Source: a virus
Virus record (IMG/VR): IMGVR_UViG_3300042938_002732
Coordinates: 1-64,000 of that record
Length of the DNA stretch: 64,000 nt
Strand: one strand, 5' to 3'
The notes beneath the pieces are model-generated. The model was given only the letters and a program-made list of their open reading frames with translations. It was not told the origin of the DNA and did not search any database. A program made the translations under genes and the position numbers. Of the stretch, positions 1-64,000 are shown one piece after another (position 1 is the first letter of the stretch; each line of letters starts with the position of its first letter).

Positions 1-108
1 TTATTACTATCGCGCCGCGCGCTAAAAGATTCGCGCCGCGCGCCGCGCCGCTTGCGCGCCGCTTTGCTTATTACTATCGCGCCGCGCGCTAAAAGATTCG
101 CGCCGCGC
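1..108. repeat. 41-bp direct repeat, two copies
   Basis: Bases 1-41 recur exactly at 68-108. Each copy starts TTATTACTAT and continues into a CG-rich run of GCGCC/GCGCG. The 26 bases between them are similarly CGCGCC-rich. No gene overlaps. It could be a replication or packaging-linked repeat or a genome-end artefact; the sequence does not decide. Confidence 0.85.
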
Positions 109-130
109 TAAAGCCCAGGAGAAAAAATCA

Positions 131-162
131 GATATACATACTTATGTATAAGTATGTATATC
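131..162. repeat. Perfect inverted repeat, 15-bp arms
   Basis: Arms 131-145 and 148-162 are exact reverse complements separated by 2 bases. The sequence is AT-rich (GATATACATACTTAT) inside a GC-rich genome. No T-tract follows, so it is a poor terminator; an operator or origin-associated palindrome is more plausible. Confidence 0.85.
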
Positions 163-231
163 CGTCCATCTTAAATGGGTGAGTGGCCGTCCATTTGGAA
201 TTGGTGAAGCCGTCCGTGTGGAATTGGTGAA
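161..231. repeat. Three tandem ~23-bp iteron-like repeats
   Basis: Copies lie at 161-183 (degenerate), 186-208 and 209-231. The last two differ at two positions and share CCGTCC...TGGAATTGGTGAA. They sit directly before the first gene and its GTTGAC box. The array looks like protein-binding sites (operator or iterons); the ligand is unknown. Confidence 0.75.
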
Positions 232-233
232 AG

Positions 234-239
234 GTTGAC
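234..239 (+). promoter_or_regulatory. GTTGAC start-associated box (gene 257)
   Basis: GTTGAC ends 17 nt before ATG 257; a G-run lies in the spacer. This is the first of a recurring signal described in the findings. Confidence 0.6.
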
Positions 240-256
240 CGCTGCCGTGTGGGGGT

Positions 257-499
257 ATGAGCACGGACTGGCTGGAGATTTATAGGGACTACTCGGGGGA
301 GGAGCTTGAGGTGGAGATTACTCGCATGAAGCAGGAAGCGACGGTCTATCTTTCGCAGAATATCGCGGACAAGAGTTATCAGAAGTCCTTGGACGAAGTG
401 CGGAACCGGCTCCATGCGGCGATCCGTGTGCGCAATGAGCGGCGGTATCGGGATGTGCCGAGCTGGGGTGTGCCGGACTTCTCGGGTGGCATTCATTGA
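257..499 (+). CDS. Hypothetical 80-residue protein
   Basis: I do not recognise the family. The product is strongly charged, probably helical, and begins MSTDWLEIYRDYSGEE. An Arg-rich stretch (RVRNERRYRD) lies near the C-terminus, which ends in Gly-Gly-Ile-His. There is no signal peptide or membrane segment. The ATG at 257 is chosen because GTTGAC lies 17 nt upstream. The stop codon lies inside the ATTGAC motif of the next gene, so the two genes form a transcription unit. Confidence 0.75.
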   Translation: MSTDWLEIYRDYSGEELEVEITRMKQEATVYLSQNIADKSYQKSLDEVRNRLHAAIRVRNERRYRDVPSWGVPDFSGGIH

Positions 500-500
500 C
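495..500 (+). promoter_or_regulatory. ATTGAC variant of the start-associated box (gene 516)
   Basis: ATTGAC ends 15 nt before ATG 516. It is a one-base variant of the GTTGAC box and contains the stop codon of the preceding gene. Confidence 0.4.
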
Positions 501-515
501 AGGATTTCGGGTTGT

Positions 516-698
516 ATGGAAAAACGACTCGAAGGTGAAGACAAGGTGCGGATGCTGGAGCGCGAGATGCGGCAGTCGCCTTCGGGTGGCGCGGCGTGTC
601 CCAAGTGCGGGGTGCAGGTGCGCGATCCCTTCGGGGGCCGTCTGGTGATGCACGATGTGCCGGGTTGCCGTGTGGTGAGGGCGGATTCCAAGGGCTGA
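516..698 (+). CDS. Small zinc-finger-like protein
   Basis: The 60-residue product has a charged helical N-terminus followed by CPKCGVQVRDP and, after about 17 residues, MHDVPGC. The CxxC plus His/Cys arrangement is that of a single zinc-binding finger, so nucleic-acid or protein binding is likely. A longer in-frame reading from 414 is possible, but it would overlap gene 257 deeply; the ATG at 516 follows the upstream stop and the ATTGAC motif. Specific function is unknown. Confidence 0.65.
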   Translation: MEKRLEGEDKVRMLEREMRQSPSGGAACPKCGVQVRDPFGGRLVMHDVPGCRVVRADSKG

Positions 699-702
699 CA
701 TT

Positions 703-1227
703 ATGGCGGACCGTCTGTGTTTGTGTGGAGTGGCTGGGGCTGGCAAGTCGGCTCTGGCGAGGGTGCTGGCTCGGGACTATGGGTATGAGTTGGTAAAGTT
801 TGCGGACCCCCTCAAGGATATGCTGCGGGTGCTGGGCTTGGGGGCTGACGAGTTGGAGGGCGACAGAAAGGGTGTGCCGAGCGATTTGCTCTGCGCGCAC
901 ACGCCGCGCTGGGCCATGCAAAGTCTGGGCACGGAGTGGGGCCGTATGCGGATCGGTGAATCGCTGTGGGTCGATGCGTGGCGTCGGCGGGTCGAGGCGA
1001 TGCCTGCGGCGAAGATCGTGGTGGATGACTGCCGATTTCCAAATGAGTTGGAAGCGGCGAGGGTGCTGGGCTTTGTGCCCGTGCGGATACGGCGCGAGGG
1101 GGCGCGCGTGCATGGGGAGCGGCATCTCTCGGAGTATGCGCTGGACGAGGTGTGGATGCCGGAGTTCCTCAACGATGGGGCGCCGGAGGCTTTGGCACTC
1201 AACATACTGGGTCTTTATGAGCATTGA
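703..1227 (+). CDS. Deoxynucleoside monophosphate kinase-like protein
   Basis: The 174-residue product begins with a P-loop, CGVAGAGKSALAR (about residues 7-19), followed by KFADPLKDML. A mid-protein segment RWAMQSLGTEWGR and the VVDDCRFPNE segment (about residue 107) are typical of phage dNMP kinases related to T4 gp1. The family phosphorylates dNMPs to dNDPs in the cytoplasm for phage DNA synthesis. It is next to an exonuclease and an RNA ligase, which fits an early nucleic-acid module. The last 11 bases overlap the next gene. Confidence 0.8.
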   Translation: MADRLCLCGVAGAGKSALARVLARDYGYELVKFADPLKDMLRVLGLGADELEGDRKGVPSDLLCAHTPRWAMQSLGTEWGRMRIGESLWVDAWRRRVEAMPAAKIVVDDCRFPNELEAARVLGFVPVRIRREGARVHGERHLSEYALDEVWMPEFLNDGAPEALALNILGLYEH

Positions 1228-1405
1228 TTTTTCTGTGCGGTTGGTGCTGTGTGCGAACGGGGTGGCCGTGGGGCCGCGCTTGCACAGGGACAAGCCATTC
1301 CCCCGCTATGAGTTGAGCTATCCCGATACGCCCGAGGGCCGTGAGCGGGCGGTGGCGGACCTGGCCCGCATCCAAAAATATGTGGAGGATTATGGAAAAA
1401 AGTAA
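1217..1405 (+). CDS. Hypothetical 62-residue protein
   Basis: ATG 1217 lies in the overlap with the dNMP kinase gene. The product starts MSIDFSVRLVLCANG and ends with a charged helix (RERAVADLARIQKYVED). No family is recognised and no membrane segment is visible. The 3' end overlaps the next gene by 14 bases, which indicates translational coupling along the block 703-3468. Confidence 0.65.
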   Translation: MSIDFSVRLVLCANGVAVGPRLHRDKPFPRYELSYPDTPEGRERAVADLARIQKYVEDYGKK

Positions 1406-1580
1406 GCCCCCCGTCGATTCGCGACTGCTGTTTTTCAATGCGTTGCGCGAGAAGTTTAAGAGGCCGCTGTTGGCGGTTGAGCCGCCGTCCCAGCAGGCTG
1501 ATACGGAGGATGTCCCTCCCAGTCGGCAGATGGGGCTGGCTGAGTATATCGCCGTAAAGCGGCGTGGGGAGGCGCGATGA
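1392..1580 (+). CDS. Hypothetical 62-residue protein
   Basis: The gene starts at ATG 1392 within the end of the previous one. Its product begins MEKSKPPVDSRLLFFNALR and has a Pro/Gln-rich centre and a basic C-terminus (AVKRRGEAR). No family is recognised. Its stop overlaps the next ATG (ATGA), so it is part of the coupled operon. Confidence 0.6.
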   Translation: MEKSKPPVDSRLLFFNALREKFKRPLLAVEPPSQQADTEDVPPSRQMGLAEYIAVKRRGEAR

Positions 1581-1822
1581 GTCGGGACGAGTTGTGGCGC
1601 AAGTTTGCGGCGAGGAACCCCTCCTTCGATGGAGACGGGGCGGTGACGCTCTCGGCGAGGGGTCTTCGCAAGCTCTTCCGCCAGACATGGGATTTTGCTT
1701 ACGAGGCGGGGTTGAGCGGCGAGCCGGACGACATGGACGGCACGGAGGCCGCCCCTCCAGGTGGGGTGCGAGATGACAGCAAGATCGAGGAATTAATGCG
1801 GATGTTTGGCATGAAAAAATGA
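1577..1822 (+). CDS. Hypothetical 81-residue protein
   Basis: The product contains LWRKFAARNPSFDGDG near the N-terminus and an acidic, proline-containing centre. It ends in a helix with EELMRMFGMKK. The layout suggests a small soluble adaptor-type protein, but no function can be assigned. It overlaps both neighbours by 4 bases (ATGA). Confidence 0.65.
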   Translation: MSRDELWRKFAARNPSFDGDGAVTLSARGLRKLFRQTWDFAYEAGLSGEPDDMDGTEAAPPGGVRDDSKIEELMRMFGMKK

Positions 1823-2118
1823 AAATCGAAGACGAAATCACGGGACTGACAGAGCAGTGGTATGAGCTCATCACTGCGGGGGGGCACAAGGATCGCGACT
1901 GCCACTGGTATGTCGAGGCGCGGTGGAGTTACGGGTTGCCGCAAGTCTATGTGGTCGTGCATGACGGGGGCGTGTTTGAGCGTGTGGAGGAGGAGTTTGA
2001 CACCTACGAGGAGGCTCTGGAGGGGCTCAAGGGTTACGTCGAGCGGGCGATCTCCGAGGAGGAGGCTGAGCGCGAGGATGACAGCGATGAGGATGGCGAC
2101 GAAGAGGAAGATTTATGA
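1819..2118 (+). CDS. Hypothetical acidic protein
   Basis: The 99-residue product has a probable alpha/beta fold (WYVEARWSYGLPQVYVVV) and a very acidic tail of Glu and Asp over the last 25 residues. Such tails are common in DNA-mimic or SSB-like small phage proteins, but no family is recognised. It overlaps the exonuclease gene by 4 bases. Confidence 0.65.
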   Translation: MKIEDEITGLTEQWYELITAGGHKDRDCHWYVEARWSYGLPQVYVVVHDGGVFERVEEEFDTYEEALEGLKGYVERAISEEEAEREDDSDEDGDEEEDL

Positions 2119-2669
2119 AAACAAAACTGGTGGTCGTGGATGTGGAAACGGGGGGCTTGCGGGCGGATCGCCATGCCTTGCTCTCGATTGCAGCGGTGGA
2201 CTCCGAAAGCGGTGAGGCGTTTCGCGCCTTGATACGCCCTTCGGCAGATTGGCTCGTGGAGGCGGGAGCCTTGGAGGTCAATGGCTTGACCTTGGACTTC
2301 CTCCGTGATGCGGGCCGTGCCGAGCCGGTGGTGCTGGCGGAGTTCGTCGCGTGGATGGAGGCCCGGCGTGGCTTCATGGTGGCGGGCTGCAATGTGGCCT
2401 TCGACCTCGGCTTCTTGGAGGCCGCCGCGAAGCGCTGCAATGTGAAGTGGCAGTCTGGCCGCTCGCTGGATATTCGCGGAGCGGCATGGCTCGCCTATGA
2501 GACGAAGGGGCTGGAACTTGCGATCGGCAAGGATGGCAACCCCAAGCTCTCGCTCGACAGCATCGCAGGGGCGCTCGGCTTGAGCCGCACCAGCGAGAAA
2601 CATGATGCGCTCGAGGACGCCCTGCTCACGTTGGCGTGTTTCCGTGAACTGCTGGAGGGCGCGAAATGA
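2115..2669 (+). CDS. DnaQ-like 3'-5' exonuclease
   Basis: The 184-residue product carries the DEDDh exonuclease motifs. These are VVDVETGG near the N-terminus (Exo I), NVAFDLGFL in the middle (Exo II) and KHDALEDAL near the C-terminus (Exo III with the catalytic His). The family removes nucleotides from 3' ends using two metal ions, for proofreading or DNA/RNA turnover. The length matches a stand-alone exonuclease domain. No polymerase gene is visible in the window. Confidence 0.88.
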   Translation: MKTKLVVVDVETGGLRADRHALLSIAAVDSESGEAFRALIRPSADWLVEAGALEVNGLTLDFLRDAGRAEPVVLAEFVAWMEARRGFMVAGCNVAFDLGFLEAAAKRCNVKWQSGRSLDIRGAAWLAYETKGLELAIGKDGNPKLSLDSIAGALGLSRTSEKHDALEDALLTLACFRELLEGAK

Positions 2670-2995
2670 GTGACACACCAGAAACGGATAAAAATGTCTC
2701 GGTCGGTTTAGAAAATGCAGACCGCGAGTGTGTTCCAGTGGATTTTAGCCGCAAGCTGGAGCGCGAGCGAGACGAAGCACGAGCAGAGCGGGACATTCTC
2801 AAACTCGACGCCCAGCGCGAGGCTGAACACCATGACCGCATGGTGGGCGAGCTTGAAAAGGTCTACAAAGAGCGAGACGAGGCGCGGGAGGCGTTGATGC
2901 AAATTGAGGATTTATTTATAGATGGCACAGACATTTACGCGGACAGAGAAAAAATGGGAACTATTGCCAGGGCCGCATTGGAGGGCGCGCAATGA
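2666..2995 (+). CDS. MSDTPETD-family coiled-coil protein (copy 1)
   Basis: The 109-residue product starts MSDTPETDK, then CVPVDFSRKLERERDEARAE, and continues as a long charged coiled coil. The same N-terminal block recurs in the genes at 2992 and 63482. The family is common in phage small-gene regions, but I know no established function. The start overlaps the exonuclease stop. Confidence 0.7.
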   Translation: MSDTPETDKNVSVGLENADRECVPVDFSRKLERERDEARAERDILKLDAQREAEHHDRMVGELEKVYKERDEAREALMQIEDLFIDGTDIYADREKMGTIARAALEGAQ

Positions 2996-3468
2996 GCGAC
3001 ACGCCGGAGACGGATGCTTTTGCCGTTAAATTCAAAACAACTTGTGGTGAAAAATATTGGGTTCCGGTTGACTGTTCTCGCAAACTGGAGCGCGAGCGCG
3101 ACGAGGCGCGGGCGGATTTAGAGTTTCGGCGTGGTCTTTACAAGGTTCAAGAACAATACCTTGAGACGGCAAGGCGCGAGCGCGACGAGTCGAGAAAAAA
3201 CATGAAGAATAAATACTGGATTATCGACCTCGATGGCTTCGGCATGACGGAAGTCACAAAAACGGCCCATGGCCCATTCAAATCCGTCGCGGAGGCTGAG
3301 AAGTGGCTCAAGGAAGATGCGGGGGAGTCGTTTGCATCCTTCAACGAGTTGGAAAAACTCGGGCCAGACCATAGCTGGGCTGCTCCGGTTTTGATCGTGG
3401 AGGAAAAGAAGAGGCTCCAGCAAGTGCCTGTGGTGGGCTTTGAGATTAAGTTGGAGAAAGTGAAGTAA
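2992..3468 (+). CDS. MSDTPETD-family protein (copy 2)
   Basis: The 158-residue product repeats the MSDTPETD start and the VPVDCSRKLERERDEARA block of its neighbour. A second, different C-terminal domain follows (KYWIIDLDGFGMTEV..., probably alpha/beta). It looks like a fusion of the short coiled-coil family to another small domain. The gene overlaps the preceding stop by 4 bases and abuts the RNA ligase gene. Confidence 0.7.
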   Translation: MSDTPETDAFAVKFKTTCGEKYWVPVDCSRKLERERDEARADLEFRRGLYKVQEQYLETARRERDESRKNMKNKYWIIDLDGFGMTEVTKTAHGPFKSVAEAEKWLKEDAGESFASFNELEKLGPDHSWAAPVLIVEEKKRLQQVPVVGFEIKLEKVK

Positions 3469-4122
3469 ATGGAATTTCAAGAGTTCCCTAAAATGTCGCG
3501 CTTGTCGCGCGAGATGATCGTGACCGAGAAGATCGACGGCACGAATGCCCAGGTCTATATCGTGGCGAATCCCGCTGGGTTTTACACGGAGAAGCATCCC
3601 GCCTCGGTGATCGCCGAGGGGAGTTGCGGCGGCGAGCCTGCGGTGATCTTCGCCGGATCGCGTTCCCGCTATATTACTCCGCAGGATGACAATTTCGGCT
3701 TCGCGGCGTGGGTGCGCGATCACGCGCAGGAGCTTTTCGGCCTCGGCTTTGGGCGGCACTTCGGCGAGTGGTGGGGGCGCGGCATACAGCGCAACTACGG
3801 CTTGCAGGATCGGCGGTGGAGTCTTTTTAATGTGTCGCGCTGGTGCCTCCACGGGCAGGAGCCGCAGTGTATGCCGAGCGCGGATCCCCGAGTAGAAAAA
3901 TACCAAGAGCCTCTGCCCGAGTGCTGTGGCCTTGTGCCGGTGCTCCACAGGGGCAAGTTCAGCACCCTGCTATGCGACTTGGTGCTGGACGGGCTACGCA
4001 TGAGCGGGAGCGCTGCCAGCCCCGGCTTTATGAATCCCGAAGGCATCGTCGCTTTCCATGTCTCGGCCAATGCGGGGTTCAAGAAGACGCTTGGCAGTGA
4101 CGGCGCGAAGGGAAGCTGTTAA
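3469..4122 (+). CDS. RNA ligase family protein
   Basis: The product (217 residues) has the nucleotidyltransferase motif I, TEKIDGTNAQVY, with the presumed adenylated lysine near residue 21. It also has SRSRYI, a motif III-like FGEWWGRGIQR, motif IV-like PEGIVAFH and a terminal FKKT (motif V lysines). This is the compact Rnl2-type RNA ligase fold, which seals RNA nicks through an AMP-ligase intermediate. In phages it counters host RNA cleavage or repairs tRNA. It starts directly after the previous stop. Confidence 0.85.
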   Translation: MEFQEFPKMSRLSREMIVTEKIDGTNAQVYIVANPAGFYTEKHPASVIAEGSCGGEPAVIFAGSRSRYITPQDDNFGFAAWVRDHAQELFGLGFGRHFGEWWGRGIQRNYGLQDRRWSLFNVSRWCLHGQEPQCMPSADPRVEKYQEPLPECCGLVPVLHRGKFSTLLCDLVLDGLRMSGSAASPGFMNPEGIVAFHVSANAGFKKTLGSDGAKGSC

Positions 4123-4279
4123 AAAAACAGCACAGGATTTTCAACAAATTTGAGAGCAATAACGTGGCAATGTGGCGGAATGACCCTTGGCAGGGTTTCA
4201 TCTGGTCAGCATAAAGCCATTTCCGTAACCACATAAAATCGGGAACTCTCATTCCTTGTTGACTGCAAAATTTGGGCGC
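4123..4279. other. Intergenic stretch before zinc-ribbon genes
   Basis: These 157 bases are more AT-rich than the surroundings and hold no convincing ORF. A short hairpin (CCCT-TGGC-AGGG, around 4169-4180) is followed by only three T, so it is a weak terminator candidate. The stretch ends with the GTTGAC box of the next gene. Confidence 0.4.
4258..4263 (+). promoter_or_regulatory. GTTGAC start-associated box (gene 4280)
   Basis: The box ends 16 nt before ATG 4280 and argues against the longer TTG-initiated reading from 4256. Confidence 0.6.
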
Positions 4280-4453
4280 ATGAGCGACGAATATCCCAAG
4301 TGGGTCTGTATGGACTGCGGCAAGAAGCACGGGCGCAAGATTCCCGAGGTGGCGAGTTGGCACTATGGCAAGTGTGATGTGTGCGAGAAAAATCATCCCG
4401 TCAGCGAGCCCCGTGACTTCGGGCATTTCCACCGCTGGTTCCGCAAGAAATGA
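4280..4453 (+). CDS. Small zinc-ribbon protein
   Basis: The 57-residue product contains CMDCGKKHG and, about 20 residues later, CDVCEKNH. The two CxxC pairs are expected to bind one zinc. A His/Arg-rich tail (FGHFHRWFRKK) suggests nucleic-acid contact. It overlaps the next zinc-ribbon gene by 4 bases. Confidence 0.75.
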   Translation: MSDEYPKWVCMDCGKKHGRKIPEVASWHYGKCDVCEKNHPVSEPRDFGHFHRWFRKK

Positions 4454-4743
4454 ACTGCCCTGAATGCGGCGGCGATACGCGGGTGGTCGATAGCCGTCCG
4501 CACAAGGAAGGTGTGTGGCGGCGGCGCAAGTGCGCGGCGGGGCACCTCTCCTACACATTGGAATGCCAAGCGCCCGCTCCCGCAAAACGTCTGCCGAAGC
4601 CTCCCGCAAAGCCTAAAGAGCCCAAGCCTTTGCCCGCGCCAAAGCGCAAAGCGCAAGTCGCTCCCCCTGCGGAGGACTGGAACTTGAAGGTCACGGATGC
4701 CACGCCGCTATGGGTGCGCTCGATGGCGATGAAGCTCGGTTGA
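4450..4743 (+). CDS. NrdR-like zinc-ribbon protein
   Basis: The N-terminus MNCPECGGDTRVVDSRP followed by WRRRKCAAGHLSYT closely resembles the zinc ribbon of the NrdR repressor (CPxCG, VxDSR, RRR.C). The ATP-cone that completes NrdR is missing. A Pro/Lys-rich linker and a short C-terminal segment replace it. It may be a phage DNA-binding regulator or modulator; the exact role is unknown. Confidence 0.7.
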   Translation: MNCPECGGDTRVVDSRPHKEGVWRRRKCAAGHLSYTLECQAPAPAKRLPKPPAKPKEPKPLPAPKRKAQVAPPAEDWNLKVTDATPLWVRSMAMKLG

Positions 4744-4744
4744 C
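4739..4744 (+). promoter_or_regulatory. GTTGAC start-associated box (gene 4762)
   Basis: The box ends 17 nt before ATG 4762 and selects it over the upstream GTG 4756. The hexamer contains the stop of the preceding gene. Confidence 0.6.
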
Positions 4745-4761
4745 CGCCATGCGCTGTGGGC

Positions 4762-5298
4762 ATGGGGATTCAGCACAAAGAGAGATTGCGCGAGTTGGCA
4801 GAGGTCAGCAGGGAGTTCGGACTGCTTGGACACCCGCTCAAATACTCGCGCCCATACATTTATGGAGACCATAGCCTGCCGAGGGGGAATGGCGAATACG
4901 AGGCGCCCGAGGCATTTCGGCTCACCAACCAAGGGGAAAGTTTCGCTCCCGGTCAAGAAGAGGCAATAGCCAAAGCCAGAAAGGGCGGTGCGATCTCTGT
5001 GGGGCTCAAGAAGACCACAAAGGGAGGGTGGCGGTCGATTGCTGAAGCAAACGGCCTCACCCGCGCGGCGGATATGAAGCACAGCGTGCTCAGGCACGAA
5101 ATCGTCCACTCGATCCAGAGGGCGAAGGCGGCATCCCAAGGGCAATCTTATGTGAGAAACATGATGAACCCCGTCAAGCGATACATCGCCGAGGTGGGCG
5201 CTTACGCCACGCAAAACCGAAGAAGACCCGGCAGAAGCATCGTGGAACGGCTGTTCCCGACATTCAAGGCCATGCTTAGTGCGAGGAGGTCGATGTGA
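4762..5298 (+). CDS. Cargo-type protein with LRELA site and HExxH domain
   Basis: The 178-residue product begins with a short leader, KERLRELAEVSREFG (LRELA at 4786-4800), of the kind repeated through the head region. A domain with LRHEIVHSIQ follows (about residue 110), a canonical HExxH zinc-metallopeptidase motif. I infer a small metallopeptidase with a cleavable capsid-targeting leader. The substrate is unknown. The gene precedes a second HExxH gene and ends in a TGATG overlap with it. Confidence 0.65.
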   Translation: MGIQHKERLRELAEVSREFGLLGHPLKYSRPYIYGDHSLPRGNGEYEAPEAFRLTNQGESFAPGQEEAIAKARKGGAISVGLKKTTKGGWRSIAEANGLTRAADMKHSVLRHEIVHSIQRAKAASQGQSYVRNMMNPVKRYIAEVGAYATQNRRRPGRSIVERLFPTFKAMLSARRSM

Positions 5299-6692
5299 TG
5301 ATTAACCACGGACGCAGAGGACACGGGTTGCGGGAATTCGCCCGTAGTGGGCGTCTGGTCGATGTTAATAATGCTGCTGCGGCTCGAATCAGTTTTGGGA
5401 CTGTAAAGAAGGCACTGAGGTGGTTGCGGGGAAAAAATCCTACTGCCACGCGCACTCGCAAGCCTGCCCCTCTTGGTTATGGTGTGGGAAGCAGTGCTTA
5501 TTATGATACAGATAGCAGAGTGATAGGGGTGCCTCGCAACTATCGGCATGGATCACCTGTTATTTCAGCACTGCATGAGCATGGGCACGCGGCCGATCAT
5601 GCGATTACGCATCGCGCTTTAACTCTTGTAGATCGGTTGGCAAATGGTGGATTACCAAATGCTAAGGGGCAAAGGGTTGTGCAAAAAACGGAAAAACGGG
5701 CAAATCGCGAAGTGCTAAAGGCTATTCAAGCAAACGGGTCGGCTGCGGAGGCGCTTGCGTGGAAGCAAGCGGCGAACCGGCAAATGCACAAAAATCGGAA
5801 CAACCATTTGCAAATGACGCATATCAATCTCCAAGGAGGGCTTGGAGCTATGGGGCAAGCCGGATTTAAGCCGTTAAAAGAAATGCCGCTTTCCTATAAA
5901 AAGCACCTTATTCAAACAAACTCTCACTTGCAAAAGTCGAAGAAATGGGAACTGGCGATTGATCGAGACAAAGCAAGATTGCGCGAGTTGGCACAGGTCA
6001 GCGGGCGGTTGGTGGAGTTTTCCGTAGCCTGGGCGCGGCGCTTGAAGAGCTTAAAACCCGAGACGGTGCAGAGATTAAAATCTGGGCTCGACAAGAAAGG
6101 TTTGCCGCTGATGCGCGAGCAGACTCGGCAAGTGGGCGGGCAGCTTGGCGAGGGCTTGGATTTCCGCACCTATGAATCCTTTACCCCTCAGCGGGGGCAT
6201 ACGGTCACGAAGGTTCTTAAAGAGCAAATGGGGGATCCGCCTCTGCCTCTCAAATGGCCCACGCCACCCGCAGTGGTTTCAGCTCTGGATAGAACGAAAA
6301 AAGCCTGGGCGGCGGTGGCGGCATCGCCCGCTGGCGCGCACGCGGCGCTGCCTGTGAGCTGGCACAAGGCGGGGTATGTGCAGGATCGCATGGTTCGCGT
6401 TCGTCCGGGCAAGGCTATCAATCAAGATTTCTTCGATAAAATAACTCCCTTCCCCAAAGTCGACCTCATTGCCAAATACGGTGCGGATGGTATCCGCTTA
6501 TTAAAGGAATCTGGCGGTCGGAAGGCGTGGTATAAAGTCCCCAAAGGCGCGATCGACTCGGAGCTTTATAGTGATGCGCAGCCGTGGCTGGGGCGAAAAG
6601 TGTCTGTGCAGGCGCACAACATCATGTTCGACCCCCGCCGTGGCAAGCGGAAGTTGGTTTTGACCGATCCGTTGGGGCAGGTATCCCGTTGA
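5298..6692 (+). CDS. Two-module cargo protein with HExxH domain
   Basis: The 464-residue product starts at ATG 5298 after an AGGAGGT ribosome site. LREFA (5328-5342) follows an in-frame copy of the dispersed GAGGACACGG repeat. Module 1 has SALHEHGHAADH (HExxH). A second boundary holds LRELA (5979-5993) and LVEFS (6009-6023). It introduces a C-terminal module of about 225 residues with no recognised family (contains TYESFTPQRGHT and HNIMFDPRRGK). The duplicated leader inside one ORF suggests fusion of two leader-bearing genes. Confidence 0.65.
   Translation: MINHGRRGHGLREFARSGRLVDVNNAAAARISFGTVKKALRWLRGKNPTATRTRKPAPLGYGVGSSAYYDTDSRVIGVPRNYRHGSPVISALHEHGHAADHAITHRALTLVDRLANGGLPNAKGQRVVQKTEKRANREVLKAIQANGSAAEALAWKQAANRQMHKNRNNHLQMTHINLQGGLGAMGQAGFKPLKEMPLSYKKHLIQTNSHLQKSKKWELAIDRDKARLRELAQVSGRLVEFSVAWARRLKSLKPETVQRLKSGLDKKGLPLMREQTRQVGGQLGEGLDFRTYESFTPQRGHTVTKVLKEQMGDPPLPLKWPTPPAVVSALDRTKKAWAAVAASPAGAHAALPVSWHKAGYVQDRMVRVRPGKAINQDFFDKITPFPKVDLIAKYGADGIRLLKESGGRKAWYKVPKGAIDSELYSDAQPWLGRKVSVQAHNIMFDPRRGKRKLVLTDPLGQVSR
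5304..5327 (+). repeat. Dispersed ACCACRGAGGACACGG-type repeat (copy 1)
   Basis: AACCACGGACGCAGAGGACACGGG is translated as part of the N-terminus of gene 5298. Related copies lie at 6846-6890, 8600-8632 and 12483-12515. Confidence 0.7.
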
Positions 6693-6693
6693 C
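6688..6693 (+). promoter_or_regulatory. GTTGAC box of the remnant ORF at 6711
   Basis: The box ends 17 nt before ATG 6711. Box, spacer and first codons nearly duplicate those of the portal gene at 6898-6935. Confidence 0.55.
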
Positions 6694-6710
6694 TAGTCCG
6701 CAATGAGCGT

Positions 6711-6833
6711 ATGAACTTTCTTGGTCGAGGACACAAAGCAAGATTGCGCGAGTTGGCACCGGTCAGCAATTGTCGATCTTACACAAAGGCCCGGATACGA
6801 AGTTTCCTACACGCGCCAGCGTTGATATGCTAA
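6711..6833 (+). pseudogene. Remnant: portal-like start fused to an LRELA leader
   Basis: The 40-codon ORF begins with the same bases as the portal gene (MNFL), then runs into KARLRELAPVS, the leader found in genes 4762 and 5298, and ends in non-homologous sequence at a TAA. The upstream 30 bases also duplicate the portal start region. It is best read as the scar of a duplication or excision that joined the portal 5' end to a cargo leader. It could still express a 40-residue peptide. Confidence 0.6.
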
Positions 6834-6845
6834 ACCTCCCCTCTC

Positions 6846-6890
6846 TCCCCTCCGTGCTCTCCGTGTCCTCCGTGTCCTCCGTGGTGAATC
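6846..6890 (-). repeat. Dispersed repeat (copy 2, inverted)
   Basis: The reverse complement reads CACCACGGAGGACACGGAGGACACGGAGAGCACGG and so on, with a 12-base inner period. It is the only copy outside a gene and on the opposite strand, directly before the portal GTTGAC box. Confidence 0.8.
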
Positions 6891-6897
6891 CCCGCCC

Positions 6898-6903
6898 GTT
6901 GAC
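6898..6903 (+). promoter_or_regulatory. GTTGAC start-associated box (portal gene)
   Basis: The box ends 17 nt before ATG 6921. An out-of-frame ATG at 6912 is ignored. Confidence 0.6.
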
Positions 6904-6920
6904 TGCTCCGCAATGAGCGT

Positions 6921-8639
6921 ATGAACTTTCTTGATCGAGCGGTATCTTTTTTTGACCCCGAGGCTGGGGTAAGTCGGGCGCAGGCGCGGGAGCGGTTAAA
7001 GGCATTTGGCTATGATGCCGCTCAGCCTGGCACGAATCGCGGCGGCAGTGGCGGCAGGCAGAAGAACTCCTCCTCCGAGACATGGCGGATGCAGCGGGAT
7101 CGTCTTGTGCTCATGTGGGATGCGCGCGATGTGGTGCGGAATTTTTCGATCCTGCGCGGCATCATTTCGCGCATCGTCCAATACACGGCGGATACGGTTC
7201 AGTATGTTTCTCAAACGGGCGATGAGGAGATCGACTCGATGTATCAGGATTATTTCCATGTGTGGTGCGAGCAGGCGGATATCACGGGCCGTCACCGGCT
7301 CGGGGCTCTCGTTTCCATGGCGATGTGGAGTTTGCTGGTGGATGGCGACCACGGCTGGCACTTGGTGGAGATCGATGAGGGCGGCAAGAAGCAACTCCGC
7401 ATCCAATCCATCGAGGCCGACCGCATCGGGGATCCGAACAATCCGATGAGTCCAGGGAACAACAACGACATCGGCGGCATCATAGTGGACGAGATGGGCA
7501 GGCCGCTCTCCTATCGCATCTTCAAGCGCGAGCGGCGCACGGCATTGTATTCCTTTGAGCGGGAGATTCCTGCCGACCAGTTCATTCACATTTTCGACCC
7601 CATGCGGGTGGATCAATACCGAGGTGTCACGGCGCTCTCGACGGTGATCGCCCCCGCGCGGGATTTGTATGAGGTGTATCACTTTGAGAAGCTCGCCGCC
7701 AAGTGGCAGGTCGGCCATGCGGGATTCATCAAGGTCACAGACCCCACTCGCCGCGATGGCGGCATCTCGGCGTGGAATGGCACTAAGGACAACCGCCCCG
7801 ACTCTCCTGGCACGATGGCGATGGAGGCGGGAAAAATCCAGCGTCTCTCGCAGGGCGAGGACATCCAGTTCGCCCCCGGCACGAACCGCCCGAGCGGAGC
7901 GTTCATGGCGCTGGTGCAGACGATGGTGCGCGAGATCGCCAGCGGGCTGAATATGCCCTACGGGTTCCTCTACGACATGACGGCGTTCTCGGGTCACACG
8001 GGCCGCATCGAGATCGCGCAAGCCATGCGCTCGATCCGCCGCTACCAGAAGCTTCTTAGCGAGAAAGCCCTCGACCCGCTGCGTGATCGGGTGATCGGCC
8101 TCGGCATTTCCATGGGCGAGTTGCCTCCGCATCCGCAGTGGCGCAATGGCCGATGGGGCTTTGGCCGCTCGCTCACAGGCGATTATGGCCACGACACTTC
8201 GGCGAATCTCCAGCTTCTCCAAGCTGGACTCGTCACCGCGAGCGACCTCATCGCCGAGACAGGACAATCTTTCGAGGAAGTGGTGCGCCGCAGCGCCAGC
8301 GAAGTCGCTTACCTGCAACGGGTCGCCACTGAGACAGGTGTGCCGATCGAACTCATCAATCAACGCCTGCCTGGGCCGACTCAAGCCCTCGCCGCCATGG
8401 CCGAGCCGCCACAGCCGCCGCCACCTGGCCTCGTGCCGCAGGGCTTGGATGTGAAGCCGCTCTTGGAGCTTCTGAAAAATGTGGGCGAAGGCATCTTGGA
8501 TCGCGAAAGCGCGATTATCAATTTGATGAACCTGTATGGCGTGGAGCGCAATGCGGCGGAGAAGATGATCCCCGATGGGCCGAAGGAGAAGAAGGGATTG
8601 ACCACAGAGGACACGGAGAACACGGAGGGGGAGAAATGA
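6921..8639 (+). CDS. Portal protein (lambda B-like)
   Basis: The 572-residue product has the features of lambda-type portals. These include an early WDARDVVRNFSILRGIISR segment, a central VRNF/ADRI-type core (IQSIEADRIGDPNNP), the HIFDPMRVDQYRGV loop and the IASGLNMPYGFLYDM segment. A dodecamer of this protein forms the DNA channel at one capsid vertex and binds the terminase. The last residues (TTEDTENTEGEK) are encoded by a copy of the dispersed repeat, so the tail is probably acquired. The stop overlaps the next start (ATGA). Confidence 0.92.
   Translation: MNFLDRAVSFFDPEAGVSRAQARERLKAFGYDAAQPGTNRGGSGGRQKNSSSETWRMQRDRLVLMWDARDVVRNFSILRGIISRIVQYTADTVQYVSQTGDEEIDSMYQDYFHVWCEQADITGRHRLGALVSMAMWSLLVDGDHGWHLVEIDEGGKKQLRIQSIEADRIGDPNNPMSPGNNNDIGGIIVDEMGRPLSYRIFKRERRTALYSFEREIPADQFIHIFDPMRVDQYRGVTALSTVIAPARDLYEVYHFEKLAAKWQVGHAGFIKVTDPTRRDGGISAWNGTKDNRPDSPGTMAMEAGKIQRLSQGEDIQFAPGTNRPSGAFMALVQTMVREIASGLNMPYGFLYDMTAFSGHTGRIEIAQAMRSIRRYQKLLSEKALDPLRDRVIGLGISMGELPPHPQWRNGRWGFGRSLTGDYGHDTSANLQLLQAGLVTASDLIAETGQSFEEVVRRSASEVAYLQRVATETGVPIELINQRLPGPTQALAAMAEPPQPPPPGLVPQGLDVKPLLELLKNVGEGILDRESAIINLMNLYGVERNAAEKMIPDGPKEKKGLTTEDTENTEGEK
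8600..8632 (+). repeat. Dispersed repeat (copy 3), supplies the portal C-terminus
   Basis: GACCACAGAGGACACGGAGAACACGG is translated as TTEDTENTEG. It ends next to the portal stop and the start of the first large cargo gene. Confidence 0.8.
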
Positions 8640-11170
8640 AGGAGTTTTCGGCTTTGCGGAAGCGGATTCGTGTAAGGTGGCATCCTGATGGGTCGGCGCG
8701 TATGACGATCAGGAACCAGCACGGAGGTTTTAATGAGATCGGGCGGATTGATACTACGGATTCGTCTATTGTTGACTGGCAAAAACAGAAACTCGCCACG
8801 CGCGGACAAATAAAACATGTTCAGATTGATCCAAGGTTTCGTGGAATGGGCCTTGCAACAAAAATGTATGGCGAAGCCATGAAGCAAGCTCCGCGCGGTC
8901 GGCTTGTGAGTGACAGCGCTCAATTTGACGGAGGGTATGCGATTTGGAACAGACTTCAGCGAAACAAGGGATATAGGATTCGCGAGAACCCTAAAGCTGA
9001 TGGGGCTGAAGATGGTTTTTTAAGTCGGGATAAGCGGCCTCTCTTCATTGGAAGAATCAATCCTGCGGCCATAAAGCAGAACAACCTCTCCGCGAAGCTG
9101 CGGTTGCAAGAGTTCGCCCGTGGGGAGTATTTGCGGCGGGTGCTTGGTGGTTTTGAGTTGATTCCGGCGCGTGGGGCTTCGGACGCGAAGAGGGGTGCGG
9201 AAAAATTGAGGTATTATCGGAGTAATCCCGCTGGCAAGGAGATTGATCGGGTGCGTAAGGAAATACTTTCAGATCCGAATCTTGCACAAGCCTACCGCTA
9301 CAAGGACACGCCTGGCCTGACGGTGGTTGATGGATATGACGAGGCGTATCATTTCCCTAAAAGATCAAGGGACACGAAAATAGTCATTGATAATCTTAAT
9401 AAGCACGCCACCCGTGGGAAGTCATGGAGCGTGGGTAAGGGTGCGCTTGGGAATCCGCTTGTTCGGGCTAAGGATATTGATCGCATCTTATCCGCGAAGC
9501 TGCGTTTGCGGGAGTTTGCTGGTAAATTTCACCTCCCCTATTCTGTTGCGAAGAAGATCGTAAAGGGAATTAAGGGTCGAGGGGTTTCAATCGTTAGAAT
9601 GCGCAATGAGCCTTCTAATGTGGGATATCGCGGCTGGGGAGATGTTCCTGTAGCTAAAATTGAGAGGGGTTCCAAGAGGTCGCCTTTTGCGGATTTATTG
9701 CATGAGGCAGGGCATGTTGATGCTGGGCACTTGGGTTCCAATGCCAAGATTAGCGAACGGGGCGCGGAATTATTGAAGGGTGCTGAAGGGTATTATCCGC
9801 GCGCTCATCATGAAAGTAGCGATGATATTCTAAATGCGGCTCGCAGTGTTTTATTGAGAGAAAAGCAAGCCAATCGTGCGGCGGGTAAAATCTTAAAAGA
9901 TTCTGGAGCGTCTCCAGAGCAGATTTCAGCATTTGCCCAAGAGCAAAGAAAGAATTTCCGCACCTACAGAAAGAATGCGTGGCGACATGCGGTAGCGGGT
10001 GAAAGAATTAAAAACCCCTCTGCCACGGAATCCAATGTCATGGGGGTTTTGCAGAGGCAAGCGGCGCGGCGCGGGGTAATCCCAAGCGATGGGGCTTTGC
10101 GCTCAGCGAGAGAGTCGGTTCAGCGACAAATCCGCATGAATCCAATCAATCGAGGGCGCGACCCAATATTCGGTAACGAGAGTTTCGGTGTTGATGGATC
10201 GAAAAGCATTTTGCCGCTCACGATTTCCGAAGCAAAAAGGATACACAAAAACACAAGTAAGTTGTGGCGGGTAAGGGAGTTTGCGCGCGGGGATTATGCG
10301 ATTCCTGCGCTGGGGAAGATGCTGCGGGATCGTTCCATGTTGGAGGAGTTTCTGACAGGCAAGCGTGGGCCGAAGATGGGGGATTTGTCTGTTGGGAAGA
10401 TCTACCCAGGGGGTATAATTTCTGCGAGAAGACCTCCTAAAAAATCAGATTTTCACATTTCAGGATGGACTAAGGGGCAGATGCTGGGCACTGAGCCGGT
10501 GGGGTCTCAGAATGCCCGATGGAGAGATGCCCTCATCGAAGAAAGAATTCGCGGGAGAAAAGAGACCTTCAAAAAAAATAGGAGTTCCCTATCTGATGTT
10601 GCCAGGAATGTGCCGTTTCCTCTGGGTCTCACTGCCGAGGAGGCCGCTTGGGCTCAATCTGCTCGAACTGCTGCTCGAAATAATGCTGCCAAGATGTTGC
10701 GCAAGGGGCGGGCTGGCGGCGATGTGTATGAGGACATAGACCGCAAGTTTTTCTCCGCGAAACTGCGCTTGCGGGAATTGGCGCGTGGAGACTACGCGAT
10801 TCCTGCGCTTGGGAAAATGCTACGGGATCGTTCCATGTTGGAGGAGTTTATGACGGGGAAGCGCGGGCCGAAGATGGGGGATTTTAGGGTTGATAAACTA
10901 ACCGGAAGGATGTGGGTTCCGAATTCCGGAGCATGGGAATTGGGAAAAAACAGCGGGCCGTATGTTAAAAAGATTTCAGACACTATAAAAGCATCCCCAA
11001 GCGACTGGCTCCTTAAGTCTAATCATAATCCGGTTATTGCGCCTGCGTTATACAAGCAAATATACAAGCACAATTTGATTTCTCGCCAGCAAGCCAGAAG
11101 CCAGATCGCCAAAATGATCCGCAAGGGTCGGGCGGGTGGCGATGTGTATGAGGAGGTTAATAGGTCATGA
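8636..11170 (+). CDS. Modular cargo polyprotein: GNAT, HExxH and duplicated modules
   Basis: The 844-residue product begins MKEFS. Module 1 (to about residue 150) has a GNAT acetyltransferase signature, DPRFRGMGLATKMY. LQEFA (9104-9118) opens module 2, of unknown function. LREFA (9506-9520) opens a module with LLHEAGHVDAGH (HExxH). VREFA (10271-10285) and LRELA (10769-10783) each open a module that begins RGDYAIPALGKMLRDRS and ends KGRAGGDVYE. These two modules are a tandem duplication with diverged centres. LEEF also occurs in each (10340, 10838). The position right after the portal is where other phages keep capsid-packaged effectors. Functions are inferred. Confidence 0.7.
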   Translation: MKEFSALRKRIRVRWHPDGSARMTIRNQHGGFNEIGRIDTTDSSIVDWQKQKLATRGQIKHVQIDPRFRGMGLATKMYGEAMKQAPRGRLVSDSAQFDGGYAIWNRLQRNKGYRIRENPKADGAEDGFLSRDKRPLFIGRINPAAIKQNNLSAKLRLQEFARGEYLRRVLGGFELIPARGASDAKRGAEKLRYYRSNPAGKEIDRVRKEILSDPNLAQAYRYKDTPGLTVVDGYDEAYHFPKRSRDTKIVIDNLNKHATRGKSWSVGKGALGNPLVRAKDIDRILSAKLRLREFAGKFHLPYSVAKKIVKGIKGRGVSIVRMRNEPSNVGYRGWGDVPVAKIERGSKRSPFADLLHEAGHVDAGHLGSNAKISERGAELLKGAEGYYPRAHHESSDDILNAARSVLLREKQANRAAGKILKDSGASPEQISAFAQEQRKNFRTYRKNAWRHAVAGERIKNPSATESNVMGVLQRQAARRGVIPSDGALRSARESVQRQIRMNPINRGRDPIFGNESFGVDGSKSILPLTISEAKRIHKNTSKLWRVREFARGDYAIPALGKMLRDRSMLEEFLTGKRGPKMGDLSVGKIYPGGIISARRPPKKSDFHISGWTKGQMLGTEPVGSQNARWRDALIEERIRGRKETFKKNRSSLSDVARNVPFPLGLTAEEAAWAQSARTAARNNAAKMLRKGRAGGDVYEDIDRKFFSAKLRLRELARGDYAIPALGKMLRDRSMLEEFMTGKRGPKMGDFRVDKLTGRMWVPNSGAWELGKNSGPYVKKISDTIKASPSDWLLKSNHNPVIAPALYKQIYKHNLISRQQARSQIAKMIRKGRAGGDVYEEVNRS

Positions 11171-11433
11171 GTAGTAAGGCTGGGGAGAATTCTTTGAAGG
11201 GCTCGGGTTGCTTGTCGTATCGGCAGTCTGGGAAGGTGCGGAAGTATCTCACGCAGGAGCAGCGGGAGCAGATTTGGATGGAGGAGCTCAAGCGGGATGT
11301 GGAGCGGGGGTGCGAGTATTTCTGGCGGCAGACGCCCCAGCGCAGGCGGGTGCAGGATAACTATCTTCACGCGCACAAGGGATTTGGTCGGGGAGGGAAT
11401 GATTTTATTTTTGGAAAGAGAAAACCTATATGA
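11167..11433 (+). CDS. Hypothetical 88-residue basic protein
   Basis: The product contains YLTQEQREQIWMEELKRD followed by an Arg-rich segment (QTPQRRRVQ) and ends FIFGKRKPI. It lacks the leader and glycine-zipper segments of its neighbours. It overlaps both flanking genes by 4 bases, so it is translated with the cargo proteins. No family is recognised. Confidence 0.65.
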   Translation: MSSKAGENSLKGSGCLSYRQSGKVRKYLTQEQREQIWMEELKRDVERGCEYFWRQTPQRRRVQDNYLHAHKGFGRGGNDFIFGKRKPI

Positions 11434-14400
11434 GTGCGATCAGAAATGGGCGGTTGAGGCTGTTGACGCGGAGGTTGCTGGGTATGAGGCATGAATTCAA
11501 GTCTTATGATAAGACTGGCGACGAGGAGCGGCGTGATTTTTTGAGGGCAGGAATTGTCGGCGCTGGGCTGACGGCTGCTGGAGGTTTGGCGGGATTGGGG
11601 CTTTATAAGGCGGGAGTGAGTGCGGCGGCGAGGAATGCGGCTCAACTTGGTGGCGAGTTGAATCGCGCCAAGAAATCTCTTAAGGGCATCCGCGACTGGA
11701 AGCTCGGGAAAGCTACAACAGCAAGAGCAACAGCGACTGGGCAGAAATCGGTCTATGAGAAGGCAGCTTCCAAGTTCTACGCGAATGGCGGTGCGTTTGA
11801 TAAGCATGTGAACGCTGTATCCCGAGCGCAAGCCGCCAAGGCAAAGGCAGCGGCTAAGGCGACGAGGGATGCCGCAAAAGCTGCGAAGGAGCAGGCTGCT
11901 CAGGCGCCGCCTCCTCCTACACAAGCCGCTAATGCAACAACGATTCCTGAAGCTATTTTCAAGCCTAAGGCCGCTCCGCTTAAGCCAGCTCGAACCTATA
12001 AAACTTGGGCGCTTGCCAGGAGGGCGCTTAACAATAATGAGATAACTCAAGAGGAATTCGATCTGATGCAATTTTCGGTAGGCCGTCGCGATCTGGCGCG
12101 TATGCGCTACTTCAACCAGCTTCAAACCGACGAGGGGGGCATCCCCCTTACGGGGCGTGTGCCTCGCGATCGCTTCGTGAAGAAGATCCGCGATGAGGAC
12201 TTGGATCGCCGCGATGCAAATATCCTGCGCGCTGGTGGTGCGGGGGCGCTGGCGGGTCTTCTGGCACGTGGCCGGATCGGCGCGGGTAAACGGGCATTGA
12301 TCGGGGCGGGGGCTGGCGGGCTTGGTGTGGTGGGAATACGGCAGATCACGAATAACGACCGCGACATCTACGGCGAGCGCAATCGCGGCAGCAAGCGCGC
12401 GGAGTTGCTCCCCGCCGTGGGCGGACTCGGCGCAGCGGCTTGGCTGGCGGGTAAGCGGCTGAAGGCGTTTGCGAGGAAGTTTAACCACAGAGGACACAGA
12501 GAGCACGGAGGAGGGGTGAAGGAATTTACAAGGTATTGGAACCCATCTATGGGTTGGCCAGCAGAGGCTAATACTCCAGATAAAAAGAGGGGGTGGCTTA
12601 AAGGGTATATACGAAGAAGGCAGTTAGCAAAGGCAGGCATATTCCCAAAGCCGCGCGCTGTTGAAATCACTTCAGGCTATGATGTAAAAACAGGCAAGAA
12701 TCTTTCCTCCCGTCTGCGCGGAGTGAAGAACTTTGACGACTACCGGCTCTACTATTTCAAGGGGCGCAATACGGGGATCGCGGCGAAGAGTGTCGAGGAG
12801 GCTCGCTCGAAAAAGAAGCGCGGCGGCGATGAGTTGGTGGCCGTGCGCACACCGAGCGATTCCGAGAAAAGTCAGATGGCACGTGGCGTGTGGGTTCGCA
12901 CTCGGCGCGATGGCAAGTCGCCCGATCAGTCCCGCTACGGCAAGGGGCGTGGGCAGGGTCCGGCGCGGAAGAGCTTATCCGCGAGGCTGCGCGTCAGATT
13001 TTTCGAGAAGCGGGATCGCCGTGAGAAGCGGGAGTTGAACCCCTATGTGGGGGCGGCTCTCTCGGGCGGCGTGAGTGGGGCGGGGCTCGGGGCATTGTCA
13101 TGGCTAAAGCGTGGCACTTCTGTGGCTTCGGCTGGAGCGGCGGCAGCTAAATTGGGCGCGCTGAGTGCGGGTGTCGTTGGCGGCGGGGCTTTGATCGGGA
13201 GTCGCCTCGTGGGTGATCCTCGTAAGGAGGAGGGTGCGCCGTTTATGAAGCGTGTGGCTTTAGGTGGGGCGATAACCGGGGCTTTGGTCGGTGGAGCAGG
13301 CGGTCTTTTGCTCCGCAATACCAAGCTGGTGCGGGATGCCGCAAAAACATGGCGCCCAGCAAAATGGATCATCGATTCTCCGGCTCTCGGGGCTGGTGCT
13401 CTTGGGGCTGCGGGCGGGGCTGTGGTCGGAGCCGCGCAGGGGGCCGATGAGGGGCAGCAGGTTGACTCGATACGCAATCTCCGAAAGGACATAAAGCAAA
13501 AGAATTTTTCCCGACTTATGGAGTTTCGCGCATTCCCCGCACTCGCGGCCAAGCAGGTATGGAAGACTGATCCGGCTCTGCGGGCGGATTTCGCAAAGCG
13601 TGTCGTCGCAAAGGTGAAGGGGGCCGTGGCCGCGAATAAAAAGCAATACGGGGTCAAGGAGTTCCAAGTCTCCCCGCTCAACGTCGAGTCGATGGCTCAG
13701 ACGAAGGAGCGGCGTTCCACCGAAAGGGCGAATTTTCTGAGGGGTATCGGCGCAGCAGCGGCTGTGGGCCTTGCAGGCTTTGGCGGCATCCACATGGGAC
13801 GCATGATGGGTAAGGCACAAGTGCGTGCGGCCAAGAGCGCGGCCAAGGCCGCCGAGTCCGATACGGAGTGGATGAAGATCCGGGCGGACAGGTATCAGGG
13901 TCAGGCGGAGGTGCAACGCCGGAGGGCTGATAATGCTGAACGCCGGTGGTATCGAGAAAATGACTCGACTTCTGGTAGTGCCAGCAGTGGGGCGTCGGCT
14001 TCTGGTAGTGCTAAGGCCAGCAGCGGGTCGGCTTCTGGTAGCGCGAAAGCCAGCAGCGGGTCGAGTTCTGGCTTCGATTGGGAAGATTTATTCCGCACAG
14101 GCGGTAGAAAAAAATCCTACGACGATGACTATGTGCGCCGCAGCCAGGAGGCAGGGCGGCAGAATCGGCAGTCCAGTGCGGGGAGCAATCCCGGAGCGAG
14201 TGGCAAGCCAGGGGCTCAAGGCGTAAAGAATCCCCACGCAGGCACTCCTAAGGCCGAAGCGTGGGAAAAATGGCACTCTATGGATCGTATGGCAAAAGAA
14301 TCCCCACATGAGGGCGAGCGTATGAACGCCGCCATGGCGCGAGACAAGTGGAAGAAACGCTACAATCTGGCTCGCAAGCTTCGTGGCTTGAAGATGTTTG

Positions 14401-15392
14401 GCCGCGATGACCAGCCTCGCTATCGGGAGAGCAAGGCATGGGCGGACCCGATCATGGGGTGGATTCGCGGCGATGATTTAGTGGATAAGGATGGCGCTAA
14501 GTGGAGCCCCTCCTCGCCACAGCTTGTGAATGCGATGCACAACAAGGCGCGTGGCATTCGTGTGAATGTGCAGCGCGGGTCTGGGCTGGCGGGCGATACC
14601 ACGGCGGTGCTCCAGGGCAAGGATCGTGAGCGCGATGCCAGTGGCCGTATCAAGAAGCGCGAGTGGGAGAAGGCGTGGTTCCGCAATGCCGTGACTACGG
14701 CAGGGCTCACCGTCGCTGGCTTGGCTGGCGCGGGGGCATGGCGCTATGGGCGTATGAACCCCGCTTCCACATTGGGGAAATTTGTAACAAACACAGAGTC
14801 TGGTGTCCGCAAGACTAAAGACGATCTCAAGCGCGGCCTTGGTGGATTGATGAAGGGGGCCGATGACCTGACGGGGAAGAAGAATCTGGTGGCTAAGATC
14901 CTTTCCGCCAAGTTGCAGCGTTTGCGGGAATTTGATCTCTTCGCCAGAGAATCGGGCTGGGATGTGCGCGATCCTCGCGGCAAGTCGGCCCGTGTGTATG
15001 CACCAGGGAGCCGGACTCGTGTGCGGCGTGAAAAATACTGGCACGAAAAGACCGAGAACCAACGGAAAATCATGATCGCCGCAGGTGTCGGCGCGGCAGC
15101 TATCGGCGGGCTTGGCGGCGTGGCAGCCTATCGGCTCGCCAAGGGGAAATCGCTGGTTCCGAGCTTTATGCTCAAGAAGTCACCGCAGACTGCTGCGGCT
15201 GCAAAGAGGCAGCTTTCCCCCGAAGAAATGAAGGCTAACACGGATGCCATGTCCAAGATGGCCAAAGATCAGGCTGCGCAGCGGCAGGCTGAAACGGCGG
15301 CAGCGTGGGCGAAGAGACAAGCAGAAGCTGCGCGCTTGAATAAGAAAAAAATCGCTCATCCGAACTGGCATCATGGCGGGACTGCCGCCTAA
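11430..15392 (+). CDS. Giant modular polyprotein with repeated glycine-zipper segments
   Basis: The 1320-residue product is a string of Ala/Gly-rich hydrophobic segments (for example AGLTAAGGLAGLGLY, VGAALSGGVSGAGLGALS, GGAITGALVGGAGGLLL, AAGVGAAAIGGLGGVAAY) with basic flanks. Sites of the [LV]-x-E-F type lie at 12516 (VKEFT), 13515 (LMEFR), 13653 (VKEFQ) and 14922 (SAKLQRLREFD). A degenerate copy, SARLRVRFFE, lies near 12975. A Ser/Gly/Ala low-complexity stretch lies near residues 845-875. I infer that processing would release several small membrane-active peptides, perhaps helping DNA cross the envelope. A structural scaffold role cannot be excluded. Confidence 0.65.
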   Translation: MSAIRNGRLRLLTRRLLGMRHEFKSYDKTGDEERRDFLRAGIVGAGLTAAGGLAGLGLYKAGVSAAARNAAQLGGELNRAKKSLKGIRDWKLGKATTARATATGQKSVYEKAASKFYANGGAFDKHVNAVSRAQAAKAKAAAKATRDAAKAAKEQAAQAPPPPTQAANATTIPEAIFKPKAAPLKPARTYKTWALARRALNNNEITQEEFDLMQFSVGRRDLARMRYFNQLQTDEGGIPLTGRVPRDRFVKKIRDEDLDRRDANILRAGGAGALAGLLARGRIGAGKRALIGAGAGGLGVVGIRQITNNDRDIYGERNRGSKRAELLPAVGGLGAAAWLAGKRLKAFARKFNHRGHREHGGGVKEFTRYWNPSMGWPAEANTPDKKRGWLKGYIRRRQLAKAGIFPKPRAVEITSGYDVKTGKNLSSRLRGVKNFDDYRLYYFKGRNTGIAAKSVEEARSKKKRGGDELVAVRTPSDSEKSQMARGVWVRTRRDGKSPDQSRYGKGRGQGPARKSLSARLRVRFFEKRDRREKRELNPYVGAALSGGVSGAGLGALSWLKRGTSVASAGAAAAKLGALSAGVVGGGALIGSRLVGDPRKEEGAPFMKRVALGGAITGALVGGAGGLLLRNTKLVRDAAKTWRPAKWIIDSPALGAGALGAAGGAVVGAAQGADEGQQVDSIRNLRKDIKQKNFSRLMEFRAFPALAAKQVWKTDPALRADFAKRVVAKVKGAVAANKKQYGVKEFQVSPLNVESMAQTKERRSTERANFLRGIGAAAAVGLAGFGGIHMGRMMGKAQVRAAKSAAKAAESDTEWMKIRADRYQGQAEVQRRRADNAERRWYRENDSTSGSASSGASASGSAKASSGSASGSAKASSGSSSGFDWEDLFRTGGRKKSYDDDYVRRSQEAGRQNRQSSAGSNPGASGKPGAQGVKNPHAGTPKAEAWEKWHSMDRMAKESPHEGERMNAAMARDKWKKRYNLARKLRGLKMFGRDDQPRYRESKAWADPIMGWIRGDDLVDKDGAKWSPSSPQLVNAMHNKARGIRVNVQRGSGLAGDTTAVLQGKDRERDASGRIKKREWEKAWFRNAVTTAGLTVAGLAGAGAWRYGRMNPASTLGKFVTNTESGVRKTKDDLKRGLGGLMKGADDLTGKKNLVAKILSAKLQRLREFDLFARESGWDVRDPRGKSARVYAPGSRTRVRREKYWHEKTENQRKIMIAAGVGAAAIGGLGGVAAYRLAKGKSLVPSFMLKKSPQTAAAAKRQLSPEEMKANTDAMSKMAKDQAAQRQAETAAAWAKRQAEAARLNKKKIAHPNWHHGGTAA
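12483..12515 (+). repeat. Dispersed repeat (copy 4), in frame inside gene 11430
   Basis: AACCACAGAGGACACAGAGAGCACGG is translated as NHRGHREHGGG, directly before the VKEFT site. Confidence 0.8.
13966..14070 (+). repeat. Ser/Gly/Ala low-complexity tandem repeat
   Basis: The units TCTGGTAGTG and CCAGCAGCGGG alternate, encoding SGSASSGASASGSAKASSG-type sequence inside gene 11430. It is probably a flexible linker and prone to slippage. Confidence 0.7.
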
Positions 15393-15398
15393 AAATTT

Positions 15399-18317
15399 AT
15401 GAACGACTCAAGACCAAGAAACAACCAAGGCCAATTCGCCTCCGATCAGATGAGCGGCGTAGATGCCAATACCACTTCAGCGGCTTACAATCCCCAAATC
15501 ATCGAGGCCCGTAAGGCGAGTCTTGTTGAGAAGCTGCGCCGTGCGATCGGGCTGCGCCGTGGCGTGGAGGAGACGGTGCCGCAGCAGCAGCAACTCTCCG
15601 CGAAGCTCCGGCTGCGGGAGTTGGCTCAGCGACAGATTATCGACGCACGGGCGCAAGAAGATCCGGCTTTTAATCGCGGAGGAAGTTTGCTTCTTGCGGG
15701 TGGGGTTGGAATTTTGGGAAATGCGGCTGCTGCGGCGGCAGCGCACGGAGTCATGGGGGCGAAAAAGCAGCAGGGGTTGGATTTTTTTGGGCAGCCTCGT
15801 GGCTCGGAGATGAAGCCGATGATGGCGTTTGGCAAGACGACAGAAGAAGCCGATGAGAAGCTTCGCAGGGCTACAGAAGAGGTGAATGTGCGTAACCGTA
15901 AGGTGCAGCGCGAGTATCTGCGTTCCGATCCCGCTGCGCGGCGTAGCGAGGTGCTTGATAGATTTGCTCGCAGGAAGGGGTATGACATCGCTGTTGGTGA
16001 TCCAGGTATCGCTCCCAAGGGGTGGGCTGGTAGGTCGAGGGGTATATTCCAACGAGGGCACGATGCTCCTGATTTTATAAGGGCGCATGAGGCGGGGCAT
16101 GTGGCTCAGAATCTCGGCGGCAAAAATCTTCCTTTAACAAAAATATCCCGACAGGCCTTCATGCTTGCTCCTCTGGGGGCGACTTCCGCTCTTGTGAATA
16201 AGGACAGGTCGAACGACAAGGTCGCGACGGGTATCGCCGCTGCGGGGACTCTGGCTGCGTTGCCGACATTGCATAACGAGGTGGATGCCTCAGTGCGTGG
16301 CTATAAGGTCATGCGTAAGCTCGGCTCAAGCCGGATGCGTGCGGCGGGTGCATTTGTAGGAGTGCCTACCTATGCCACTATCGCCGCCATGCCAGCATTG
16401 GGCTGGGGTGCGCGAAAGCTCCGGCAGGCTCGCTCGGAGAAAAAGGAGCCCAAGCAACTCTCCGCGAAGCTCCGGCTGCGTGAGTTGGCTCGCGTGGCCA
16501 CCGCTCGCGATGCGGGGCAAGTGCCTGCAGAGCCGAGACAGGCTGGCAAAGATTTTCGCAATGCAGCCATAGGGGTCGGCGCAGTCGGGGCTGGCGGCGG
16601 GGTGGCTTATGCCGGTTGGCACAGGGCGCAGGCCGATAAGAGTGTGCGGGCGCTGGCGGATGATGCGTTGCAGACCGCTGAGGCTCGCAAGGCCGAGCGC
16701 GCGGCGCGGATGGCCAAGGCCAAAGGTGTGGGAAGTTGGTTCAAAAAAGCAGCGTCTAAAATGTTTGAAGAAGATATGAAAAATACAAATAAACTACGGC
16801 TGCGGGAGTTGGCCCGCGTCGCGGCTCAACCTTATCCCGAAGAGGAGCGCAAGGGTGGCCTCGGCAAGGTGGGCGCGATAGGCTTGGGGCTCGGCTTGGG
16901 TATCGGCGGCGGTGTCGCTGGCGCTCGGTATCTACGCCCTATTTTGAAAAGAAATATCGGGCGGGCGGCAGAGGGGATTTTTGGTGTTTCTGATGCGGCT
17001 AAGCAGGCGATTCCAAAGATGGCCGCTGAGGTCGAGAATACGGCAAAGTCCGTGCAGAGTGCCGTATTGCAGGCTTCGCAGAATATTGATGATGCCACGG
17101 TGATTCCCCGCACGGCTGGAAAGGTTTTCAAATCAGAAGTCCTCCCGAGGGCTTGGAATGTCATGAACCCCGGCAAGCGCTGGAAAGAGATCCGGGGTGG
17201 GTTTGAGGCAGGAATGGCGGAGGGTGTTCTTCGGGGGAAATATGTAGATCGTATCCAGCGGCGTGCTGCCGCGCGAGGAGTGTCGCAGACGGGTATGAAA
17301 GGGGTTAGGCAGCAGGCAAGCCTGAAACGAGCCGCCATCGAGAACATTCCTTCGGGAACCGTGCCGAACGCTTCGCAAGCATGGAGGCCCAGTTGGGCTC
17401 GTGTCGCTCCAGAGCGCGTGAAGATGGCGGGGCCAAAGGCTGGGGCCAAACTTTACTCGGCCAAGCTGCGTTTGCGCGAGCTGGCCGAGGTGTCTTCGGG
17501 GCTGAGAGAATTTGCGGAAGAAAAACAACCGCTTTCCCTCAAGCAGAAGCTCGGTATCGCGGCGGGCGTGGGCACGGCGGCGGTGGGGGCGACGCTCATG
17601 CCAGCGGCGGGCAAGATGTTCCGTATCGCCACGCGCGATATGGCGCATGAGACATTGACGGGATGGGCGAAGAAGCGCGGCCTGCGTTCATTTATCAAGC
17701 CTCCCAAGAGCGATCCGAATCGGGATGGTCGGTTTGTTGCCGACTACATCGAGGGGGCGCAGTCGATTTTGAACAAGGGAATACAAGGCAAGATCGCTGG
17801 CAAGATTCTCCGGCACGCCAAGGCGAATCCGAATGGCAAGGTAGCCAAGGTGGTGGGCGGTGAGTTGGGAGACTACGGCGTGAGTCACTACGCAAGATTC
17901 CGCTCAGGGCCGAGAGAGGCGATGAAGCATTGGGACAGCGAGGTGGGTGATCTGAAGAACCATATCGGCAAGCGGGACGGCATTTTGGATGCGGATAACA
18001 ATTTCGTGCCTGGAGCCAATCCCGCGAAGGTTAATAATGTCGTGAAGCGTCGGGAACAGATGGCGGCTGGACGCAAGGCTGTGGATGACGAGATCAGCGA
18101 GCAGCTCTGGCACCACGGCAAGAGCGAGAGCGAGGCGTTGCGCCATGTGGCGGAGAACACAAAAAACCCCGCTGCCTTGCAGTATTTTAAGAATCTGGCG
18201 CATCACAACAAGGGGGCGGCTTCCAAGTATGCCAAAATTTCTCTGGCTGCTCCTGGATTGGTGGTTGCCGGTGGAACCACGGCGGGGCTTTCGGTGCGTA
18301 GAAAGGAAAAACAATGA
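15399..18317 (+). CDS. Modular cargo polyprotein with HExxH and membrane modules
   Basis: The 972-residue product has five leader-type sites: LRELA at 15612, 16476, 16800 and 17472, and LREFA at 17502. The first three full copies read SAKLRLRELA or NKLRLRELA. The module after the first site contains FIRAHEAGHVAQNLG (HExxH) and glycine-zipper segments. Later modules each start, soon after the site, with an Ala/Gly membrane-type stretch (AIGVGAVGAGGGVAYAG, GLGLGLGIGGGVAGARY, GIAAGVGTAAVGATLMP). The regular site-plus-hydrophobic layout is the clearest example of the modular design. Enzyme substrate and targets are unknown. Confidence 0.7.
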   Translation: MNDSRPRNNQGQFASDQMSGVDANTTSAAYNPQIIEARKASLVEKLRRAIGLRRGVEETVPQQQQLSAKLRLRELAQRQIIDARAQEDPAFNRGGSLLLAGGVGILGNAAAAAAAHGVMGAKKQQGLDFFGQPRGSEMKPMMAFGKTTEEADEKLRRATEEVNVRNRKVQREYLRSDPAARRSEVLDRFARRKGYDIAVGDPGIAPKGWAGRSRGIFQRGHDAPDFIRAHEAGHVAQNLGGKNLPLTKISRQAFMLAPLGATSALVNKDRSNDKVATGIAAAGTLAALPTLHNEVDASVRGYKVMRKLGSSRMRAAGAFVGVPTYATIAAMPALGWGARKLRQARSEKKEPKQLSAKLRLRELARVATARDAGQVPAEPRQAGKDFRNAAIGVGAVGAGGGVAYAGWHRAQADKSVRALADDALQTAEARKAERAARMAKAKGVGSWFKKAASKMFEEDMKNTNKLRLRELARVAAQPYPEEERKGGLGKVGAIGLGLGLGIGGGVAGARYLRPILKRNIGRAAEGIFGVSDAAKQAIPKMAAEVENTAKSVQSAVLQASQNIDDATVIPRTAGKVFKSEVLPRAWNVMNPGKRWKEIRGGFEAGMAEGVLRGKYVDRIQRRAAARGVSQTGMKGVRQQASLKRAAIENIPSGTVPNASQAWRPSWARVAPERVKMAGPKAGAKLYSAKLRLRELAEVSSGLREFAEEKQPLSLKQKLGIAAGVGTAAVGATLMPAAGKMFRIATRDMAHETLTGWAKKRGLRSFIKPPKSDPNRDGRFVADYIEGAQSILNKGIQGKIAGKILRHAKANPNGKVAKVVGGELGDYGVSHYARFRSGPREAMKHWDSEVGDLKNHIGKRDGILDADNNFVPGANPAKVNNVVKRREQMAAGRKAVDDEISEQLWHHGKSESEALRHVAENTKNPAALQYFKNLAHHNKGAASKYAKISLAAPGLVVAGGTTAGLSVRRKEKQ

Positions 18318-19441
18318 ACCTTCTCTTGAGACTTCATGAATTGGCGGCGAGGAGCCAGCGCGAGGTAGATCGGCGAGATGCTCTGAATACGGCCAGCGGG
18401 GTCGCGGGTGCCGGATTAGTCGGGGCGGGCGGCGTGGCTGCCTATCGTGCGATCAATCCCAGTGTGGCGATCACCTACGGCAACACGAATGCCTATCGCG
18501 GACATCTCAGCCATGCCGAGGATGTGAAAAAAATCTTGGACGGCGAAGGCATCAAATCCACGATGCGCAATGCCGACGCGCGCGGGTTCTGGGGAGCACA
18601 GAAGGGGGCTGTCGAAGTGAATACGGGGTATGGGCCTAACGTGATTGGCGGCGGCCGCGTCAAATTCAAGCAGGACTATACGGCGGTGACAGATTCTGTC
18701 CTGCCCGTGATGGCAACTGCGATGAGCAAGCCAATCAAGGCTCGCAAGAAGACGGTGGGTGTCTACGGCGGTGGTGGCGGGGTGGATGTAGGCAACAAGG
18801 TTCCCCATCTGGCTAAGGTTCATGAGGATTTTGATGCCATCCATCTTTACGCAGGGCCTAAAGATGGAAAGAAAATCGGATACGCTGGCGGGGGCTTCGA
18901 GGAGGCTCGTGCGGCTGTGGCTGAGTTGGCAAAAACGAATCCTGGTGCGGCTGCGAAATTCAAAATCCATGGGGCTATGAGTCGCAAGGCGATTAAAAAT
19001 GCGGTGCGGTCGCATGCGGTAAATGTTGGAAATTCAGGGGCGGGGACGTTGCATGAGGTAGCAGCAAGCCCGCGCCCCAGCGTTATTTGGCAGTCGGGTG
19101 CGCATCCGTCTCCTCATTTTGGGATTAATGAGGGTATGGTGCATCGGCGGGGGATGCGGGTGGCGCGCGGGGCAAGTAGTATTGAGCGGAATGAGGATGC
19201 GGTTGCACACCTTCGGCACATTTTACGCGACCCGGCGCATGCGGTGGAACGGCAAAAAGAAGTCGCCGAGGGCATGATTCGCGATGGGGCTAAGAGTCGT
19301 TCGGGCTTTGTGGATGAAGTGAAGTCGGCTCTCAAGCGGAGTCGTGGGCGCAATACGATCGCGGCAGCTGGGCTGGGTGGTGTCGGCCTCTTGCTCGGGG
19401 CCAATGCCCTTCGCTCCCGAAATTCCCAGAACAAAAAATAA
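18314..19441 (+). CDS. Single-module cargo protein with LHELA leader
   Basis: The 375-residue product starts MNLLLRLHELAARSQR (LHELA at 18332-18346), so here the leader is at the natural N-terminus. A glycine-rich hydrophobic segment follows (GVAGAGLVGAGGVAAY). The rest is a globular alpha/beta domain of unknown family (contains YGPNVIGGGRVKF and WQSGAHPSPHFG), ending in another hydrophobic segment and a basic tail. The gene shows what one unfused module looks like. It overlaps the previous stop by 4 bases. Confidence 0.65.
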   Translation: MNLLLRLHELAARSQREVDRRDALNTASGVAGAGLVGAGGVAAYRAINPSVAITYGNTNAYRGHLSHAEDVKKILDGEGIKSTMRNADARGFWGAQKGAVEVNTGYGPNVIGGGRVKFKQDYTAVTDSVLPVMATAMSKPIKARKKTVGVYGGGGGVDVGNKVPHLAKVHEDFDAIHLYAGPKDGKKIGYAGGGFEEARAAVAELAKTNPGAAAKFKIHGAMSRKAIKNAVRSHAVNVGNSGAGTLHEVAASPRPSVIWQSGAHPSPHFGINEGMVHRRGMRVARGASSIERNEDAVAHLRHILRDPAHAVERQKEVAEGMIRDGAKSRSGFVDEVKSALKRSRGRNTIAAAGLGGVGLLLGANALRSRNSQNKK

Positions 19442-19444
19442 TCT

Positions 19445-20443
19445 ATGAAAAAAACAACCCAATGGGGAGCGGTGGCGCAGGCGGCGCAGGCGGCGGATCA
19501 CAAATCCAAGCTCGACCAGGCGCTGGCGGATCTCGATGCGGAGCGCAAGGCTCATGCGGAGACGGTGCGGGCGCTGGAGCGGGCGCGCACGGGCACTCGC
19601 CCGATCGTGAAGGCGAAGCCGACTTCGCCGAAGCCAGGGGCGGGCGACATCGTGGAAGTGATTTTTTCGGATGTGCATGGGAACAAGCACGACCCGGCGG
19701 CCTTCTCGGCTTTTCTGGGCGACTTGAAGACGCTTCAGCCGGATCGGATCGTGATCGGCGGCGACTTTATTGATTGCGGGGGCTTCCTGGCGGAGCACCA
19801 CACGCTGGGCTATGTGGCCGAGACGGAGGATAGCTACGAGGACGATGTGCGTGTGGCGAACGACTTGCTCGATGCAGTCATGCACCACTCGGGCTGCGGA
19901 GACATTCATTACGTTGAGGGAAACCATGAATGGCGCGTGGAAAGATGGGCGCTCACGCAGCGGCTCGCGCACCACAAGGATATCGACCTACTTCGCCGCA
20001 CGTTTTGCGCCGAGCATGTGCTCAAGCTCGCGGAGCGCGGGATCAAATACTACCACCAAGGCAAGACGCACGGCGACTGCGATGTGCCAGGGTGGGTCAA
20101 GATGGACAAGATGTATTTCGTCCACAAAATCTCCAACGCCCGCGATGCGGCGGAGGTGGCAATGGCGAAGGCGGGGGGCAATATCTGCTACTTCGACACG
20201 CACCGAGCGAGCTTCAAGCCCAAGAACATTCCTGGGTTGGGACTCATCTCGGCGTGGAATCCCGGCTGCCTCTGCAAGCGGCAGCCGCTCTATGCGAACA
20301 CGCGCCCGACCGAGTGGACGCATGGCTACTTGATCCGCTTCATCTCGCGGAAGACCGGCGCGTTTCAGATGATCAATGTCACAATCAACGACGGTGTGAG
20401 CTACGCGGGGATGTTGCTCAAGGGCAGTCAGAAAATTTCTTAA
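19445..20443 (+). CDS. Calcineurin-like metallophosphoesterase
   Basis: The 332-residue product has a coiled N-terminal region of about 70 residues and then the metallophosphoesterase motifs. These are VIFSDVHGNKHD, IVIGGDFIDCGG and YVEGNHEWRVER, with further metal-ligand His residues downstream (KTHGDC). The family hydrolyses phosphoesters with two metal ions. Substrates range from cyclic nucleotides to DNA ends or proteins. Its place between cargo genes and the prohead protease is unusual; it has no LxE leader and is probably cytoplasmic. Confidence 0.85.
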   Translation: MKKTTQWGAVAQAAQAADHKSKLDQALADLDAERKAHAETVRALERARTGTRPIVKAKPTSPKPGAGDIVEVIFSDVHGNKHDPAAFSAFLGDLKTLQPDRIVIGGDFIDCGGFLAEHHTLGYVAETEDSYEDDVRVANDLLDAVMHHSGCGDIHYVEGNHEWRVERWALTQRLAHHKDIDLLRRTFCAEHVLKLAERGIKYYHQGKTHGDCDVPGWVKMDKMYFVHKISNARDAAEVAMAKAGGNICYFDTHRASFKPKNIPGLGLISAWNPGCLCKRQPLYANTRPTEWTHGYLIRFISRKTGAFQMINVTINDGVSYAGMLLKGSQKIS

Positions 20444-20446
20444 AAT

Positions 20447-20959
20447 ATGGCAAACCTCTGGAAACGCATCGTGCGGCAGCAAATGGTCGAGGAGCATGAG
20501 AGTGTTCCTCAATATCAATGGGACACCTACGCCAAAGCGGGGTGGCACAAGCGCGAGCAAGTGGCGGAGGCACTTGAATGCCATGAGGACAAGGTGCAGG
20601 CAGTCCTCAAGAGCGCGATCACCTCGGGCAAGATCGAGCGGCGCGAGATCACGATATGGGACAAGCTCAATAAAGAATTGATCAAGGTGGTGGCCTACCG
20701 CGAAAAGGGCAGGCACGCCGACCCGAAGGAGGAGAAGCCTGCCAAGTCCGCCGAGCCTGCCAGGGGCGGCAGGGGAAGACCTAAAAGCAAGCGGCCCAAG
20801 CCTGCGGCGGGTATGGCTGTGCGGGCTCGCAATTCAGGCAACTTGGGTAGGATCGCCGAAGTGCGCGCGGGGCGCATGAGGGTGGAGTGGGATAGCGGCA
20901 AAATCACCGAGCCTGCCGTGAAGGCGATCGCCAAGGGCGACATTTACCTGGAGTTTTAG
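20447..20959 (+). CDS. Winged-helix-like protein with basic linker
   Basis: The 170-residue product has an N-terminal helical region (QWDTYAKAGWHKREQVAEAL...) that reads like a winged-helix with a wing at KIERREI. A Lys/Pro/Arg linker (GGRGRPKSKRPKP) and a small beta domain (GMAVRARNSGNLGRIAEV...MRVEWDSG, KOW-like) follow. DNA or RNA binding is likely; a regulatory or packaging role is possible. The family is not recognised with certainty. Confidence 0.6.
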   Translation: MANLWKRIVRQQMVEEHESVPQYQWDTYAKAGWHKREQVAEALECHEDKVQAVLKSAITSGKIERREITIWDKLNKELIKVVAYREKGRHADPKEEKPAKSAEPARGGRGRPKSKRPKPAAGMAVRARNSGNLGRIAEVRAGRMRVEWDSGKITEPAVKAIAKGDIYLEF

Positions 20960-20963
20960 CGAT

Positions 20964-21206
20964 ATGGCCAAGCGCCCGCGCGAGAAATGCGAGACCCGCG
21001 CAGAGGTGGTGGAGCGTGTCGAGCGGATGCTGGCCGAGCATTTTGATGCGGGCGTGGGCATGGTTTCGTGGGCCGAGGAGGGCGAGACGCAATACCTCAC
21101 ACTCAAATTTGGGAATTCGTTTGCCGTGGAGGGTATGAGCGAGCAACTCCCGATGTGTCTGGAGATGCACGGCGAGGATGAGGAAGAGGACGAGGGCGAT
21201 GGTTGA
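20964..21206 (+). CDS. Hypothetical acidic 80-residue protein
   Basis: The product begins MAKRPREKCETRAEVVERVE and ends in a strongly acidic tail (EDEEEDEGDG). The centre (YLTLKFGNSFAVEGM) may be a small beta sheet. No family is recognised. The stop codon overlaps the GTTGAC box of the protease gene. Confidence 0.6.
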   Translation: MAKRPREKCETRAEVVERVERMLAEHFDAGVGMVSWAEEGETQYLTLKFGNSFAVEGMSEQLPMCLEMHGEDEEEDEGDG

Positions 21207-21207
21207 C
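21202..21207 (+). promoter_or_regulatory. GTTGAC start-associated box (protease-scaffold gene)
   Basis: The box ends 16 nt before ATG 21224. It argues for that start over the TTG at 21203. Confidence 0.6.
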
Positions 21208-21223
21208 GCCTGTGCCGTGTGGC

Positions 21224-22546
21224 ATGGCGACGACAGCGAATCTCAAAGAATTTTACACCCCCTATAACTCCGCGCAGAAGGTGGACGCCCTCAATGGCGT
21301 GATTCACGGCGTGGCGGTGATCACCAGCGGGGTGAAGGCGCGCGGGCACGATCTGGAGGTCGATGCGAAGACGCTCAACCAGATCAAGGAGTGCGCTGAA
21401 AAACTCGGCACGGTGCCGGTAAAGTGGAACCACCGCACAGGGGCGGATGCCGTGAACGGATTTCTGGATAATTTCCGCATCGAGGACGCAAAGCTCCTCG
21501 GCGACTGGCATCTTCTCAAGAGCCACGACCGCTTTGCCCAAGCCATCGAAATGGCCGAGCGCATGCCAGGGAACGTGGGCCTCTCAGCGGCATTCATGGG
21601 CGAGGACGAGATGGAGAACGGGCAAAAGAAAGCCCGCTGCTCAGAGCTGATCAGCGTCGATCTGGTGGCAAATCCCGCCGCGAACCCCTCCGGCCTTTTT
21701 GAAGCCAAGCTGCCTGCCGCTCCCACCGAATTCGCGGGGCCGGTTGACACGCCGAGCAAGGAGCGAACCTTTATGGACAACCAAAACAACCAAGCAAGTG
21801 CCGCCGCTGAGCCCTCCATGGGCGATCTTCTGGCTGCTATCCAAAACCTCACTGAGCGCGTCCAAGCGCAAGATGAGACTATCGCGGCTCTTTCGCAAGA
21901 GGGTGCCGAAAACGACAACGAAATTTCCCTGGAAGAGATCATGGATCTGACCCAGGAGGATATCGCCGCCCTCGTCCAAGCTGGCGAGATCAGCGAAGAG
22001 GATGCTGCTGGCATCAATGCCTACCAAGCCGAAGTCATCGCAGCCCTGGATGCGGACGAAGCTGGCGAACAAGGCGAAGACAGTGAACCCGCTGGCGAAC
22101 TCGCCGGTGCTGGCGCAGGAGTCGAAAGCTCCACGGGCGGCTCCGAGGGCACTGCTCTCTCCGCTCTGCAAAATCAAGTCCGTGAACTCTCGGCCCGCTT
22201 CGAGCGCGAAGACGCCGCCGCTGAGAACAACGAGATCTCACATTATTTCTCAACCATCGAAGGCAATATGACCCAACTCGCCGCCGAGCGCGCCGAGCTG
22301 AAGGAATTCGCCGACAACCTCGCCGCCGAAAACGACGCGCTTCGCAATGCACTCAAAACTGGCATCCGCCCGCTGGCCTTTAGCGCCGAGGGAGCAGCCA
22401 TCAGTGGCAAGAACGGGGAACTCCATGAGTTCGAAGCCCGTGTGCAGAACCACAAGGGCCAAGGCAAGACGCACGCCCAGGCCGTGATGCTCGCCCACAA
22501 GGAAAATCCTGACGCGCACCAAGATTGGATCCGCAACCAGGGCTAA
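21224..22546 (+). CDS. Prohead protease fused to scaffold
   Basis: The 440-residue product starts MATTANLKEFYTPYN. An S78/HK97-like prohead serine protease domain (to about residue 170) follows, with VPVKWNHRTG (His near 70), NVGLSAAF (Ser near 121) and SVDLVANPAAN. The C-terminal half is acidic, coiled-coil and scaffold-like. LKEF (21242-21253), LKEFA (22298-22312) and LHEFE (22421-22435) match the cargo sites, which suggests self-processing. Proteases of this class mature the prohead from inside and then degrade themselves. It lies directly before the capsid genes. Confidence 0.85.
   Translation: MATTANLKEFYTPYNSAQKVDALNGVIHGVAVITSGVKARGHDLEVDAKTLNQIKECAEKLGTVPVKWNHRTGADAVNGFLDNFRIEDAKLLGDWHLLKSHDRFAQAIEMAERMPGNVGLSAAFMGEDEMENGQKKARCSELISVDLVANPAANPSGLFEAKLPAAPTEFAGPVDTPSKERTFMDNQNNQASAAAEPSMGDLLAAIQNLTERVQAQDETIAALSQEGAENDNEISLEEIMDLTQEDIAALVQAGEISEEDAAGINAYQAEVIAALDADEAGEQGEDSEPAGELAGAGAGVESSTGGSEGTALSALQNQVRELSARFEREDAAAENNEISHYFSTIEGNMTQLAAERAELKEFADNLAAENDALRNALKTGIRPLAFSAEGAAISGKNGELHEFEARVQNHKGQGKTHAQAVMLAHKENPDAHQDWIRNQG
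21773..22546 (+). CDS. Nested scaffold protein (internal in-frame start)
   Basis: AAGGAG at 21758-21763 lies 9 nt before an in-frame ATG at 21773. This would give a 257-residue scaffold lacking the protease domain, beginning MDNQNNQASAAAEPSMG. The layout copies the lambda C/Nu3 and similar nested protease-scaffold genes. The product is acidic and coiled coil, and it keeps two of the LxEF sites. The evidence is the ribosome site and the domain boundary only. Confidence 0.6.
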   Translation: MDNQNNQASAAAEPSMGDLLAAIQNLTERVQAQDETIAALSQEGAENDNEISLEEIMDLTQEDIAALVQAGEISEEDAAGINAYQAEVIAALDADEAGEQGEDSEPAGELAGAGAGVESSTGGSEGTALSALQNQVRELSARFEREDAAAENNEISHYFSTIEGNMTQLAAERAELKEFADNLAAENDALRNALKTGIRPLAFSAEGAAISGKNGELHEFEARVQNHKGQGKTHAQAVMLAHKENPDAHQDWIRNQG

Positions 22547-22569
22547 TTCAACCAAAGGAAAAAAATACG

Positions 22570-22929
22570 ATGAACTTCAACACAGTTATTTCGCTCCCCG
22601 CCGCAGTCGATCTGCGCGGCAAAGAGCATGTCTCACTCAAACTCTCCGCCACAGGCGTTGAGATCGCTGGCGCGGCGGATGCCGTGATCGGCACACTCCT
22701 TCGCGGAGCCGAACTCGGTCGGGCAGCGGATGTCTTCCTCACCAAGGGAAATGGCCTGCGCTATGTCCAAGTCGGAAACGCCACGGCGATCCCCATGGGT
22801 AGCCTTCTGGAGCAAGCCGCAAACGGCACCTATGTGCTCAAGACCACTGGAACCACCGCTGGCTACGCCGTAGAGGCCGCGCCTGCAAGCAGCAACGGCG
22901 GCGGCATGATCCGCGCCATCATCCTCTAA
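22570..22929 (+). CDS. Capsid decoration protein-like (DUF2190-type)
   Basis: The 119-residue product begins MNFNTVISLPAAVDLRGKEH and consists of short beta strands with GTYVLKTTGTTAGYAVEA near the end. Small beta proteins of this kind between scaffold and major capsid genes usually decorate or cement the capsid. The ATG at 22570 follows AAAGGA with proper spacing; an in-frame upstream reading from 22525 has no such site. Confidence 0.7.
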   Translation: MNFNTVISLPAAVDLRGKEHVSLKLSATGVEIAGAADAVIGTLLRGAELGRAADVFLTKGNGLRYVQVGNATAIPMGSLLEQAANGTYVLKTTGTTAGYAVEAAPASSNGGGMIRAIIL

Positions 22930-22958
22930 GAAAAAAACAAAAATAGAAGACAACGATT

Positions 22959-23915
22959 ATGGCATACAATACTTCAGACTCCGTTCCACGGCAGGACATC
23001 TCCACTCTACTCATGGAAGCCGTCCACCAGGAAAAACACTTCGTCGCCTCCAGCCTCCTGCCCGTTTACGGCAGCGAGCGTGAGGTCGGACGCTATCCGA
23101 AATTCCGCATCGGCAAGGGCGAACTCCTCAAGAAAGAGAGCCAAAAGCGCGGAGCCACCGGCACCTACAACGAATCAGAAGAGCAATTCGAGTGGGACTC
23201 CTACCAGACCGCTGAATACGGGCACGAAAAACGCGTGGACGATGTCGTTCGCAAACAAATGCGCGACTTTTTCGACTCCGATATGGTGACTGCGAAGTTC
23301 TGCATGAATAAACTCATGCTCGACTACGAAGTGGAAGCCGCCACTGCGATCATGGATCCTTCCGTGTTCACGGCATCGGCCGCTGGCACAGCCTACACCG
23401 AAGCGAATCTCGCGACGATGGACTTCCCCGCCGACCTGAATGCAACGATCGAAGCGCTCACGCTCAACGGCGAAGAACCCAACACAATGGTGCTCAGCCT
23501 CTCGGTCTACAATCGCCTGAAGCGCTCCAAGCTGCTCCAGACCTACCTCTACGGCCACCTGAACACAACCCAGGGCGGATCGAACATTACTCCCACCCTC
23601 GTCGCCGAGGCCTTTGGCATCCCGAATATCGTGATCGCCAAGAAGTCCTACGACAGCGGCATCAAGGGCAAGACCAGTGTCGTTCCCGTGTGGGGCAACA
23701 GCTACATCTGGCTTGGCGAAGTGCAAGGGGGCGACTTCATGAACGGCGGCTGCGGCCGCACGATCATCTGGGATGCTGACTCCGAAGGCGGACTCTTCAC
23801 CACCGATCAATACCGCGACGAACCTCGCCGTGGAGACAAGATCCGCGTGCGCAGCAATCGCGTCATCAAGATCGTGAACCCGAACTCTGGCCGACTCATC
23901 GGAACCGGACTCTAA
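22959..23915 (+). CDS. Major capsid protein
   Basis: The 318-residue product sits after protease, scaffold and decoration genes and before a terminator, the standard place of the major capsid gene. It has the layout of HK97-fold capsid proteins: extended N-arm, long helix (ADLNATIEALTLNGEEPN), and a C-terminal beta region (GRTIIWDADSEGGLFTTDQY). There is no long delta domain. LLMEAV near residue 18 is the only LxE site near the N-terminus. Confidence 0.85.
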   Translation: MAYNTSDSVPRQDISTLLMEAVHQEKHFVASSLLPVYGSEREVGRYPKFRIGKGELLKKESQKRGATGTYNESEEQFEWDSYQTAEYGHEKRVDDVVRKQMRDFFDSDMVTAKFCMNKLMLDYEVEAATAIMDPSVFTASAAGTAYTEANLATMDFPADLNATIEALTLNGEEPNTMVLSLSVYNRLKRSKLLQTYLYGHLNTTQGGSNITPTLVAEAFGIPNIVIAKKSYDSGIKGKTSVVPVWGNSYIWLGEVQGGDFMNGGCGRTIIWDADSEGGLFTTDQYRDEPRRGDKIRVRSNRVIKIVNPNSGRLIGTGL

Positions 23916-23929
23916 GGAAAAGTATGAAG

Positions 23930-23976
23930 GAGGAAGGATGAAGTAGGAAACTGCTGAATCCTTCCTCTTTTTTTTT
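23930..23976 (+). terminator. Intrinsic terminator after major capsid gene
   Basis: GAGGAAGGAT (23930-23939) pairs with ATCCTTCCTC (23958-23967), followed by nine T (23968-23976). It should limit read-through from the capsid gene into the next cargo gene. Confidence 0.85.
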
Positions 23977-23989
23977 GAAAGGAATTTTT

Positions 23990-24883
23990 ATGATGAACCG
24001 CAGAGACCAGGAGATGTTATCTCCTATTTCAGAATTTAAGAGATCGGCTCGGGAGAGCGAAGCAGCGTTTTTAGATCGCCTCCAGCGTGCTGGCATGCAG
24101 GAAAAAATCCGCATGGATAGTGCCAGGCAGAGGTTGCATGACCAGAGTTATGCATATCCGGCAGCGGGCCTCGGTGCGGGTGCAGGACTCGGCGCGGGCG
24201 CATTGGCGACATTGCCCTTTATTAAGAAGCTCCCTAAGGGGGGGCGTGGCGCAGGAATCCCATTGGCAGTAGGGATGGGGCTATCTGGAAGTCTTATTGG
24301 CGCGCTTGGCGGAATGGAAGTCGGCGGGCGGATTCGTAAGAATAAAGACAAAAATCTCTCCGCAAATCTCAAGCCTGCTCTCCGCGAGTTGGCTGCTCGT
24401 AGTGAGCAGATCACGGAATTCGCCCTGGTGCGGGATGCCAGTGGTCGCTATGTCGAGGTCGAGGAAGGCGGCGGGGGGTTCCCTGTCGGTGGAGCGATCA
24501 AGGCTGGTGTCGGCGCTGCCGCTCTCGGTGGAGCAGGCTACGGAGCCTATCGCGGCCATAAGTCGGTGATGGGCCAGTTTGGAACTTTCGGGCCAATGGA
24601 GGCTGGTAAAAACCGCGTTGTCGAAGCCTACAAAGGTGCTGGCGCTGCGGGTTGGAGCGCCGCTAAGACCGGCGGGCAGGCTGGCCTCGATTCCTTCAGA
24701 GCTGCTGGGCAGGGGGCGATGAATTCGGCTCAAGCCGCCGGAGCTGCTGTCGGGTCTGCTGCTCAGACCGCTGCTGCTGGGGTCGGGAATGCTGCCCAAT
24801 CTGGCATGAACACCGCTAAGAAATCTGGCCTTGGTAGACGCATTCGTGGCGCGCTCGTTGGAGCCGCCCGCTGGATGAAATAA
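23990..24883 (+). CDS. Cargo-type protein with SANLKPALRELA leader
   Basis: The 297-residue product starts at ATG 23990 after GAAAGGA. It has three processing-like sites: ISEFK (24026-24040) near the N-terminus, SANLKPALRELA (LRELA 24380-24394) and ITEFA (24410-24424). Each is followed by Ala/Gly membrane-type sequence (GLGAGAGLGAGALATLPF, GGAIKAGVGAAALGGAGY). The C-terminal 80 residues are Ala/Gly/Gln repeats with a basic end. It belongs to the same system as the genes before the protease but uses a second leader subtype. Confidence 0.65.
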   Translation: MMNRRDQEMLSPISEFKRSARESEAAFLDRLQRAGMQEKIRMDSARQRLHDQSYAYPAAGLGAGAGLGAGALATLPFIKKLPKGGRGAGIPLAVGMGLSGSLIGALGGMEVGGRIRKNKDKNLSANLKPALRELAARSEQITEFALVRDASGRYVEVEEGGGGFPVGGAIKAGVGAAALGGAGYGAYRGHKSVMGQFGTFGPMEAGKNRVVEAYKGAGAAGWSAAKTGGQAGLDSFRAAGQGAMNSAQAAGAAVGSAAQTAAAGVGNAAQSGMNTAKKSGLGRRIRGALVGAARWMK

Positions 24884-24891
24884 CTTCAAAC

Positions 24892-24962
24892 TGCAGGATG
24901 GAGAAACGGTATCTCACGAGGCCCATAACCTTGCGTTCCGGGTTCGATTCCCGGTCCTGCTA
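24892..24962 (+). tRNA. tRNA-Met (CAT), possibly Ile2
   Basis: The sequence folds as a full cloverleaf. D stem GAGA/TCTC, anticodon stem CGAGG/CCTTG with loop CCCATAA (anticodon CAT at 24924-24926), T stem CCGGG/CCCGG with loop TTCGATT, and an acceptor stem with six good pairs and a T1-T72 mismatch. The 3' CCA is not encoded. The anticodon stem lacks the three G-C pairs of an initiator, so elongator Met or lysidine-modified Ile2 is likely. Confidence 0.85.
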
Positions 24963-24986
24963 ATTTTCCACACCACCACAACCGCT

Positions 24987-25018
24987 GGCAGACCGGCTTA
25001 AAGTCTGCCTCTTTTTTT
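24987..25018 (+). terminator. Intrinsic terminator after the tRNA
   Basis: GGCAGAC (24987-24993) pairs with GTCTGCC (25003-25009), followed by TCTTTTTTT. It ends the tRNA transcript; the next start codon is directly after the T-tract. Confidence 0.8.
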
Positions 25019-26965
25019 ATGAAAAAACTGCACATTCCTTTGAAGGGTCATCGTTGGCATGGGAGCTCTGATGAGTCTTTGAGATATATTATGAAAGATG
25101 CGGATGAGGCTCGCCAGGCTGTAAGATCGCATGGGACTCTCCAAGGAGCCCAGGCCGCCCTCAAGTATGAGGATCAAATCAATGATGCCTCCACAATTCT
25201 TGGCTGGCGCCGACGGAATCCAAGTTGGCAGAAGCCAGTAAACCTTTCCGCCAACCTCAAGCCCGCCTTGCGCGAGCTGGCGGCCAGTAGTGAACAAATA
25301 AGCCCTACTGAAGCACGCAAGAGAATGCTCAGATACAACCTGCAAAAGTCGATTGATAAAAGCGGCGATGCCATGACGACGCCTGGCCTGTTGCTTGGAG
25401 GTATCACTGGAGCTGGTATCGCAGCTCGCCGAGGAAATGTTCGCGGCGCTCTTGCTGGTGCCGCCATCGGCGCTCCTCTCGGTATGGTGGGATTGCGTAT
25501 GACGGGGCGCTTGGAGGAAAAGCGTCGGTTAGCCGGGATGCTGCAGCCAACGGAAAAGAAGCTCTCTGCTTTTCATGGGAAGCTTCGCGAATTTGCAGGC
25601 GGGTATATGAACACTTCGCAGGGGGTCGTGAAGGAGGAGAGCGTGGGCGGTCACTTGAGGCGTCATGCAGGGGCTTATGTCGGAACGGCGCTGGCCCCTG
25701 TGCTGGGAACTGGAATCGGCGCGCTGATCGATGCCGCGCGCAAAAGGTCGAACTTGATCAAGACTTCCGATGAAAGCGTGGTGTCGGCAAGGACTGCAGC
25801 GGCGCTGGGTGGCCGTGAACGGCTCATGTCCGCCAACCTCAAGCCCGCCTTGCGCGAGCTGGCTTTGGTAAGGGATGCCAATGGGCAGCTTGTCGAAGAT
25901 GGGAATAATGGAGGCAGCGGGTTTAAGACGGCTGCTAAGGTCGGGCTTGGCGCTGCTGGAGTTGCTGGCGGGGCTGTGCTTGGAACGAGATATTATCACG
26001 CAAACAAGGCCGTTCAGGAAGCGGGCGGCTGGAGAAAAAATTGGTCTGATCTTTCAAAAATGAGTCAAGCTGGTGACGCCCAGGGGATGATGGATTGGTC
26101 TAAAAACATAAGCGCCACCGCTCAAAACAGTGCTCGGCAGGGATGGATGGGGAAGCTGGGCAAGGTCGGAAATGTCTTAACAAAATTCTCAGCCAACCTC
26201 AAGCCTGCCTTGCGCGAGCTTGCTGCTCGCAGTGGGCGGATCTTGGAGTTTGGCGATGGCGAGGCCAATGAAGCGGTGATTGCGGCTTTGAAGGCTGTGG
26301 CGAGTGCGGATGAGTCGCCAGCGCAGCGGTCGATGCTGCTCAAGCAGGGGCTCATCGAGATGGTGAAGGGCCAAGTGGTCATCACCGAGCGCGGCTACGA
26401 GATGATGCAGAAGGCAGGCGTGCCGCCGAAACTGACTCCCGAGGAACGCCGCGAGGAAATCGCGGAGTCAAGCGGGGCGAAGCGGGAGTTTGCGCGGGGG
26501 GATTATCTCTTGAAAGCAAGGAAGTGGGCATCAAATGAAGCGCTTATGGGGAGGATGCCTTTGACGCGAGGGAGTTCTCTCAACCCTTTTGCGCCGATGC
26601 CTCCAGCGCCAATTCGTAAGGGGGGCACGCAAAAGAGGGCTGCTGCTTGGCTGCGCAGCGTGAAGAAGGAGCTTTCGAGGATTGAGTTTGCGCGGGGGGA
26701 TTATGCGATTCCGGCGCTGAAGAAGATTTATCGGAATGGAGGTCCCTTGCGAGGGCTGAAAAGCGGGCGTGTCGGCGTAGAGTCATCTCTGCGCGGGGAC
26801 CCGGTTGGCATTCTAAAAGATCGCGCCGATGCCAAATTCGCCTCGCGCATTGACCCGGCAGGTGAACTTCACGGTGCGGGTCATCACATGACAGTAAACC
26901 GCAAGTGGGCCGCAGCAACTATTCGGGATGTTCGTAGCTTGCGTCCTGAATGGCTGCGAGCGTAA
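25019..26965 (+). CDS. Modular cargo polyprotein, SANLKPALRELA subtype
   Basis: The 648-residue product has three copies of SANLKPALRELA (LRELA at 25268, 25850 and 26210). It also has LREFA (25583), ILEFG (26240), KREFA (26480) and RIEFA (26678). The segments between carry Ala/Gly hydrophobic stretches (LLLGGITGAGIAARRG, VGTALAPVLGTGIGALI, VGLGAAGVAGGAVLGT) or short globular pieces. The last sites lead into RGDYLLKARKW and RGDYAIPALKK, which echo the duplicated modules of gene 8636. The start codon abuts the tRNA terminator, so the transcript source is unclear. Confidence 0.65.
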   Translation: MKKLHIPLKGHRWHGSSDESLRYIMKDADEARQAVRSHGTLQGAQAALKYEDQINDASTILGWRRRNPSWQKPVNLSANLKPALRELAASSEQISPTEARKRMLRYNLQKSIDKSGDAMTTPGLLLGGITGAGIAARRGNVRGALAGAAIGAPLGMVGLRMTGRLEEKRRLAGMLQPTEKKLSAFHGKLREFAGGYMNTSQGVVKEESVGGHLRRHAGAYVGTALAPVLGTGIGALIDAARKRSNLIKTSDESVVSARTAAALGGRERLMSANLKPALRELALVRDANGQLVEDGNNGGSGFKTAAKVGLGAAGVAGGAVLGTRYYHANKAVQEAGGWRKNWSDLSKMSQAGDAQGMMDWSKNISATAQNSARQGWMGKLGKVGNVLTKFSANLKPALRELAARSGRILEFGDGEANEAVIAALKAVASADESPAQRSMLLKQGLIEMVKGQVVITERGYEMMQKAGVPPKLTPEERREEIAESSGAKREFARGDYLLKARKWASNEALMGRMPLTRGSSLNPFAPMPPAPIRKGGTQKRAAAWLRSVKKELSRIEFARGDYAIPALKKIYRNGGPLRGLKSGRVGVESSLRGDPVGILKDRADAKFASRIDPAGELHGAGHHMTVNRKWAAATIRDVRSLRPEWLRA

Positions 26966-27125
26966 TTCATCCGGCGGGGCAGCGAGGGCACTGCGCCACT
27001 CAGTCGTAGCCTGGGGCGGGTCGATGTTCGGTCGGCCCTGACTTGCTGAAAAAGTGCAAGGAAGCGCATCGGGCAGGTGAGCGACCTGGCCCCCGTCGGA
27101 CCTTTTGTTGACCTGTTGGCTTGAT
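26966..27125. other. Non-coding stretch with a weak terminator-like hairpin
   Basis: No ORF is supported. GGGCAGGT (27071-27078) pairs with ACCTGGCCC (27084-27092) with one bulge, and CCTTTT follows nine bases later. A GTTGAC at 27107-27112 precedes an immediate ATG-TGA start-stop at 27124. Confidence 0.45.
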
Positions 27126-27267
27126 GTGAGGCGAAGCCTGGAGTCAGGCGGCGAGCGGGGAGCCTTGAAACCCGTATCCTAAAAAGGAATCACCACCCAA
27201 GCGGCAACACACGGGGCCGCTACTGAAACCGTGATCCGGAGTCACGCCCGGACGCCTCACTTTTTTT
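27126..27267 (+). ncRNA. Candidate structured RNA with closing stem and T-tract
   Basis: GTGAGGCG (27126-27133) pairs with CGCCTCAC (27253-27260), and seven T follow. Enclosed hairpins are GCCTG/CAGGC (27136-27149), TCCT/AGGA (27177-27188), GCGGC/GCCGC (27201-27220) and CGTGA/TCACG (27230-27246). A competing TCCGG/CCGGA pairing (27235-27239, 27248-27252) may form the terminator. This looks like a small RNA or a cis-regulatory element before the SSB gene. It matches no class that I can name. Confidence 0.5.
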
Positions 27268-27308
27268 GTCGGAAAAACGCATACATTTTCCCGACAAAAC
27301 TCCTGCTC

Positions 27309-27314
27309 GTTGAC
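27309..27314 (+). promoter_or_regulatory. GTTGAC start-associated box (SSB gene)
   Basis: The box ends 17 nt before ATG 27332. Confidence 0.6.
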
Positions 27315-27331
27315 CTGTCGCGGCGGGGCGT

Positions 27332-27772
27332 ATGGCAAATGTAAACAAGGTGATATTGATCGGGAATGTGACGCGGGATGTGGAGGTAAAGTCCACGCCG
27401 AAGGGAACGGCTGTGGCAGGCATCACGCTGGCGGTGAATCGCAGCTACAAGACGGACTCGGGCGAGAAGCGCGAGGAGACGACTTTTGTGGATGTGGAGT
27501 TGTGGGGGCGTGTCGCGGAGATCGCAGGCGAGTATGTGAAGAAGGGGAATCCGCTCTACGTCGAGGGTCGGCTCAAGCAGGATTCCTGGGAGGACAAGGA
27601 ATCGGGCCAGAAACGCACGAAGCTGAAGGTGGTGGCGGAAAACATCCAGCTTCTGGGTTCGCGCCAGGGCGCGGCGAAGGCCACTCCTCCACCCCTGGAG
27701 GACAAGGTGCCTTCCGTGATGCCGCCCGCAGAGACGGAGAGGGAATTCCCGCCTGATGACATCCCGTTCTGA
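27332..27772 (+). CDS. ssb: Single-stranded DNA-binding protein
   Basis: The 146-residue product has the bacterial SSB OB-fold from the start (MANVNKVILIGNVTRDVEV), then NRSYKTDSGEKREETTFVDV and LYVEGRLK. A proline-rich linker ends in the acidic tip DDIPF used to recruit replication and repair proteins. It coats ssDNA as a tetramer in the cytoplasm. The position between capsid and tail genes, rather than with replication genes, is odd. Confidence 0.95.
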   Translation: MANVNKVILIGNVTRDVEVKSTPKGTAVAGITLAVNRSYKTDSGEKREETTFVDVELWGRVAEIAGEYVKKGNPLYVEGRLKQDSWEDKESGQKRTKLKVVAENIQLLGSRQGAAKATPPPLEDKVPSVMPPAETEREFPPDDIPF

Positions 27773-27776
27773 GTCA

Positions 27777-27782
27777 GTTGAC
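27777..27782 (+). promoter_or_regulatory. GTTGAC start-associated box (leader peptide 27800)
   Basis: The box ends exactly 17 nt before ATG 27800, not before the larger gene's ATG at 27835. Confidence 0.55.
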
Positions 27783-27799
27783 CTGAGCGGAGGGGCATT

Positions 27800-27832
27800 A
27801 TGGAAAATGTTTTTTTACTGTCGGGTGAATAG
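27800..27832 (+). CDS. Ten-residue leader peptide MENVFLLSGE
   Basis: The ORF is placed exactly like a real gene behind a GTTGAC box. It stops at TAG 27830-27832, two bases before the next ATG at 27835. Such a layout would feed ribosomes to the downstream gene by re-initiation. A run of seven T lies inside it. Whether the peptide itself matters is unknown. Confidence 0.45.
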   Translation: MENVFLLSGE

Positions 27833-27834
27833 CC

Positions 27835-28161
27835 ATGGCCTTCGACGATTCATTCGCGCTGTCTGATGCGGTGGCTTTTGTGGAGATGGGTGCGCCGGTG
27901 GCGATCAATGGCACGCAGATCATGGCGATCCGGCAGCCGAACGAGATCACCAGCACGGCGGCGGACGGCGGTTTCGCCCGCGACGACTCGGCGAAGTTTG
28001 AGATATCGCTCTCGGATTTTACGCAGTTTGCCGTGAAGGTGGGCGCGAAGGTCGTGCAGGGCACGGAGAGTTGGCGCGTCGGCGCGGTGCGGCGGCGTGG
28101 CGGCACGGTGGATCTTGTGTGTATGAGCACGAGCGGCCAGTCGGGCCGTGGGGAATTTTAA
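27835..28161 (+). CDS. Putative head-tail connector protein
   Basis: The 108-residue product starts MAFDDSFALSDAVAFVEMG and has a beta-rich body (FEISLSDFTQFAVKVGAK, WRVGAVRRRGGTVDLVC). Size, fold impression and place after the capsid genes match small head-completion or stopper proteins. I do not recognise a specific family. Confidence 0.55.
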   Translation: MAFDDSFALSDAVAFVEMGAPVAINGTQIMAIRQPNEITSTAADGGFARDDSAKFEISLSDFTQFAVKVGAKVVQGTESWRVGAVRRRGGTVDLVCMSTSGQSGRGEF

Positions 28162-28164
28162 TTT

Positions 28165-28572
28165 ATGGATGAGGTTTTAGGAGCTTTGGAGACGGAGATC
28201 GCCGCGCTTTTCATCGCGGACAATGTGGTGGACTGCCCCGTGCTGGAGGGCGGGGCCACGGGCGACCGCCCCGACGAGTATGTGAGCGTCGTGAGCATGG
28301 AGGCGGAATACCGCGCGGGCAACGCCTACCTGGTGGAGATGGAATTCCGCTCGGTCGTGCCGCTGGATGACATAGGCGCGGTGCATCGGCAGAAGCTCCG
28401 CTTCCGCCAGATGGTGGACTATATCAACGCCCCCGCCTCCCCCTTGCGCGCCTACGAGAGCCCGACGCTTATGATCCACGGCTTGGTGATGCGAACCTTA
28501 TCGAGCAAGACCGGCGAGCGCAGCCGCGCCGAGATCGCCCGGGTCCGCTTCGGGGCCTCGGCGCTGCATTAG
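28165..28572 (+). CDS. Putative tail completion/terminator protein
   Basis: The 135-residue product begins MDEVLGALETEIAALF and has the alternating strand-helix pattern of tail terminator (lambda U-like) proteins: a long helix followed by strands such as YRAGNAYLVEMEFRSVVP. It follows the connector candidate and precedes two tube-like proteins, which supports this. The assignment is positional. Confidence 0.5.
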   Translation: MDEVLGALETEIAALFIADNVVDCPVLEGGATGDRPDEYVSVVSMEAEYRAGNAYLVEMEFRSVVPLDDIGAVHRQKLRFRQMVDYINAPASPLRAYESPTLMIHGLVMRTLSSKTGERSRAEIARVRFGASALH

Positions 28573-28577
28573 TTGAC
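28572..28577 (+). promoter_or_regulatory. GTTGAC at non-standard distance (gene 28610)
   Basis: Here the hexamer lies 32 nt before the ATG, and a normal AAGGA site takes over near 28598-28602. It is the one clear exception to the spacing rule. Confidence 0.35.
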
Positions 28578-28609
28578 GGCTGGCAGGAGGGGGAAAAGAA
28601 GGATTTTTT

Positions 28610-28945
28610 ATGGCACTAAAATTAGCATCAGGATCAGACCAGCTTAAGTTTGGCACGAAAGCCGGTGGGGGGCTTGACTTGGATACTCTCAGCCGCTCCA
28701 CGCAGAAGAAATACGGCTCCGAGGTGGAGATCGTAAAGGGTAATGGCGAGGTTAATGACGTGATCTACTCGGGTGCGGAAAATACCATTACCGAAACCAA
28801 GATTATAGACTCTATCACTTTTCCCGCTGAAAAGATTGGTGACGGGACTCTTAATAGTGGCGGGATTATAACTCGTATCTCCCTACAGGCCTCAAATGAG
28901 GATCTGGTGCGTGTGGAGACAGAAAAACTGGAAATTGACATTTAA
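28610..28945 (+). CDS. Putative tail tube-like protein A
   Basis: The 111-residue product begins MALKLASGSDQLKFG and is beta-rich (DSITFPAEKIGDGTLNSGGII). It may be a tail tube or tube-associated protein, judged by position between the completion protein and the tape-measure region. A good AAGGA ribosome site precedes the ATG. No family motif is visible. Confidence 0.45.
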   Translation: MALKLASGSDQLKFGTKAGGGLDLDTLSRSTQKKYGSEVEIVKGNGEVNDVIYSGAENTITETKIIDSITFPAEKIGDGTLNSGGIITRISLQASNEDLVRVETEKLEIDI

Positions 28946-28957
28946 GGAGAAAATATT

Positions 28958-29314
28958 ATGGCACTCATGCTACTATCTGGTGGAACATTTGACGGCATCA
29001 CTGCTAGTGACGCCGTGCAGGTTGGGATCACGCACATCACGCAGGCCTCGGTCGAAAAAAGCGCAGGCACGGTGGTGCGCGCTAAGAATGGGGGGGGCGA
29101 GGTTAGGGCCGTGCTGACGGGCAAGGAGATTATTACGATGAATGTGAGCGGTTACTCGACCAATGCGGACGGTGCAGCGTTGGGTGCTGATATCAAAGTG
29201 GCGAATATTACTGGAAAAGTCATTTCTTCGAGTATCGAGGCCACGGCAGAGGATTTCACCAAATTCTCGGCACAGGGCCGCGCGCTTTCGCTGACTAAGG
29301 ATGCGCTGACTTGA
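28958..29314 (+). CDS. Putative tail tube-like protein B
   Basis: The 118-residue product begins MALMLLSGGTFDGITASDAV and contains alternating strands (AVLTGKEIITMNVSGYS, VANITGKVISSSIEAT). AAGGAG at 28944-28949 precedes the start. It ends the gene block before a strong terminator, as expected for an abundant structural protein such as the tube subunit. Identity remains inferred. Confidence 0.5.
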   Translation: MALMLLSGGTFDGITASDAVQVGITHITQASVEKSAGTVVRAKNGGGEVRAVLTGKEIITMNVSGYSTNADGAALGADIKVANITGKVISSSIEATAEDFTKFSAQGRALSLTKDALT

Positions 29315-29346
29315 TCGCTTAAAAGAATCGCTGTTGTTTATCAAGG

Positions 29347-29376
29347 AAGCCCGCTGGTCTCCCAGCGGGCTTTTTT
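29347..29376 (+). terminator. Strong intrinsic terminator after tube-like genes
   Basis: AAGCCCGCTGG (29347-29357) pairs with CCAGCGGGCTT (29362-29372) around a 4-base loop; six T occupy 29371-29376. It separates the abundant structural genes from tail assembly genes. Confidence 0.92.
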
Positions 29377-29382
29377 GTTGAC
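29377..29382 (+). promoter_or_regulatory. GTTGAC start-associated box (gene 29399)
   Basis: The box ends 16 nt before ATG 29399 and directly follows the terminator T-tract. If the RNA ends there, a new transcript must start very close by. Confidence 0.6.
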
Positions 29383-29398
29383 TCGCCAAATCTGAGGC

Positions 29399-30202
29399 AT
29401 GAATGGTCAGCATTTTGTATTTGATGAGCGGTTTGCGGAGGCGTTTTTGCATGAGGGGCGTCCCGCGAGGGTTATGGGAATGCGGTTGCGGCCGTTTTCC
29501 TACTGGCACAAGGTGCAGTTGGAGTATGTGCAGAGCAAGGTGCTCTTGGGCGGTGCGGGATTGTGGGATGCGTGGGTGGCGGCAAAGGTGTGCGCGACTG
29601 AGTATCCGCAAAACGCGAGCTTCCGCAAAAGCTACTCGAATCTCTGGATGCTCTGCTGGCACGCGAGGTATGGCTGGCGCAGCGCGAAGCGCGAGATGGA
29701 GAAGCTCACGGCACACATCGCCGACTTTGCCAGCCCGCCGAAGCTCTGGAGTGGCAAGGGTAGCTCGAAAGTGCGGCTTGCCGAGGCGTTGGAGGAGATG
29801 GGCCGCCTCACAGGAGATGCTTCACTCCTGCAACGCGCCGCCGCGTGGCGCAACGACGCCGCGCTGGAGAAGGGCAAGCAACGCGATATCGATGACTCGA
29901 TCGAGCAAGTCGCGCTCTACATGAAGCAAGCCGGGCGCTCCGCCGAGGAGGCTTGGAATATGCCTATGGGCGCGCTCCTGTGGCTCAATGCCTGTTTCCT
30001 TAAAATGGAAGGCAGCGAGGTGGCGATCTGGACGCCGATGGATGAGCAGGTCTTCGAAGCGCACAAGCGCACCCGCTACCAAAACATCGCCAAGATCGCC
30101 GATGAGCTTCAGGCGGCGACGCCGATCCTGCCTCGCGACATGGCCTTTGCCCAAGCCTCTGTGCAGTATTGGGAGAAGGTGGTCGAGGCGCAGAAGGCGT
30201 AA
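29399..30202 (+). CDS. Putative tail assembly chaperone
   Basis: The 267-residue product is helical and charged, with FDERFAEAFLHEGRPARVMG at the N-terminus and several Trp-rich segments (SYSNLWMLCWHARYGW). It lies directly before the tape-measure gene, where tail assembly chaperones are coded. No frameshifted second product is apparent. The function is inferred from position. Confidence 0.5.
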   Translation: MNGQHFVFDERFAEAFLHEGRPARVMGMRLRPFSYWHKVQLEYVQSKVLLGGAGLWDAWVAAKVCATEYPQNASFRKSYSNLWMLCWHARYGWRSAKREMEKLTAHIADFASPPKLWSGKGSSKVRLAEALEEMGRLTGDASLLQRAAAWRNDAALEKGKQRDIDDSIEQVALYMKQAGRSAEEAWNMPMGALLWLNACFLKMEGSEVAIWTPMDEQVFEAHKRTRYQNIAKIADELQAATPILPRDMAFAQASVQYWEKVVEAQKA

Positions 30203-30203
30203 A

Positions 30204-30209
30204 GTTGAC
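30204..30209 (+). promoter_or_regulatory. GTTGAC start-associated box (tape-measure gene)
   Basis: The box ends 17 nt before ATG 30227. Confidence 0.6.
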
Positions 30210-30226
30210 CTTGCCGCCTCGGGGAT

Positions 30227-33200
30227 ATGGCGATGCAAATACCAGGTGTGGGCGCTCAGGGCGCTTGGAAGACAATTAAAGGAATGGTAGCCGATACAGT
30301 GGGGCCAATGGCGATTCTGGGTATTGCGGCCCAAAAATTTGTCACTGCGTCGGCTGGGGCAGCGCTCAATGCACAGAGGATGGCCGAGGCGCTCAAGGCG
30401 AGTGATGGGGCGGAGCGGCTGAAGCAGCAGTTTGAGCAACTCATGGGTAGTTCCTCTGCAGCCAAGAAGCAGGTGGAGATGCTGGCGAAGGTGGCATCGG
30501 GGAGCGCGTTTAGTTTCGACTCGCTGGCCGATGCGAGCAAGAACCTGCAGGTGCTCACCAGTGGGGCGCTTAATAGTGAGCGCGCGCTCAAGAAGGTGCA
30601 GGATGTGGCGGCGGCCACGGGGTCGCCTGTGGATACAATGGCGACCGCTGTGGCGGATCTCTATAATGCGCTTAAGAGTGGTGATGGGGTGGAGGCCGCG
30701 AGCGGGCAGTTGCAAAACATGGGGGCCATTTCGATGGTGACGGCCAAAAAGTTGGAGGCGCTTAACGCCTCTGGCGTTGGGCTTGCCACCACCTGGCAGG
30801 TTGTCGAGGCGGATCTAAATAAGGCTAATGGCGCAGCGAGTGCCCTCGGCGGCACGATCGCTGGCTTGCAGCAGCAGCTTGCCAATATCCAGCAGGGCAG
30901 CGATACGAAGATCGGCGAGATGTTTGCCGAGGGCGAGAAGGCGGGGTTGCGTGCGGCGATCGGGTTTAAGAAATTCACTGCCGCTGTGGAGGAGGCGAAT
31001 GCTGGTCCGTGGGCGGAATTTAATGGCGCTATCAACTCGGTGAAAGAGGCGATAGGTGGTTTCTTGGGTGCTGTGGCTGAGACTGATACGGTAAAAAACA
31101 CCTTCAACGCCATAGCGACCGTGGCTGTTTCTGTATTACAGGCGCTTTATGTGTCGTTGATTGCGGCGATTCCTTTCTTCTTAAAGCTTGCGTCAGTCGC
31201 TGGGGGTGCAGCCTTTTCTGCGCTTTCGCGTTTTGCTGCGGTGGCGGGCGTCACCAGCGCGTCTGTTGGCAGGTTGGCGAACTCCTTAAAGGGTGCGCTT
31301 TTTAATGGGTTTACGGTCGGCGCGACCATAGCCACGGTGGCAGCGACGGCTCTTGCGGCTCAGATTTTGAAGGCAGCTTACGCTGTGGACGAGCTTAATA
31401 AGCAATTTCAGCAATCTAGCAAGGAGAGGCTGTCGGGGCTTACTGAATCCTATGTTGAAAGTGAAACAGCGAGAACTCCTGAAGAGCGGGATTCGGCAGA
31501 GAAGAGTATCAAAGCGAGGATCACGCAGTCCAAGGATAGGGAAAAGGCGTTTAGCGACCAATTTGATAAAGGTGGTAAAATGCTCCAGTCTTGGAACCCA
31601 TTTACAAAAATGGCTGGCGAATCGCTTATCGGGACGGCTAACCAGGGCGTAAGGCAAGAAAGGGAATACCAGTTGCAGCAGCAGGATGCCCTGTCTGCTC
31701 TTTCTGAAAACCCAATGGGGGCAGACCAGGAGCTTTTAAAAATCTCTCAAGAGAGAGTGAAGTTGGAGCAGCAAATCCGGGATGCTGCCAGGGATAGGAT
31801 TCAGGCTTCGGCTACTCCTGAGAATGCCGCCAAGATGGCTGCAACACAAAAGGTGAAGGCTCAAAACGAATTAAACTACGCTGAAAAGGCTACGGAAAAC
31901 AAGTATAATGATACTAAGAATTTGAATTCGGCGTCAGTCAAATTTCAAGAATCACAGGAAAAGCGGGATAAATATGTCGGCGATGTTGAAAAGGGTATTT
32001 CTGAGTCCCGTGATCTCATAAAAAAGAGCACCCCTAAAAGCATGAAATGGGAAGTAGATAAGGCTCTCGAAGAAGGTAATTTTGATGATCTGAATAAGTT
32101 TGCTGACAAGGGGATAATAGATAAGGGGGCTCTTGCGCAATATCGCGAAGGGCTGGCTACAAAGCGGAGTATGGGGGCAAGTCGGCCGGAGCTTGACTAT
32201 GGGGCTTTCAATACGAACGCCGTATCTGACAGCGGGAAGATACAAGCCGAGATCGCTAAAAGAACAGCGATGCAGGAAGAAGAGAAGACGGCTTTAAGGG
32301 ACGGGGACTCGGTGGCATTGAATAGCGTTAGGGCTCAAATGGTTGGATTAAAGAATCCGCTCACTGGCAAGTCCGAGCTTGAAGGTAATAAGGAATTTGA
32401 TGACCTGAATAGTGAATTGGCTGAGGCATTAAAAACGATGGATGTGCCGAGAATTCAGGATATTCAAGGGAAAATGGGCGAATTGTCCTCAAAGAGAATG
32501 GCTTTGAGTGATCAGCGGCTTCAGACTGATCTAAAAACAGCTTCTGACAAGGAGGATCCGAATGCAAAAAGAACGGCGCTTGAAAATGCAACTATAGTAG
32601 ATCAGCAAGCCAAAGAGGCTGTCGCGGCGGATACGGCATCCACTGCGGCTGGGCAGCGCAAGCTCAATGTGCAGATGCAGATCAATGCTCTGCAGGGTAT
32701 GGAGGGGGGTGACGGCAAGGCGGCAGCGGCCGAGCTGGAGCCGGAAATCGCGCAGTTGCAGAAAAAGCAAGAGGCCATGAAGAGGTTGGTCGAAGCGGAG
32801 GCGGCTGTCGATGCGGCGGAAAAGGGTGGTGACAAGGGGAAGATCGCCGAGGCGCAGGCGAATTACAACACTCAGCGGGTGGAAGCCATGAAAGCGGGCT
32901 ATAAGGACGGGGATACCGAGGATTCAGTTAAACAAGAAGTCCAGGGTGTGAATCAAGTCTTGCAGATCCGGAAGCAACAGGCTGCGATCGAGCAGGCTGC
33001 GGCGCAGCGACGGCGGGATGATCTCATGAATGAAATGAAGATGGTCAACCAGATCAGCCAATTACGACTACAGCGCACTAATGCCAAGATGGGGGATGAT
33101 AATGATCAGGGTAAGACTGAGCGGGATGTGAAGCTCGGTGACTTGAAGCGCAAGGAGAATGATCTGGAGAAGGCGCGGGGGGCGGCCAGTGAGCGAGATG

Positions 33201-33826
33201 CTGCCATAGAGGCCATGAATGGTGCGGCCACGAACGAGGAGCGTGATCGCTTGTCTGCGGTGGTGGCCGATAAAAAGAAAGAAATGGAGTCTCTGGGAGT
33301 AGATGGGAATGCGAGCGCAGGGGATGTGAGCACGAAGCTGGCTCAAAACAAGGATGAGCAGCAGAATGTGAAGGTGCAGCAGGTGCTTCAGCGCAAGGGT
33401 TATGAGGATGACGCGAAAATCGCCATAGCCCGCACGAAGGAAGACTATGGGGTAACGCGCGGTGAGCGCGAGGCGGGCCGTAATGAGCGCCGTGCGGCAG
33501 AGGATGATAAGATGAAAAAAACCTTGAAAGAAGATTACGAGAATAATCAGGGTATGAGCTCTGGCGAAGCGGAGAAGATGGCTGAGTTGGAGACCAAGAA
33601 GCAACGGCTTTTGGCCGATGATGCCGAGGCGGGCACGCCGCGTATTGATAGTCTTACTGCGGTGGGTGGAGGAGCGACAGGCTCGGTGGGGCCGGTGAAG
33701 GATATTCAGGCGGAAATCAAGAAGGTGAATGAAGAAATGAGGGGGTTGCTGGAATCGATCGTGGCGAGCACAAATGAGCAGATGTCTATAGTGCGTGGGT
33801 ATCAACCGGATAGCCCGGGCATGTAG
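30227..33826 (+). CDS. Tape-measure protein
   Basis: The 1199-residue product has the typical tape-measure N-terminal region with AFSFDSLADASKNLQVL and tail-tape helix repeats. Membrane-type segments follow around residues 285-390 (VSVLQALYVSLIAAIPFF, VGATIATVAATALAAQIL), and then long charged coiled coils. Tape-measure proteins set tail length and leave during DNA ejection. At about 1.5 angstrom per residue this would give a tail near 180 nm. The first 35 residues are a short amphipathic region. Confidence 0.92.
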   Translation: MAMQIPGVGAQGAWKTIKGMVADTVGPMAILGIAAQKFVTASAGAALNAQRMAEALKASDGAERLKQQFEQLMGSSSAAKKQVEMLAKVASGSAFSFDSLADASKNLQVLTSGALNSERALKKVQDVAAATGSPVDTMATAVADLYNALKSGDGVEAASGQLQNMGAISMVTAKKLEALNASGVGLATTWQVVEADLNKANGAASALGGTIAGLQQQLANIQQGSDTKIGEMFAEGEKAGLRAAIGFKKFTAAVEEANAGPWAEFNGAINSVKEAIGGFLGAVAETDTVKNTFNAIATVAVSVLQALYVSLIAAIPFFLKLASVAGGAAFSALSRFAAVAGVTSASVGRLANSLKGALFNGFTVGATIATVAATALAAQILKAAYAVDELNKQFQQSSKERLSGLTESYVESETARTPEERDSAEKSIKARITQSKDREKAFSDQFDKGGKMLQSWNPFTKMAGESLIGTANQGVRQEREYQLQQQDALSALSENPMGADQELLKISQERVKLEQQIRDAARDRIQASATPENAAKMAATQKVKAQNELNYAEKATENKYNDTKNLNSASVKFQESQEKRDKYVGDVEKGISESRDLIKKSTPKSMKWEVDKALEEGNFDDLNKFADKGIIDKGALAQYREGLATKRSMGASRPELDYGAFNTNAVSDSGKIQAEIAKRTAMQEEEKTALRDGDSVALNSVRAQMVGLKNPLTGKSELEGNKEFDDLNSELAEALKTMDVPRIQDIQGKMGELSSKRMALSDQRLQTDLKTASDKEDPNAKRTALENATIVDQQAKEAVAADTASTAAGQRKLNVQMQINALQGMEGGDGKAAAAELEPEIAQLQKKQEAMKRLVEAEAAVDAAEKGGDKGKIAEAQANYNTQRVEAMKAGYKDGDTEDSVKQEVQGVNQVLQIRKQQAAIEQAAAQRRRDDLMNEMKMVNQISQLRLQRTNAKMGDDNDQGKTERDVKLGDLKRKENDLEKARGAASERDAAIEAMNGAATNEERDRLSAVVADKKKEMESLGVDGNASAGDVSTKLAQNKDEQQNVKVQQVLQRKGYEDDAKIAIARTKEDYGVTRGEREAGRNERRAAEDDKMKKTLKEDYENNQGMSSGEAEKMAELETKKQRLLADDAEAGTPRIDSLTAVGGGATGSVGPVKDIQAEIKKVNEEMRGLLESIVASTNEQMSIVRGYQPDSPGM

Positions 33827-33831
33827 TTGAC
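33826..33831 (+). promoter_or_regulatory. GTTGAC start-associated box (gene 33848)
   Basis: The box ends 16 nt before ATG 33848; an additional AAAGGAAAGAGG ribosome site is present. It argues against the TTG start at 33827. Confidence 0.6.
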
Positions 33832-33847
33832 TAAAGGAAAGAGGCAA

Positions 33848-34564
33848 ATGACATCGACAATGCCTATGCGCCTGGGTAATGATGCGCCTGCTTATCTCTT
33901 AAGTGATGAAGCTGATATTGACAATGGCCGCACGATCGTCTGGCGCAAGCAGAAGGTGCTGGGAGCGAATGTTAAAATCACAGCGACAGATCTGGACCCT
34001 CCTAATCCTGGGGTTCCCTGCGGTTTAGTAAGTGTCGGCGTGCAGTGTGATGGGGGGGTGGCGGATATTATCTGGACATTCCGCTCGGAGTGGGGCAAGC
34101 CTTCCTATGAACTGCAAGGCTCCACTGGGCAAGAGCCGATCACGAGCCACCAGAAATACGCTCAACTTTACGAAAAATACGCGGTCACGGAGCGCGGAGG
34201 GGAACCAATATGGATGGAGAAGGATCCCGATGGCAAGAGTCAAGGCACGGGATTGAGTAAGGATGGAGTGGTTGTCTCCAATATAAGCCCGCTTTACGGG
34301 GTGCGGGACTACTTGGCGGCGCAGGCTGTATATCGGTATACAGAATTTTATACAGACAGGGTGAGTATCCCGCAGGACTTGGTGAGCAAGGTGGGGAAAA
34401 TCGATACGCCGAAAGAACTCAAGAACCCTGGTCCTGATGGGAGGTGGCTGCGCTGCGGGGCCAGTATCCGGCAGACAGGAGACGCTTTTCAGGTCACAAT
34501 CTCGTGGATGTGCAGCCAAAGTTCCAAGCCGGAGGGCCTTTGGAAGAGCGAAATTTATGGTTAA
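33848..34564 (+). CDS. Distal-tail family protein, paralogue 1 of 3
   Basis: The 238-residue product contains WTFRSEWGKPSYEL, then PITSHQKYAQLYEKY and, later, ISPLYGVRDYLAAQAVY. The order FR...W, ITxHxK, YGVRD/FGVRG/FGLSD is shared with the next two genes. The three are therefore tandem paralogues, probably subunits of a distal tail or hub ring. It overlaps the next gene by 8 bases. Confidence 0.6.
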   Translation: MTSTMPMRLGNDAPAYLLSDEADIDNGRTIVWRKQKVLGANVKITATDLDPPNPGVPCGLVSVGVQCDGGVADIIWTFRSEWGKPSYELQGSTGQEPITSHQKYAQLYEKYAVTERGGEPIWMEKDPDGKSQGTGLSKDGVVVSNISPLYGVRDYLAAQAVYRYTEFYTDRVSIPQDLVSKVGKIDTPKELKNPGPDGRWLRCGASIRQTGDAFQVTISWMCSQSSKPEGLWKSEIYG

Positions 34565-35300
34565 GATTCACGGCAAGGCGGCTGAATCCGCGCGGTTGGA
34601 GAGTATCACTTGGCGCAAGCCTGCCTTGATCGAGATTACGCTCTCGCAGTATGAGGAGCCTGGCAAGGAGGCGGCGATGCCAAATTTAGCGGATTTTACA
34701 GATTTCAAGGCGACGCATGTGGGGTCGAAGCTGGAAGTTCATGAGGGGGTTCGGCGGCGGTTTTTCATTTATCGCATGGCAAAGAATATCCCGATGTCGC
34801 CCACTGAGCGGAATAGGCAAAACTACCAGGAGCAGTGGGGTGTGAACACGGTCTTGAATCAGCAAGAGATACAGCAGCATCCGAAATTCCCGCTGATTAA
34901 AAAGAAGTATAATGGCAGTGTGGTGAATGAAGTGGTGGTCTGGCCGAGATATATCCAGGACCCTGAATCGAAGGATAAAAAAGTGATCAAAAATCCGATG
35001 TTTGGCGTTAGGGGGTTTCTTGCGCCGGAGGTGGAGGTGTCTGTAGAGATAGGATATAGTGAATTCCCGATGGATTTCACGCAGATCAACGAAGTGGGGT
35101 ATATCGATCAGCCTTTGGGCTTCGGTTTTTTTGCAGTCTCGGATCCCACGGGGGGTGGGAATGCGGATTGGATTCTGACCGACAAATCTTTTCAAGTAGC
35201 TGGAATGGATCGCATAGAGAAGAAGTCTTGGCGCAGCCAGTGGGGCGGGTGGCCCAGGGCGGTCTATAGCGGTGGAATACAGGGAGCAAATTATGCCTAA
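34557..35300 (+). CDS. Distal-tail family protein, paralogue 2 of 3
   Basis: The 247-residue product starts at ATG 34557 inside the end of paralogue 1. It has SITWRKPALIEITLSQYEE, PTERNRQNYQEQWGVN, QQHPKFPLIKKKYNG and FGVRGFLAPEVEVSV, in the same order as its neighbours. A frame extending upstream to 34437 exists but is not supported by a ribosome site. Confidence 0.6.
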   Translation: MVKIHGKAAESARLESITWRKPALIEITLSQYEEPGKEAAMPNLADFTDFKATHVGSKLEVHEGVRRRFFIYRMAKNIPMSPTERNRQNYQEQWGVNTVLNQQEIQQHPKFPLIKKKYNGSVVNEVVVWPRYIQDPESKDKKVIKNPMFGVRGFLAPEVEVSVEIGYSEFPMDFTQINEVGYIDQPLGFGFFAVSDPTGGGNADWILTDKSFQVAGMDRIEKKSWRSQWGGWPRAVYSGGIQGANYA

Positions 35301-36114
35301 AGCAAGTGGAGAAATTCCGTATAAGCTGGACAGTATTTCTTGGCGCAAGCCGGGTATATTGGAGGTGGAGATATCGACTTATGTGCTTTCGGATGGTTTT
35401 ACCATGCCGGCTGATCCGGATATTGCGGATTATTATGTAGCTGGGCCGGGTATCGATCCGGTGATGGAGGCGCGGCGTGCCCAGAACCAAGGCACTGCCA
35501 CGCGAGTCTCGTGGGTCTTCCGGGCGGGCGAAGAGTTGCCGGACTCGCCGACTGATCGGCAGAATAGCGATACCAAGTCGCAATGGGGTATGGCGGTCTC
35601 GCTCATGCAGGTGCCGATTACCACGCATCCGAGTCTAACTCGTATTATGGAAGTGGGGGGGGGTATATTTAAGGATGGCGAGGTGGATTTTCCGAGGATT
35701 TTGAACGGGGCGAGAAATCCGTATTTTGGCCTATCGGATTTTTTGGTTCCTAGTGTAACGATGAGCTGTGAGACTGTCGAGCCGAGTTCGCAGATGTCAT
35801 TCAGCCTTATTGACGCACTGGGATACTCTAAGAAAGGTGTAGAGCAGAAGCCGACCGGAAAGGGTGGCGCGGATATCGCATTCAAGTTTGTGGACATAAG
35901 CAAAGGCTCCGGCCGTCGCCCATGGTTGCTCATTGAGCACAGCGTGCGCCGCGCTGGGCATCAGCAATACGAGGTGAAGACTTGGCGATACGGAGGGGTG
36001 TTGGGGTGGGCTGATGCGATGTATGATGATGGGTTTAATTTTTCAAGCGCGGGAGGGAGTGCCGGGGGTAGCGCTGGTGGTGGTGTATCTGGGGGGGCGC
36101 TCGGCGCGGCATGA
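35293..36114 (+). CDS. Distal-tail family protein, paralogue 3 of 3
   Basis: The 273-residue product has SISWRKPGILEVEISTYV, PTDRQNSDTKSQWGMAV, ITTHPSLTRIMEVG and YFGLSDFLVPSVTMSCE, matching paralogue 2. It ends in a Gly/Ala/Ser tail (AGGSAGGSAGGGVSGG) that the others lack, perhaps a flexible linker. The ATG at 35293 overlaps the previous stop by 8 bases. Confidence 0.6.
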   Translation: MPKASGEIPYKLDSISWRKPGILEVEISTYVLSDGFTMPADPDIADYYVAGPGIDPVMEARRAQNQGTATRVSWVFRAGEELPDSPTDRQNSDTKSQWGMAVSLMQVPITTHPSLTRIMEVGGGIFKDGEVDFPRILNGARNPYFGLSDFLVPSVTMSCETVEPSSQMSFSLIDALGYSKKGVEQKPTGKGGADIAFKFVDISKGSGRRPWLLIEHSVRRAGHQQYEVKTWRYGGVLGWADAMYDDGFNFSSAGGSAGGSAGGGVSGGALGAA

Positions 36115-36749
36115 TTCCTCTCCTGCTTATCCCCCGCAAGGCGAAGCGGGTGCATGTGGATGCCGGGTCTGGCATGGCGGTGCGTAAAATTTCGGGGAGG
36201 AATCTGCTCTCCCTACGGCGGCAGAGTGGGGCGAGGTTTGAGGGGTCGTGGTGGGTCACGGTGGATTCTGCTGGCCCGTCGCCGAAGATTATGGTAGATC
36301 GCGGGTATGTGAATAATATGGAGCCGACGATAGGGGGTGTGCCGATCGGCGGGGTGCTGCCGGACGGGGAGCCTGCGGCGGGCGGGCAGCCCTCGCTGGC
36401 CTACAGCGGCGGTGGTGTGGCTTGGGTGTGCTTGAAGATCACGCCCGATGCCAGTGGCAAGATCAATGCAATGGGCGCGGAGCCGAAGCTCACGGCGGAT
36501 GTAACGGTGGAGATCATGGGGGCGATCTCAGGCAAGGAGGGGGGGAAGAGTTGGTATTACCCCCTGGCCGCGCTATCCCAATACGGCAAGGTTGCGCAGA
36601 TGGCGTATTTTGACCTCTCGTGCAAGGCTTACAAGAAGGGTGGCGACAAGGACTGGCGGTATCGCTTGAGCTTGGAGGCGCTGACTTGGAGGAACTTGGA
36701 GGAAATCATTGCCGAGGATGAGGCGATACGGAAGGCGATCGCATCATGA
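36111..36749 (+). CDS. Tail protein, second paralogue set member A
   Basis: The 212-residue product contains PRKAKRVHVDAGSGMAV near the N-terminus, then DRGYVNNMEPTIGGVPIGG and WYYPLAALSQYGKVAQMAYF. Genes 36746 and 37255 have equivalent segments in the same order. Its Gly-rich beta pattern suggests part of the tail tip. The family is not recognised. It overlaps both neighbours by 4 bases. Confidence 0.55.
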   Translation: MIPLLLIPRKAKRVHVDAGSGMAVRKISGRNLLSLRRQSGARFEGSWWVTVDSAGPSPKIMVDRGYVNNMEPTIGGVPIGGVLPDGEPAAGGQPSLAYSGGGVAWVCLKITPDASGKINAMGAEPKLTADVTVEIMGAISGKEGGKSWYYPLAALSQYGKVAQMAYFDLSCKAYKKGGDKDWRYRLSLEALTWRNLEEIIAEDEAIRKAIAS

Positions 36750-37258
36750 AAAAATTTACGGGGGCTTGGGAGGTGCGCGGCGGCCTGAATGGCGTGCAGG
36801 GGTCGAACATGGTCGAGAAGGACATGGAGGGGAATCCCAAGAAAAAAGTGGGCAACGATAAGCTCATCGTCACGGTGGGGCGGGGCACGGTGAATGGCTT
36901 TGAACCGATCGTGAATGGCAGGCCGATCAGTGGCACGGGCGCCGATGGTCGCTTGATGCAGGGCGGTCAGCCGCAGATCGAGGGGCCGCTGGAGTTTGAC
37001 GAGTTTTACCGCTGCTATGTGTGCATCAAAATCAAAATAAATCGATCCACAGGCAAGATGCCCACGCCTCCAGCGGAGGATGATCTCACGGTCGTGATCT
37101 CCAAGGGCACACGGCTCGGGCACTCCTACGGCAACGAATACTGGCTGCACCCGATCGCGACATTTTCCAAGTCGGGGGTTCTCGCGCAGGTGGCCTACTT
37201 CGACTATATGCACTACGTGAGCAATGCTGGCCGCTACCACTATTTTGCCGCCATATGA
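36746..37258 (+). CDS. Tail protein, second paralogue set member B
   Basis: The 170-residue product has GRGTVNGFEPIVNGRPISG and YWLHPIATFSKSGVLAQVAYF, aligned by eye with member A (VNNMEPTIGGVPIGG; WYYPLAALSQYGKVAQMAYF). It is the shortest of the three. A tail-tip role is inferred from position between the distal-tail paralogues and the fibres. Confidence 0.55.
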   Translation: MKKFTGAWEVRGGLNGVQGSNMVEKDMEGNPKKKVGNDKLIVTVGRGTVNGFEPIVNGRPISGTGADGRLMQGGQPQIEGPLEFDEFYRCYVCIKIKINRSTGKMPTPPAEDDLTVVISKGTRLGHSYGNEYWLHPIATFSKSGVLAQVAYFDYMHYVSNAGRYHYFAAI

Positions 37259-38379
37259 TTATTCGCCCAAGGAAAAAGACCAAAAACACAGTGGACTCGG
37301 GCGCGGGCGTGGGCACCCGCTCGTATGGGGCCAAAAACATCTTCTACGCCCGCGACGGGGTGCAGGTGCGCGAGCGCAAACTCGGCGACCGTATCCTCTA
37401 CAGCGCGGAGGCCCCGGGCAAGTGGATTCACCCATGGTTTACGACGGTGGGGTGGTTCACGGAGGAGTCGGGGGCGCTTAAAAACAACAAGGGTGTGGCG
37501 ATCTCGGGATTCGCTGCTGTGGTGAAACCGGGCTTTGTGAATGGTATAGACCCGGTGTGCCCTGGTTCGCAGAAGATTAAGGTGGGCCAAAAGGAGACTT
37601 CCAGCGACCTTCTGGGCGGCGGCGACGCGCAGGATATACTGGAAGAGCCGGGGTTGATGGACGGGCCGTTGATTCCGTTTTTTGATACTTTTGGGCTGAT
37701 GAGCAGAGGTATACCGGCGGGGCTCACGGACTTGGGTGCCGTGCCTTACGTGGGATCTGAGTCTTTAAGTGGGAATGCGAGTTCTGGATATACGATCAAG
37801 CAAACTCTGCTTGGGTCGTTTGATTCGAGCGAAAGGTATGTCGCGTCGAGCGACATCTACCTGCAATGTGCGCGCCCAACGTCGCAAATGGATGTTTCGA
37901 CCTATAACTATCCGTTTGAAGCGATCGAATACAATGTATCCTTCAATACGAGTGTGCTGGATCGGCTGGGTATCAGGGCTGGCCTGCGCGTAGGCTCGAT
38001 GCCTCCGAACCTGAAGCCAACGATTATGGATAAGCTCTTTGGGACGGGTTATACGGATCCTGGCATCGATTGCTTTTTGATTGCTACGGTCTATCTCCTC
38101 TCGCCCGAGAATCCCGAGATGGGCGCCATGGGGCCGATAGTCACCGAGGCGTGGGTGCCATACGTCAAGCACCATACCTTCTGGAATCTGGAATACCGCT
38201 GGAAGCTGGTCGTGCCGGTGAACAAGCCTGCAAAAACAGACTTGTCGCTCTTGCCGATCACGGGTCGCTACACGCTGGCGGGCCAGGGAATGTTGGCGGC
38301 AGGGGGCTCTGAGTTGAATCGGCTCATGGCGGCGGTCTTTAATGCCAAAAACACAGAGGGAAAATTCTGGACGATATGA
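37255..38379 (+). CDS. Tail protein, second paralogue set member C
   Basis: The 374-residue product starts MIIRPRKKTKNTVDSGAGVG, which resembles the PRKAKRVHVDAGSG start of member A, and carries VVKPGFVNGIDPVCPGS. The C-terminal half is a larger, unique domain (FNTSVLDRLGIRAGLRVGS). It may be the hub or tip protein of the group. Function is inferred. Confidence 0.55.
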   Translation: MIIRPRKKTKNTVDSGAGVGTRSYGAKNIFYARDGVQVRERKLGDRILYSAEAPGKWIHPWFTTVGWFTEESGALKNNKGVAISGFAAVVKPGFVNGIDPVCPGSQKIKVGQKETSSDLLGGGDAQDILEEPGLMDGPLIPFFDTFGLMSRGIPAGLTDLGAVPYVGSESLSGNASSGYTIKQTLLGSFDSSERYVASSDIYLQCARPTSQMDVSTYNYPFEAIEYNVSFNTSVLDRLGIRAGLRVGSMPPNLKPTIMDKLFGTGYTDPGIDCFLIATVYLLSPENPEMGAMGPIVTEAWVPYVKHHTFWNLEYRWKLVVPVNKPAKTDLSLLPITGRYTLAGQGMLAAGGSELNRLMAAVFNAKNTEGKFWTI

Positions 38380-38579
38380 GTCTGAATAAAGATGCCGTAT
38401 CCAAGGTGGAGTATCTCAAGAGCCTGCGTCCGGCGGCGGCGCTGGATGTTGATTTCCCGTTTTTTCATGAGTGGGCGCGGAAGACTGAAAGTTTGGGCGA
38501 TGCGGGGTGGAGCGGTAAGTCTCCTTCTGGCTTCGACCCGGCGTATTATGAGGCCGAAATCTCGCTGCCTCTGCCATAG
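38376..38579 (+). CDS. Hypothetical 67-residue protein
   Basis: The product starts MSLNKDAVSKVEYLKSLRPAAALDVD and ends AEISLPLP. It is soluble and has no recognisable motif. Lying between tail-tip and fibre genes with 4-base overlap upstream, it may be a small tail assembly factor. Nothing more can be said from the sequence. Confidence 0.55.
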   Translation: MSLNKDAVSKVEYLKSLRPAAALDVDFPFFHEWARKTESLGDAGWSGKSPSGFDPAYYEAEISLPLP

Positions 38580-38584
38580 TTGAC
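38579..38584 (+). promoter_or_regulatory. GTTGAC start-associated box (gene 38601)
   Basis: The box ends 16 nt before ATG 38601, so the start is not the TTG at 38580. Confidence 0.6.
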
Positions 38585-38600
38585 GTTTGGTGGGGGCAGG

Positions 38601-41600
38601 ATGGCTTCCAACGAGTATATTTACGCGAACCTCAGCACGCGCGAAGCGACGGGATCGACGGGTTCCCCGCTGACTTTTTCTTGGGTGGCGGGGCAGAGCG
38701 TGTCCTACGCGCTGCGGTTTTTGCAGCGGGATAGTGCGGGAGCGCTTGGTGAGACGGGGCTCGATATCCTGAGTCTGCGCGCAGCGATCGGGCGCGAGGG
38801 GGCTTGGCCCGAGAGCGGGTGGTATAAAATAAAGGTGGGTTTTGCGCCTTCCGACTCCGCGAATACCACGGAGAGAATTGATTTTAATGCCGGGGCGCTC
38901 GATGTGGAGGAGGCTCTCAATGCGCTCACGGGCAAGCCTGCCGAATTCCGCTGCGATGAGGGGGCGAATACCGTCTTGATCCGCCGCGTAGATGGTGGGG
39001 AAGTGACGCTCTCTGTGGTGGGCGATGGGCTGAGGCCGACTTCTTTTGGTAAAATACTTGGCGGCAGGAGATTCCCAGAGCGAAAGGCGCGGCTGTCGCT
39101 GGGTGGTGGCAGTGGATTGACCTTCGTCAGTAGGTTGGAGGGCGAGGCGGGTAATGGGATTTCCGTGCAATATGTGGCTCCGAGCACGCTGAATGCCGCA
39201 ATGTCGGTGACTGTTGCTGGCAACAAGATCACGGTGGGCCTGTCGCGGGCATCGGGGGAGCTTACGGCGACGGCGGCGACAATCAAGGCAGCGGTGGAGG
39301 CCAGTGTGGAGGCGAGTGCCTTGGTGGGGGTGGTGATCCTCGATACGGGGCTCAGTGTTGCGGCGGCGCAGGCCGAGGCATTTCTCTCGGGGGGCATGAA
39401 CCCGAGTGGCTACGAATACTCACTACAGCTGGCTCAGGCACCTGTGGTCTTTACGGACTGGGCAACGCGCAATCTACCGGCCGCGCCGGTCGTAACAAGA
39501 ATTCAAACTGGAGGCCGGGTAGACGCCGGTTTTGTCACTACAATCTGGAATACAATTCAGGCCCTCTCCGTGCCGACAGATTTTCGCGGGGCGTATCAAT
39601 TCAAGCGCGGGCTGAAGCGCTCCTCGCTGGTGAGTAAGGATGATGGCACGGTGGCGATCGCGCGGATTCTCAACGCTCTGCTGGCTGAGGAGGGCGGCAC
39701 TGTGGTGGTGACAAACCCGAACAACAATGTGGCGCATATCGAGTTTGGCGGCACTTTTGCGGGCTACGACATTGCGAATCTGGAAATTGCGGTCTACTCC
39801 ACGCCTCCCCCGGACTATGTTTTCAGTCTCGACTTGGGGAGCGCGGATTTGGCGGAAATGCTGCAGGACAAGGAAAGTGTCACGCTGCCCTTTGAGGTGG
39901 AAGCCACGGTGTGGGAGGATGTGAGCGACCCGACTCTGGGCACGAAGGTCATCAAGCTTTGGAAGACCACGGCGGCGATCAAGCGTAATGTGCTCTGGGA
40001 TGCGCTGGCAGTGCGCCCGCCGATTGATTGGCTGCGCAGGCCCATGCCTGTGGACTATGTGCCGTTCGCGGGCACGCAATTTCTTGTCGGCCAGCAGGCG
40101 GCTTACACGACAGTGATTGGCAACGGGAGCACAAAAGTTTTCTCGGTGGCTCACGGTTTGGGCGGCGGGCTGGAGCAGGTGGGGCAGAGCGTGATTTACA
40201 GGGACGAGGGGGTGGTCTCGGTGGATGTGAGGGAGAACAAGGCCTCGGGTCGCCAACTGCGGGATGATGAGTATGTGCTACGATTTGTCTCGGCGGGCAG
40301 TGTTTCTCTGGAGTTTGACGAGCCGCCCGATGAGGATGGCTTGGTGGTGGTCGTGCTCGGCTACGGGCAGGAAAGCGCCTTTACGAGCCACACGCACCCC
40401 ATCGACCAGATCAAGACAATCGGCTTTGACGGGGCTACTGGCGAGTCGCTGCGCGTGATTTTGGAGGACTTCCAGCGCCGTATAGCGCGCTTGGAACTAT
40501 TGATTCCACGAGGCAGCATAAGCCTCGGGAGTGGGTTGGAGAAGAAAAAGACGCAGATTCCGGCGATCGGCGAGATACTGCCGGATATAGCGATGGAAGG
40601 CGGTGAGGGCGAGCCGCTCTCGCTGGCGAGCCAGATCATCGCGCCCGCGCTCAAAGGCGATGCGCCGAGGGTCGTGGCTGGCACGGAGCTGGAAGACCAG
40701 AAGAAACTTTTCGATGCCGAGTTGCTGCGGGTCAAGGCCGAGGCGGCAGCAGAGCTCAAGGCCGCGCAGGAGGCCGCCAACAAGGCGGCTGAGGAGGTGA
40801 AAGTGAAGGTGGATCAAGAGGCTGCGCAAAAGAAAACCAGCATGATCTCTCGCGTTTCGATCGCCGAATTTGCCACGCGCCTCACGGCGACTGGCACGGC
40901 ATCGCTCGTCGCATTGCCCAATCTTTATCCCTCTATGCGCAACGGCAAATACGCCTGGTTGCTTCCTGCTATTCATGATGCGGTCGCGCAGGATGTGTCG
41001 GCACTGCCGACGGCTGCAGCGGGAAATGTGTATCGCAATGCGGGGTCGCTGCCACTCGTGCTGCCTGGCGGTGGCGGGCGCAAGGGGCAGAGTGTGCCTG
41101 CGGGCGGATTTTTCGGTGGCGACGGGCGCGCTCTCTATGCGCTGCGGCGGGCAGGCACGACCACGAGCTACCACCCGATCGAGATGGAGCGCGAGCTCAT
41201 TCGCTTGGTGGTGCGCGAGGGTCAGTTCCCGCTGGCCTCCGAGTTGAGCCTCGCGTGGCAACTAAATCTTTCCTTCCTGACTGAGACGCTGGTCGCGGGG
41301 GCGGGGTATCTCATGCCGGTAGAGGTGGCTCCCCTCCCCTCGGCCAGCACACCCGCTACCACGGGCGCAAATGTGGGTGCTGTCGGACAGGCCGTGCTCC
41401 TGGCCTCGCCGCGCATCGGATTTTCCAGAGGCGTCTCGGAGACGCGGCAATTCTCGCTCAAGCTCGCTCGCAAGCTCAACGAAAGCGGGCAGCCTGTCGG
41501 CACAAGTCAATTCACCGATTACGTCGAGTCGATCGGGCTGGAATTCCCCCAAGGGGACTTCCTGCTCACTGTGCGCTTGGTGCAATGGGATGTGGATGAC

Positions 41601-41675
41601 AGCACACCTGTGCCGACTGGCCAGGTTGGCGTCTTGATGCCTGCCACTCAGATGACAGTGGAGCAAACGATATGA
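38601..41675 (+). CDS. Large tail fibre/tip protein
   Basis: The 1024-residue product has an N-terminal beta region, a central part with TKVFSVAHGLGGGLEQVG and SHTHPIDQIKTIGFDG (HTHP-type fibre motif), a charged coiled coil (LLRVKAEAAAELKAAQEAA, near residue 700) and a C-terminal receptor-binding-like domain beginning SMRNGKYAWLLPAIHDA. That last domain is duplicated in the next gene. IAEFA inside it matches the LxEF-A pattern but stands alone and without the leader context. A trimeric fibre or central tip is inferred. Confidence 0.7.
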   Translation: MASNEYIYANLSTREATGSTGSPLTFSWVAGQSVSYALRFLQRDSAGALGETGLDILSLRAAIGREGAWPESGWYKIKVGFAPSDSANTTERIDFNAGALDVEEALNALTGKPAEFRCDEGANTVLIRRVDGGEVTLSVVGDGLRPTSFGKILGGRRFPERKARLSLGGGSGLTFVSRLEGEAGNGISVQYVAPSTLNAAMSVTVAGNKITVGLSRASGELTATAATIKAAVEASVEASALVGVVILDTGLSVAAAQAEAFLSGGMNPSGYEYSLQLAQAPVVFTDWATRNLPAAPVVTRIQTGGRVDAGFVTTIWNTIQALSVPTDFRGAYQFKRGLKRSSLVSKDDGTVAIARILNALLAEEGGTVVVTNPNNNVAHIEFGGTFAGYDIANLEIAVYSTPPPDYVFSLDLGSADLAEMLQDKESVTLPFEVEATVWEDVSDPTLGTKVIKLWKTTAAIKRNVLWDALAVRPPIDWLRRPMPVDYVPFAGTQFLVGQQAAYTTVIGNGSTKVFSVAHGLGGGLEQVGQSVIYRDEGVVSVDVRENKASGRQLRDDEYVLRFVSAGSVSLEFDEPPDEDGLVVVVLGYGQESAFTSHTHPIDQIKTIGFDGATGESLRVILEDFQRRIARLELLIPRGSISLGSGLEKKKTQIPAIGEILPDIAMEGGEGEPLSLASQIIAPALKGDAPRVVAGTELEDQKKLFDAELLRVKAEAAAELKAAQEAANKAAEEVKVKVDQEAAQKKTSMISRVSIAEFATRLTATGTASLVALPNLYPSMRNGKYAWLLPAIHDAVAQDVSALPTAAAGNVYRNAGSLPLVLPGGGGRKGQSVPAGGFFGGDGRALYALRRAGTTTSYHPIEMERELIRLVVREGQFPLASELSLAWQLNLSFLTETLVAGAGYLMPVEVAPLPSASTPATTGANVGAVGQAVLLASPRIGFSRGVSETRQFSLKLARKLNESGQPVGTSQFTDYVESIGLEFPQGDFLLTVRLVQWDVDDSTPVPTGQVGVLMPATQMTVEQTI

Positions 41676-42745
41676 TTATAAGTTCCATGAAATCGATCGA
41701 GTCGGTGCCGGTTCCTGCCTTGGGGCTGCTGCCCGCGATTCACGATGCCGAGGCAGAGGAAGTGCCGCTGGTTGATGGGTTGCCAGTCCTGCCGCTGGCT
41801 GAAGCCTGCAAGGGCCGCATTTTTCGCAACCAGACGGCCAAGGCGATCACGCTCCCGCAGACGAGTAGGTGGCCGGCACGCAGCCTGGAGGCGGGCGGCG
41901 TCTTCGGGAGCGATGGGCGGCTCTTCTACAAGGTGCGCCAGAAGCTGGGAACGACGAGTTACTACCCTGAGACTTTTGAGCGCACGCTCTATACTTTTGC
42001 CTTCTCGCCGCAGAGTTTCTCGGTCGGATCGGAATTTGAGCTCTCGCGGCTTTTTTATTTCCGCCTGCTGGCTAATACCTCCTCTGCGGTGTGGAGCGTG
42101 ATCTTCGAGATCGGCGTGCGCGCTGCCCAGGTAACTCCTACGCTGGTGCTCACGATGCCGGGCACGCTCACCAGTGGCTCGGCGAATGTCGCGATCTCCG
42201 ATCCTCAGCTTGGGAGCCTTTTTTACCGCATGGTCGTGGCGGGTGATGGTATCTCCAGCGGCCTCGATGGCACGACCTATATCAAGAGCATAGACCTCGC
42301 CACCAGCACGCTTGTGCTGAGCCGGGCGGCCACGCAGAGCGGGGTAGAGGCACTCACCTTTACGGCTCCCCTGGGGCCAAACTTGGGTGATTTCCTTTGG
42401 CTGCCGCCTCTCATGGAGCAGGAGGTGCTCCTTACGGAGATGAAAACGGTAAATCCCATGGGCATCTGGATCAAGAACTGGGGCGACAAAAATGTGCTGG
42501 GGCCGGATGGCACCACCGCGCCCGACCAGTATCGCAATGATCTCGGCTACCAAGGCTATGCCAAGGCCTTTGACAAGGCGACTCCCGTGCCACTCGACTC
42601 CCTCCCAACCGACGGTGACTTCCTGCTGCGCGCGCGCATAGGCCAGTTTGACACCGAAAACAGCGTAGCCGACCCGAAGGGCTACGCCGCCTACATGGTG
42701 CGCGCGATCGATGATGAAGAGGATCCGGCAGCCTCGATGACTTAG
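41672..42745 (+). CDS. Tail fibre protein, paralogue of the preceding C-terminus
   Basis: The 357-residue product repeats the order of the C-terminal domain of gene 38601: LGLLPAIHDAEAEEVP, then GGVFGSDGRLFYKVRQKLG and TTSYYPETFERTL. It lacks the N-terminal anchoring part, so it may attach to its larger neighbour. Such partial duplications supply alternative receptor-binding domains. The start overlaps the previous stop by 4 bases. Confidence 0.65.
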   Translation: MIISSMKSIESVPVPALGLLPAIHDAEAEEVPLVDGLPVLPLAEACKGRIFRNQTAKAITLPQTSRWPARSLEAGGVFGSDGRLFYKVRQKLGTTSYYPETFERTLYTFAFSPQSFSVGSEFELSRLFYFRLLANTSSAVWSVIFEIGVRAAQVTPTLVLTMPGTLTSGSANVAISDPQLGSLFYRMVVAGDGISSGLDGTTYIKSIDLATSTLVLSRAATQSGVEALTFTAPLGPNLGDFLWLPPLMEQEVLLTEMKTVNPMGIWIKNWGDKNVLGPDGTTAPDQYRNDLGYQGYAKAFDKATPVPLDSLPTDGDFLLRARIGQFDTENSVADPKGYAAYMVRAIDDEEDPAASMT

Positions 42746-42746
42746 A

Positions 42747-42752
42747 GTTGAC
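42747..42752 (+). promoter_or_regulatory. GTTGAC start-associated box (gene 42768)
   Basis: The box ends 15 nt before ATG 42768. Confidence 0.55.
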
Positions 42753-42767
42753 TATTTGATCGAGCGT

Positions 42768-43574
42768 ATGGCTGTTCCAGTAATCAGTAAGACGGCGGGG
42801 GTGTTGGCTTACGCGGTGGGGCGGGATTTTGTGTTCCAGCTCGCAGCGGAAAATGACCCTGTGGCATGGCGGATCGGGGAAGCGCAGCAATTGCCTCCTG
42901 GGGTGTTTTTTTCGCCGGTGTCAGGCACGCTCTCGGGCGCTGGCACTTCTCCTGGCGTATGGGGACTGACTTTTGTGGCGAGCAATGCGGATGGGGACTC
43001 CTCGCCGGAGACTTTCACGGTGGGGGTCTACGATGTGGGTGGGCAAACGGAATACTCGAAACGGGTGCTGATCAATTTGAAGACGCTGGCGGTGACATGC
43101 GATGACCCGGCGGCGGTGGACTCGGAGAGTGCGCTGGGGGCTGCGGCGGGCCAGGTGCGCTATGGGGATGAGGTGGTTTTCCAGATGGTGTTTACCGATG
43201 GGACGATCGCGGCGGGCACGGGCGCGAGTGCGATCTACTCGGAAATCTCGCCAAATATTCGGATGGCGCGGTTTTCGATGAAGGGGAATGAGACGGAGCC
43301 GACATTTTTTGTGACCCCGCCGCCTGCTTTCAAGCGCAGCGCGGAATATGAGGCAGGTGAATATCGCACGACATATTATGTTTTCGCCCATATCGCGGGA
43401 TCGGCATTGCAGTCGTATCTTGGAGATTTTGAAAATGATGCGGGGACGCAGGCGAATGTGATTTGCGAGTTTGAGATCGAGTTTGACCGCCCGGCGGGGG
43501 CGAGCGGCCCGCTGATAACCCGCGTGACAACCCAACCTTTCCTGCTTCGCGTGAGCAGGGATTTGATCTCGTAG
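42768..43574 (+). CDS. Ig-like fibre/adhesin adaptor protein
   Basis: The 268-residue product opens with an Ig-type putative domain (LPPGVFFSPVSGTLSGAG...PGVWGLTFVASNADGDS) and continues as beta sandwich-like sequence, ending ITRVTTQPFLLRVSRDLIS. The same end sequence recurs as a 20-codon fragment at 47205-47267. It lies directly before the first RCC1/Ig adhesin. It may link the adhesin to the tail. Confidence 0.6.
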   Translation: MAVPVISKTAGVLAYAVGRDFVFQLAAENDPVAWRIGEAQQLPPGVFFSPVSGTLSGAGTSPGVWGLTFVASNADGDSSPETFTVGVYDVGGQTEYSKRVLINLKTLAVTCDDPAAVDSESALGAAAGQVRYGDEVVFQMVFTDGTIAAGTGASAIYSEISPNIRMARFSMKGNETEPTFFVTPPPAFKRSAEYEAGEYRTTYYVFAHIAGSALQSYLGDFENDAGTQANVICEFEIEFDRPAGASGPLITRVTTQPFLLRVSRDLIS

Positions 43575-43575
43575 C

Positions 43576-46500
43576 ATGGGCGTCATCACATCCGGGCAAA
43601 CGCTGACTGGCAAAGTCGGCGTGGCGTTTTCTCAAACGCCTGCCTACACCGGAACGTTCTCCGCAAGCAATCCATGGGTATTGCAAACCAGTTTACCGCT
43701 TGGGCTGACGTTGAATTCATTGAGTGGGCTGATTTCCGGAACGCCGACGCAAAAAGGCAACTTTACTTCAGCGTTGCTGAGTTACATAGAAAACACTGAC
43801 ATCGCTTGCGGAACAGATGTAGGATTTAGGCTTTTTGGCGATAGGGTGCTGGGAGTGATTTACCGATCCAGCAATCTCCCAGAGGCGAATATCCCTAGCA
43901 CATTGCAAAGTGGCGTCACAGCTATTTCGGGGACGCATTATCATTTCCTTGCGTTAAAGAGTGATGGCACGGTTGTTTCTTGGGGGAGAGGCAATGCGGT
44001 GGTGCCGCCATTATCTAATGTTGTAGCCGTTTCAGCGGGGTATTACCAATCGATTGCGTTAAAGGCAGACGGCACTGTGATCGGATGGGGCGAGACATTT
44101 GGCACTTATGTCCCTCCTGCTGTTCCTGATGGCCTTGCAGGGGTAATTGCAATTTCGGCAGGGAGTCATAATCTTGCGCTCAAAAGCGATGGAACAGTTG
44201 TTGGGTGGGGGTATAGTGGAAGCTTTGCGGAGAATGTCCCAGCGGGATTGAGCGATGTAATAAAAATATCAGCAGGCGCGGTTCATTCGTTGGCGTTAAA
44301 AAGCAATGGTGAAGTTGTTGCATGGGGGGGGAATTCTTACGGGCAAAGTTCCGTTCCTGCTGATGCGAAGTCGGGGGTAATTGCGATTGCGGCGGGAGCT
44401 AGGCATTCTCTTGCATTAAAAAACAATGGGCAGGTGATTAGTTGGGGGGAGCAAATCCCCAACTCTGGCGTTCCGTCGGCCTTTAGTGGATCTCCGCCTA
44501 CTCTTCCGGCGATAAAAATTGCGGCAGGCGGGTTTTCGATGGCTATTTCAGTGAATGGCACAAATCAGTTTGCGAATCCCGTATACCACTGGGGGATGTC
44601 CGCAAACACCAGCGGGAGCTCATTTCAAAATTCGCAAGAGACGGCCGCTACGACTATCGCCTTCTCGATCGCGGATGGCGTGCCAATCATTACAGCGGGG
44701 CAGACTGCATCCGGAACCGTTGGCACGGCGTTTACCAAGACATTTTCGCTCACCGACAGCGCGAACCGCCCTGTGACGAGCTGGAGTGCGACAGGGCTGC
44801 CAAGCTGGGCAACGCTGAATACGACCACGGGAGCGATCACGGGCACGCCGCAGGATAGCGGGAGTGCGACGATCACGCTGACGGCGACAGGGCCTGGGGG
44901 CTCGGATACGCAGACGGCGACAATTTCGATCGCGGTGGGGCCGCCGATTATTACGGCTGGGCAGAGCTTTACGGGCAAGGTTGGCGTGGCGTTTTCCCAA
45001 ACTCCTGCTCTTGATGACGCGCTGGATCGGCCCGCGACCTCTTGGGGCGTGACGGGGCTGCCAGCAGGGCTGGCGCTCAATACGACCACGGGCGCGATCA
45101 CGGGCGCGCCGACGGCCAAGGGATCATTTACAGCGAGCTTCACGGCCACGGGCGGCGGGGGCACGGGCACCGCAACAAGTGTGAGCTTCACAATCGCCGA
45201 GGGCGTGCCGATTATCACGGCGGGGCAGACTGCTTCCGGAACCGTTGGCACGGCGTTCAGCAAGACATTTTCGCTCACCGACAGCGCGAACCGCCCTGTG
45301 ACGAGCTGGAGTGCGACGGGGTTGCCGAGTTGGGCAACGCTGAATACCTCGACAGGTGCGATCACGGGGGCGCCCCAGGATAGCGGGAGTGCGACGATCT
45401 CGCTCACGGCCACAGGTCCTGGGGGCTCGGATACGGAGACGGCGACAATTTCGATCGCGGTGGGGCCGCCGATTATTACGGCTGGGCAGAGCTTTACGGG
45501 CAAGGTGGGTGTGGCGTTTTCCCAAACTCCTGCTCTTGAAGATGCCTTGGATCGGCCTGCGACTTCTTGGGCGCGGACGAGTGGCGCGCTCCCTACAGGG
45601 CTGGCGCTGAATACCAGCACAGGAGCGATTACCGGAACGCCGACAGCCAAGGGCTCGTTCACGGCTACCTTCACGGCCACGGGCGGCGGCGGCACAAGTG
45701 CGGCGACGAGCTTGAGTTTCACGATTGCGGAGGGTGTGCCGTTGATTGTCTCCGGGCAGGGGTTTTCTGCTTTTCTGAATAGTTATTTCAAGCGGGATGT
45801 GGCGCTGGAAAATGAAGCGAATCGCTCGGTGACGGGGTGGAGTGTCTCGGGAGCGGTGTGGGCGCAAGTCTCGGCGTCAGGGGAGATTTTTGGAACGCCA
45901 GTGGATAGTGGGGACTTCACGCTGGTGGTGACGGCAACAGGTCCGGGCGGCACGGATACAGAAGAGGTATCTGTCTTGGTGCGGGCAGGAGGCAAGGTGG
46001 TCTTCCAAGTGCCGAAGTTTGATAGCCCGCCGGTGCCTACGAATGATATCTTGGTGCGTGGTGGGGAGTATATTTATGGCCGGTGGACGGGAAAGGGAGC
46101 GATCCCCCCTGGTATAAATTGGGTGGGCATGGAAGAGGGTCTTCGTTTCTGGGGCACGCCGACGCGCACGGGGCAGTGGGAAGCGGAGTTCGAGGGGCCG
46201 TATCCAGCAAATTTCGAGAGTGATCTGACGCAGGGGGGCTCGGGTGTGCCGCCGCTGCGCCTGGATGCGGGGGATGTGCCGGAGGAGATCGTAGTGTCGA
46301 AATTCACATTGCAGTTTGAGGCGGTGGAGCAGACGGGATATACCTACGGGCAGGTATTGAAGGAGCTTTTCTCGAACCCGAGCGGCACGCAGACGGCGCG
46401 GCGATTGTCTTGGAGTGGGTCGCGGTGCATTGGCGCGCGGGGGTTGAGTCCGGTGGTGCTGGAGAGCGGTGTGGCGGCGGCGGTGGATTTGAGTGTAGCG

Positions 46501-46761
46501 ACAAGCGGCAAGCCGAAGGCGGGGCTATGGCTGTATGCGGCGCCTGCAAACGCGGCGGTTCCCGAGGGAGCGACAGCGCGAGGGATCCAGAATGGGGACT
46601 TGAACGAGAATGATTATTCGGCGGCGGATTGGGTATTTTCGGAGGCGGTGGTGATCGATCGCTCTTATGGCGGGTGCTTGCTGACGGCGGGCGTGGGAGG
46701 CAGGAGCCTTTTGGATGGCGTGAAGCGGGCAGTGGCGGTGAATGGAGTGATCTCGATCTGA
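43576..46761 (+). CDS. Adhesin with RCC1-type propeller and putative-Ig repeats
   Basis: The 1061-residue product starts with an Ig-like unit (GVITSGQTLTGKVGVAF). Around residues 110-320 there are six RCC1-like units with the pattern HSLALKSDGTVVGWG. From about 370 to 800 there are repeated putative-Ig (He_PIG) domains with the signature GTPxxxGSxxxTxTATGPGGSD. A unique beta-rich C-terminus completes it. Such proteins usually act as host-surface binding fibres. The gene starts 1 base after the previous stop. Confidence 0.8.
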   Translation: MGVITSGQTLTGKVGVAFSQTPAYTGTFSASNPWVLQTSLPLGLTLNSLSGLISGTPTQKGNFTSALLSYIENTDIACGTDVGFRLFGDRVLGVIYRSSNLPEANIPSTLQSGVTAISGTHYHFLALKSDGTVVSWGRGNAVVPPLSNVVAVSAGYYQSIALKADGTVIGWGETFGTYVPPAVPDGLAGVIAISAGSHNLALKSDGTVVGWGYSGSFAENVPAGLSDVIKISAGAVHSLALKSNGEVVAWGGNSYGQSSVPADAKSGVIAIAAGARHSLALKNNGQVISWGEQIPNSGVPSAFSGSPPTLPAIKIAAGGFSMAISVNGTNQFANPVYHWGMSANTSGSSFQNSQETAATTIAFSIADGVPIITAGQTASGTVGTAFTKTFSLTDSANRPVTSWSATGLPSWATLNTTTGAITGTPQDSGSATITLTATGPGGSDTQTATISIAVGPPIITAGQSFTGKVGVAFSQTPALDDALDRPATSWGVTGLPAGLALNTTTGAITGAPTAKGSFTASFTATGGGGTGTATSVSFTIAEGVPIITAGQTASGTVGTAFSKTFSLTDSANRPVTSWSATGLPSWATLNTSTGAITGAPQDSGSATISLTATGPGGSDTETATISIAVGPPIITAGQSFTGKVGVAFSQTPALEDALDRPATSWARTSGALPTGLALNTSTGAITGTPTAKGSFTATFTATGGGGTSAATSLSFTIAEGVPLIVSGQGFSAFLNSYFKRDVALENEANRSVTGWSVSGAVWAQVSASGEIFGTPVDSGDFTLVVTATGPGGTDTEEVSVLVRAGGKVVFQVPKFDSPPVPTNDILVRGGEYIYGRWTGKGAIPPGINWVGMEEGLRFWGTPTRTGQWEAEFEGPYPANFESDLTQGGSGVPPLRLDAGDVPEEIVVSKFTLQFEAVEQTGYTYGQVLKELFSNPSGTQTARRLSWSGSRCIGARGLSPVVLESGVAAAVDLSVATSGKPKAGLWLYAAPANAAVPEGATARGIQNGDLNENDYSAADWVFSEAVVIDRSYGGCLLTAGVGGRSLLDGVKRAVAVNGVISI

Positions 46762-46767
46762 GTTGAC
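46762..46767 (+). promoter_or_regulatory. GTTGAC start-associated box (gene 46786)
   Basis: The box ends 18 nt before ATG 46786. Confidence 0.55.
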
Positions 46768-46785
46768 CGCGAGGCGCGGCGGTAT

Positions 46786-47184
46786 ATGAGCGCATTCTCT
46801 GACTTTCTTGAAAACAAGGTGCTGGACCACCTCATGGGCCGCACGACTTACACGGCCCCTGCGACGATTTATTTCGCTCTCTTTACGGCGTCTCCCTCGG
46901 ACAGTGGGGGTGGCACGGAGGCGACCGGTGGGGCGTATGCGCGCGTGGCGGTGACAAATGATGCGACGAACTGGCCTGCGGCGAGTAATGGCATTAAGCG
47001 CAATGCGAGTGTGATCACCTTCCCGGAGGCAACTGGAAACTGGGGCACGATCACGGCGATAGGGATCTACGATGCGGCCTCGGCGGGAAATCTCCTATTC
47101 TGGACGACGATCACGGCCCGCACAGTGGTGCAGGGCGATATTCCTCGCTTCAACGCCCAAGGCATCTCGATCTCGCTGAACTAA
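46786..47184 (+). CDS. Small tail fibre-type protein
   Basis: The 132-residue product contains NKVLDHLMGRTTYTAPAT, YFALFTASPSDSGGG and GGAYARVAVTNDATNWP. This order is typical of a small phage tail-fibre family of about 130 residues. It lies between two large adhesins and may be a fibre accessory or chaperone-like cap. Function is not established by sequence alone. Confidence 0.7.
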   Translation: MSAFSDFLENKVLDHLMGRTTYTAPATIYFALFTASPSDSGGGTEATGGAYARVAVTNDATNWPAASNGIKRNASVITFPEATGNWGTITAIGIYDAASAGNLLFWTTITARTVVQGDIPRFNAQGISISLN

Positions 47185-47204
47185 CGCCGGGGAGCCGAAA
47201 AGGC

Positions 47205-47267
47205 ATGACAACCCGCGTGACAACCAAACCCTTCCTGCTTCGCGTGAGCAGGGATTTGATCGCTTAG
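47205..47267 (+). pseudogene. Duplicated 3' fragment of gene 42768
   Basis: The 20-codon ORF MTTRVTTKPFLLRVSRDLIA is nearly the same as the end of gene 42768 at protein and DNA level. It sits before the second adhesin just as the original sits before the first. It marks the left edge of the duplication that created gene 47271. Expression of the peptide is uncertain. Confidence 0.75.
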
Positions 47268-47270
47268 GAT

Positions 47271-50200
47271 ATGGGCGTAATTACTTCAGGGCAAACGCTG
47301 ACGGGGAAAATCGGCGTGGCGTTTTCTCAAACGCCCGCTTACACGGGGATACTCGATTCTTGGGCCGCAACAGGGCTTCCTGCCGGGCTGGCAATCAATA
47401 CGACCAGCGGGTTGATTTCGGGAACGCCGACGACGAAGGGGGGCGCGACAGCTACGGTGTCGGGAACTGCGGCTCCAACTGCGACGAAAATTGCATCGGG
47501 ATACAGTCACCACCTTGCGCTGAAAAGTGACGGCACGGTTGTTGCATGGGGCGTCACCTCCGGGCTGGCGGGAGGTTTCCACGTTTCGGTCCCCGCCGGG
47601 CTTTCTGGAGTGGTAGCGATTGCGGCAGGAGGCAGTCACTCCCTTGCGCTGAAAAATGACGGCACGGTTGTCGGATGGGGTAACAACTCCAGCGGGCCAC
47701 AAACAATCCCCGCCGGGCTTTCCGGAGTGGTAGCGATTGCAGCTGGGCTTAGTCACTCTCTTGCGCTGAAAAGTGACGGCACGGTTGTTGGATGGGGTAA
47801 CAACGCCAACGGGCAAACAACAATCCCCGCTGGGCTTTCCGGAGTCACGGCTATTGCAGGGGGGGGTTACCACTCCCTTGCGCTGAAAAATGACGGCACG
47901 GTTGTTGGATGGGGTGGCAACGCCAACGGGCAAAGGACAATCCCCGCCGGGCTTTCCGGAGTCACGGCTATTGCAGGGGGCGATTCTCACTCCCTTGCGC
48001 TGAAAAATGACGGCACGGTTGTTGGATGGGGTGACAACGCCAACGGGCAAAGGACAATCCCCGCCGGGCTTTCCGGAGTCACGGCTATTGCAGGGGGCGA
48101 TTCTCACTCCCTTGCGCTGAAAAATGACGGCACGGTTGTTGGATGGGGTAACAACTACTATGGGCAAACATCTGATTTTTATGATTTTTCCAAAGGCGAT
48201 TGGGGCAGAGGAATCGTGCTTTCCGGCGTCACGGCTATTGCAGCGGGATTCACCAGCTCCATTGCGCTTAGAAATGACGGCACACTCGCGATTGGAGGGG
48301 CATTGTCCAGTGGATACCCTTACACTTTGCCGGATGGGACAGTTGAGGCGACGGCCATTTCATTTACGATCACCGATGGCGTGCCGATCATCGCGGCAGG
48401 GCAGACTGCATCCGGAACCGTAGGCGCGGCGTTTAGCAAGACCTTTTCGCTGACTGACACCACTAACCGCCCGGCGACTTCATGGAGTGCGACGGGGCTT
48501 CCCGCAGGGCTTTCCATCAACGCCTCCACAGGAGCCATCACGGGCACGCCGCAGGATAGTGGCAGCGCGACGATCTCGCTTTCGGCAACCGGGCCGGGGG
48601 GAACTGGCACGGCAACGGCAACGATCTCGATCGCGGTGGGGCCACCGATCATCGTTGCTGGGCAGAGCTTTACTGGTAAGGTGGGTGAGAGTTTTTCGAA
48701 TTCGATTGCCTTGGAGGATGCTTTGGATCGGCCTGCGACCTCCTGGGCGCGCACCAGCGGCACGCTGCCTGCGGGCCTGACCCAGAATACGAGCACGGGC
48801 GCGATCACGGGCACGCCGACGACCAAGGGCTCGTTTACGGCCTCCTTCACGGCGACGGGCGGCGGGGGCACAAGCGCGGCGACGAGCATCGCCTTCACGA
48901 TTACCGATGGCGTGCCGATCATCGCGGCAGGGCAGACTGCATCCGGAACCGTTGGCACGGCGTTTAGCAAGACCTTTTCGCTGACTGACACCACGAACCG
49001 CCCGGCGACTTCATGGGGCGCGACGGGGCTTCCCGCAGGGCTTTCCATCAACGCCTCCACAGGAGCCATCACGGGCACGCCGCAGGATAGTGGCAGTGCG
49101 ACGATCTCGCTCACGGCGACAGGGCCTGGCGGCTCGGATACGGAGACGGCGACAATTTCGATCGCGGCGGGGGCGCCGATTATTACGGATGGGCAGAGCT
49201 TTACGTGTAAGGTGGGCGTGGCGTTTTCCCAAGCTCCTGCGCTTAATGACGCGCTGGATCGGCCTGCGACTTCTTGGGGTGTGACGGGGCTGCCAGCAGG
49301 GCTGGCGCTCAATACGACGACAGGCGCGATCACAGGCACGCCGACAGCCAAAGGCTCGTTCACTGCTTCGTTTACGGCTGCAAATAGTAGCGGCACAAGC
49401 GCGGCGACGAACATTTCTTTCACGATCGCCGAAGGCGTTCCAATCATCACAGCGGGGCAGACTGCCTCGGGGGCGGTAGGCACGGCGTTTAGCAAGACCT
49501 TTTCGCTGACTGACAGCACGAACCGGCCCGTGACGAGCTGGAGTGCGACAGGGCTGCCAAGCTGGGCAACGCTGAATACTTCCACGGGAGCGATCACGGG
49601 CACGCCGCAGGATAGCGGGAGTGCGACGATCTCGCTCACGGCCACAGGTCCTGGGGGGTCGGATACGGAGACGGCGACAATTTCGATCGCGGCGGGGGCG
49701 CCGATTATTCAGACTTCCGTTTTCCCCGACCCGAACGGCTCGTCATTAACATGGACGGGGCAGTTGCTTCACGGCACGGTGGGTGTGGCGTTTAGCCAAA
49801 CTCCTGCTCTTGTTGATGCCTTGAATCGTCCTGCGACTTCTTGGTTAGTGACGAGTGGCTCGCTACCTGGAGGCCTAACGCTGAATGCCGCCACGGGGGA
49901 GATATCAGGCACTCCCACGCGGGGAGGATCACAATGGGGGAATAATGGTGGTTCGTTTATAGCCTACTTCACTGCTACGGGGCCGGGTGGAACCAGTGCG
50001 GTAGCGGCTATTCTTTTTCAATTCGGCCCTGGTGCGCCGATCATTATGGCGGGGCAGACTGCTTCCGGCAAAGTAGGCGTGGCTTTTAGCAAGACACTTT
50101 TGCTCACCGACAACAACAGCACGGACCGTCCGGTAACAGGCTTGGCGGCGACGGGGTTGCCTGCGGGGCTAGTGATCATTTTCACGGAAGCCAGGATGGG

Positions 50201-51407
50201 GCTTTCATCCACGGGGGCGATTACTGGGACGCCGCTGGACGGAGGGGAATATACGGCTTCGCTAACGGCGACAGGGCCGGGAGGGACGGATACGAAGACG
50301 GCGGTGATCTCGATCGCGGCGGGGGCGCCGATTATTACGGCTGGGCAGAGCTTTACGGGCAAGGTGGGTGTGGCGTTTTCCCAAACTCCTGCTCTTGAGG
50401 ATGCGCTGGATCGCCCTGCCACTTCTTGGAGCGCGACGGGGCTCCCCGCAGGGCTGGCGCTGAATACCAGCACAGGAGCGATTACCGGAGCGCCGACAGC
50501 CAAAGGATCGTTTACGGCTACCTTCACGGCCACGGGCGGCGGCGGCACAAGCGCGGCGACGAGCTTGAGTTTCACGATTGCGGATGGCGTTCCAATCATC
50601 ACGGCGGGGCAGACTGCATCCGGAACCGTTGGCACGGCGTTTACCAAGACATTTTCGCTCACCGACAGCGCGAACCGCCCTGTGACGAGCTGGAGTGCGA
50701 CAGGGCTGCCAGCAGGGCTGGCGCTCAATACGACCACAGGCGCGATCACGGGGGCGCCGCTGGACGGAGGGGAATATACGGCTTCGCTAACGGCGACAGG
50801 GCCGGGAGGGACGGATACGAAGACGGCGGTGATCTCGATCGTAAGGGACTTGAATCTGAGTGTATCGCTCTCGGCGACAGCAGTGGTGGGAACTTCGCTG
50901 GTGATCGACTACCGGGCGGCGTTGGCGGGGGTGACGGCGCTGGATGCGGGTGGGTCGTGGGAGTTATATCGGGATGTGGAGCCTATTTTCCTCGGCGAGT
51001 CGCGGTGGGGTGGTTCACCCGGGGTGCAGGAGCCGGGCTTTGTGACGATTGATTTGGTGAGGTTTGTGTGGGGAGAGTTTGATATTGTGCGGGGGTTCAC
51101 GGGGCGTGTGGGGGTGTTTTGCTTCACGACGCTGGATGGCAGGATCACGCCGGAGCCATTGGTGCAGGTGGGATTGCGATTTTTGGAGGGGCGGGGCGCG
51201 GAGCGGTTGCAATACAGGTCGGCGTTCACGGGGCCTGGAAGGCCGTTTGATTATGTATCTGTGCCTGAGGGCGGTAGCGTGATCGAGGATGAGATCGTGA
51301 TCACGGAGGGACGGGCCTACGGGGTCTATAATATATGGGCAACAGAGAACCTGCCGCCGGGGCAGGTGAAGGTGCATTTCTCAGTGCATCTCTATCGGGA
51401 TGCGTGA
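47271..51407 (+). CDS. Second RCC1/putative-Ig adhesin, expanded copy
   Basis: The 1378-residue product begins like gene 43576 (GVITSGQTLTGKIGVAF). Around residues 80-345 it has RCC1-like units of 39 residues, several almost identical at DNA level (117-bp period, about 47640-48170). About nine putative-Ig domains follow to near residue 1190 and then a unique C-terminal beta domain. It is probably a long receptor-binding or glycan-binding fibre that evolves by repeat recombination. Parts of the Ig DNA are shared with gene 43576. Confidence 0.8.
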   Translation: MGVITSGQTLTGKIGVAFSQTPAYTGILDSWAATGLPAGLAINTTSGLISGTPTTKGGATATVSGTAAPTATKIASGYSHHLALKSDGTVVAWGVTSGLAGGFHVSVPAGLSGVVAIAAGGSHSLALKNDGTVVGWGNNSSGPQTIPAGLSGVVAIAAGLSHSLALKSDGTVVGWGNNANGQTTIPAGLSGVTAIAGGGYHSLALKNDGTVVGWGGNANGQRTIPAGLSGVTAIAGGDSHSLALKNDGTVVGWGDNANGQRTIPAGLSGVTAIAGGDSHSLALKNDGTVVGWGNNYYGQTSDFYDFSKGDWGRGIVLSGVTAIAAGFTSSIALRNDGTLAIGGALSSGYPYTLPDGTVEATAISFTITDGVPIIAAGQTASGTVGAAFSKTFSLTDTTNRPATSWSATGLPAGLSINASTGAITGTPQDSGSATISLSATGPGGTGTATATISIAVGPPIIVAGQSFTGKVGESFSNSIALEDALDRPATSWARTSGTLPAGLTQNTSTGAITGTPTTKGSFTASFTATGGGGTSAATSIAFTITDGVPIIAAGQTASGTVGTAFSKTFSLTDTTNRPATSWGATGLPAGLSINASTGAITGTPQDSGSATISLTATGPGGSDTETATISIAAGAPIITDGQSFTCKVGVAFSQAPALNDALDRPATSWGVTGLPAGLALNTTTGAITGTPTAKGSFTASFTAANSSGTSAATNISFTIAEGVPIITAGQTASGAVGTAFSKTFSLTDSTNRPVTSWSATGLPSWATLNTSTGAITGTPQDSGSATISLTATGPGGSDTETATISIAAGAPIIQTSVFPDPNGSSLTWTGQLLHGTVGVAFSQTPALVDALNRPATSWLVTSGSLPGGLTLNAATGEISGTPTRGGSQWGNNGGSFIAYFTATGPGGTSAVAAILFQFGPGAPIIMAGQTASGKVGVAFSKTLLLTDNNSTDRPVTGLAATGLPAGLVIIFTEARMGLSSTGAITGTPLDGGEYTASLTATGPGGTDTKTAVISIAAGAPIITAGQSFTGKVGVAFSQTPALEDALDRPATSWSATGLPAGLALNTSTGAITGAPTAKGSFTATFTATGGGGTSAATSLSFTIADGVPIITAGQTASGTVGTAFTKTFSLTDSANRPVTSWSATGLPAGLALNTTTGAITGAPLDGGEYTASLTATGPGGTDTKTAVISIVRDLNLSVSLSATAVVGTSLVIDYRAALAGVTALDAGGSWELYRDVEPIFLGESRWGGSPGVQEPGFVTIDLVRFVWGEFDIVRGFTGRVGVFCFTTLDGRITPEPLVQVGLRFLEGRGAERLQYRSAFTGPGRPFDYVSVPEGGSVIEDEIVITEGRAYGVYNIWATENLPPGQVKVHFSVHLYRDA
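47640..48170 (+). repeat. 117-bp tandem repeats encoding RCC1 units
   Basis: The block with CTTTCCGGAGTCACGGCTAT recurs with a period of 117 bp (for example 47941 and 48058 are equivalent positions). Copies differ mainly in GGNNACNCCAACGGGCAAA. Unequal recombination could change the unit number. Confidence 0.85.
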
Positions 51408-51410
51408 GCT

Positions 51411-52754
51411 ATGAGCTGGATTCGCGTGAAGGAGGTGGGGTCGGTGCCTGGCGGGGGAAGTAGATTGGTGCGCTATGAATCGGGCGAGGCGGGAGGGCTG
51501 GATGCTCGTGGGGTATGGGTAGAACAGATCTTGGAGGAGAGGCCAGAAAAGATATATCTTACTGATGAAGTGACTCTTGAGCAAGGCGATTGGGCGAGCC
51601 AGGAGATGGAGGCTCGGGAAAAGAGGGATTTCTGCCCTGAGGTGGCTCAGGAGGTGGCGGATGCGGTGTATCATGAGGGGCTGAGCAGGCCGGTGCGGCG
51701 GGTGGCGTGGGACTTGTGCGATGATCGCCCTGATCTCTGCGGGGTGCTGCCTGCTGGGTGGGGGCCAGGATCTGAGGGCGTGCCGACTCCGACGATTTTC
51801 TTGCAGTCGAATCCTGTGATGGCTGAAAATTGCCTGCCGCTAAATAGGCTGGTGCGGGGTGTGGGGCCTGCGGCTTGGATTGCGCACTTAAAGAATCAAG
51901 GGTCTGTGGTGGCGAATTTTGCTCAAGGTAATGAGGTATTGATGTTCGTGGAATTTGATGGGGCGGGGTCGCTTGCGGGGGTTTTGCTGACGGGCTTGTG
52001 GAGTCCTGCTGATATCGCGACGGGGCTATGGCTGGATGCAGCGGATGAGGCAACGGTGACGCTGACGCTTGATGGTCTTGTATCGCAGTGGGTAGATAGG
52101 AGTGGGAATGGCGTTGTCGTGGATCAGACAAGCAATCTCTTGCGCCCGACTTACGATGGGCAAATTGGCGGGGTCAAGGCGCTAAACTTCCTTGGTAGCA
52201 ATGAATTCTTGGAAGCGCGGAGTTATGTCAAGTCGCCCGGGTTTTACATTATCCTGGTCGCAAAGCATGACCTGAGCCTCCCTGACGCGCCGGTTTTTTC
52301 GTATTTTGATTCAAATAATTCCAATGAGCGTGTAAATCTGAGGTCGCGATCTGGGCGAAGTAGCATGCAGGTGATATCGAGGGGCGTGAATGAGGGGGAT
52401 GGTGATACTGAGGGTTTCTTTCTCTACGATCTCCCAGGGATGGGTCAAGGTTTTGTGCTCTCGATGTCAGATACGGGAGGGGCAGGGTCATTTATCAATT
52501 ATAATGCAAATCAAAAGGTGGCGAGCGGGAGTTTAGGAAGCGAAAGATTGCTGGGGCTGCGAATCGCCAATTCAGTAGGGGCGGCTGGGTCGCTTGGCGG
52601 TGCGCTTGGCGAGTTTATTTTGCTGGACCAAGTGCCGGATGCGGACACGCAACGAAGGTTGGAAGGTTACTTGGCTCACAAGTGGGGGATAGCGGGGCAG
52701 ATTCCAGAGGACCATCCTTACAAAGTAAATCCTCCGACTCCAAGGGCTGGTTGA
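51411..52754 (+). CDS. LamG-like tail fibre protein
   Basis: The 447-residue product has an N-terminal tail-binding region of about 200 residues and then a concanavalin/LamG-like beta-sandwich. It contains LWLDAADEATVTL, VSQWVDRSGNGV, LNFLGSNEFLEA and the terminal EGYLAHKWGIAGQIP...HPYK signature. Such domains bind surface carbohydrate. It follows the second adhesin directly. Confidence 0.75.
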   Translation: MSWIRVKEVGSVPGGGSRLVRYESGEAGGLDARGVWVEQILEERPEKIYLTDEVTLEQGDWASQEMEAREKRDFCPEVAQEVADAVYHEGLSRPVRRVAWDLCDDRPDLCGVLPAGWGPGSEGVPTPTIFLQSNPVMAENCLPLNRLVRGVGPAAWIAHLKNQGSVVANFAQGNEVLMFVEFDGAGSLAGVLLTGLWSPADIATGLWLDAADEATVTLTLDGLVSQWVDRSGNGVVVDQTSNLLRPTYDGQIGGVKALNFLGSNEFLEARSYVKSPGFYIILVAKHDLSLPDAPVFSYFDSNNSNERVNLRSRSGRSSMQVISRGVNEGDGDTEGFFLYDLPGMGQGFVLSMSDTGGAGSFINYNANQKVASGSLGSERLLGLRIANSVGAAGSLGGALGEFILLDQVPDADTQRRLEGYLAHKWGIAGQIPEDHPYKVNPPTPRAG

Positions 52755-52755
52755 C
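52750..52755 (+). promoter_or_regulatory. GTTGAC start-associated box (gene 52773)
   Basis: The box ends 17 nt before ATG 52773. Confidence 0.6.
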
Positions 52756-52772
52756 GCCTGGCACTTCTGCAA

Positions 52773-53237
52773 ATGCGCATCTCGATAAATTTAGATACTC
52801 TTGCGGTGGGTGACTCTACGGGGAGCGCCCTGCAAACGCTCTCGACGAGGCGGAGCGATGCCTTCCCTATCCGGTTGGGATTTCTGCAAGGGGGCGTGGG
52901 CAAGGAATTACCGAGCGGCGCGGTCGGGAGGTTGGCTATAAAGAACACCCGTGACTACTCGGGCGTATTGGTGGCGGGAAGTCCGGCTTGGCGCAAGGTC
53001 GGGTATGGGTCTTCGGCATACTATGTTTTCATCTTGAATCTTGCCACGCAGCAGATGGATGAGGCTTTTTTCACCCTTAGCGGAGAGCTCGCCCAAGTGA
53101 GTTTTACGATGGAAATCGAGTGGGCCTATCGTGGCGTGCGTCAAACAAGTCGCCCTGTGGCGTTTGTGGTGGATAACGACTATACCCGCTCCGGCGATGT
53201 GCCTCCCACGCCCATAGCTGGGGCGTCGGGGAGTTGA
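52773..53237 (+). CDS. Small beta-rich tail protein, paralogue A
   Basis: The 154-residue product begins MRISINLDTLAVGDS and has IRLGFLQGGVGKELPSGA, then FVVDNDYTRSGDVPPTP. The next gene shows the same frame of motifs (MRIAIDLDS, ISLGRYVDLPSGA, VVSNDYIRENDGVP). Both are probably small fibre-adaptor proteins. The C-terminus ends soon after the shared region. Confidence 0.65.
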   Translation: MRISINLDTLAVGDSTGSALQTLSTRRSDAFPIRLGFLQGGVGKELPSGAVGRLAIKNTRDYSGVLVAGSPAWRKVGYGSSAYYVFILNLATQQMDEAFFTLSGELAQVSFTMEIEWAYRGVRQTSRPVAFVVDNDYTRSGDVPPTPIAGASGS

Positions 53238-53238
53238 C
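53233..53238 (+). promoter_or_regulatory. GTTGAC start-associated box (gene 53254)
   Basis: The box ends 15 nt before ATG 53254 and includes the stop of the preceding gene. Confidence 0.55.
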
Positions 53239-53253
53239 GTTTGCTGAATCTGT

Positions 53254-53847
53254 ATGCGGATAGCTATTGATCTCGACAGCAGGAGGGTTTTGACGTGGAC
53301 GGGCGTCGCTGTCGAGGTGTTGGCTATGACTTGTCGGGATAAGTTCCCTGTGGATGTGAAGTTTATCAGCTTGGGGAGGTATGTAGATCTTCCGTCGGGG
53401 GCTCTGGGGGCGCTCTCTCTGAAGGTGCCTGGTTCTTGGTCGGGCGTGGTTAGGGCTACGGGAGGTCAGTGGACGAAGACGGGTGTAGGCAAGGACGCGG
53501 TGTATGGATTTTTCCTGCGGCTCGACACGGTTGAGCTTCTGGAGTTGTTTGCCGGTGAACCGAGTAGCGTGGATTTGGCGATGGAATTGGAGTGGTCGTA
53601 TGGAGCTCCTTCCGTGCGCAGCACCTCTGTTCCGGTGCCTGTGGTGGTGTCCAATGATTATATCCGTGAAAACGATGGCGTGCCGGTCGAGGCGATCGAT
53701 CGCAAGGCGACTCAGGCTGAGGCCGAAGAGGGCCTTGTGAACGACAAGTGGATGACTCCGCTGCGTGTGGCGCAGGCGGCTGCGAAAATTTTAGGGGGCT
53801 CCGATGGTTCCGGCGGGATCGCTGTGATCGATGCGGGAGTCTACTAA
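53254..53847 (+). CDS. Small beta-rich tail protein, paralogue B with fibre tail motif
   Basis: The 197-residue product aligns with paralogue A and then adds a C-terminal extension with RKATQAEAEEGLVNDKWMTPL, a motif common at fibre trimerisation or attachment ends, and DAGVY as the last residues. Genes 53254 and 53892 share this terminal GGVY/AGVY end. It probably connects a fibre to the tail. Confidence 0.65.
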   Translation: MRIAIDLDSRRVLTWTGVAVEVLAMTCRDKFPVDVKFISLGRYVDLPSGALGALSLKVPGSWSGVVRATGGQWTKTGVGKDAVYGFFLRLDTVELLELFAGEPSSVDLAMELEWSYGAPSVRSTSVPVPVVVSNDYIRENDGVPVEAIDRKATQAEAEEGLVNDKWMTPLRVAQAAAKILGGSDGSGGIAVIDAGVY

Positions 53848-53890
53848 CAACAAACAACAAACAACAAACAAAAAACAAATAAATAAATAT
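53848..53890 (+). repeat. G-free AACAAAC repeat leader
   Basis: Three units of AACAAAC are followed by AAAAAACAAATAAATAAATAT, 43 bases without a G, directly before ATG 53892. It is an unstructured leader and could act as a translation enhancer; copy-number changes by slippage are possible. Confidence 0.7.
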
Positions 53891-53891
53891 C

Positions 53892-54998
53892 ATGGCGAAC
53901 CCAATCATCAAAATCTTGCGCGGCGTTACCCCTCCTCCGACTCTGGAGGCAGGACGCATCGCGATTGACCAAGCGGCTAAAAATCTTTACGTCGGCATAG
54001 ACGACGGGGACGGCGGAACGATTAACGAAATCGTCGGCGGCTCAGGCACATTCGCGACCAAGGCGTTCGTTGCGGATGCGATCACCACAGCCACAGGCGA
54101 TCTCGGCACGATGTCCACGCAGAATGCCGATGCGGTTGAGATTACTGGCGGCACGATTGACGGGACAGCTATCGGCGCGACTACCCCTTCGACGGGTGCA
54201 TTTACTAGTGTTGCGACACCCGAACTTACATCACCTACTGGTTTCATAGAGGCTGGGTTAGTCATAATCCAAAATACATCCCTAACTAATGCGGTTCTGG
54301 AGGGTTCGGTAATTCGGAATGGGTCAGAAATAGATGATTCACCTATCGGCAGATTTACCCCTTCGACTGGTAAGTTTACCACGCTCAAGGCATCATCTGC
54401 CCCCGTTGACCCGACTGATGTTGTTCGCAAAACCGAACTCGATTCTGCCGTTTCCGCTCTCGGTTCGGTATTCCACTTCGTAGGTGATGTTAGCTCCGCA
54501 TCCACTCCCCTTGACCTAAGCACTCTGAGCGATCAAACTACTGGTTCTTACTACAAAGTTGATGTTGCTGGAACCTACACGGCAGGAGAGAATAGCTTCG
54601 CGGCCAAGGCGGGCGATGCGTTTGTAAAAACCTCAACAGGCTGGCAAAAGCTCGACAATGTGGACGTCGAAGTCCTCGGCACCGCAAACGAAATCTCCGT
54701 AACTGGCGGCGAGAATGCTGGCTACACAGTTGCCCTCGATTCTGTTTTCTCAGGACGGGTTACGACTGCGGAAGGTGACATCGATGACCTCGAAACCAAG
54801 ACGCAGAACATTACCGCCGACGCTAACATGACCACGGTCGCTGGTGCCATGCGGAGCGGAAACGGAAGCAGTGTCGTTGATTTCGGCAACGGGGAGTTGA
54901 TATTTGGCGCGGCAAATTTCGGATCGGCTTTTGTCAGCGGCGACCTTTCGGTAACAGGAGACATCACTGACGCCATCATCGACGGTGGAGTTTACTAA
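53892..54998 (+). CDS. Tail fibre protein
   Basis: The 368-residue product starts MANPIIKILRGVTPPPTLEAG, continues with DQAAKNLYVGIDDG (a common fibre N-terminal pattern) and has GGTIDGTAIGATTPSTGAF, repeated in variant form as NGSEIDDSPIGRFTPSTGKF. A coiled segment (RVTTAEGDIDDLETKTQ) precedes the end GGVY. Trimeric fibre shaft is likely. Confidence 0.75.
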   Translation: MANPIIKILRGVTPPPTLEAGRIAIDQAAKNLYVGIDDGDGGTINEIVGGSGTFATKAFVADAITTATGDLGTMSTQNADAVEITGGTIDGTAIGATTPSTGAFTSVATPELTSPTGFIEAGLVIIQNTSLTNAVLEGSVIRNGSEIDDSPIGRFTPSTGKFTTLKASSAPVDPTDVVRKTELDSAVSALGSVFHFVGDVSSASTPLDLSTLSDQTTGSYYKVDVAGTYTAGENSFAAKAGDAFVKTSTGWQKLDNVDVEVLGTANEISVTGGENAGYTVALDSVFSGRVTTAEGDIDDLETKTQNITADANMTTVAGAMRSGNGSSVVDFGNGELIFGAANFGSAFVSGDLSVTGDITDAIIDGGVY

Positions 54999-55017
54999 AA
55001 ATCCCTAACCCAAAAGA

Positions 55018-55044
55018 CCCTCGCGGGTTCCAATCCCGCGAGGG
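55018..55044 (+). other. Perfect hairpin with T-arm-like loop
   Basis: CCCTCGCGGG (55018-55027) pairs with CCCGCGAGGG (55035-55044) around TTCCAAT. No T-tract follows. It resembles a tRNA T-arm, but no other tRNA parts are next to it; a terminator or RNA-stability hairpin is possible. Confidence 0.5.
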
Positions 55045-55058
55045 CAACCCATTCTATA

Positions 55059-56384
55059 ATGGCTTCTCCAAAAATAATTCCGAAGAAGAGCACTATTGCT
55101 GACAAGGTTCCTCTCCCAGAGCAACTTGAGGGGGGAGAGGTATCCGTAAACTGGGCCGATCAGGTCTGGCACGGCAAACACCCGTCCTCGAATGCCGTAG
55201 TGCCGATTGGTGCGCCTGCCTTGCACAGCCACGACGAGTTGTATTCGCTCGATAAGTCCCAGCACATTGAGTTGCAAAATAATGGCGATTTAACTTTACC
55301 CAACGGCGGCACGATTTCGGATTCTGCCGCCGATGAAGGATCGCTCACCCTCACCCCTCCAAACGCCACTGCGGGTCAAGGGCTTGTCATTCGACCAACT
55401 GTGGGCGTCGCGCTCACAAACGATATTGGGTTTTCTGCTGGAGCAACCATAACAGTCACTCTTACTGACGCTGGTTCCCATATCTCCGACGATTGGACAG
55501 CTAATGGCGGCAAGGATGCTAACTGGGCTTACACCATCACCGGAATCACCTCTGGCAATCTCGGCTCCGCTCTGACTGGAATTTTTGCCGCTGGCGATTG
55601 GTTTATTTCTGGTGGGAATTACGTAAATCAAAAAGTATTTACCATCCCAGCAGGCAGCACGGGAACAGGATTCAGTATACGATTAGACGATCCGATCACA
55701 TCCGCTTACTCAGGGTATCCAACCCCACCTAATTTGGAGCTTACTGTTGGGGCAACCTCAATGCTCCCTGAAACGGGACATCTTCACTTAGTTACAGCAG
55801 ACCCCGGCAATGTTGATCTCTACTTGGGGGATGATTACCAATTTGTAAAAATCGAGCGGAACTCAGGCGGGATTGTTATTGGGAATAATAATAACACGAA
55901 CCAATGGAGTTTTAAGACGGACGGGACTCTTGAGTTGCCTTCCGGGGGAGATATAACGCTCGGCGGAACTTCGGTTTTGGGTGGTGGCACACAAGCAAAT
56001 TGGGCTTCCACATCTGGGCCTTCTGAAATTCTCAACAAGCCCACCCTCGGCACGGCGGCGGGGACCAATTCAACTGATTACGCAACTGCCGCTCACACGC
56101 ACCCGCTTTCTGAGATCACTCAGTCTAATGCTATCAATGGCCAAGTAGCCACATGGGACGGGGCTGCATGGGTTCCATCAACCCCGGCGGCGGCGGGGGT
56201 ATCTTCTGTGGCTGGTCGCACGGGTGCTGTCACTCTCGCTGTGGCCGATGTCGCGAACGCAGTCGGGTCGCTTACAACGGGGATCGCTAACACAACGCCG
56301 ATCACAAACATGATGCAGATCACGCAAGCGGGCTACAGCGCACTAACTCCTGAGACTAACACCCTCTACATAATCGTTGGATGA
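55059..56384 (+). CDS. Tail fibre protein with HTH-like hinge and receptor-type end
   Basis: The 441-residue product contains KVPLPEQLEGGEVSVNWAD, NGDLTLPNGGTISDSAAD and, later, the fibre segment TDYATAAHTHPLSEITQ followed by VSSVAGRTGAVTLAVADV. These are standard pieces of long or side tail fibres. AT content rises slightly relative to genes upstream. The stop overlaps the next gene by 4 bases. Confidence 0.75.
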   Translation: MASPKIIPKKSTIADKVPLPEQLEGGEVSVNWADQVWHGKHPSSNAVVPIGAPALHSHDELYSLDKSQHIELQNNGDLTLPNGGTISDSAADEGSLTLTPPNATAGQGLVIRPTVGVALTNDIGFSAGATITVTLTDAGSHISDDWTANGGKDANWAYTITGITSGNLGSALTGIFAAGDWFISGGNYVNQKVFTIPAGSTGTGFSIRLDDPITSAYSGYPTPPNLELTVGATSMLPETGHLHLVTADPGNVDLYLGDDYQFVKIERNSGGIVIGNNNNTNQWSFKTDGTLELPSGGDITLGGTSVLGGGTQANWASTSGPSEILNKPTLGTAAGTNSTDYATAAHTHPLSEITQSNAINGQVATWDGAAWVPSTPAAAGVSSVAGRTGAVTLAVADVANAVGSLTTGIANTTPITNMMQITQAGYSALTPETNTLYIIVG

Positions 56385-57226
56385 TTTTGAACAATTCCAG
56401 TGCGGCAAAAGTAGGAACCAGCAATGTAACTGCAATTGCATCTGCAACAACATCATTTCGGCAATTCATGTGCTACTCCGCGACAACTATTTCGCATGCA
56501 ATTGGCGGCACAATTGGTCTTGTAAAAAATGGAATCGGAGGTTTAACATTAACGGGAGGAGCTAACTATACTGGGCCAACAATAATTAATCAAGGGCAAC
56601 TTATAATTTCATCAATCGTCACGCTCAATGGGGTTATTAGTGGAGCGGGATCGATTTTTAAAAACGGCTCTCATGCTATAACTATTGGCGGCAACAATAC
56701 TTATACTGGTGGAACAATATCTGCGGGTGGGACGATAACATATTCGTCTGGCAATGCTTTTGGAACTGGATCGTTTACGGCTCAGACAGCATCGCAAATT
56801 ATTACACCAAACAATGTAACTTTGCCAAATAATTTTATAATAAACGCTGGAGCTACTTTGCAATATCGCACCACAGGCGCACCTACGATAACAGTTACAG
56901 GCAATATCACAGGTAGCGGAAACCTAAACAAAACAGCAAATGGAATTCTCATTCTGTCTGGAACATTAACCTACACAGGGCAAACAATTATTACAGCGGG
57001 AACAATACGAGCTTCAAAAACAACTGGCTCTTCAACAGCAACGGCATCGTTTACAACAGCTACAACTTTAAGCGTTTCGTTCAATGCCCCCCCTGATGCT
57101 GGAACTCAAGCCTTCCGCTTCTTCCAAGGTTCTACGAATAGAACATATACAGCGGTGACATTAGTAAATGCACCGGGACGAACAGCAACATACAACTCTA
57201 CAACTTCAACCCTAACAGTAACATGA
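56381..57226 (+). CDS. Autotransporter-type beta-repeat fibre domain protein
   Basis: The 281-residue product has repeats such as GGLTLTGGANYTGPTIINQG and GNNTYTGGTISAGG, the autotransporter-associated beta-strand (PATR) pattern that forms a beta helix. It starts with a Ser/Ala-rich helix-like stretch. The coding DNA is distinctly AT-rich against its neighbours, a sign of separate origin. Probably an exchangeable fibre tip. Confidence 0.75.
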   Translation: MILNNSSAAKVGTSNVTAIASATTSFRQFMCYSATTISHAIGGTIGLVKNGIGGLTLTGGANYTGPTIINQGQLIISSIVTLNGVISGAGSIFKNGSHAITIGGNNTYTGGTISAGGTITYSSGNAFGTGSFTAQTASQIITPNNVTLPNNFIINAGATLQYRTTGAPTITVTGNITGSGNLNKTANGILILSGTLTYTGQTIITAGTIRASKTTGSSTATASFTTATTLSVSFNAPPDAGTQAFRFFQGSTNRTYTAVTLVNAPGRTATYNSTTSTLTVT

Positions 57227-57432
57227 TAATTCAACCCAACGAAAACGGATGGTCATTTGACGAATCAAACTCATGGAAACTCGTCCATGATGGAGCCAAT
57301 ATTATTTTTTTTGAGCAAACCGACAAAGCAATATCGACACAAAGTATTTTATTTGTGGGAACAAAAGAGGAATGTGATCCGGAAATCGAGCGTTTAGGGC
57401 TGAAATTCACACACGAAAACGACGAGCTATGA
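57223..57432 (+). CDS. Small fibre assembly/attachment protein
   Basis: The 69-residue product begins MIIQPNENGWSFDESNSWKL and contains IIFFEQTDKAISTQSILFVG. It is AT-rich like the preceding gene and overlaps it by 4 bases, so both were probably acquired together. A tail-fibre assembly chaperone is a positional guess. Confidence 0.5.
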   Translation: MIIQPNENGWSFDESNSWKLVHDGANIIFFEQTDKAISTQSILFVGTKEECDPEIERLGLKFTHENDEL

Positions 57433-57674
57433 GCATCGAAAATATAAATAAAACTCTGGACGTTGCATTGAAATTAAGCGCCCCAATCGGCGTTGCGGTA
57501 ATGCTTTATCTCCAGACGCAATTTGTCACGCGCCCAGAGTTTCTAAAAGCTTATGAGCGAACCGACGTGCGCCTAACCAAAATCGAAGAACTGCTCATTC
57601 GCATGGAGCGACATGACAAGATTTTGGCCGACCATGAAGACAGGCTTAGAATTGTTGAAAGAACCATCAAATGA
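57429..57674 (+). CDS. Small membrane protein of lysis region
   Basis: The 81-residue product has one hydrophobic segment (APIGVAVMLYLQTQF, about residues 18-32). A charged coiled coil follows (LTKIEELLIRMERHDKIL). This one-segment plus coiled-coil layout is typical for small holin-associated or antiholin-like proteins. It overlaps both neighbours by 4 bases. Confidence 0.55.
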   Translation: MSIENINKTLDVALKLSAPIGVAVMLYLQTQFVTRPEFLKAYERTDVRLTKIEELLIRMERHDKILADHEDRLRIVERTIK

Positions 57675-58075
57675 CTTGGGATATACCGGCCACGATTAGC
57701 GCTGTAACGAATCTTGTAAACAAATTCGTCCCCGACCGGGACGCGCAGATTCAGTTGCAAGCCGAGCTTCATCGGCAGCTCATCCAAATCGAGAGTGACG
57801 GAGCAAAGGCTCAGGCGGCGATAAATCAGACGGAGGCGGCATCCAGCAACATCTTCGCTTCGTCCTGGCGTCCGGCGGTCGGCTGGGTGTGTGCGCTCGC
57901 GTTCGCCTGGCAATTTGTGGGCCAGCCGTTTTTCAGCTTTTTCTACACGCTCGCTACCAAGCAGCCCGCACCTGTGGTCGCGCTCGACTCCGAGGCTCTC
58001 AATACCGTTCTCTTTGGTCTCCTCGGGCTCGGCGGCTTCCGCACATGGGAAAAAATCAAGGGGGTCGCCAGATGA
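57671..58075 (+). CDS. Holin, 3TM type
   Basis: The 134-residue product has a cytosolic charged N-half and a WRPAVGWVCALAFAWQFVG motif followed by a second hydrophobic segment (FFSFFYTLA) and a third (LNTVLFGLLGLGGFRTWEKIKG). This is the GTA/3TM holin family layout. Holins permeabilise the inner membrane at a set time and let the endolysin out. It lies before the endolysin gene. Confidence 0.85.
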   Translation: MTWDIPATISAVTNLVNKFVPDRDAQIQLQAELHRQLIQIESDGAKAQAAINQTEAASSNIFASSWRPAVGWVCALAFAWQFVGQPFFSFFYTLATKQPAPVVALDSEALNTVLFGLLGLGGFRTWEKIKGVAR

Positions 58076-58152
58076 GCGATGCCTCCAAAATCGCTCTCGC
58101 GCTCATTCTCCTGAGCTTTCTCTTCCTGAGCCTCGCCTTCCTCACACGATGA
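58072..58152 (+). CDS. 26-residue membrane peptide (lysis accessory)
   Basis: The ORF MSDASKIALALILLSFLFLS and so on (26 codons) starts at ATG 58072, overlapping the holin stop, and its own stop overlaps the endolysin ATG 58149. It has one hydrophobic stretch (about residues 7-25). The exact coupling on both sides supports that it is a real gene. It could be a small spanin-like, antiholin or membrane-anchor peptide. Confidence 0.6.
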   Translation: MSDASKIALALILLSFLFLSLAFLTR

Positions 58153-58733
58153 CAACCGAGCAAATCCAAAAAATGCAGCGCATCATCGGCGTGAATCCCG
58201 ATGGGTTCTGGGGGCCAAAGTCGCAGGCCCGATGCCGCGAGCATCTCAAGAGCCTCATGCCGACCCCGAATCCCTGGCCTTTCTCAACGAGGGAGGGGCT
58301 GCGCGATTTCTACGGCGAGCCGGGGGATGAGGGCAACCTCGTCACCATCGAATTCCCCTACCCCATGTATTATGGCGGTCAGCGCGTGACAAAATCCCGC
58401 TGCCACAAAAAGGTCGCCGCCTCGCTCCTCCGCATCCTCACCGCCATAGGCCAGCGCGGCGCAGGCACACGCGAGATCATGGAGCCCGCCGAGGACTACG
58501 GCGGCATCTACAACTTTCGCAACAAACGCGGCGGCACGAGCCTCTCCGTCCACGCCTGGGGGGCCGCAATCGACCTCGATGCGGACGACAATTCCTTCCG
58601 CGATCCCTGGCCGCTTGTGGCCGATATGCCGCTGGCCGTCATGGAAGAATTCGCCAAAGAAGGATGGCAGTCGGCCGGGGCGTTCTGGGGGTTCGACGGG
58701 ATGCATAGCGAAGCAACGCGCCCAAGAGTGTAA
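58149..58733 (+). CDS. Endolysin, M15 (D-Ala-D-Ala carboxypeptidase-like)
   Basis: The 194-residue product has an N-terminal peptidoglycan-binding-like helix region (IIGVNPDGFWGPKSQ) and an M15-type zinc peptidase domain with SLSVHAWGAAIDLDADD (the SxHxxGxAxD metal site) and, near the end, WGFDGMHSEAT. It cuts peptidoglycan stem peptides during lysis. There is no signal peptide, so it depends on the holin. Confidence 0.88.
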   Translation: MTTEQIQKMQRIIGVNPDGFWGPKSQARCREHLKSLMPTPNPWPFSTREGLRDFYGEPGDEGNLVTIEFPYPMYYGGQRVTKSRCHKKVAASLLRILTAIGQRGAGTREIMEPAEDYGGIYNFRNKRGGTSLSVHAWGAAIDLDADDNSFRDPWPLVADMPLAVMEEFAKEGWQSAGAFWGFDGMHSEATRPRV

Positions 58734-58768
58734 AAAAAATGCTTGACACCCGCAGAAGCCGATAAAAT

Positions 58769-58927
58769 CTACTTCTCCGGTCTTTCGTGTTTAATACCGA
58801 GATCTTTTTCAACAAGATTTCGCAGGTATCCAGCAAGGCTTCGGTTTTCAATTTTAGCCTGGGCTTTGGCTCGGGCTGCGAGGCTTTTAGATGCGCGAAA
58901 TCCAACAAACTTTATTTGCTTTTCCAT
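58769..58927 (-). CDS. Ribbon-helix-helix regulator 1
   Basis: A 52-residue reading frame on the minus strand starts at 58927 (ATG) and ends TAG at 58769. The product begins MEKQIKFVGFRASKSLAARA and contains KIENRSLAGYLRNLVEKDLG: a short beta strand followed by two helices, as in Arc/MetJ regulators. It diverges from the next gene with 83 bases between. Probably a DNA-binding repressor. Confidence 0.65.
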   Translation of the reverse strand: MEKQIKFVGFRASKSLAARAKAQAKIENRSLAGYLRNLVEKDLGIKHERPEK

Positions 58928-59010
58928 AATGTAAGTTCCGTTTTTTCAAAAGGGGTTCAACATTTTTTGCGTTTGCAAAATGAGCACGCTTTGCTAACAA
59001 CAATGGCGAG

Positions 59011-59175
59011 ATGAAAAAAACGGGTGAAGTATTGGGCTTCCACTGCGAAGTGGAGCTTGCCGCTCTCATAGAGAGCCGGGCAAGGGACGAGGGGAAGACC
59101 GTCTCTGAATACATCCGAGAGGTTTTAATTCGCGGGCTGGAGGATGAGTCTCCAGCAGAGGGGCAACACTCTTAG
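59011..59175 (+). CDS. Ribbon-helix-helix regulator 2
   Basis: The 54-residue product begins MKKTGEVLGFHCEVELAAL and has RDEGKTVSEYIREVLIRGLE. This is the strand-helix-helix layout of RHH proteins (with TVSEYIREVL as the second helix). It is divergent from regulator 1, so the 83-base gap should hold promoters and operators for both. Confidence 0.7.
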   Translation: MKKTGEVLGFHCEVELAALIESRARDEGKTVSEYIREVLIRGLEDESPAEGQHS

Positions 59176-59206
59176 AGAATAATTCCATTTAGCCCCCCAG
59201 GCCCCC

Positions 59207-59413
59207 TCAGGCGCGCCGTTTCATTTCCTCCCGCACAATCGCGCGAATCTGATCCACGCCCAAAGCGGGCTCCCCGTCTGTCTGGGCGATCAGAATCTCA
59301 ATGAACTGGCTCACACTCAATCCCCGTTTCTCGGCAAGGCGCGCAGCCTTCTTCTTCAGCTCCAGATCAAGCCGGAGCGTGATCTTGGGGTCGTCAAGAT
59401 TTATTTTTCGCAT
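59207..59413 (-). CDS. Ribbon-helix-helix regulator 3
   Basis: The 68-residue product begins MRKINLDDPKITLRLDLELK and continues AARLAEKRGLSVSQFIEIL, a clear RHH fold, with a C-terminal helix (DQIRAIVREEMKRRA). The start at 59413 is chosen because a promoter places it about 6 bases after the -10 box. It is convergent with regulator 2. Confidence 0.75.
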   Translation of the reverse strand: MRKINLDDPKITLRLDLELKKKAARLAEKRGLSVSQFIEILIAQTDGEPALGVDQIRAIVREEMKRRA

Positions 59414-59417
59414 ACGT

Positions 59418-59445
59418 CTAATATACGGCAAAGAGTTTTTTTCGC
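59418..59445 (-). promoter_or_regulatory. Promoter of regulator 3
   Basis: On the minus strand TTGCGA (59445-59440) and TATATT (59423-59418) are separated by 16 bases. Only four bases separate the -10 from ATG 59413, so the mRNA is probably leaderless. Confidence 0.55.
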
Positions 59446-59488
59446 AAATTTATCTTTGAGCGGAAAAGAAAGTCCGATAGAAAACATT

Positions 59489-59818
59489 CCGTCATCAAAA
59501 AGTATTCATGACCTTAAAAAATATGAAATCAGGAGATCACCCCACCAAAAAAAGGCCACTCAAGATGGCAGTCCGCAAGCCTTCGGAACCCCGGCTGGCA
59601 ACCGCCAAGCGGGGCCGTGCAGTGCGGCGGGACAACCCGCAAACCCTCACCCTCCACCTCGCTCTCGAATTCAAGCGCCGGGCCTTCGATCTCGCCACGG
59701 CGCGCCGCTGCTCGATCAGCCGACTGGTCGAGGATTTGATCGCGGCCTGCAGGGAGTAGTTTTTTTTTATAGTTGGGGAAAACCACGTCAAATAATCCGT
59801 CATCAAAAAGTATACATG
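59489..59818 (+). repeat. Duplicated upstream element of RHH genes 4 and 5
   Basis: CCGTCATCAAAAAGTAT-T/A-CATG occurs at 59489-59510 and at 59797-59818, each directly before a start codon. The 308-bp offset equals the gene duplication unit. It may be an operator or ribosome-site context shared by both. Confidence 0.8.
59508..59759 (+). CDS. Ribbon-helix-helix regulator 4
   Basis: The 83-residue product has a basic N-terminal tail (KRPLKMAVRKPSEPR) followed by DNPQTLTLHLALEFKRRAF and ATARRCSISRLVEDLIAACRE, an RHH domain. It is 308 bp upstream of a diverged copy of itself. A DNA-binding role in lysogeny or gene-control is likely. The start follows the conserved upstream element. Confidence 0.75.
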   Translation: MTLKNMKSGDHPTKKRPLKMAVRKPSEPRLATAKRGRAVRRDNPQTLTLHLALEFKRRAFDLATARRCSISRLVEDLIAACRE

Positions 59819-60103
59819 GCCAATAAAAACATGAAATCAGGGGAACACCCCATAACGGTAAAAACGCTGGCTTGCATGCCATCGGTGCGGGCGGCACGAT
59901 CGCTCGCGTTTGCCAACTCCCCCAAGTCCGAAAGCAGTGTCGGCGCGTTCAAGCGGGGGCGCCCTCAGCGGCAGGACAACCCGCAAAAAACCACCCTCAA
60001 TATCGCACCGGCAATAAAGGCGAAGGCCTTCGACCTCGCGACAGCCCGCCGATGCTCAATCGGCCGCCTGGTCGAAGACTTGATCGCCGCCTGCAAGGAG
60101 TAA
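59816..60103 (+). CDS. Ribbon-helix-helix regulator 5 (paralogue of 4)
   Basis: The 95-residue product begins MANKNMKSGEHP, parallel to KNMKSGDHP of regulator 4, and ends with DNPQKTTLNIAPAIKAKAF and ATARRCSIGRLVEDLIAACKE. The C-terminal helix is almost the same, the centre has diverged. Heterodimers or related operators are possible. Confidence 0.75.
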   Translation: MANKNMKSGEHPITVKTLACMPSVRAARSLAFANSPKSESSVGAFKRGRPQRQDNPQKTTLNIAPAIKAKAFDLATARRCSIGRLVEDLIAACKE

Positions 60104-60107
60104 GAAT

Positions 60108-60365
60108 ATGGCGAGCTATTCTGTCATTATGGCCGAGCGGCGCGGCGCAGTCGGTGTCGAGGACGCTGAGCGCATCGTGGGTGGGGCTCAGATGCTCTCC
60201 CTTGTGCGGCGAGCTGGATGGCTCACTCCGAAGGTGCAGGGCAACCGGCTCACCCTTTTCGACTACGACGAGTGCCTTGGGGCTTGGAAGCGCGTGTGTC
60301 TGGAGGGTGTGGAGGCGTTGCGAGCGGCGGCGACCGGAACCCCACTTCAATCTCCGAATCATTAG
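60108..60365 (+). CDS. Excisionase-like or MerR-type small protein
   Basis: The 85-residue product has GAQMLSLVRRAGWLTPKVQ and then RLTLFDYDECLGAWKRVC, which looks like a winged helix-turn-helix (Xis/MerR-like) with a wing and helix. It lies next to the integrase gene and overlaps its 3' end by 116 bases in the opposite direction. A recombination directionality factor is a reasonable inference. Confidence 0.6.
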   Translation: MASYSVIMAERRGAVGVEDAERIVGGAQMLSLVRRAGWLTPKVQGNRLTLFDYDECLGAWKRVCLEGVEALRAAATGTPLQSPNH

Positions 60366-61413
60366 GAAGAAGATGAGCGTAATGTTTTTGAACCACTTTC
60401 ACATCGTCGCCCATCCACTCCGCGATCTTGAAGATCGAGCAGCCAGCGCTTGCGAGCAGGCTCGCAAAGGTGTGGCGCATGACGTGGGGCGTGACCCACG
60501 GGCATCCCTTCCCCTCCATGTATTGGGCGAAGGGTCGTTTGAAGTCGTATCTGTAGCGGCTGCGGCCCTTCTTGGTGTCGGGGGCGACGATGTAGGGCTC
60601 CTCCAGTTCGAATTCCTTCAAAAAAGCACGGAATGCCGCCGTGAGAGGGATCGTGCGCTCCTCGCTATCCTTGAAGGCGATTCCAGCGTGCTTGGTCAAG
60701 TGCAGCAGGCCCGCCTTCAGGTCGAACCACTCGGCCTTGGACTCAATAATTTCATTTTTCCTCAAACCAGCATGAAATCCACAAAGCAAAATATATTTAA
60801 GTTGTGCGTCCCTGCACTCAGCGATCAGGCGGTCGCGAAGCTCGGGGCGGCAGAATTTTTTTCTAACGCCCGTCTTCGGGGTCTTGATCTTCTGTTTGCT
60901 CCTGCGCGTCGTCAGCGGGATCACGGGGTTCGAGGCGCAGGAGCGTTTGATCTCGGTGCACCAGTTGAAAAAACTCTGAATGGTCATCAGGTTCCCGTAA
61001 GCCGTGCTCGGCTTGACGCTCTTGCAGCGCATGTCGTGGTAGGCTCGCATGTCCTCCGTCGTGACTTTGGAGGGCGGAATCCTTCCCGCCCATTTCGCCC
61101 ATTGGCGCAGCACGCAACGCTTCGCCTCCAGCGACGCCTCCGTCCAGTTGCCTGTGCGCACGCAGAACGCAGCGTAATCATCGACCGCGAACTCAAGGTG
61201 GGAGCCATCGCTCAAAACCTCCGCTCCGTTAAGCGCGGCGATCTTTTTAACGGCCTCGAAGGGGTCGTTAGTCTCCAGGGACACGAAATCCCTCTTGCCG
61301 TTGAGCTGGCGGGCATACCAGTAAAAGGCCCCGCGCTTGTAGAGACCCTTCACTTTGATCGTCGGTGCGGTGCTGGCCTGGGTTTGCGGCGGTTTTCGGG
61401 GCGGTGTTCTCAT
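60250..61413 (-). CDS. int: Tyrosine recombinase (phage integrase)
   Basis: The 387-residue product has an N-terminal arm-binding-like domain (KGLYKRGAFYWYARQLNG), a core-binding domain (about residues 70-170) and a catalytic domain with GLRKNEI (Arg), PHVMRHTFASLL (His-xx-Arg) and KVVQKHYAHL (catalytic Tyr). It recombines attP with a host attB. The gene reads away from attP, with start 61413 directly next to its left arm sites, which suggests autoregulation. Confidence 0.95.
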   Translation of the reverse strand: MRTPPRKPPQTQASTAPTIKVKGLYKRGAFYWYARQLNGKRDFVSLETNDPFEAVKKIAALNGAEVLSDGSHLEFAVDDYAAFCVRTGNWTEASLEAKRCVLRQWAKWAGRIPPSKVTTEDMRAYHDMRCKSVKPSTAYGNLMTIQSFFNWCTEIKRSCASNPVIPLTTRRSKQKIKTPKTGVRKKFCRPELRDRLIAECRDAQLKYILLCGFHAGLRKNEIIESKAEWFDLKAGLLHLTKHAGIAFKDSEERTIPLTAAFRAFLKEFELEEPYIVAPDTKKGRSRYRYDFKRPFAQYMEGKGCPWVTPHVMRHTFASLLASAGCSIFKIAEWMGDDVKVVQKHYAHLLPNDSEIEVGFRSPPLATPPHPPDTRASKPQGTRRSRKG

Positions 61414-61415
61414 AA

Positions 61416-61455
61416 AAGTGTTACAATTTCACTGTCACACTTTGCTGTCACACTT
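61416..61455. promoter_or_regulatory. Left integrase arm sites (P arm)
   Basis: Three sites related to TGTAACACTT: an inverted copy at 61416-61425 and two TGTCACACTT copies at 61433-61442 and 61446-61455. They lie just upstream of the int start. Confidence 0.7.
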
Positions 61456-61500
61456 TCAAGTTCCGTATGGGGACGTATGGGGCTATATGGGCTTGGGGAG

Positions 61501-61546
61501 TGGTGCGCGGTACAGGGTTCGAACCTGTGGCCCCTACCGTGTCAAG
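61501..61546 (-). other. attP core: 3' half of a tRNA-Val (GAC)
   Basis: On the minus strand the bases read as the 3' half of tRNA-Val. The anticodon loop TTGACAC, 3' anticodon stem GGTAG, a 5-base variable loop, T arm ACAGG-TTCGAAC-CCTGT, ACCGCGC, A and CCA follow in order. The 5' half is missing. This is a typical attP identity block that restores the tRNA after integration. Confidence 0.8.
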
Positions 61547-61565
61547 ATGGGAAATCAGTAGGCAA

Positions 61566-61629
61566 TGTAACACTTCCATGTAACACCGGCTTTTTCTTCG
61601 CCTCCGGCACTACCGCAAATGTAACACTT
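61566..61629. promoter_or_regulatory. Right integrase arm sites (P' arm)
   Basis: TGTAACACTT at 61566-61575 and 61620-61629 and TGTAACACCG at 61579-61588 repeat the left-arm motif on the other side of the core. Confidence 0.7.
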
Positions 61630-61646
61630 TTCGGGGGGGTGGCCTT

Positions 61647-62780
61647 ATGAGCGTGGATGACGAGTATCACGCTCACAAGCGACGGGAAGAGGCGCGCTAC
61701 GTTCTTGCTTTTGACGAGTTCGAGCAAAACCTCACTCCTGAGCAGCGCAGGATGCTGGGTTCGGCGGCGGTGCCGGATGTCGAGGATACGCGTTCACATG
61801 GGTCGAGGCGCGTGTCGCTGGGCGTGTTGACGGATGCGGCGGAGCGCGTGTCCGCCTCCTACACCCCTAATATGACGGAGGCGCTGGATGGGACATTTGA
61901 TAATCCTTCGCCTGAGTTGCTGGCGGAGATGCTGGGGGTTCCTCTGAATGTGGTGGCGGAGGCTGTGCTGGAGGATTTGAAGCCAACGCCAGAACTCTTG
62001 GCTGAGAAACTGGGGGTGTCCCTGGATGTGGCGCAGAGGATTTTCGATTGGCACAACGCGGCGGCGGCACGCAATGCAGAGAGAATCAAGATGCGGGCGA
62101 TCGTTCGTATCGCGGGGGTTTTCCTCGATTGCGCGAATTCCAAGCTATCTGCGGCGGGGCTCACCTTCGCTGGCGGCTTGGCTCTACAGTATGGGATCGG
62201 CTCGATCCAAGATTACGCAGCAAGCATCGATGTGTCTCGGGCGGCCATCTACAAGAATGTGAAGTTCTGGCAAAGCGAGTTGGATTTGCCTGAGCGTTTT
62301 GCTCCAGGGCTGCGACATCCGAATCTTTCGGATCAGCATTATCTCCTCGTCCAAAAACTGGCTTTCCCGAGCGAACAAAAGCTCGCCTCGGGGGTTCGCG
62401 GGATTCTGGCTTGGCACAGGCGGGCTTCGGCGCGGAAGGCTGAGAATATCAAGGTGCGTGCGATCGAGCGGATTGCAGGAGCGTTTCTCGATTGCGCAAA
62501 TTCGAAGCTCACGGCGGCGGGTCTGGCTTATGCGGCGGACCTCGCTCTCACGGCGGGGCTCGGAACCATGCAGGATTACGCTCTCAAGATCGCGGTGTCG
62601 CGGGCGGCGATATCCAAGAATGCAAAATTCTGGCAACGCGAATTGGACCTGCCTGCGGCGTCCAATATGCGGGCTGCCGAAAAATGTCGGGCCTATAGCG
62701 AGGCTCAGAAAGCCAAACACTGGCGCAACCAAAAATTCACCTTGAGCCACGAGGCACTTAAGCGCTTCGCCGGGGTGTAA
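61647..62780 (+). CDS. Internally duplicated helix-turn-helix protein
   Basis: The 377-residue product has two copies of a block: RIAGVFLDCANSKLSAAGLT ... SIQDYAASIDVSRAAIYKN and RIAGAFLDCANSKLTAAGLA ... TMQDYALKIAVSRAAISKN. Each ends KFWQxELDLP. The VSRAAI segment looks like a recognition helix. An N-terminal pair of ELLAEMLGVPL and ELLAEKLGVSL is also repeated. DNA binding by tandem domains is likely; the role is unknown. Confidence 0.65.
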   Translation: MSVDDEYHAHKRREEARYVLAFDEFEQNLTPEQRRMLGSAAVPDVEDTRSHGSRRVSLGVLTDAAERVSASYTPNMTEALDGTFDNPSPELLAEMLGVPLNVVAEAVLEDLKPTPELLAEKLGVSLDVAQRIFDWHNAAAARNAERIKMRAIVRIAGVFLDCANSKLSAAGLTFAGGLALQYGIGSIQDYAASIDVSRAAIYKNVKFWQSELDLPERFAPGLRHPNLSDQHYLLVQKLAFPSEQKLASGVRGILAWHRRASARKAENIKVRAIERIAGAFLDCANSKLTAAGLAYAADLALTAGLGTMQDYALKIAVSRAAISKNAKFWQRELDLPAASNMRAAEKCRAYSEAQKAKHWRNQKFTLSHEALKRFAGV

Positions 62781-62798
62781 CACGCAGAAATAAAAAAC

Positions 62799-63485
62799 AT
62801 GGAAAACACAAAAGAAAAAGAAATCTGGGAGTTGATGCTCTCGGTATCGGTTGATGGCAAGGAACTGGAGGACGGGGCGAAGGCCCGGTGGACTCCGATG
62901 GGGCTTGATTTGCCCGAAACGACGACGCTGGAAAACATCAAGGAAATCCTCACGGCCTTCAAGGCTTGGGATACGGCTGGCGCTGTGGCGCTGGCGGATC
63001 TTTTCACTTTCGTCCGTGCGAATGGCTGGGAGCGCGAGGTGGAGGTGTTTCTGGCTCAGATGGAATTTGACCTCGCCTTGGTTAAGCGAGCTCGGGCGGT
63101 GAGCGATGTTCCTCGCGGGCTGCGGCATTCGAGGCTGACGGCGGAGCATTATTTTGTCGTCGCTGGGCTCGAGTATGATTGGCAGGCGCATTGGCTCCAT
63201 AAGGCGGTGAAGCACAAAATGACGGGGCTTGTCCTGAAGCGTTCGATCGAAGCCAAGAGGGTGTTGAGCAAGGAGCAGATTGAGATGATGAGCGGCCAGG
63301 GCAGCGGAATCCTGAACTACCACGGGGTGCTGAACCGCTGGGAGCGTTGGGAGAAGAAGGTCGGCGGCGAGGAGGGGATTCTCTCCTGGCCGACCGATAC
63401 GCTGGAGCGTTGGATCGAGGATGTGGCTCCGATCGCGAAGCTCCATGACAAGGCTGTGGCCAAGGTGAAGGAGGCATTGAAATGA
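62799..63485 (+). CDS. Hypothetical protein with GLRH motif
   Basis: The 228-residue product contains VPRGLRHSRLTAEHYFVVAGLE, resembling APGLRHPNLSDQHYLLVQKL in the preceding gene, so the two share a domain. The rest is helical. It is coupled with the next gene by a 4-base overlap. No function is recognised. Confidence 0.6.
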   Translation: MENTKEKEIWELMLSVSVDGKELEDGAKARWTPMGLDLPETTTLENIKEILTAFKAWDTAGAVALADLFTFVRANGWEREVEVFLAQMEFDLALVKRARAVSDVPRGLRHSRLTAEHYFVVAGLEYDWQAHWLHKAVKHKMTGLVLKRSIEAKRVLSKEQIEMMSGQGSGILNYHGVLNRWERWEKKVGGEEGILSWPTDTLERWIEDVAPIAKLHDKAVAKVKEALK

Positions 63486-63967
63486 GTTACACACCTGAGA
63501 CGGATTCGATGGTTGAAGAAAGTTTTCATCGAATAAATTTCCCGACCAGTCCAGTTCCTGCCGAATTTGCTCGCCGCTTGGAGCGCGAGCGCGACGAGGC
63601 GAGAACCTTGGGCGCGGATTTGCAAGACGTGCTGTTGGAGGCGTTGGATTTTTCCTCAACAGGGCGCGAGGAGACAGCGGCGAAGGCTGCGGTGTTGACC
63701 GAGCGCGGGGCGCATGTGTCGGGCTTCGTATTGAGGCCCGACGATGGAATCTCGGATGTGGCGATCGTGTGCAACGGCTGCACGCGGCGGCTCTCGCCTG
63801 CGGAGATGCAGTGGCTCATGCACGAGTCGCACTCGCCGATCACGATGGATGTGGCTGGGCTTCTGGAAGAGAACCGGAAACTGGCTCGCAGACTGGATGA
63901 CATGACTTCGGTGAACATGCTGCAGCAGGCGGTGGTGCGCGAGCTGCGGGCAAAACTTAAAAAATAA
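63482..63967 (+). CDS. MSDTPETD-family protein (copy 3)
   Basis: The 161-residue product starts MSYTPETDS and has FARRLERERDEARTLG, as in the genes at 2666 and 2992, then a distinct domain with a C-x-x-C pair (VCNGCTRRLSPAEMQW) that may bind metal. It links the right end of the window with the left end and shows that sequence right of attP is still phage. Confidence 0.7.
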   Translation: MSYTPETDSMVEESFHRINFPTSPVPAEFARRLERERDEARTLGADLQDVLLEALDFSSTGREETAAKAAVLTERGAHVSGFVLRPDDGISDVAIVCNGCTRRLSPAEMQWLMHESHSPITMDVAGLLEENRKLARRLDDMTSVNMLQQAVVRELRAKLKK

Positions 63968-63980
63968 GGAGGCTAAATCT

Positions 63981-64000
63981 GTGGTGGATGTGAGCGAAAT
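63981..64000 (+). CDS. Partial gene at window edge
   Basis: AAGGAGG at 63966-63972 is a strong Shine-Dalgarno and a GTG follows at 63981 (VVDVSE...). Only six codons are in the window, so no product can be named. Confidence 0.5.

Follow-up and report, generated by a model that had tools for sequence, protein, structure and literature searches.

Does one enzyme cut the scaffold of this phage, the large proteins encoded beside it and perhaps itself? The question arises because a short peptide recurs in a predicted prohead protease-scaffold gene and in the large open reading frames (ORFs) on both sides of it, here called cargo. The window is a stretch of 64,000 nucleotides, part of a 95,362-base IMG/VR virus record, and its gene order is portal (6921-8639), large cargo ORFs, protease-scaffold, small protein, major capsid protein, further cargo ORFs. 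Related sequences are found in uncultured viral contigs and in MAGs of Spartobacteria, Verrucomicrobiales and Planctomycetia, so that a verrucomicrobial host is likely. The features of the protease-scaffold gene and the capsid gene are as follows.

21224..22546, plus strand: protease-scaffold ORF, 440 aa (translation, AF2 models, fold match to T4 gp21, 5jbl), laid out as flexible N-terminus (1-15), protease core (about 16-151), disordered linker (about 152-198), coiled-coil scaffold (about 199-379) and C-terminal helical domain (398-438)
21242..21253, plus strand: LKEF, residues 7-10, candidate N-terminal self-cleavage site (LKE-9), outside the modelled core
21431..21433, plus strand: His70 in the motif KWNHRTG, invariant among 19 homologues, candidate catalytic residue
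21584..21586, plus strand: Ser121 in the motif GLSAAF, invariant among 19 homologues, candidate nucleophile
21773..22546, plus strand: possible scaffold protein of 257 aa with an internal start at M184, running to the end
22178..22192, plus strand: VRELS, residues 319-323, in the coiled coil, resembling cargo LRELAARSER
22298..22312, plus strand: LKEFA, residues 359-363, in the coiled coil
22421..22435, plus strand: LHEFE, residues 400-404, at the start of the conserved C-terminal helix, a less secure cut site
22959..23915, plus strand: major capsid protein (PHROG 1005, E 9.9e-33)

The nature of the enzyme is indicated mainly by its predicted fold. A domain-only AF2 model of the protease built with 19 diverse homologues (pLDDT 73.5, pTM 0.67) has a confident core at residues 16-151, with low confidence for residues 1-15, which include LKEF, and for the linker past 152. 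AF2 with 11 close homologues modelled the protease part poorly (pLDDT 50) and gave a long helix at 307-379 and the helical C-terminal domain at 398-438. In Foldseek searches with the protease model, the top PDB match is T4 gp21 (5jbl; E 6.3e-4, TM 0.52-0.56), herpesvirus assembly proteases rank after it, and many of the named proteins among the matching predicted viral structures are prohead proteases. The likeness to T4 gp21 is one of fold, without detected sequence-level similarity: searches of Pfam and NCBIfam gave no sequence-level match to any protease family, a PDB sequence-profile search with the protease found nothing relevant, and matches to PHROG 976 (head maturation protease) are weak, occurring in 13 of 19 family members with a best E of 0.0062. 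The neighbourhood, with portal, fused scaffold and capsid, is that of a gp21-type protease. On the strength of the models, the ORF is best read as a capsid maturation protease with the T4-gp21/assemblin fold and a fused coiled-coil scaffold, which supports the earlier proposal, in a preliminary description of the locus, of a prohead protease fused to its scaffold.

The scaffold is likely also to be made as a separate product from M184, since a Met lies right behind the protease domain in all 22 sequences examined and GTTGAC lies upstream in most of them. Here M184 is preceded by AAGGAG at 21758-21763, 9 bases upstream, and by GTTGAC at 21743-21748.

The GTTGAC hexamer precedes the protease start as well as this internal Met. 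An ATG follows 12-19 bases downstream in 18 of its 26 plus-strand copies in the window, the highest such ratio of all hexamers with at least 12 copies there; copies a short way upstream of start codons lie at 234, 4258, 4739, 6898, 11462, 21202, 21743, 27309, 27777, 29377, 30204, 33826, 38579, 42747, 46762 and 53233, among others. It may be a late promoter or a translation element. The start region of the portal gene is nearly duplicated, at 6688-6730 and 6898-6940 (GTTGACT...GTATGAACTTTCTTG), about 210 bases apart.

Within the protease-scaffold, the sites listed in the preliminary description (LKEF at residues 7-10, LKEFA and LHEFE; 21242, 22298 and 22421) are exact in the translation of 21224-22546, and a fourth of the same type, VRELS, had been overlooked. 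The strict form [LIVM]xEF occurs three times against 0.28 expected from residue shuffles (P=0.004) and [LIVM]xE[FL] four times against 0.99 (P=0.0145), with the mirror motif at one against 1.03. For a single protein rich in Glu and Leu, this excess is above chance and modest. The form LxEL is compatible with coiled-coil heptads, which counts against reading it as a cut site. When the scaffold parts of 15 homologues are pooled, there are 39 sites against 10.8 expected, about 3.6-fold, though these sequences are related and not independent; the mirror motif in the same pool gives 15 against 10.7.

The cargo is strongly enriched in the motif, and its sites include those listed here.

5295..6692, plus strand: cargo ORF with LREFA, LRELA and LVEFS
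8636..11170, plus strand: cargo ORF starting MKEFS, with LQEFA, LREFA, VREFA, LEEFL, LRELA and LEEFM
11430..15392, plus strand: cargo ORF of 1320 aa, with VKEFT, LMEFR, VKEFQ and LREFD
15399..18317, plus strand: cargo ORF with four (LSAK)LRLRELA sites and a tandem LRELA-LREFA pair
18314..19441, plus strand: cargo ORF beginning MNLLLRLHELA
23975..24883, plus strand: cargo ORF downstream of the capsid gene, with tandem LRELA-ITEFA
25019..26965, plus strand: cargo ORF with LRELA (three), LREFA and ILEFG

Eight cargo ORFs together hold 30 [LIVM]xE[FL] sites against 5.0 expected (a number reached in none of 300 shuffles) and one mirror motif, and the 86 other predicted ORFs stand at chance level (35 against 38.5). 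The sites take the form (LSAK)LRLRE[FL]A or (LSAN)LKPALRELAARSxxIxEFA, and they recur in relatives whose cargo is shuffled. An HMM trained on cargo sites only places the protease ORF first among the non-cargo ORFs of the genome, with matches at its three scaffold sites; the E for the full sequence is 0.017, and the individual sites score weakly. The earlier suggestion that the sites link the protease to cargo genes on both sides is supported by this profile and by the enrichment in cargo. The sites also mark the borders of modules. Where homology between cargo proteins of different phages ends, a site lies within 20 aa at 30% of left ends (13% at random) and 35% of right ends (14%), figures that are partly inflated because the conserved motif is itself alignable and extends the alignments.

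Large size is a feature of these proteins, which reach 1320 aa here, with an open frame of 1879 aa in one relative. Their domain content is mostly unrecognised in a Pfam scan. By eye, HExxH-like motifs (RHEIVH, HEHGH, HEAGH) are seen in the cargo modules 4756-5298, 5295-6692, 8636-11170 and 15399-18317, and in the cargo of 11430-26965 the site is followed closely, in many modules, by a Gly/Ala-rich stretch that resembles a membrane helix. Such stretches would fit ejected membrane-active proteins. A tRNA-Met (CAT) gene at 24892-24962 separates two of the cargo ORFs downstream of the capsid gene.

How the sites are conserved bears on which of them the enzyme might use. At the N-terminus, F10 is nearly invariant, and E9 of LKEF is kept in 8 of 14 aligned sequences, Bacillus phage Finn included; about half of the lineages lack Glu9, namely L017, L026, L028, L033, L034, L040 and L041. 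In the C-terminal helix, F403 and V407 are nearly constant, but several lineages have D, L or A in place of E402. Relatives of the A1 set show LTELS, LTEFS or LKEL where this protein has LKEFA. Motif conservation was set aside as a proof of function, the scaffold sites being conserved no more than the scaffold average. The preliminary description took all of its sites to be the recognition sequence of the protease. The specificity of gp21 argues for this; LKEF and LHEFE are less secure than was thought, because the N-terminal Glu is lost in about half of the lineages and the conserved helix keeps its F and V but not always its E. VRELS and LKEFA, which lie in the coiled-coil scaffold, are the stronger candidates for substrate sites, with VRELS the best scaffold site.

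The comparison with T4 is the closest at hand. T4 gp21 cleaves behind the Glu of L/I-X-E. One such cut is near its own residue 9, where it has LIE-9; in the preactive structure its N-terminus blocks the active site. It also cuts the scaffold into many pieces (PMC9026906, PMC9958956). In T4 (gp21, the gp22 scaffold, IP/Alt cargo), as here, sites of the L-x-E type lie in the protease N-terminus, the scaffold and the cargo; the N-terminal Glu is at residue 9 in both, and the internal start in the T4 protease gene, Met45, has a possible counterpart in M184. LKE-9 is accordingly a good analogue of LIE-9, but no universal one. In contrast to T4, protease and scaffold are here a single polypeptide, P1' is F or L, and the cargo has many internal sites where T4 cargo has one N-terminal propeptide. 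In the jumbo phages phiKZ and SPN3US, the gp21-related proteases gp175 and gp245 cut many head and ejected proteins, and themselves, after a short motif ending in Glu; in SPN3US this motif is A-X-E, and the identified propeptides are N-terminal except in the protease itself (PMC9026906, PMC10052503). The scaffold/head maturation protease of Bacillus phages Finn and Curly (Andromedavirus) gives a weak tblastn match across protease and scaffold. The distant Finn protein, gp13, begins LKEFE, is 23% identical to the protease-scaffold here and has one LxE[FL] site only.

By analogy with T4 and SPN3US, from which the cut position, the timing and the ejection are taken (PMC9026906, PMC9958956, PMC10052503), a course of events can be proposed. 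The gp21-like protease would become active once the procapsid has closed, and would cut after the Glu of [LIVM]-x-E/[FL]-[AS], at the slash. The scaffold would be chopped at VRELS, LKEFA and possibly LHEFE, its pieces leaving the head. At the repeated sites in the cargo ORFs, a polyprotein-like cargo would be split into modules, which would remain inside the head, probably to be ejected. Self-cleavage at the N-terminus is plausible: the first nine residues, ending in LKE-9, may come off autocatalytically and so free the active site, a step that has been proposed for T4 gp21. The sequence pattern suggests one enzyme that cuts scaffold, cargo and perhaps itself, and it is probable that this is a T4-like maturation protease with the consensus [LIV]-x-E/[FL]-[AS], acting on its own scaffold and on polyprotein-like cargo.

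The main competing explanation is that the motif is chiefly a docking or capsid-targeting helix, a scaffold-like amphipathic helix placed in the cargo for co-assembly, with any cleavage occurring elsewhere. The scaffold sequence LSALQNQVRELSARFER is similar to the cargo sequence LSANLKPALRELAARSER, the scaffold sites lie in predicted helices, and close pairs of cargo sites have a 10-residue spacing in 17 of 27 cases, with the same pair in the scaffolds of L016, L017 and L028. However, the core of the motif is merely L-x-E-[FL]-[AS], with Glu at P1 like the T4 sites, module borders coincide with the sites, where cutting makes sense, and the same cluster encodes a protease, so that a role in targeting to the exclusion of cutting seems unlikely. 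In T4, the residues for targeting and those for processing lie together in a peptide of ten residues (PMC9026906, PMC9958956), and here too both functions may be true.

It is less likely still that coiled-coil composition and structural roles for F10 and F403 account for the matches in the protease-scaffold, the cargo motif alone being functional. Those two residues are indeed conserved even where the Glu is not, the sites are only as conserved as the scaffold around them, and the P-value for the single protein is modest, but the mirror motif is not enriched, the cargo-trained HMM gives this ORF the first rank, and the pooled scaffolds show an excess. The idea that a DNA repeat has spread through the cargo genes and is simply read in frame, without selection on the peptide, has very little in its favour. 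A GAGGACACGGAGAACACGGAGG-type repeat does lie immediately 5' of two KEF sites in the window, at 8600 and 12483, but most sites have none, and between copies of SAKLRLRE[FL]A about half of the codons differ, mostly by synonymous changes (partly by construction, the copies having been picked by peptide), so that they are not recent DNA copies. Copies of an AACCACAGAGGACACAGAGAACACGGAGG-type repeat lie at 8600-8628, 12483-12511 and 6849-6886 (minus strand); in two cases a KEF site follows immediately, and the translated NHRGHREHGG precedes sites also in relatives L001-L004. This repeat may promote module shuffling.

The cargo invites comparison with the polyvalent proteins of phages and conjugative elements, which are very large, modular and mosaic, lie in virion-gene neighbourhoods, and for which processing by assemblin-like peptidases has been suggested (PMC5512222). 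The cargo ORFs likewise encode large multidomain proteins with shuffled modules in a virion neighbourhood, and their breakpoints fall at the sites. Of the polyvalent hub domains (zincin MPTase, ART, GNAT), the traces here are a weak GNAT match at the N-terminus of the 8636-11170 ORF, below the Pfam cut-off (E 0.0013), and the HExxH-like motifs seen by eye. What sets the present proteins apart is that a repeated protease-like site bounds their modules, and that this site has its match in the neighbouring protease-scaffold. The components have known counterparts, namely proteases of the gp21 type, L-x-E sites and modular virion cargo akin to the polyvalent proteins (PMC5512222); the new element is their combination, in which protease and scaffold are fused and large, shuffled cargo polyproteins contain repeats of the same site. 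In the open-licence literature searched, no title or abstract besides that of the polyvalent-protein paper points to a prohead protease that cuts a polyprotein cargo in phages, and the combination is nowhere described.

The arrangement could be carried one step further, to a plug-in cargo, although this is offered tentatively and is somewhat less likely than not to hold. A single peptide, common to scaffold and cargo, would combine a packaging helix with a protease site; modules bearing it would be shuffled into polyproteins, and the head protease would later separate many ejected proteins. If these proposals are right, there would be a sequence rule that predicts the packaged virion proteins of these uncultured phages together with their cut points, and the peptide would amount to a portable tag to load and release proteins within a phage head. 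Head proteolysis of the T4 type would then extend to polyprotein cargo in phages that are probably those of Verrucomicrobia.
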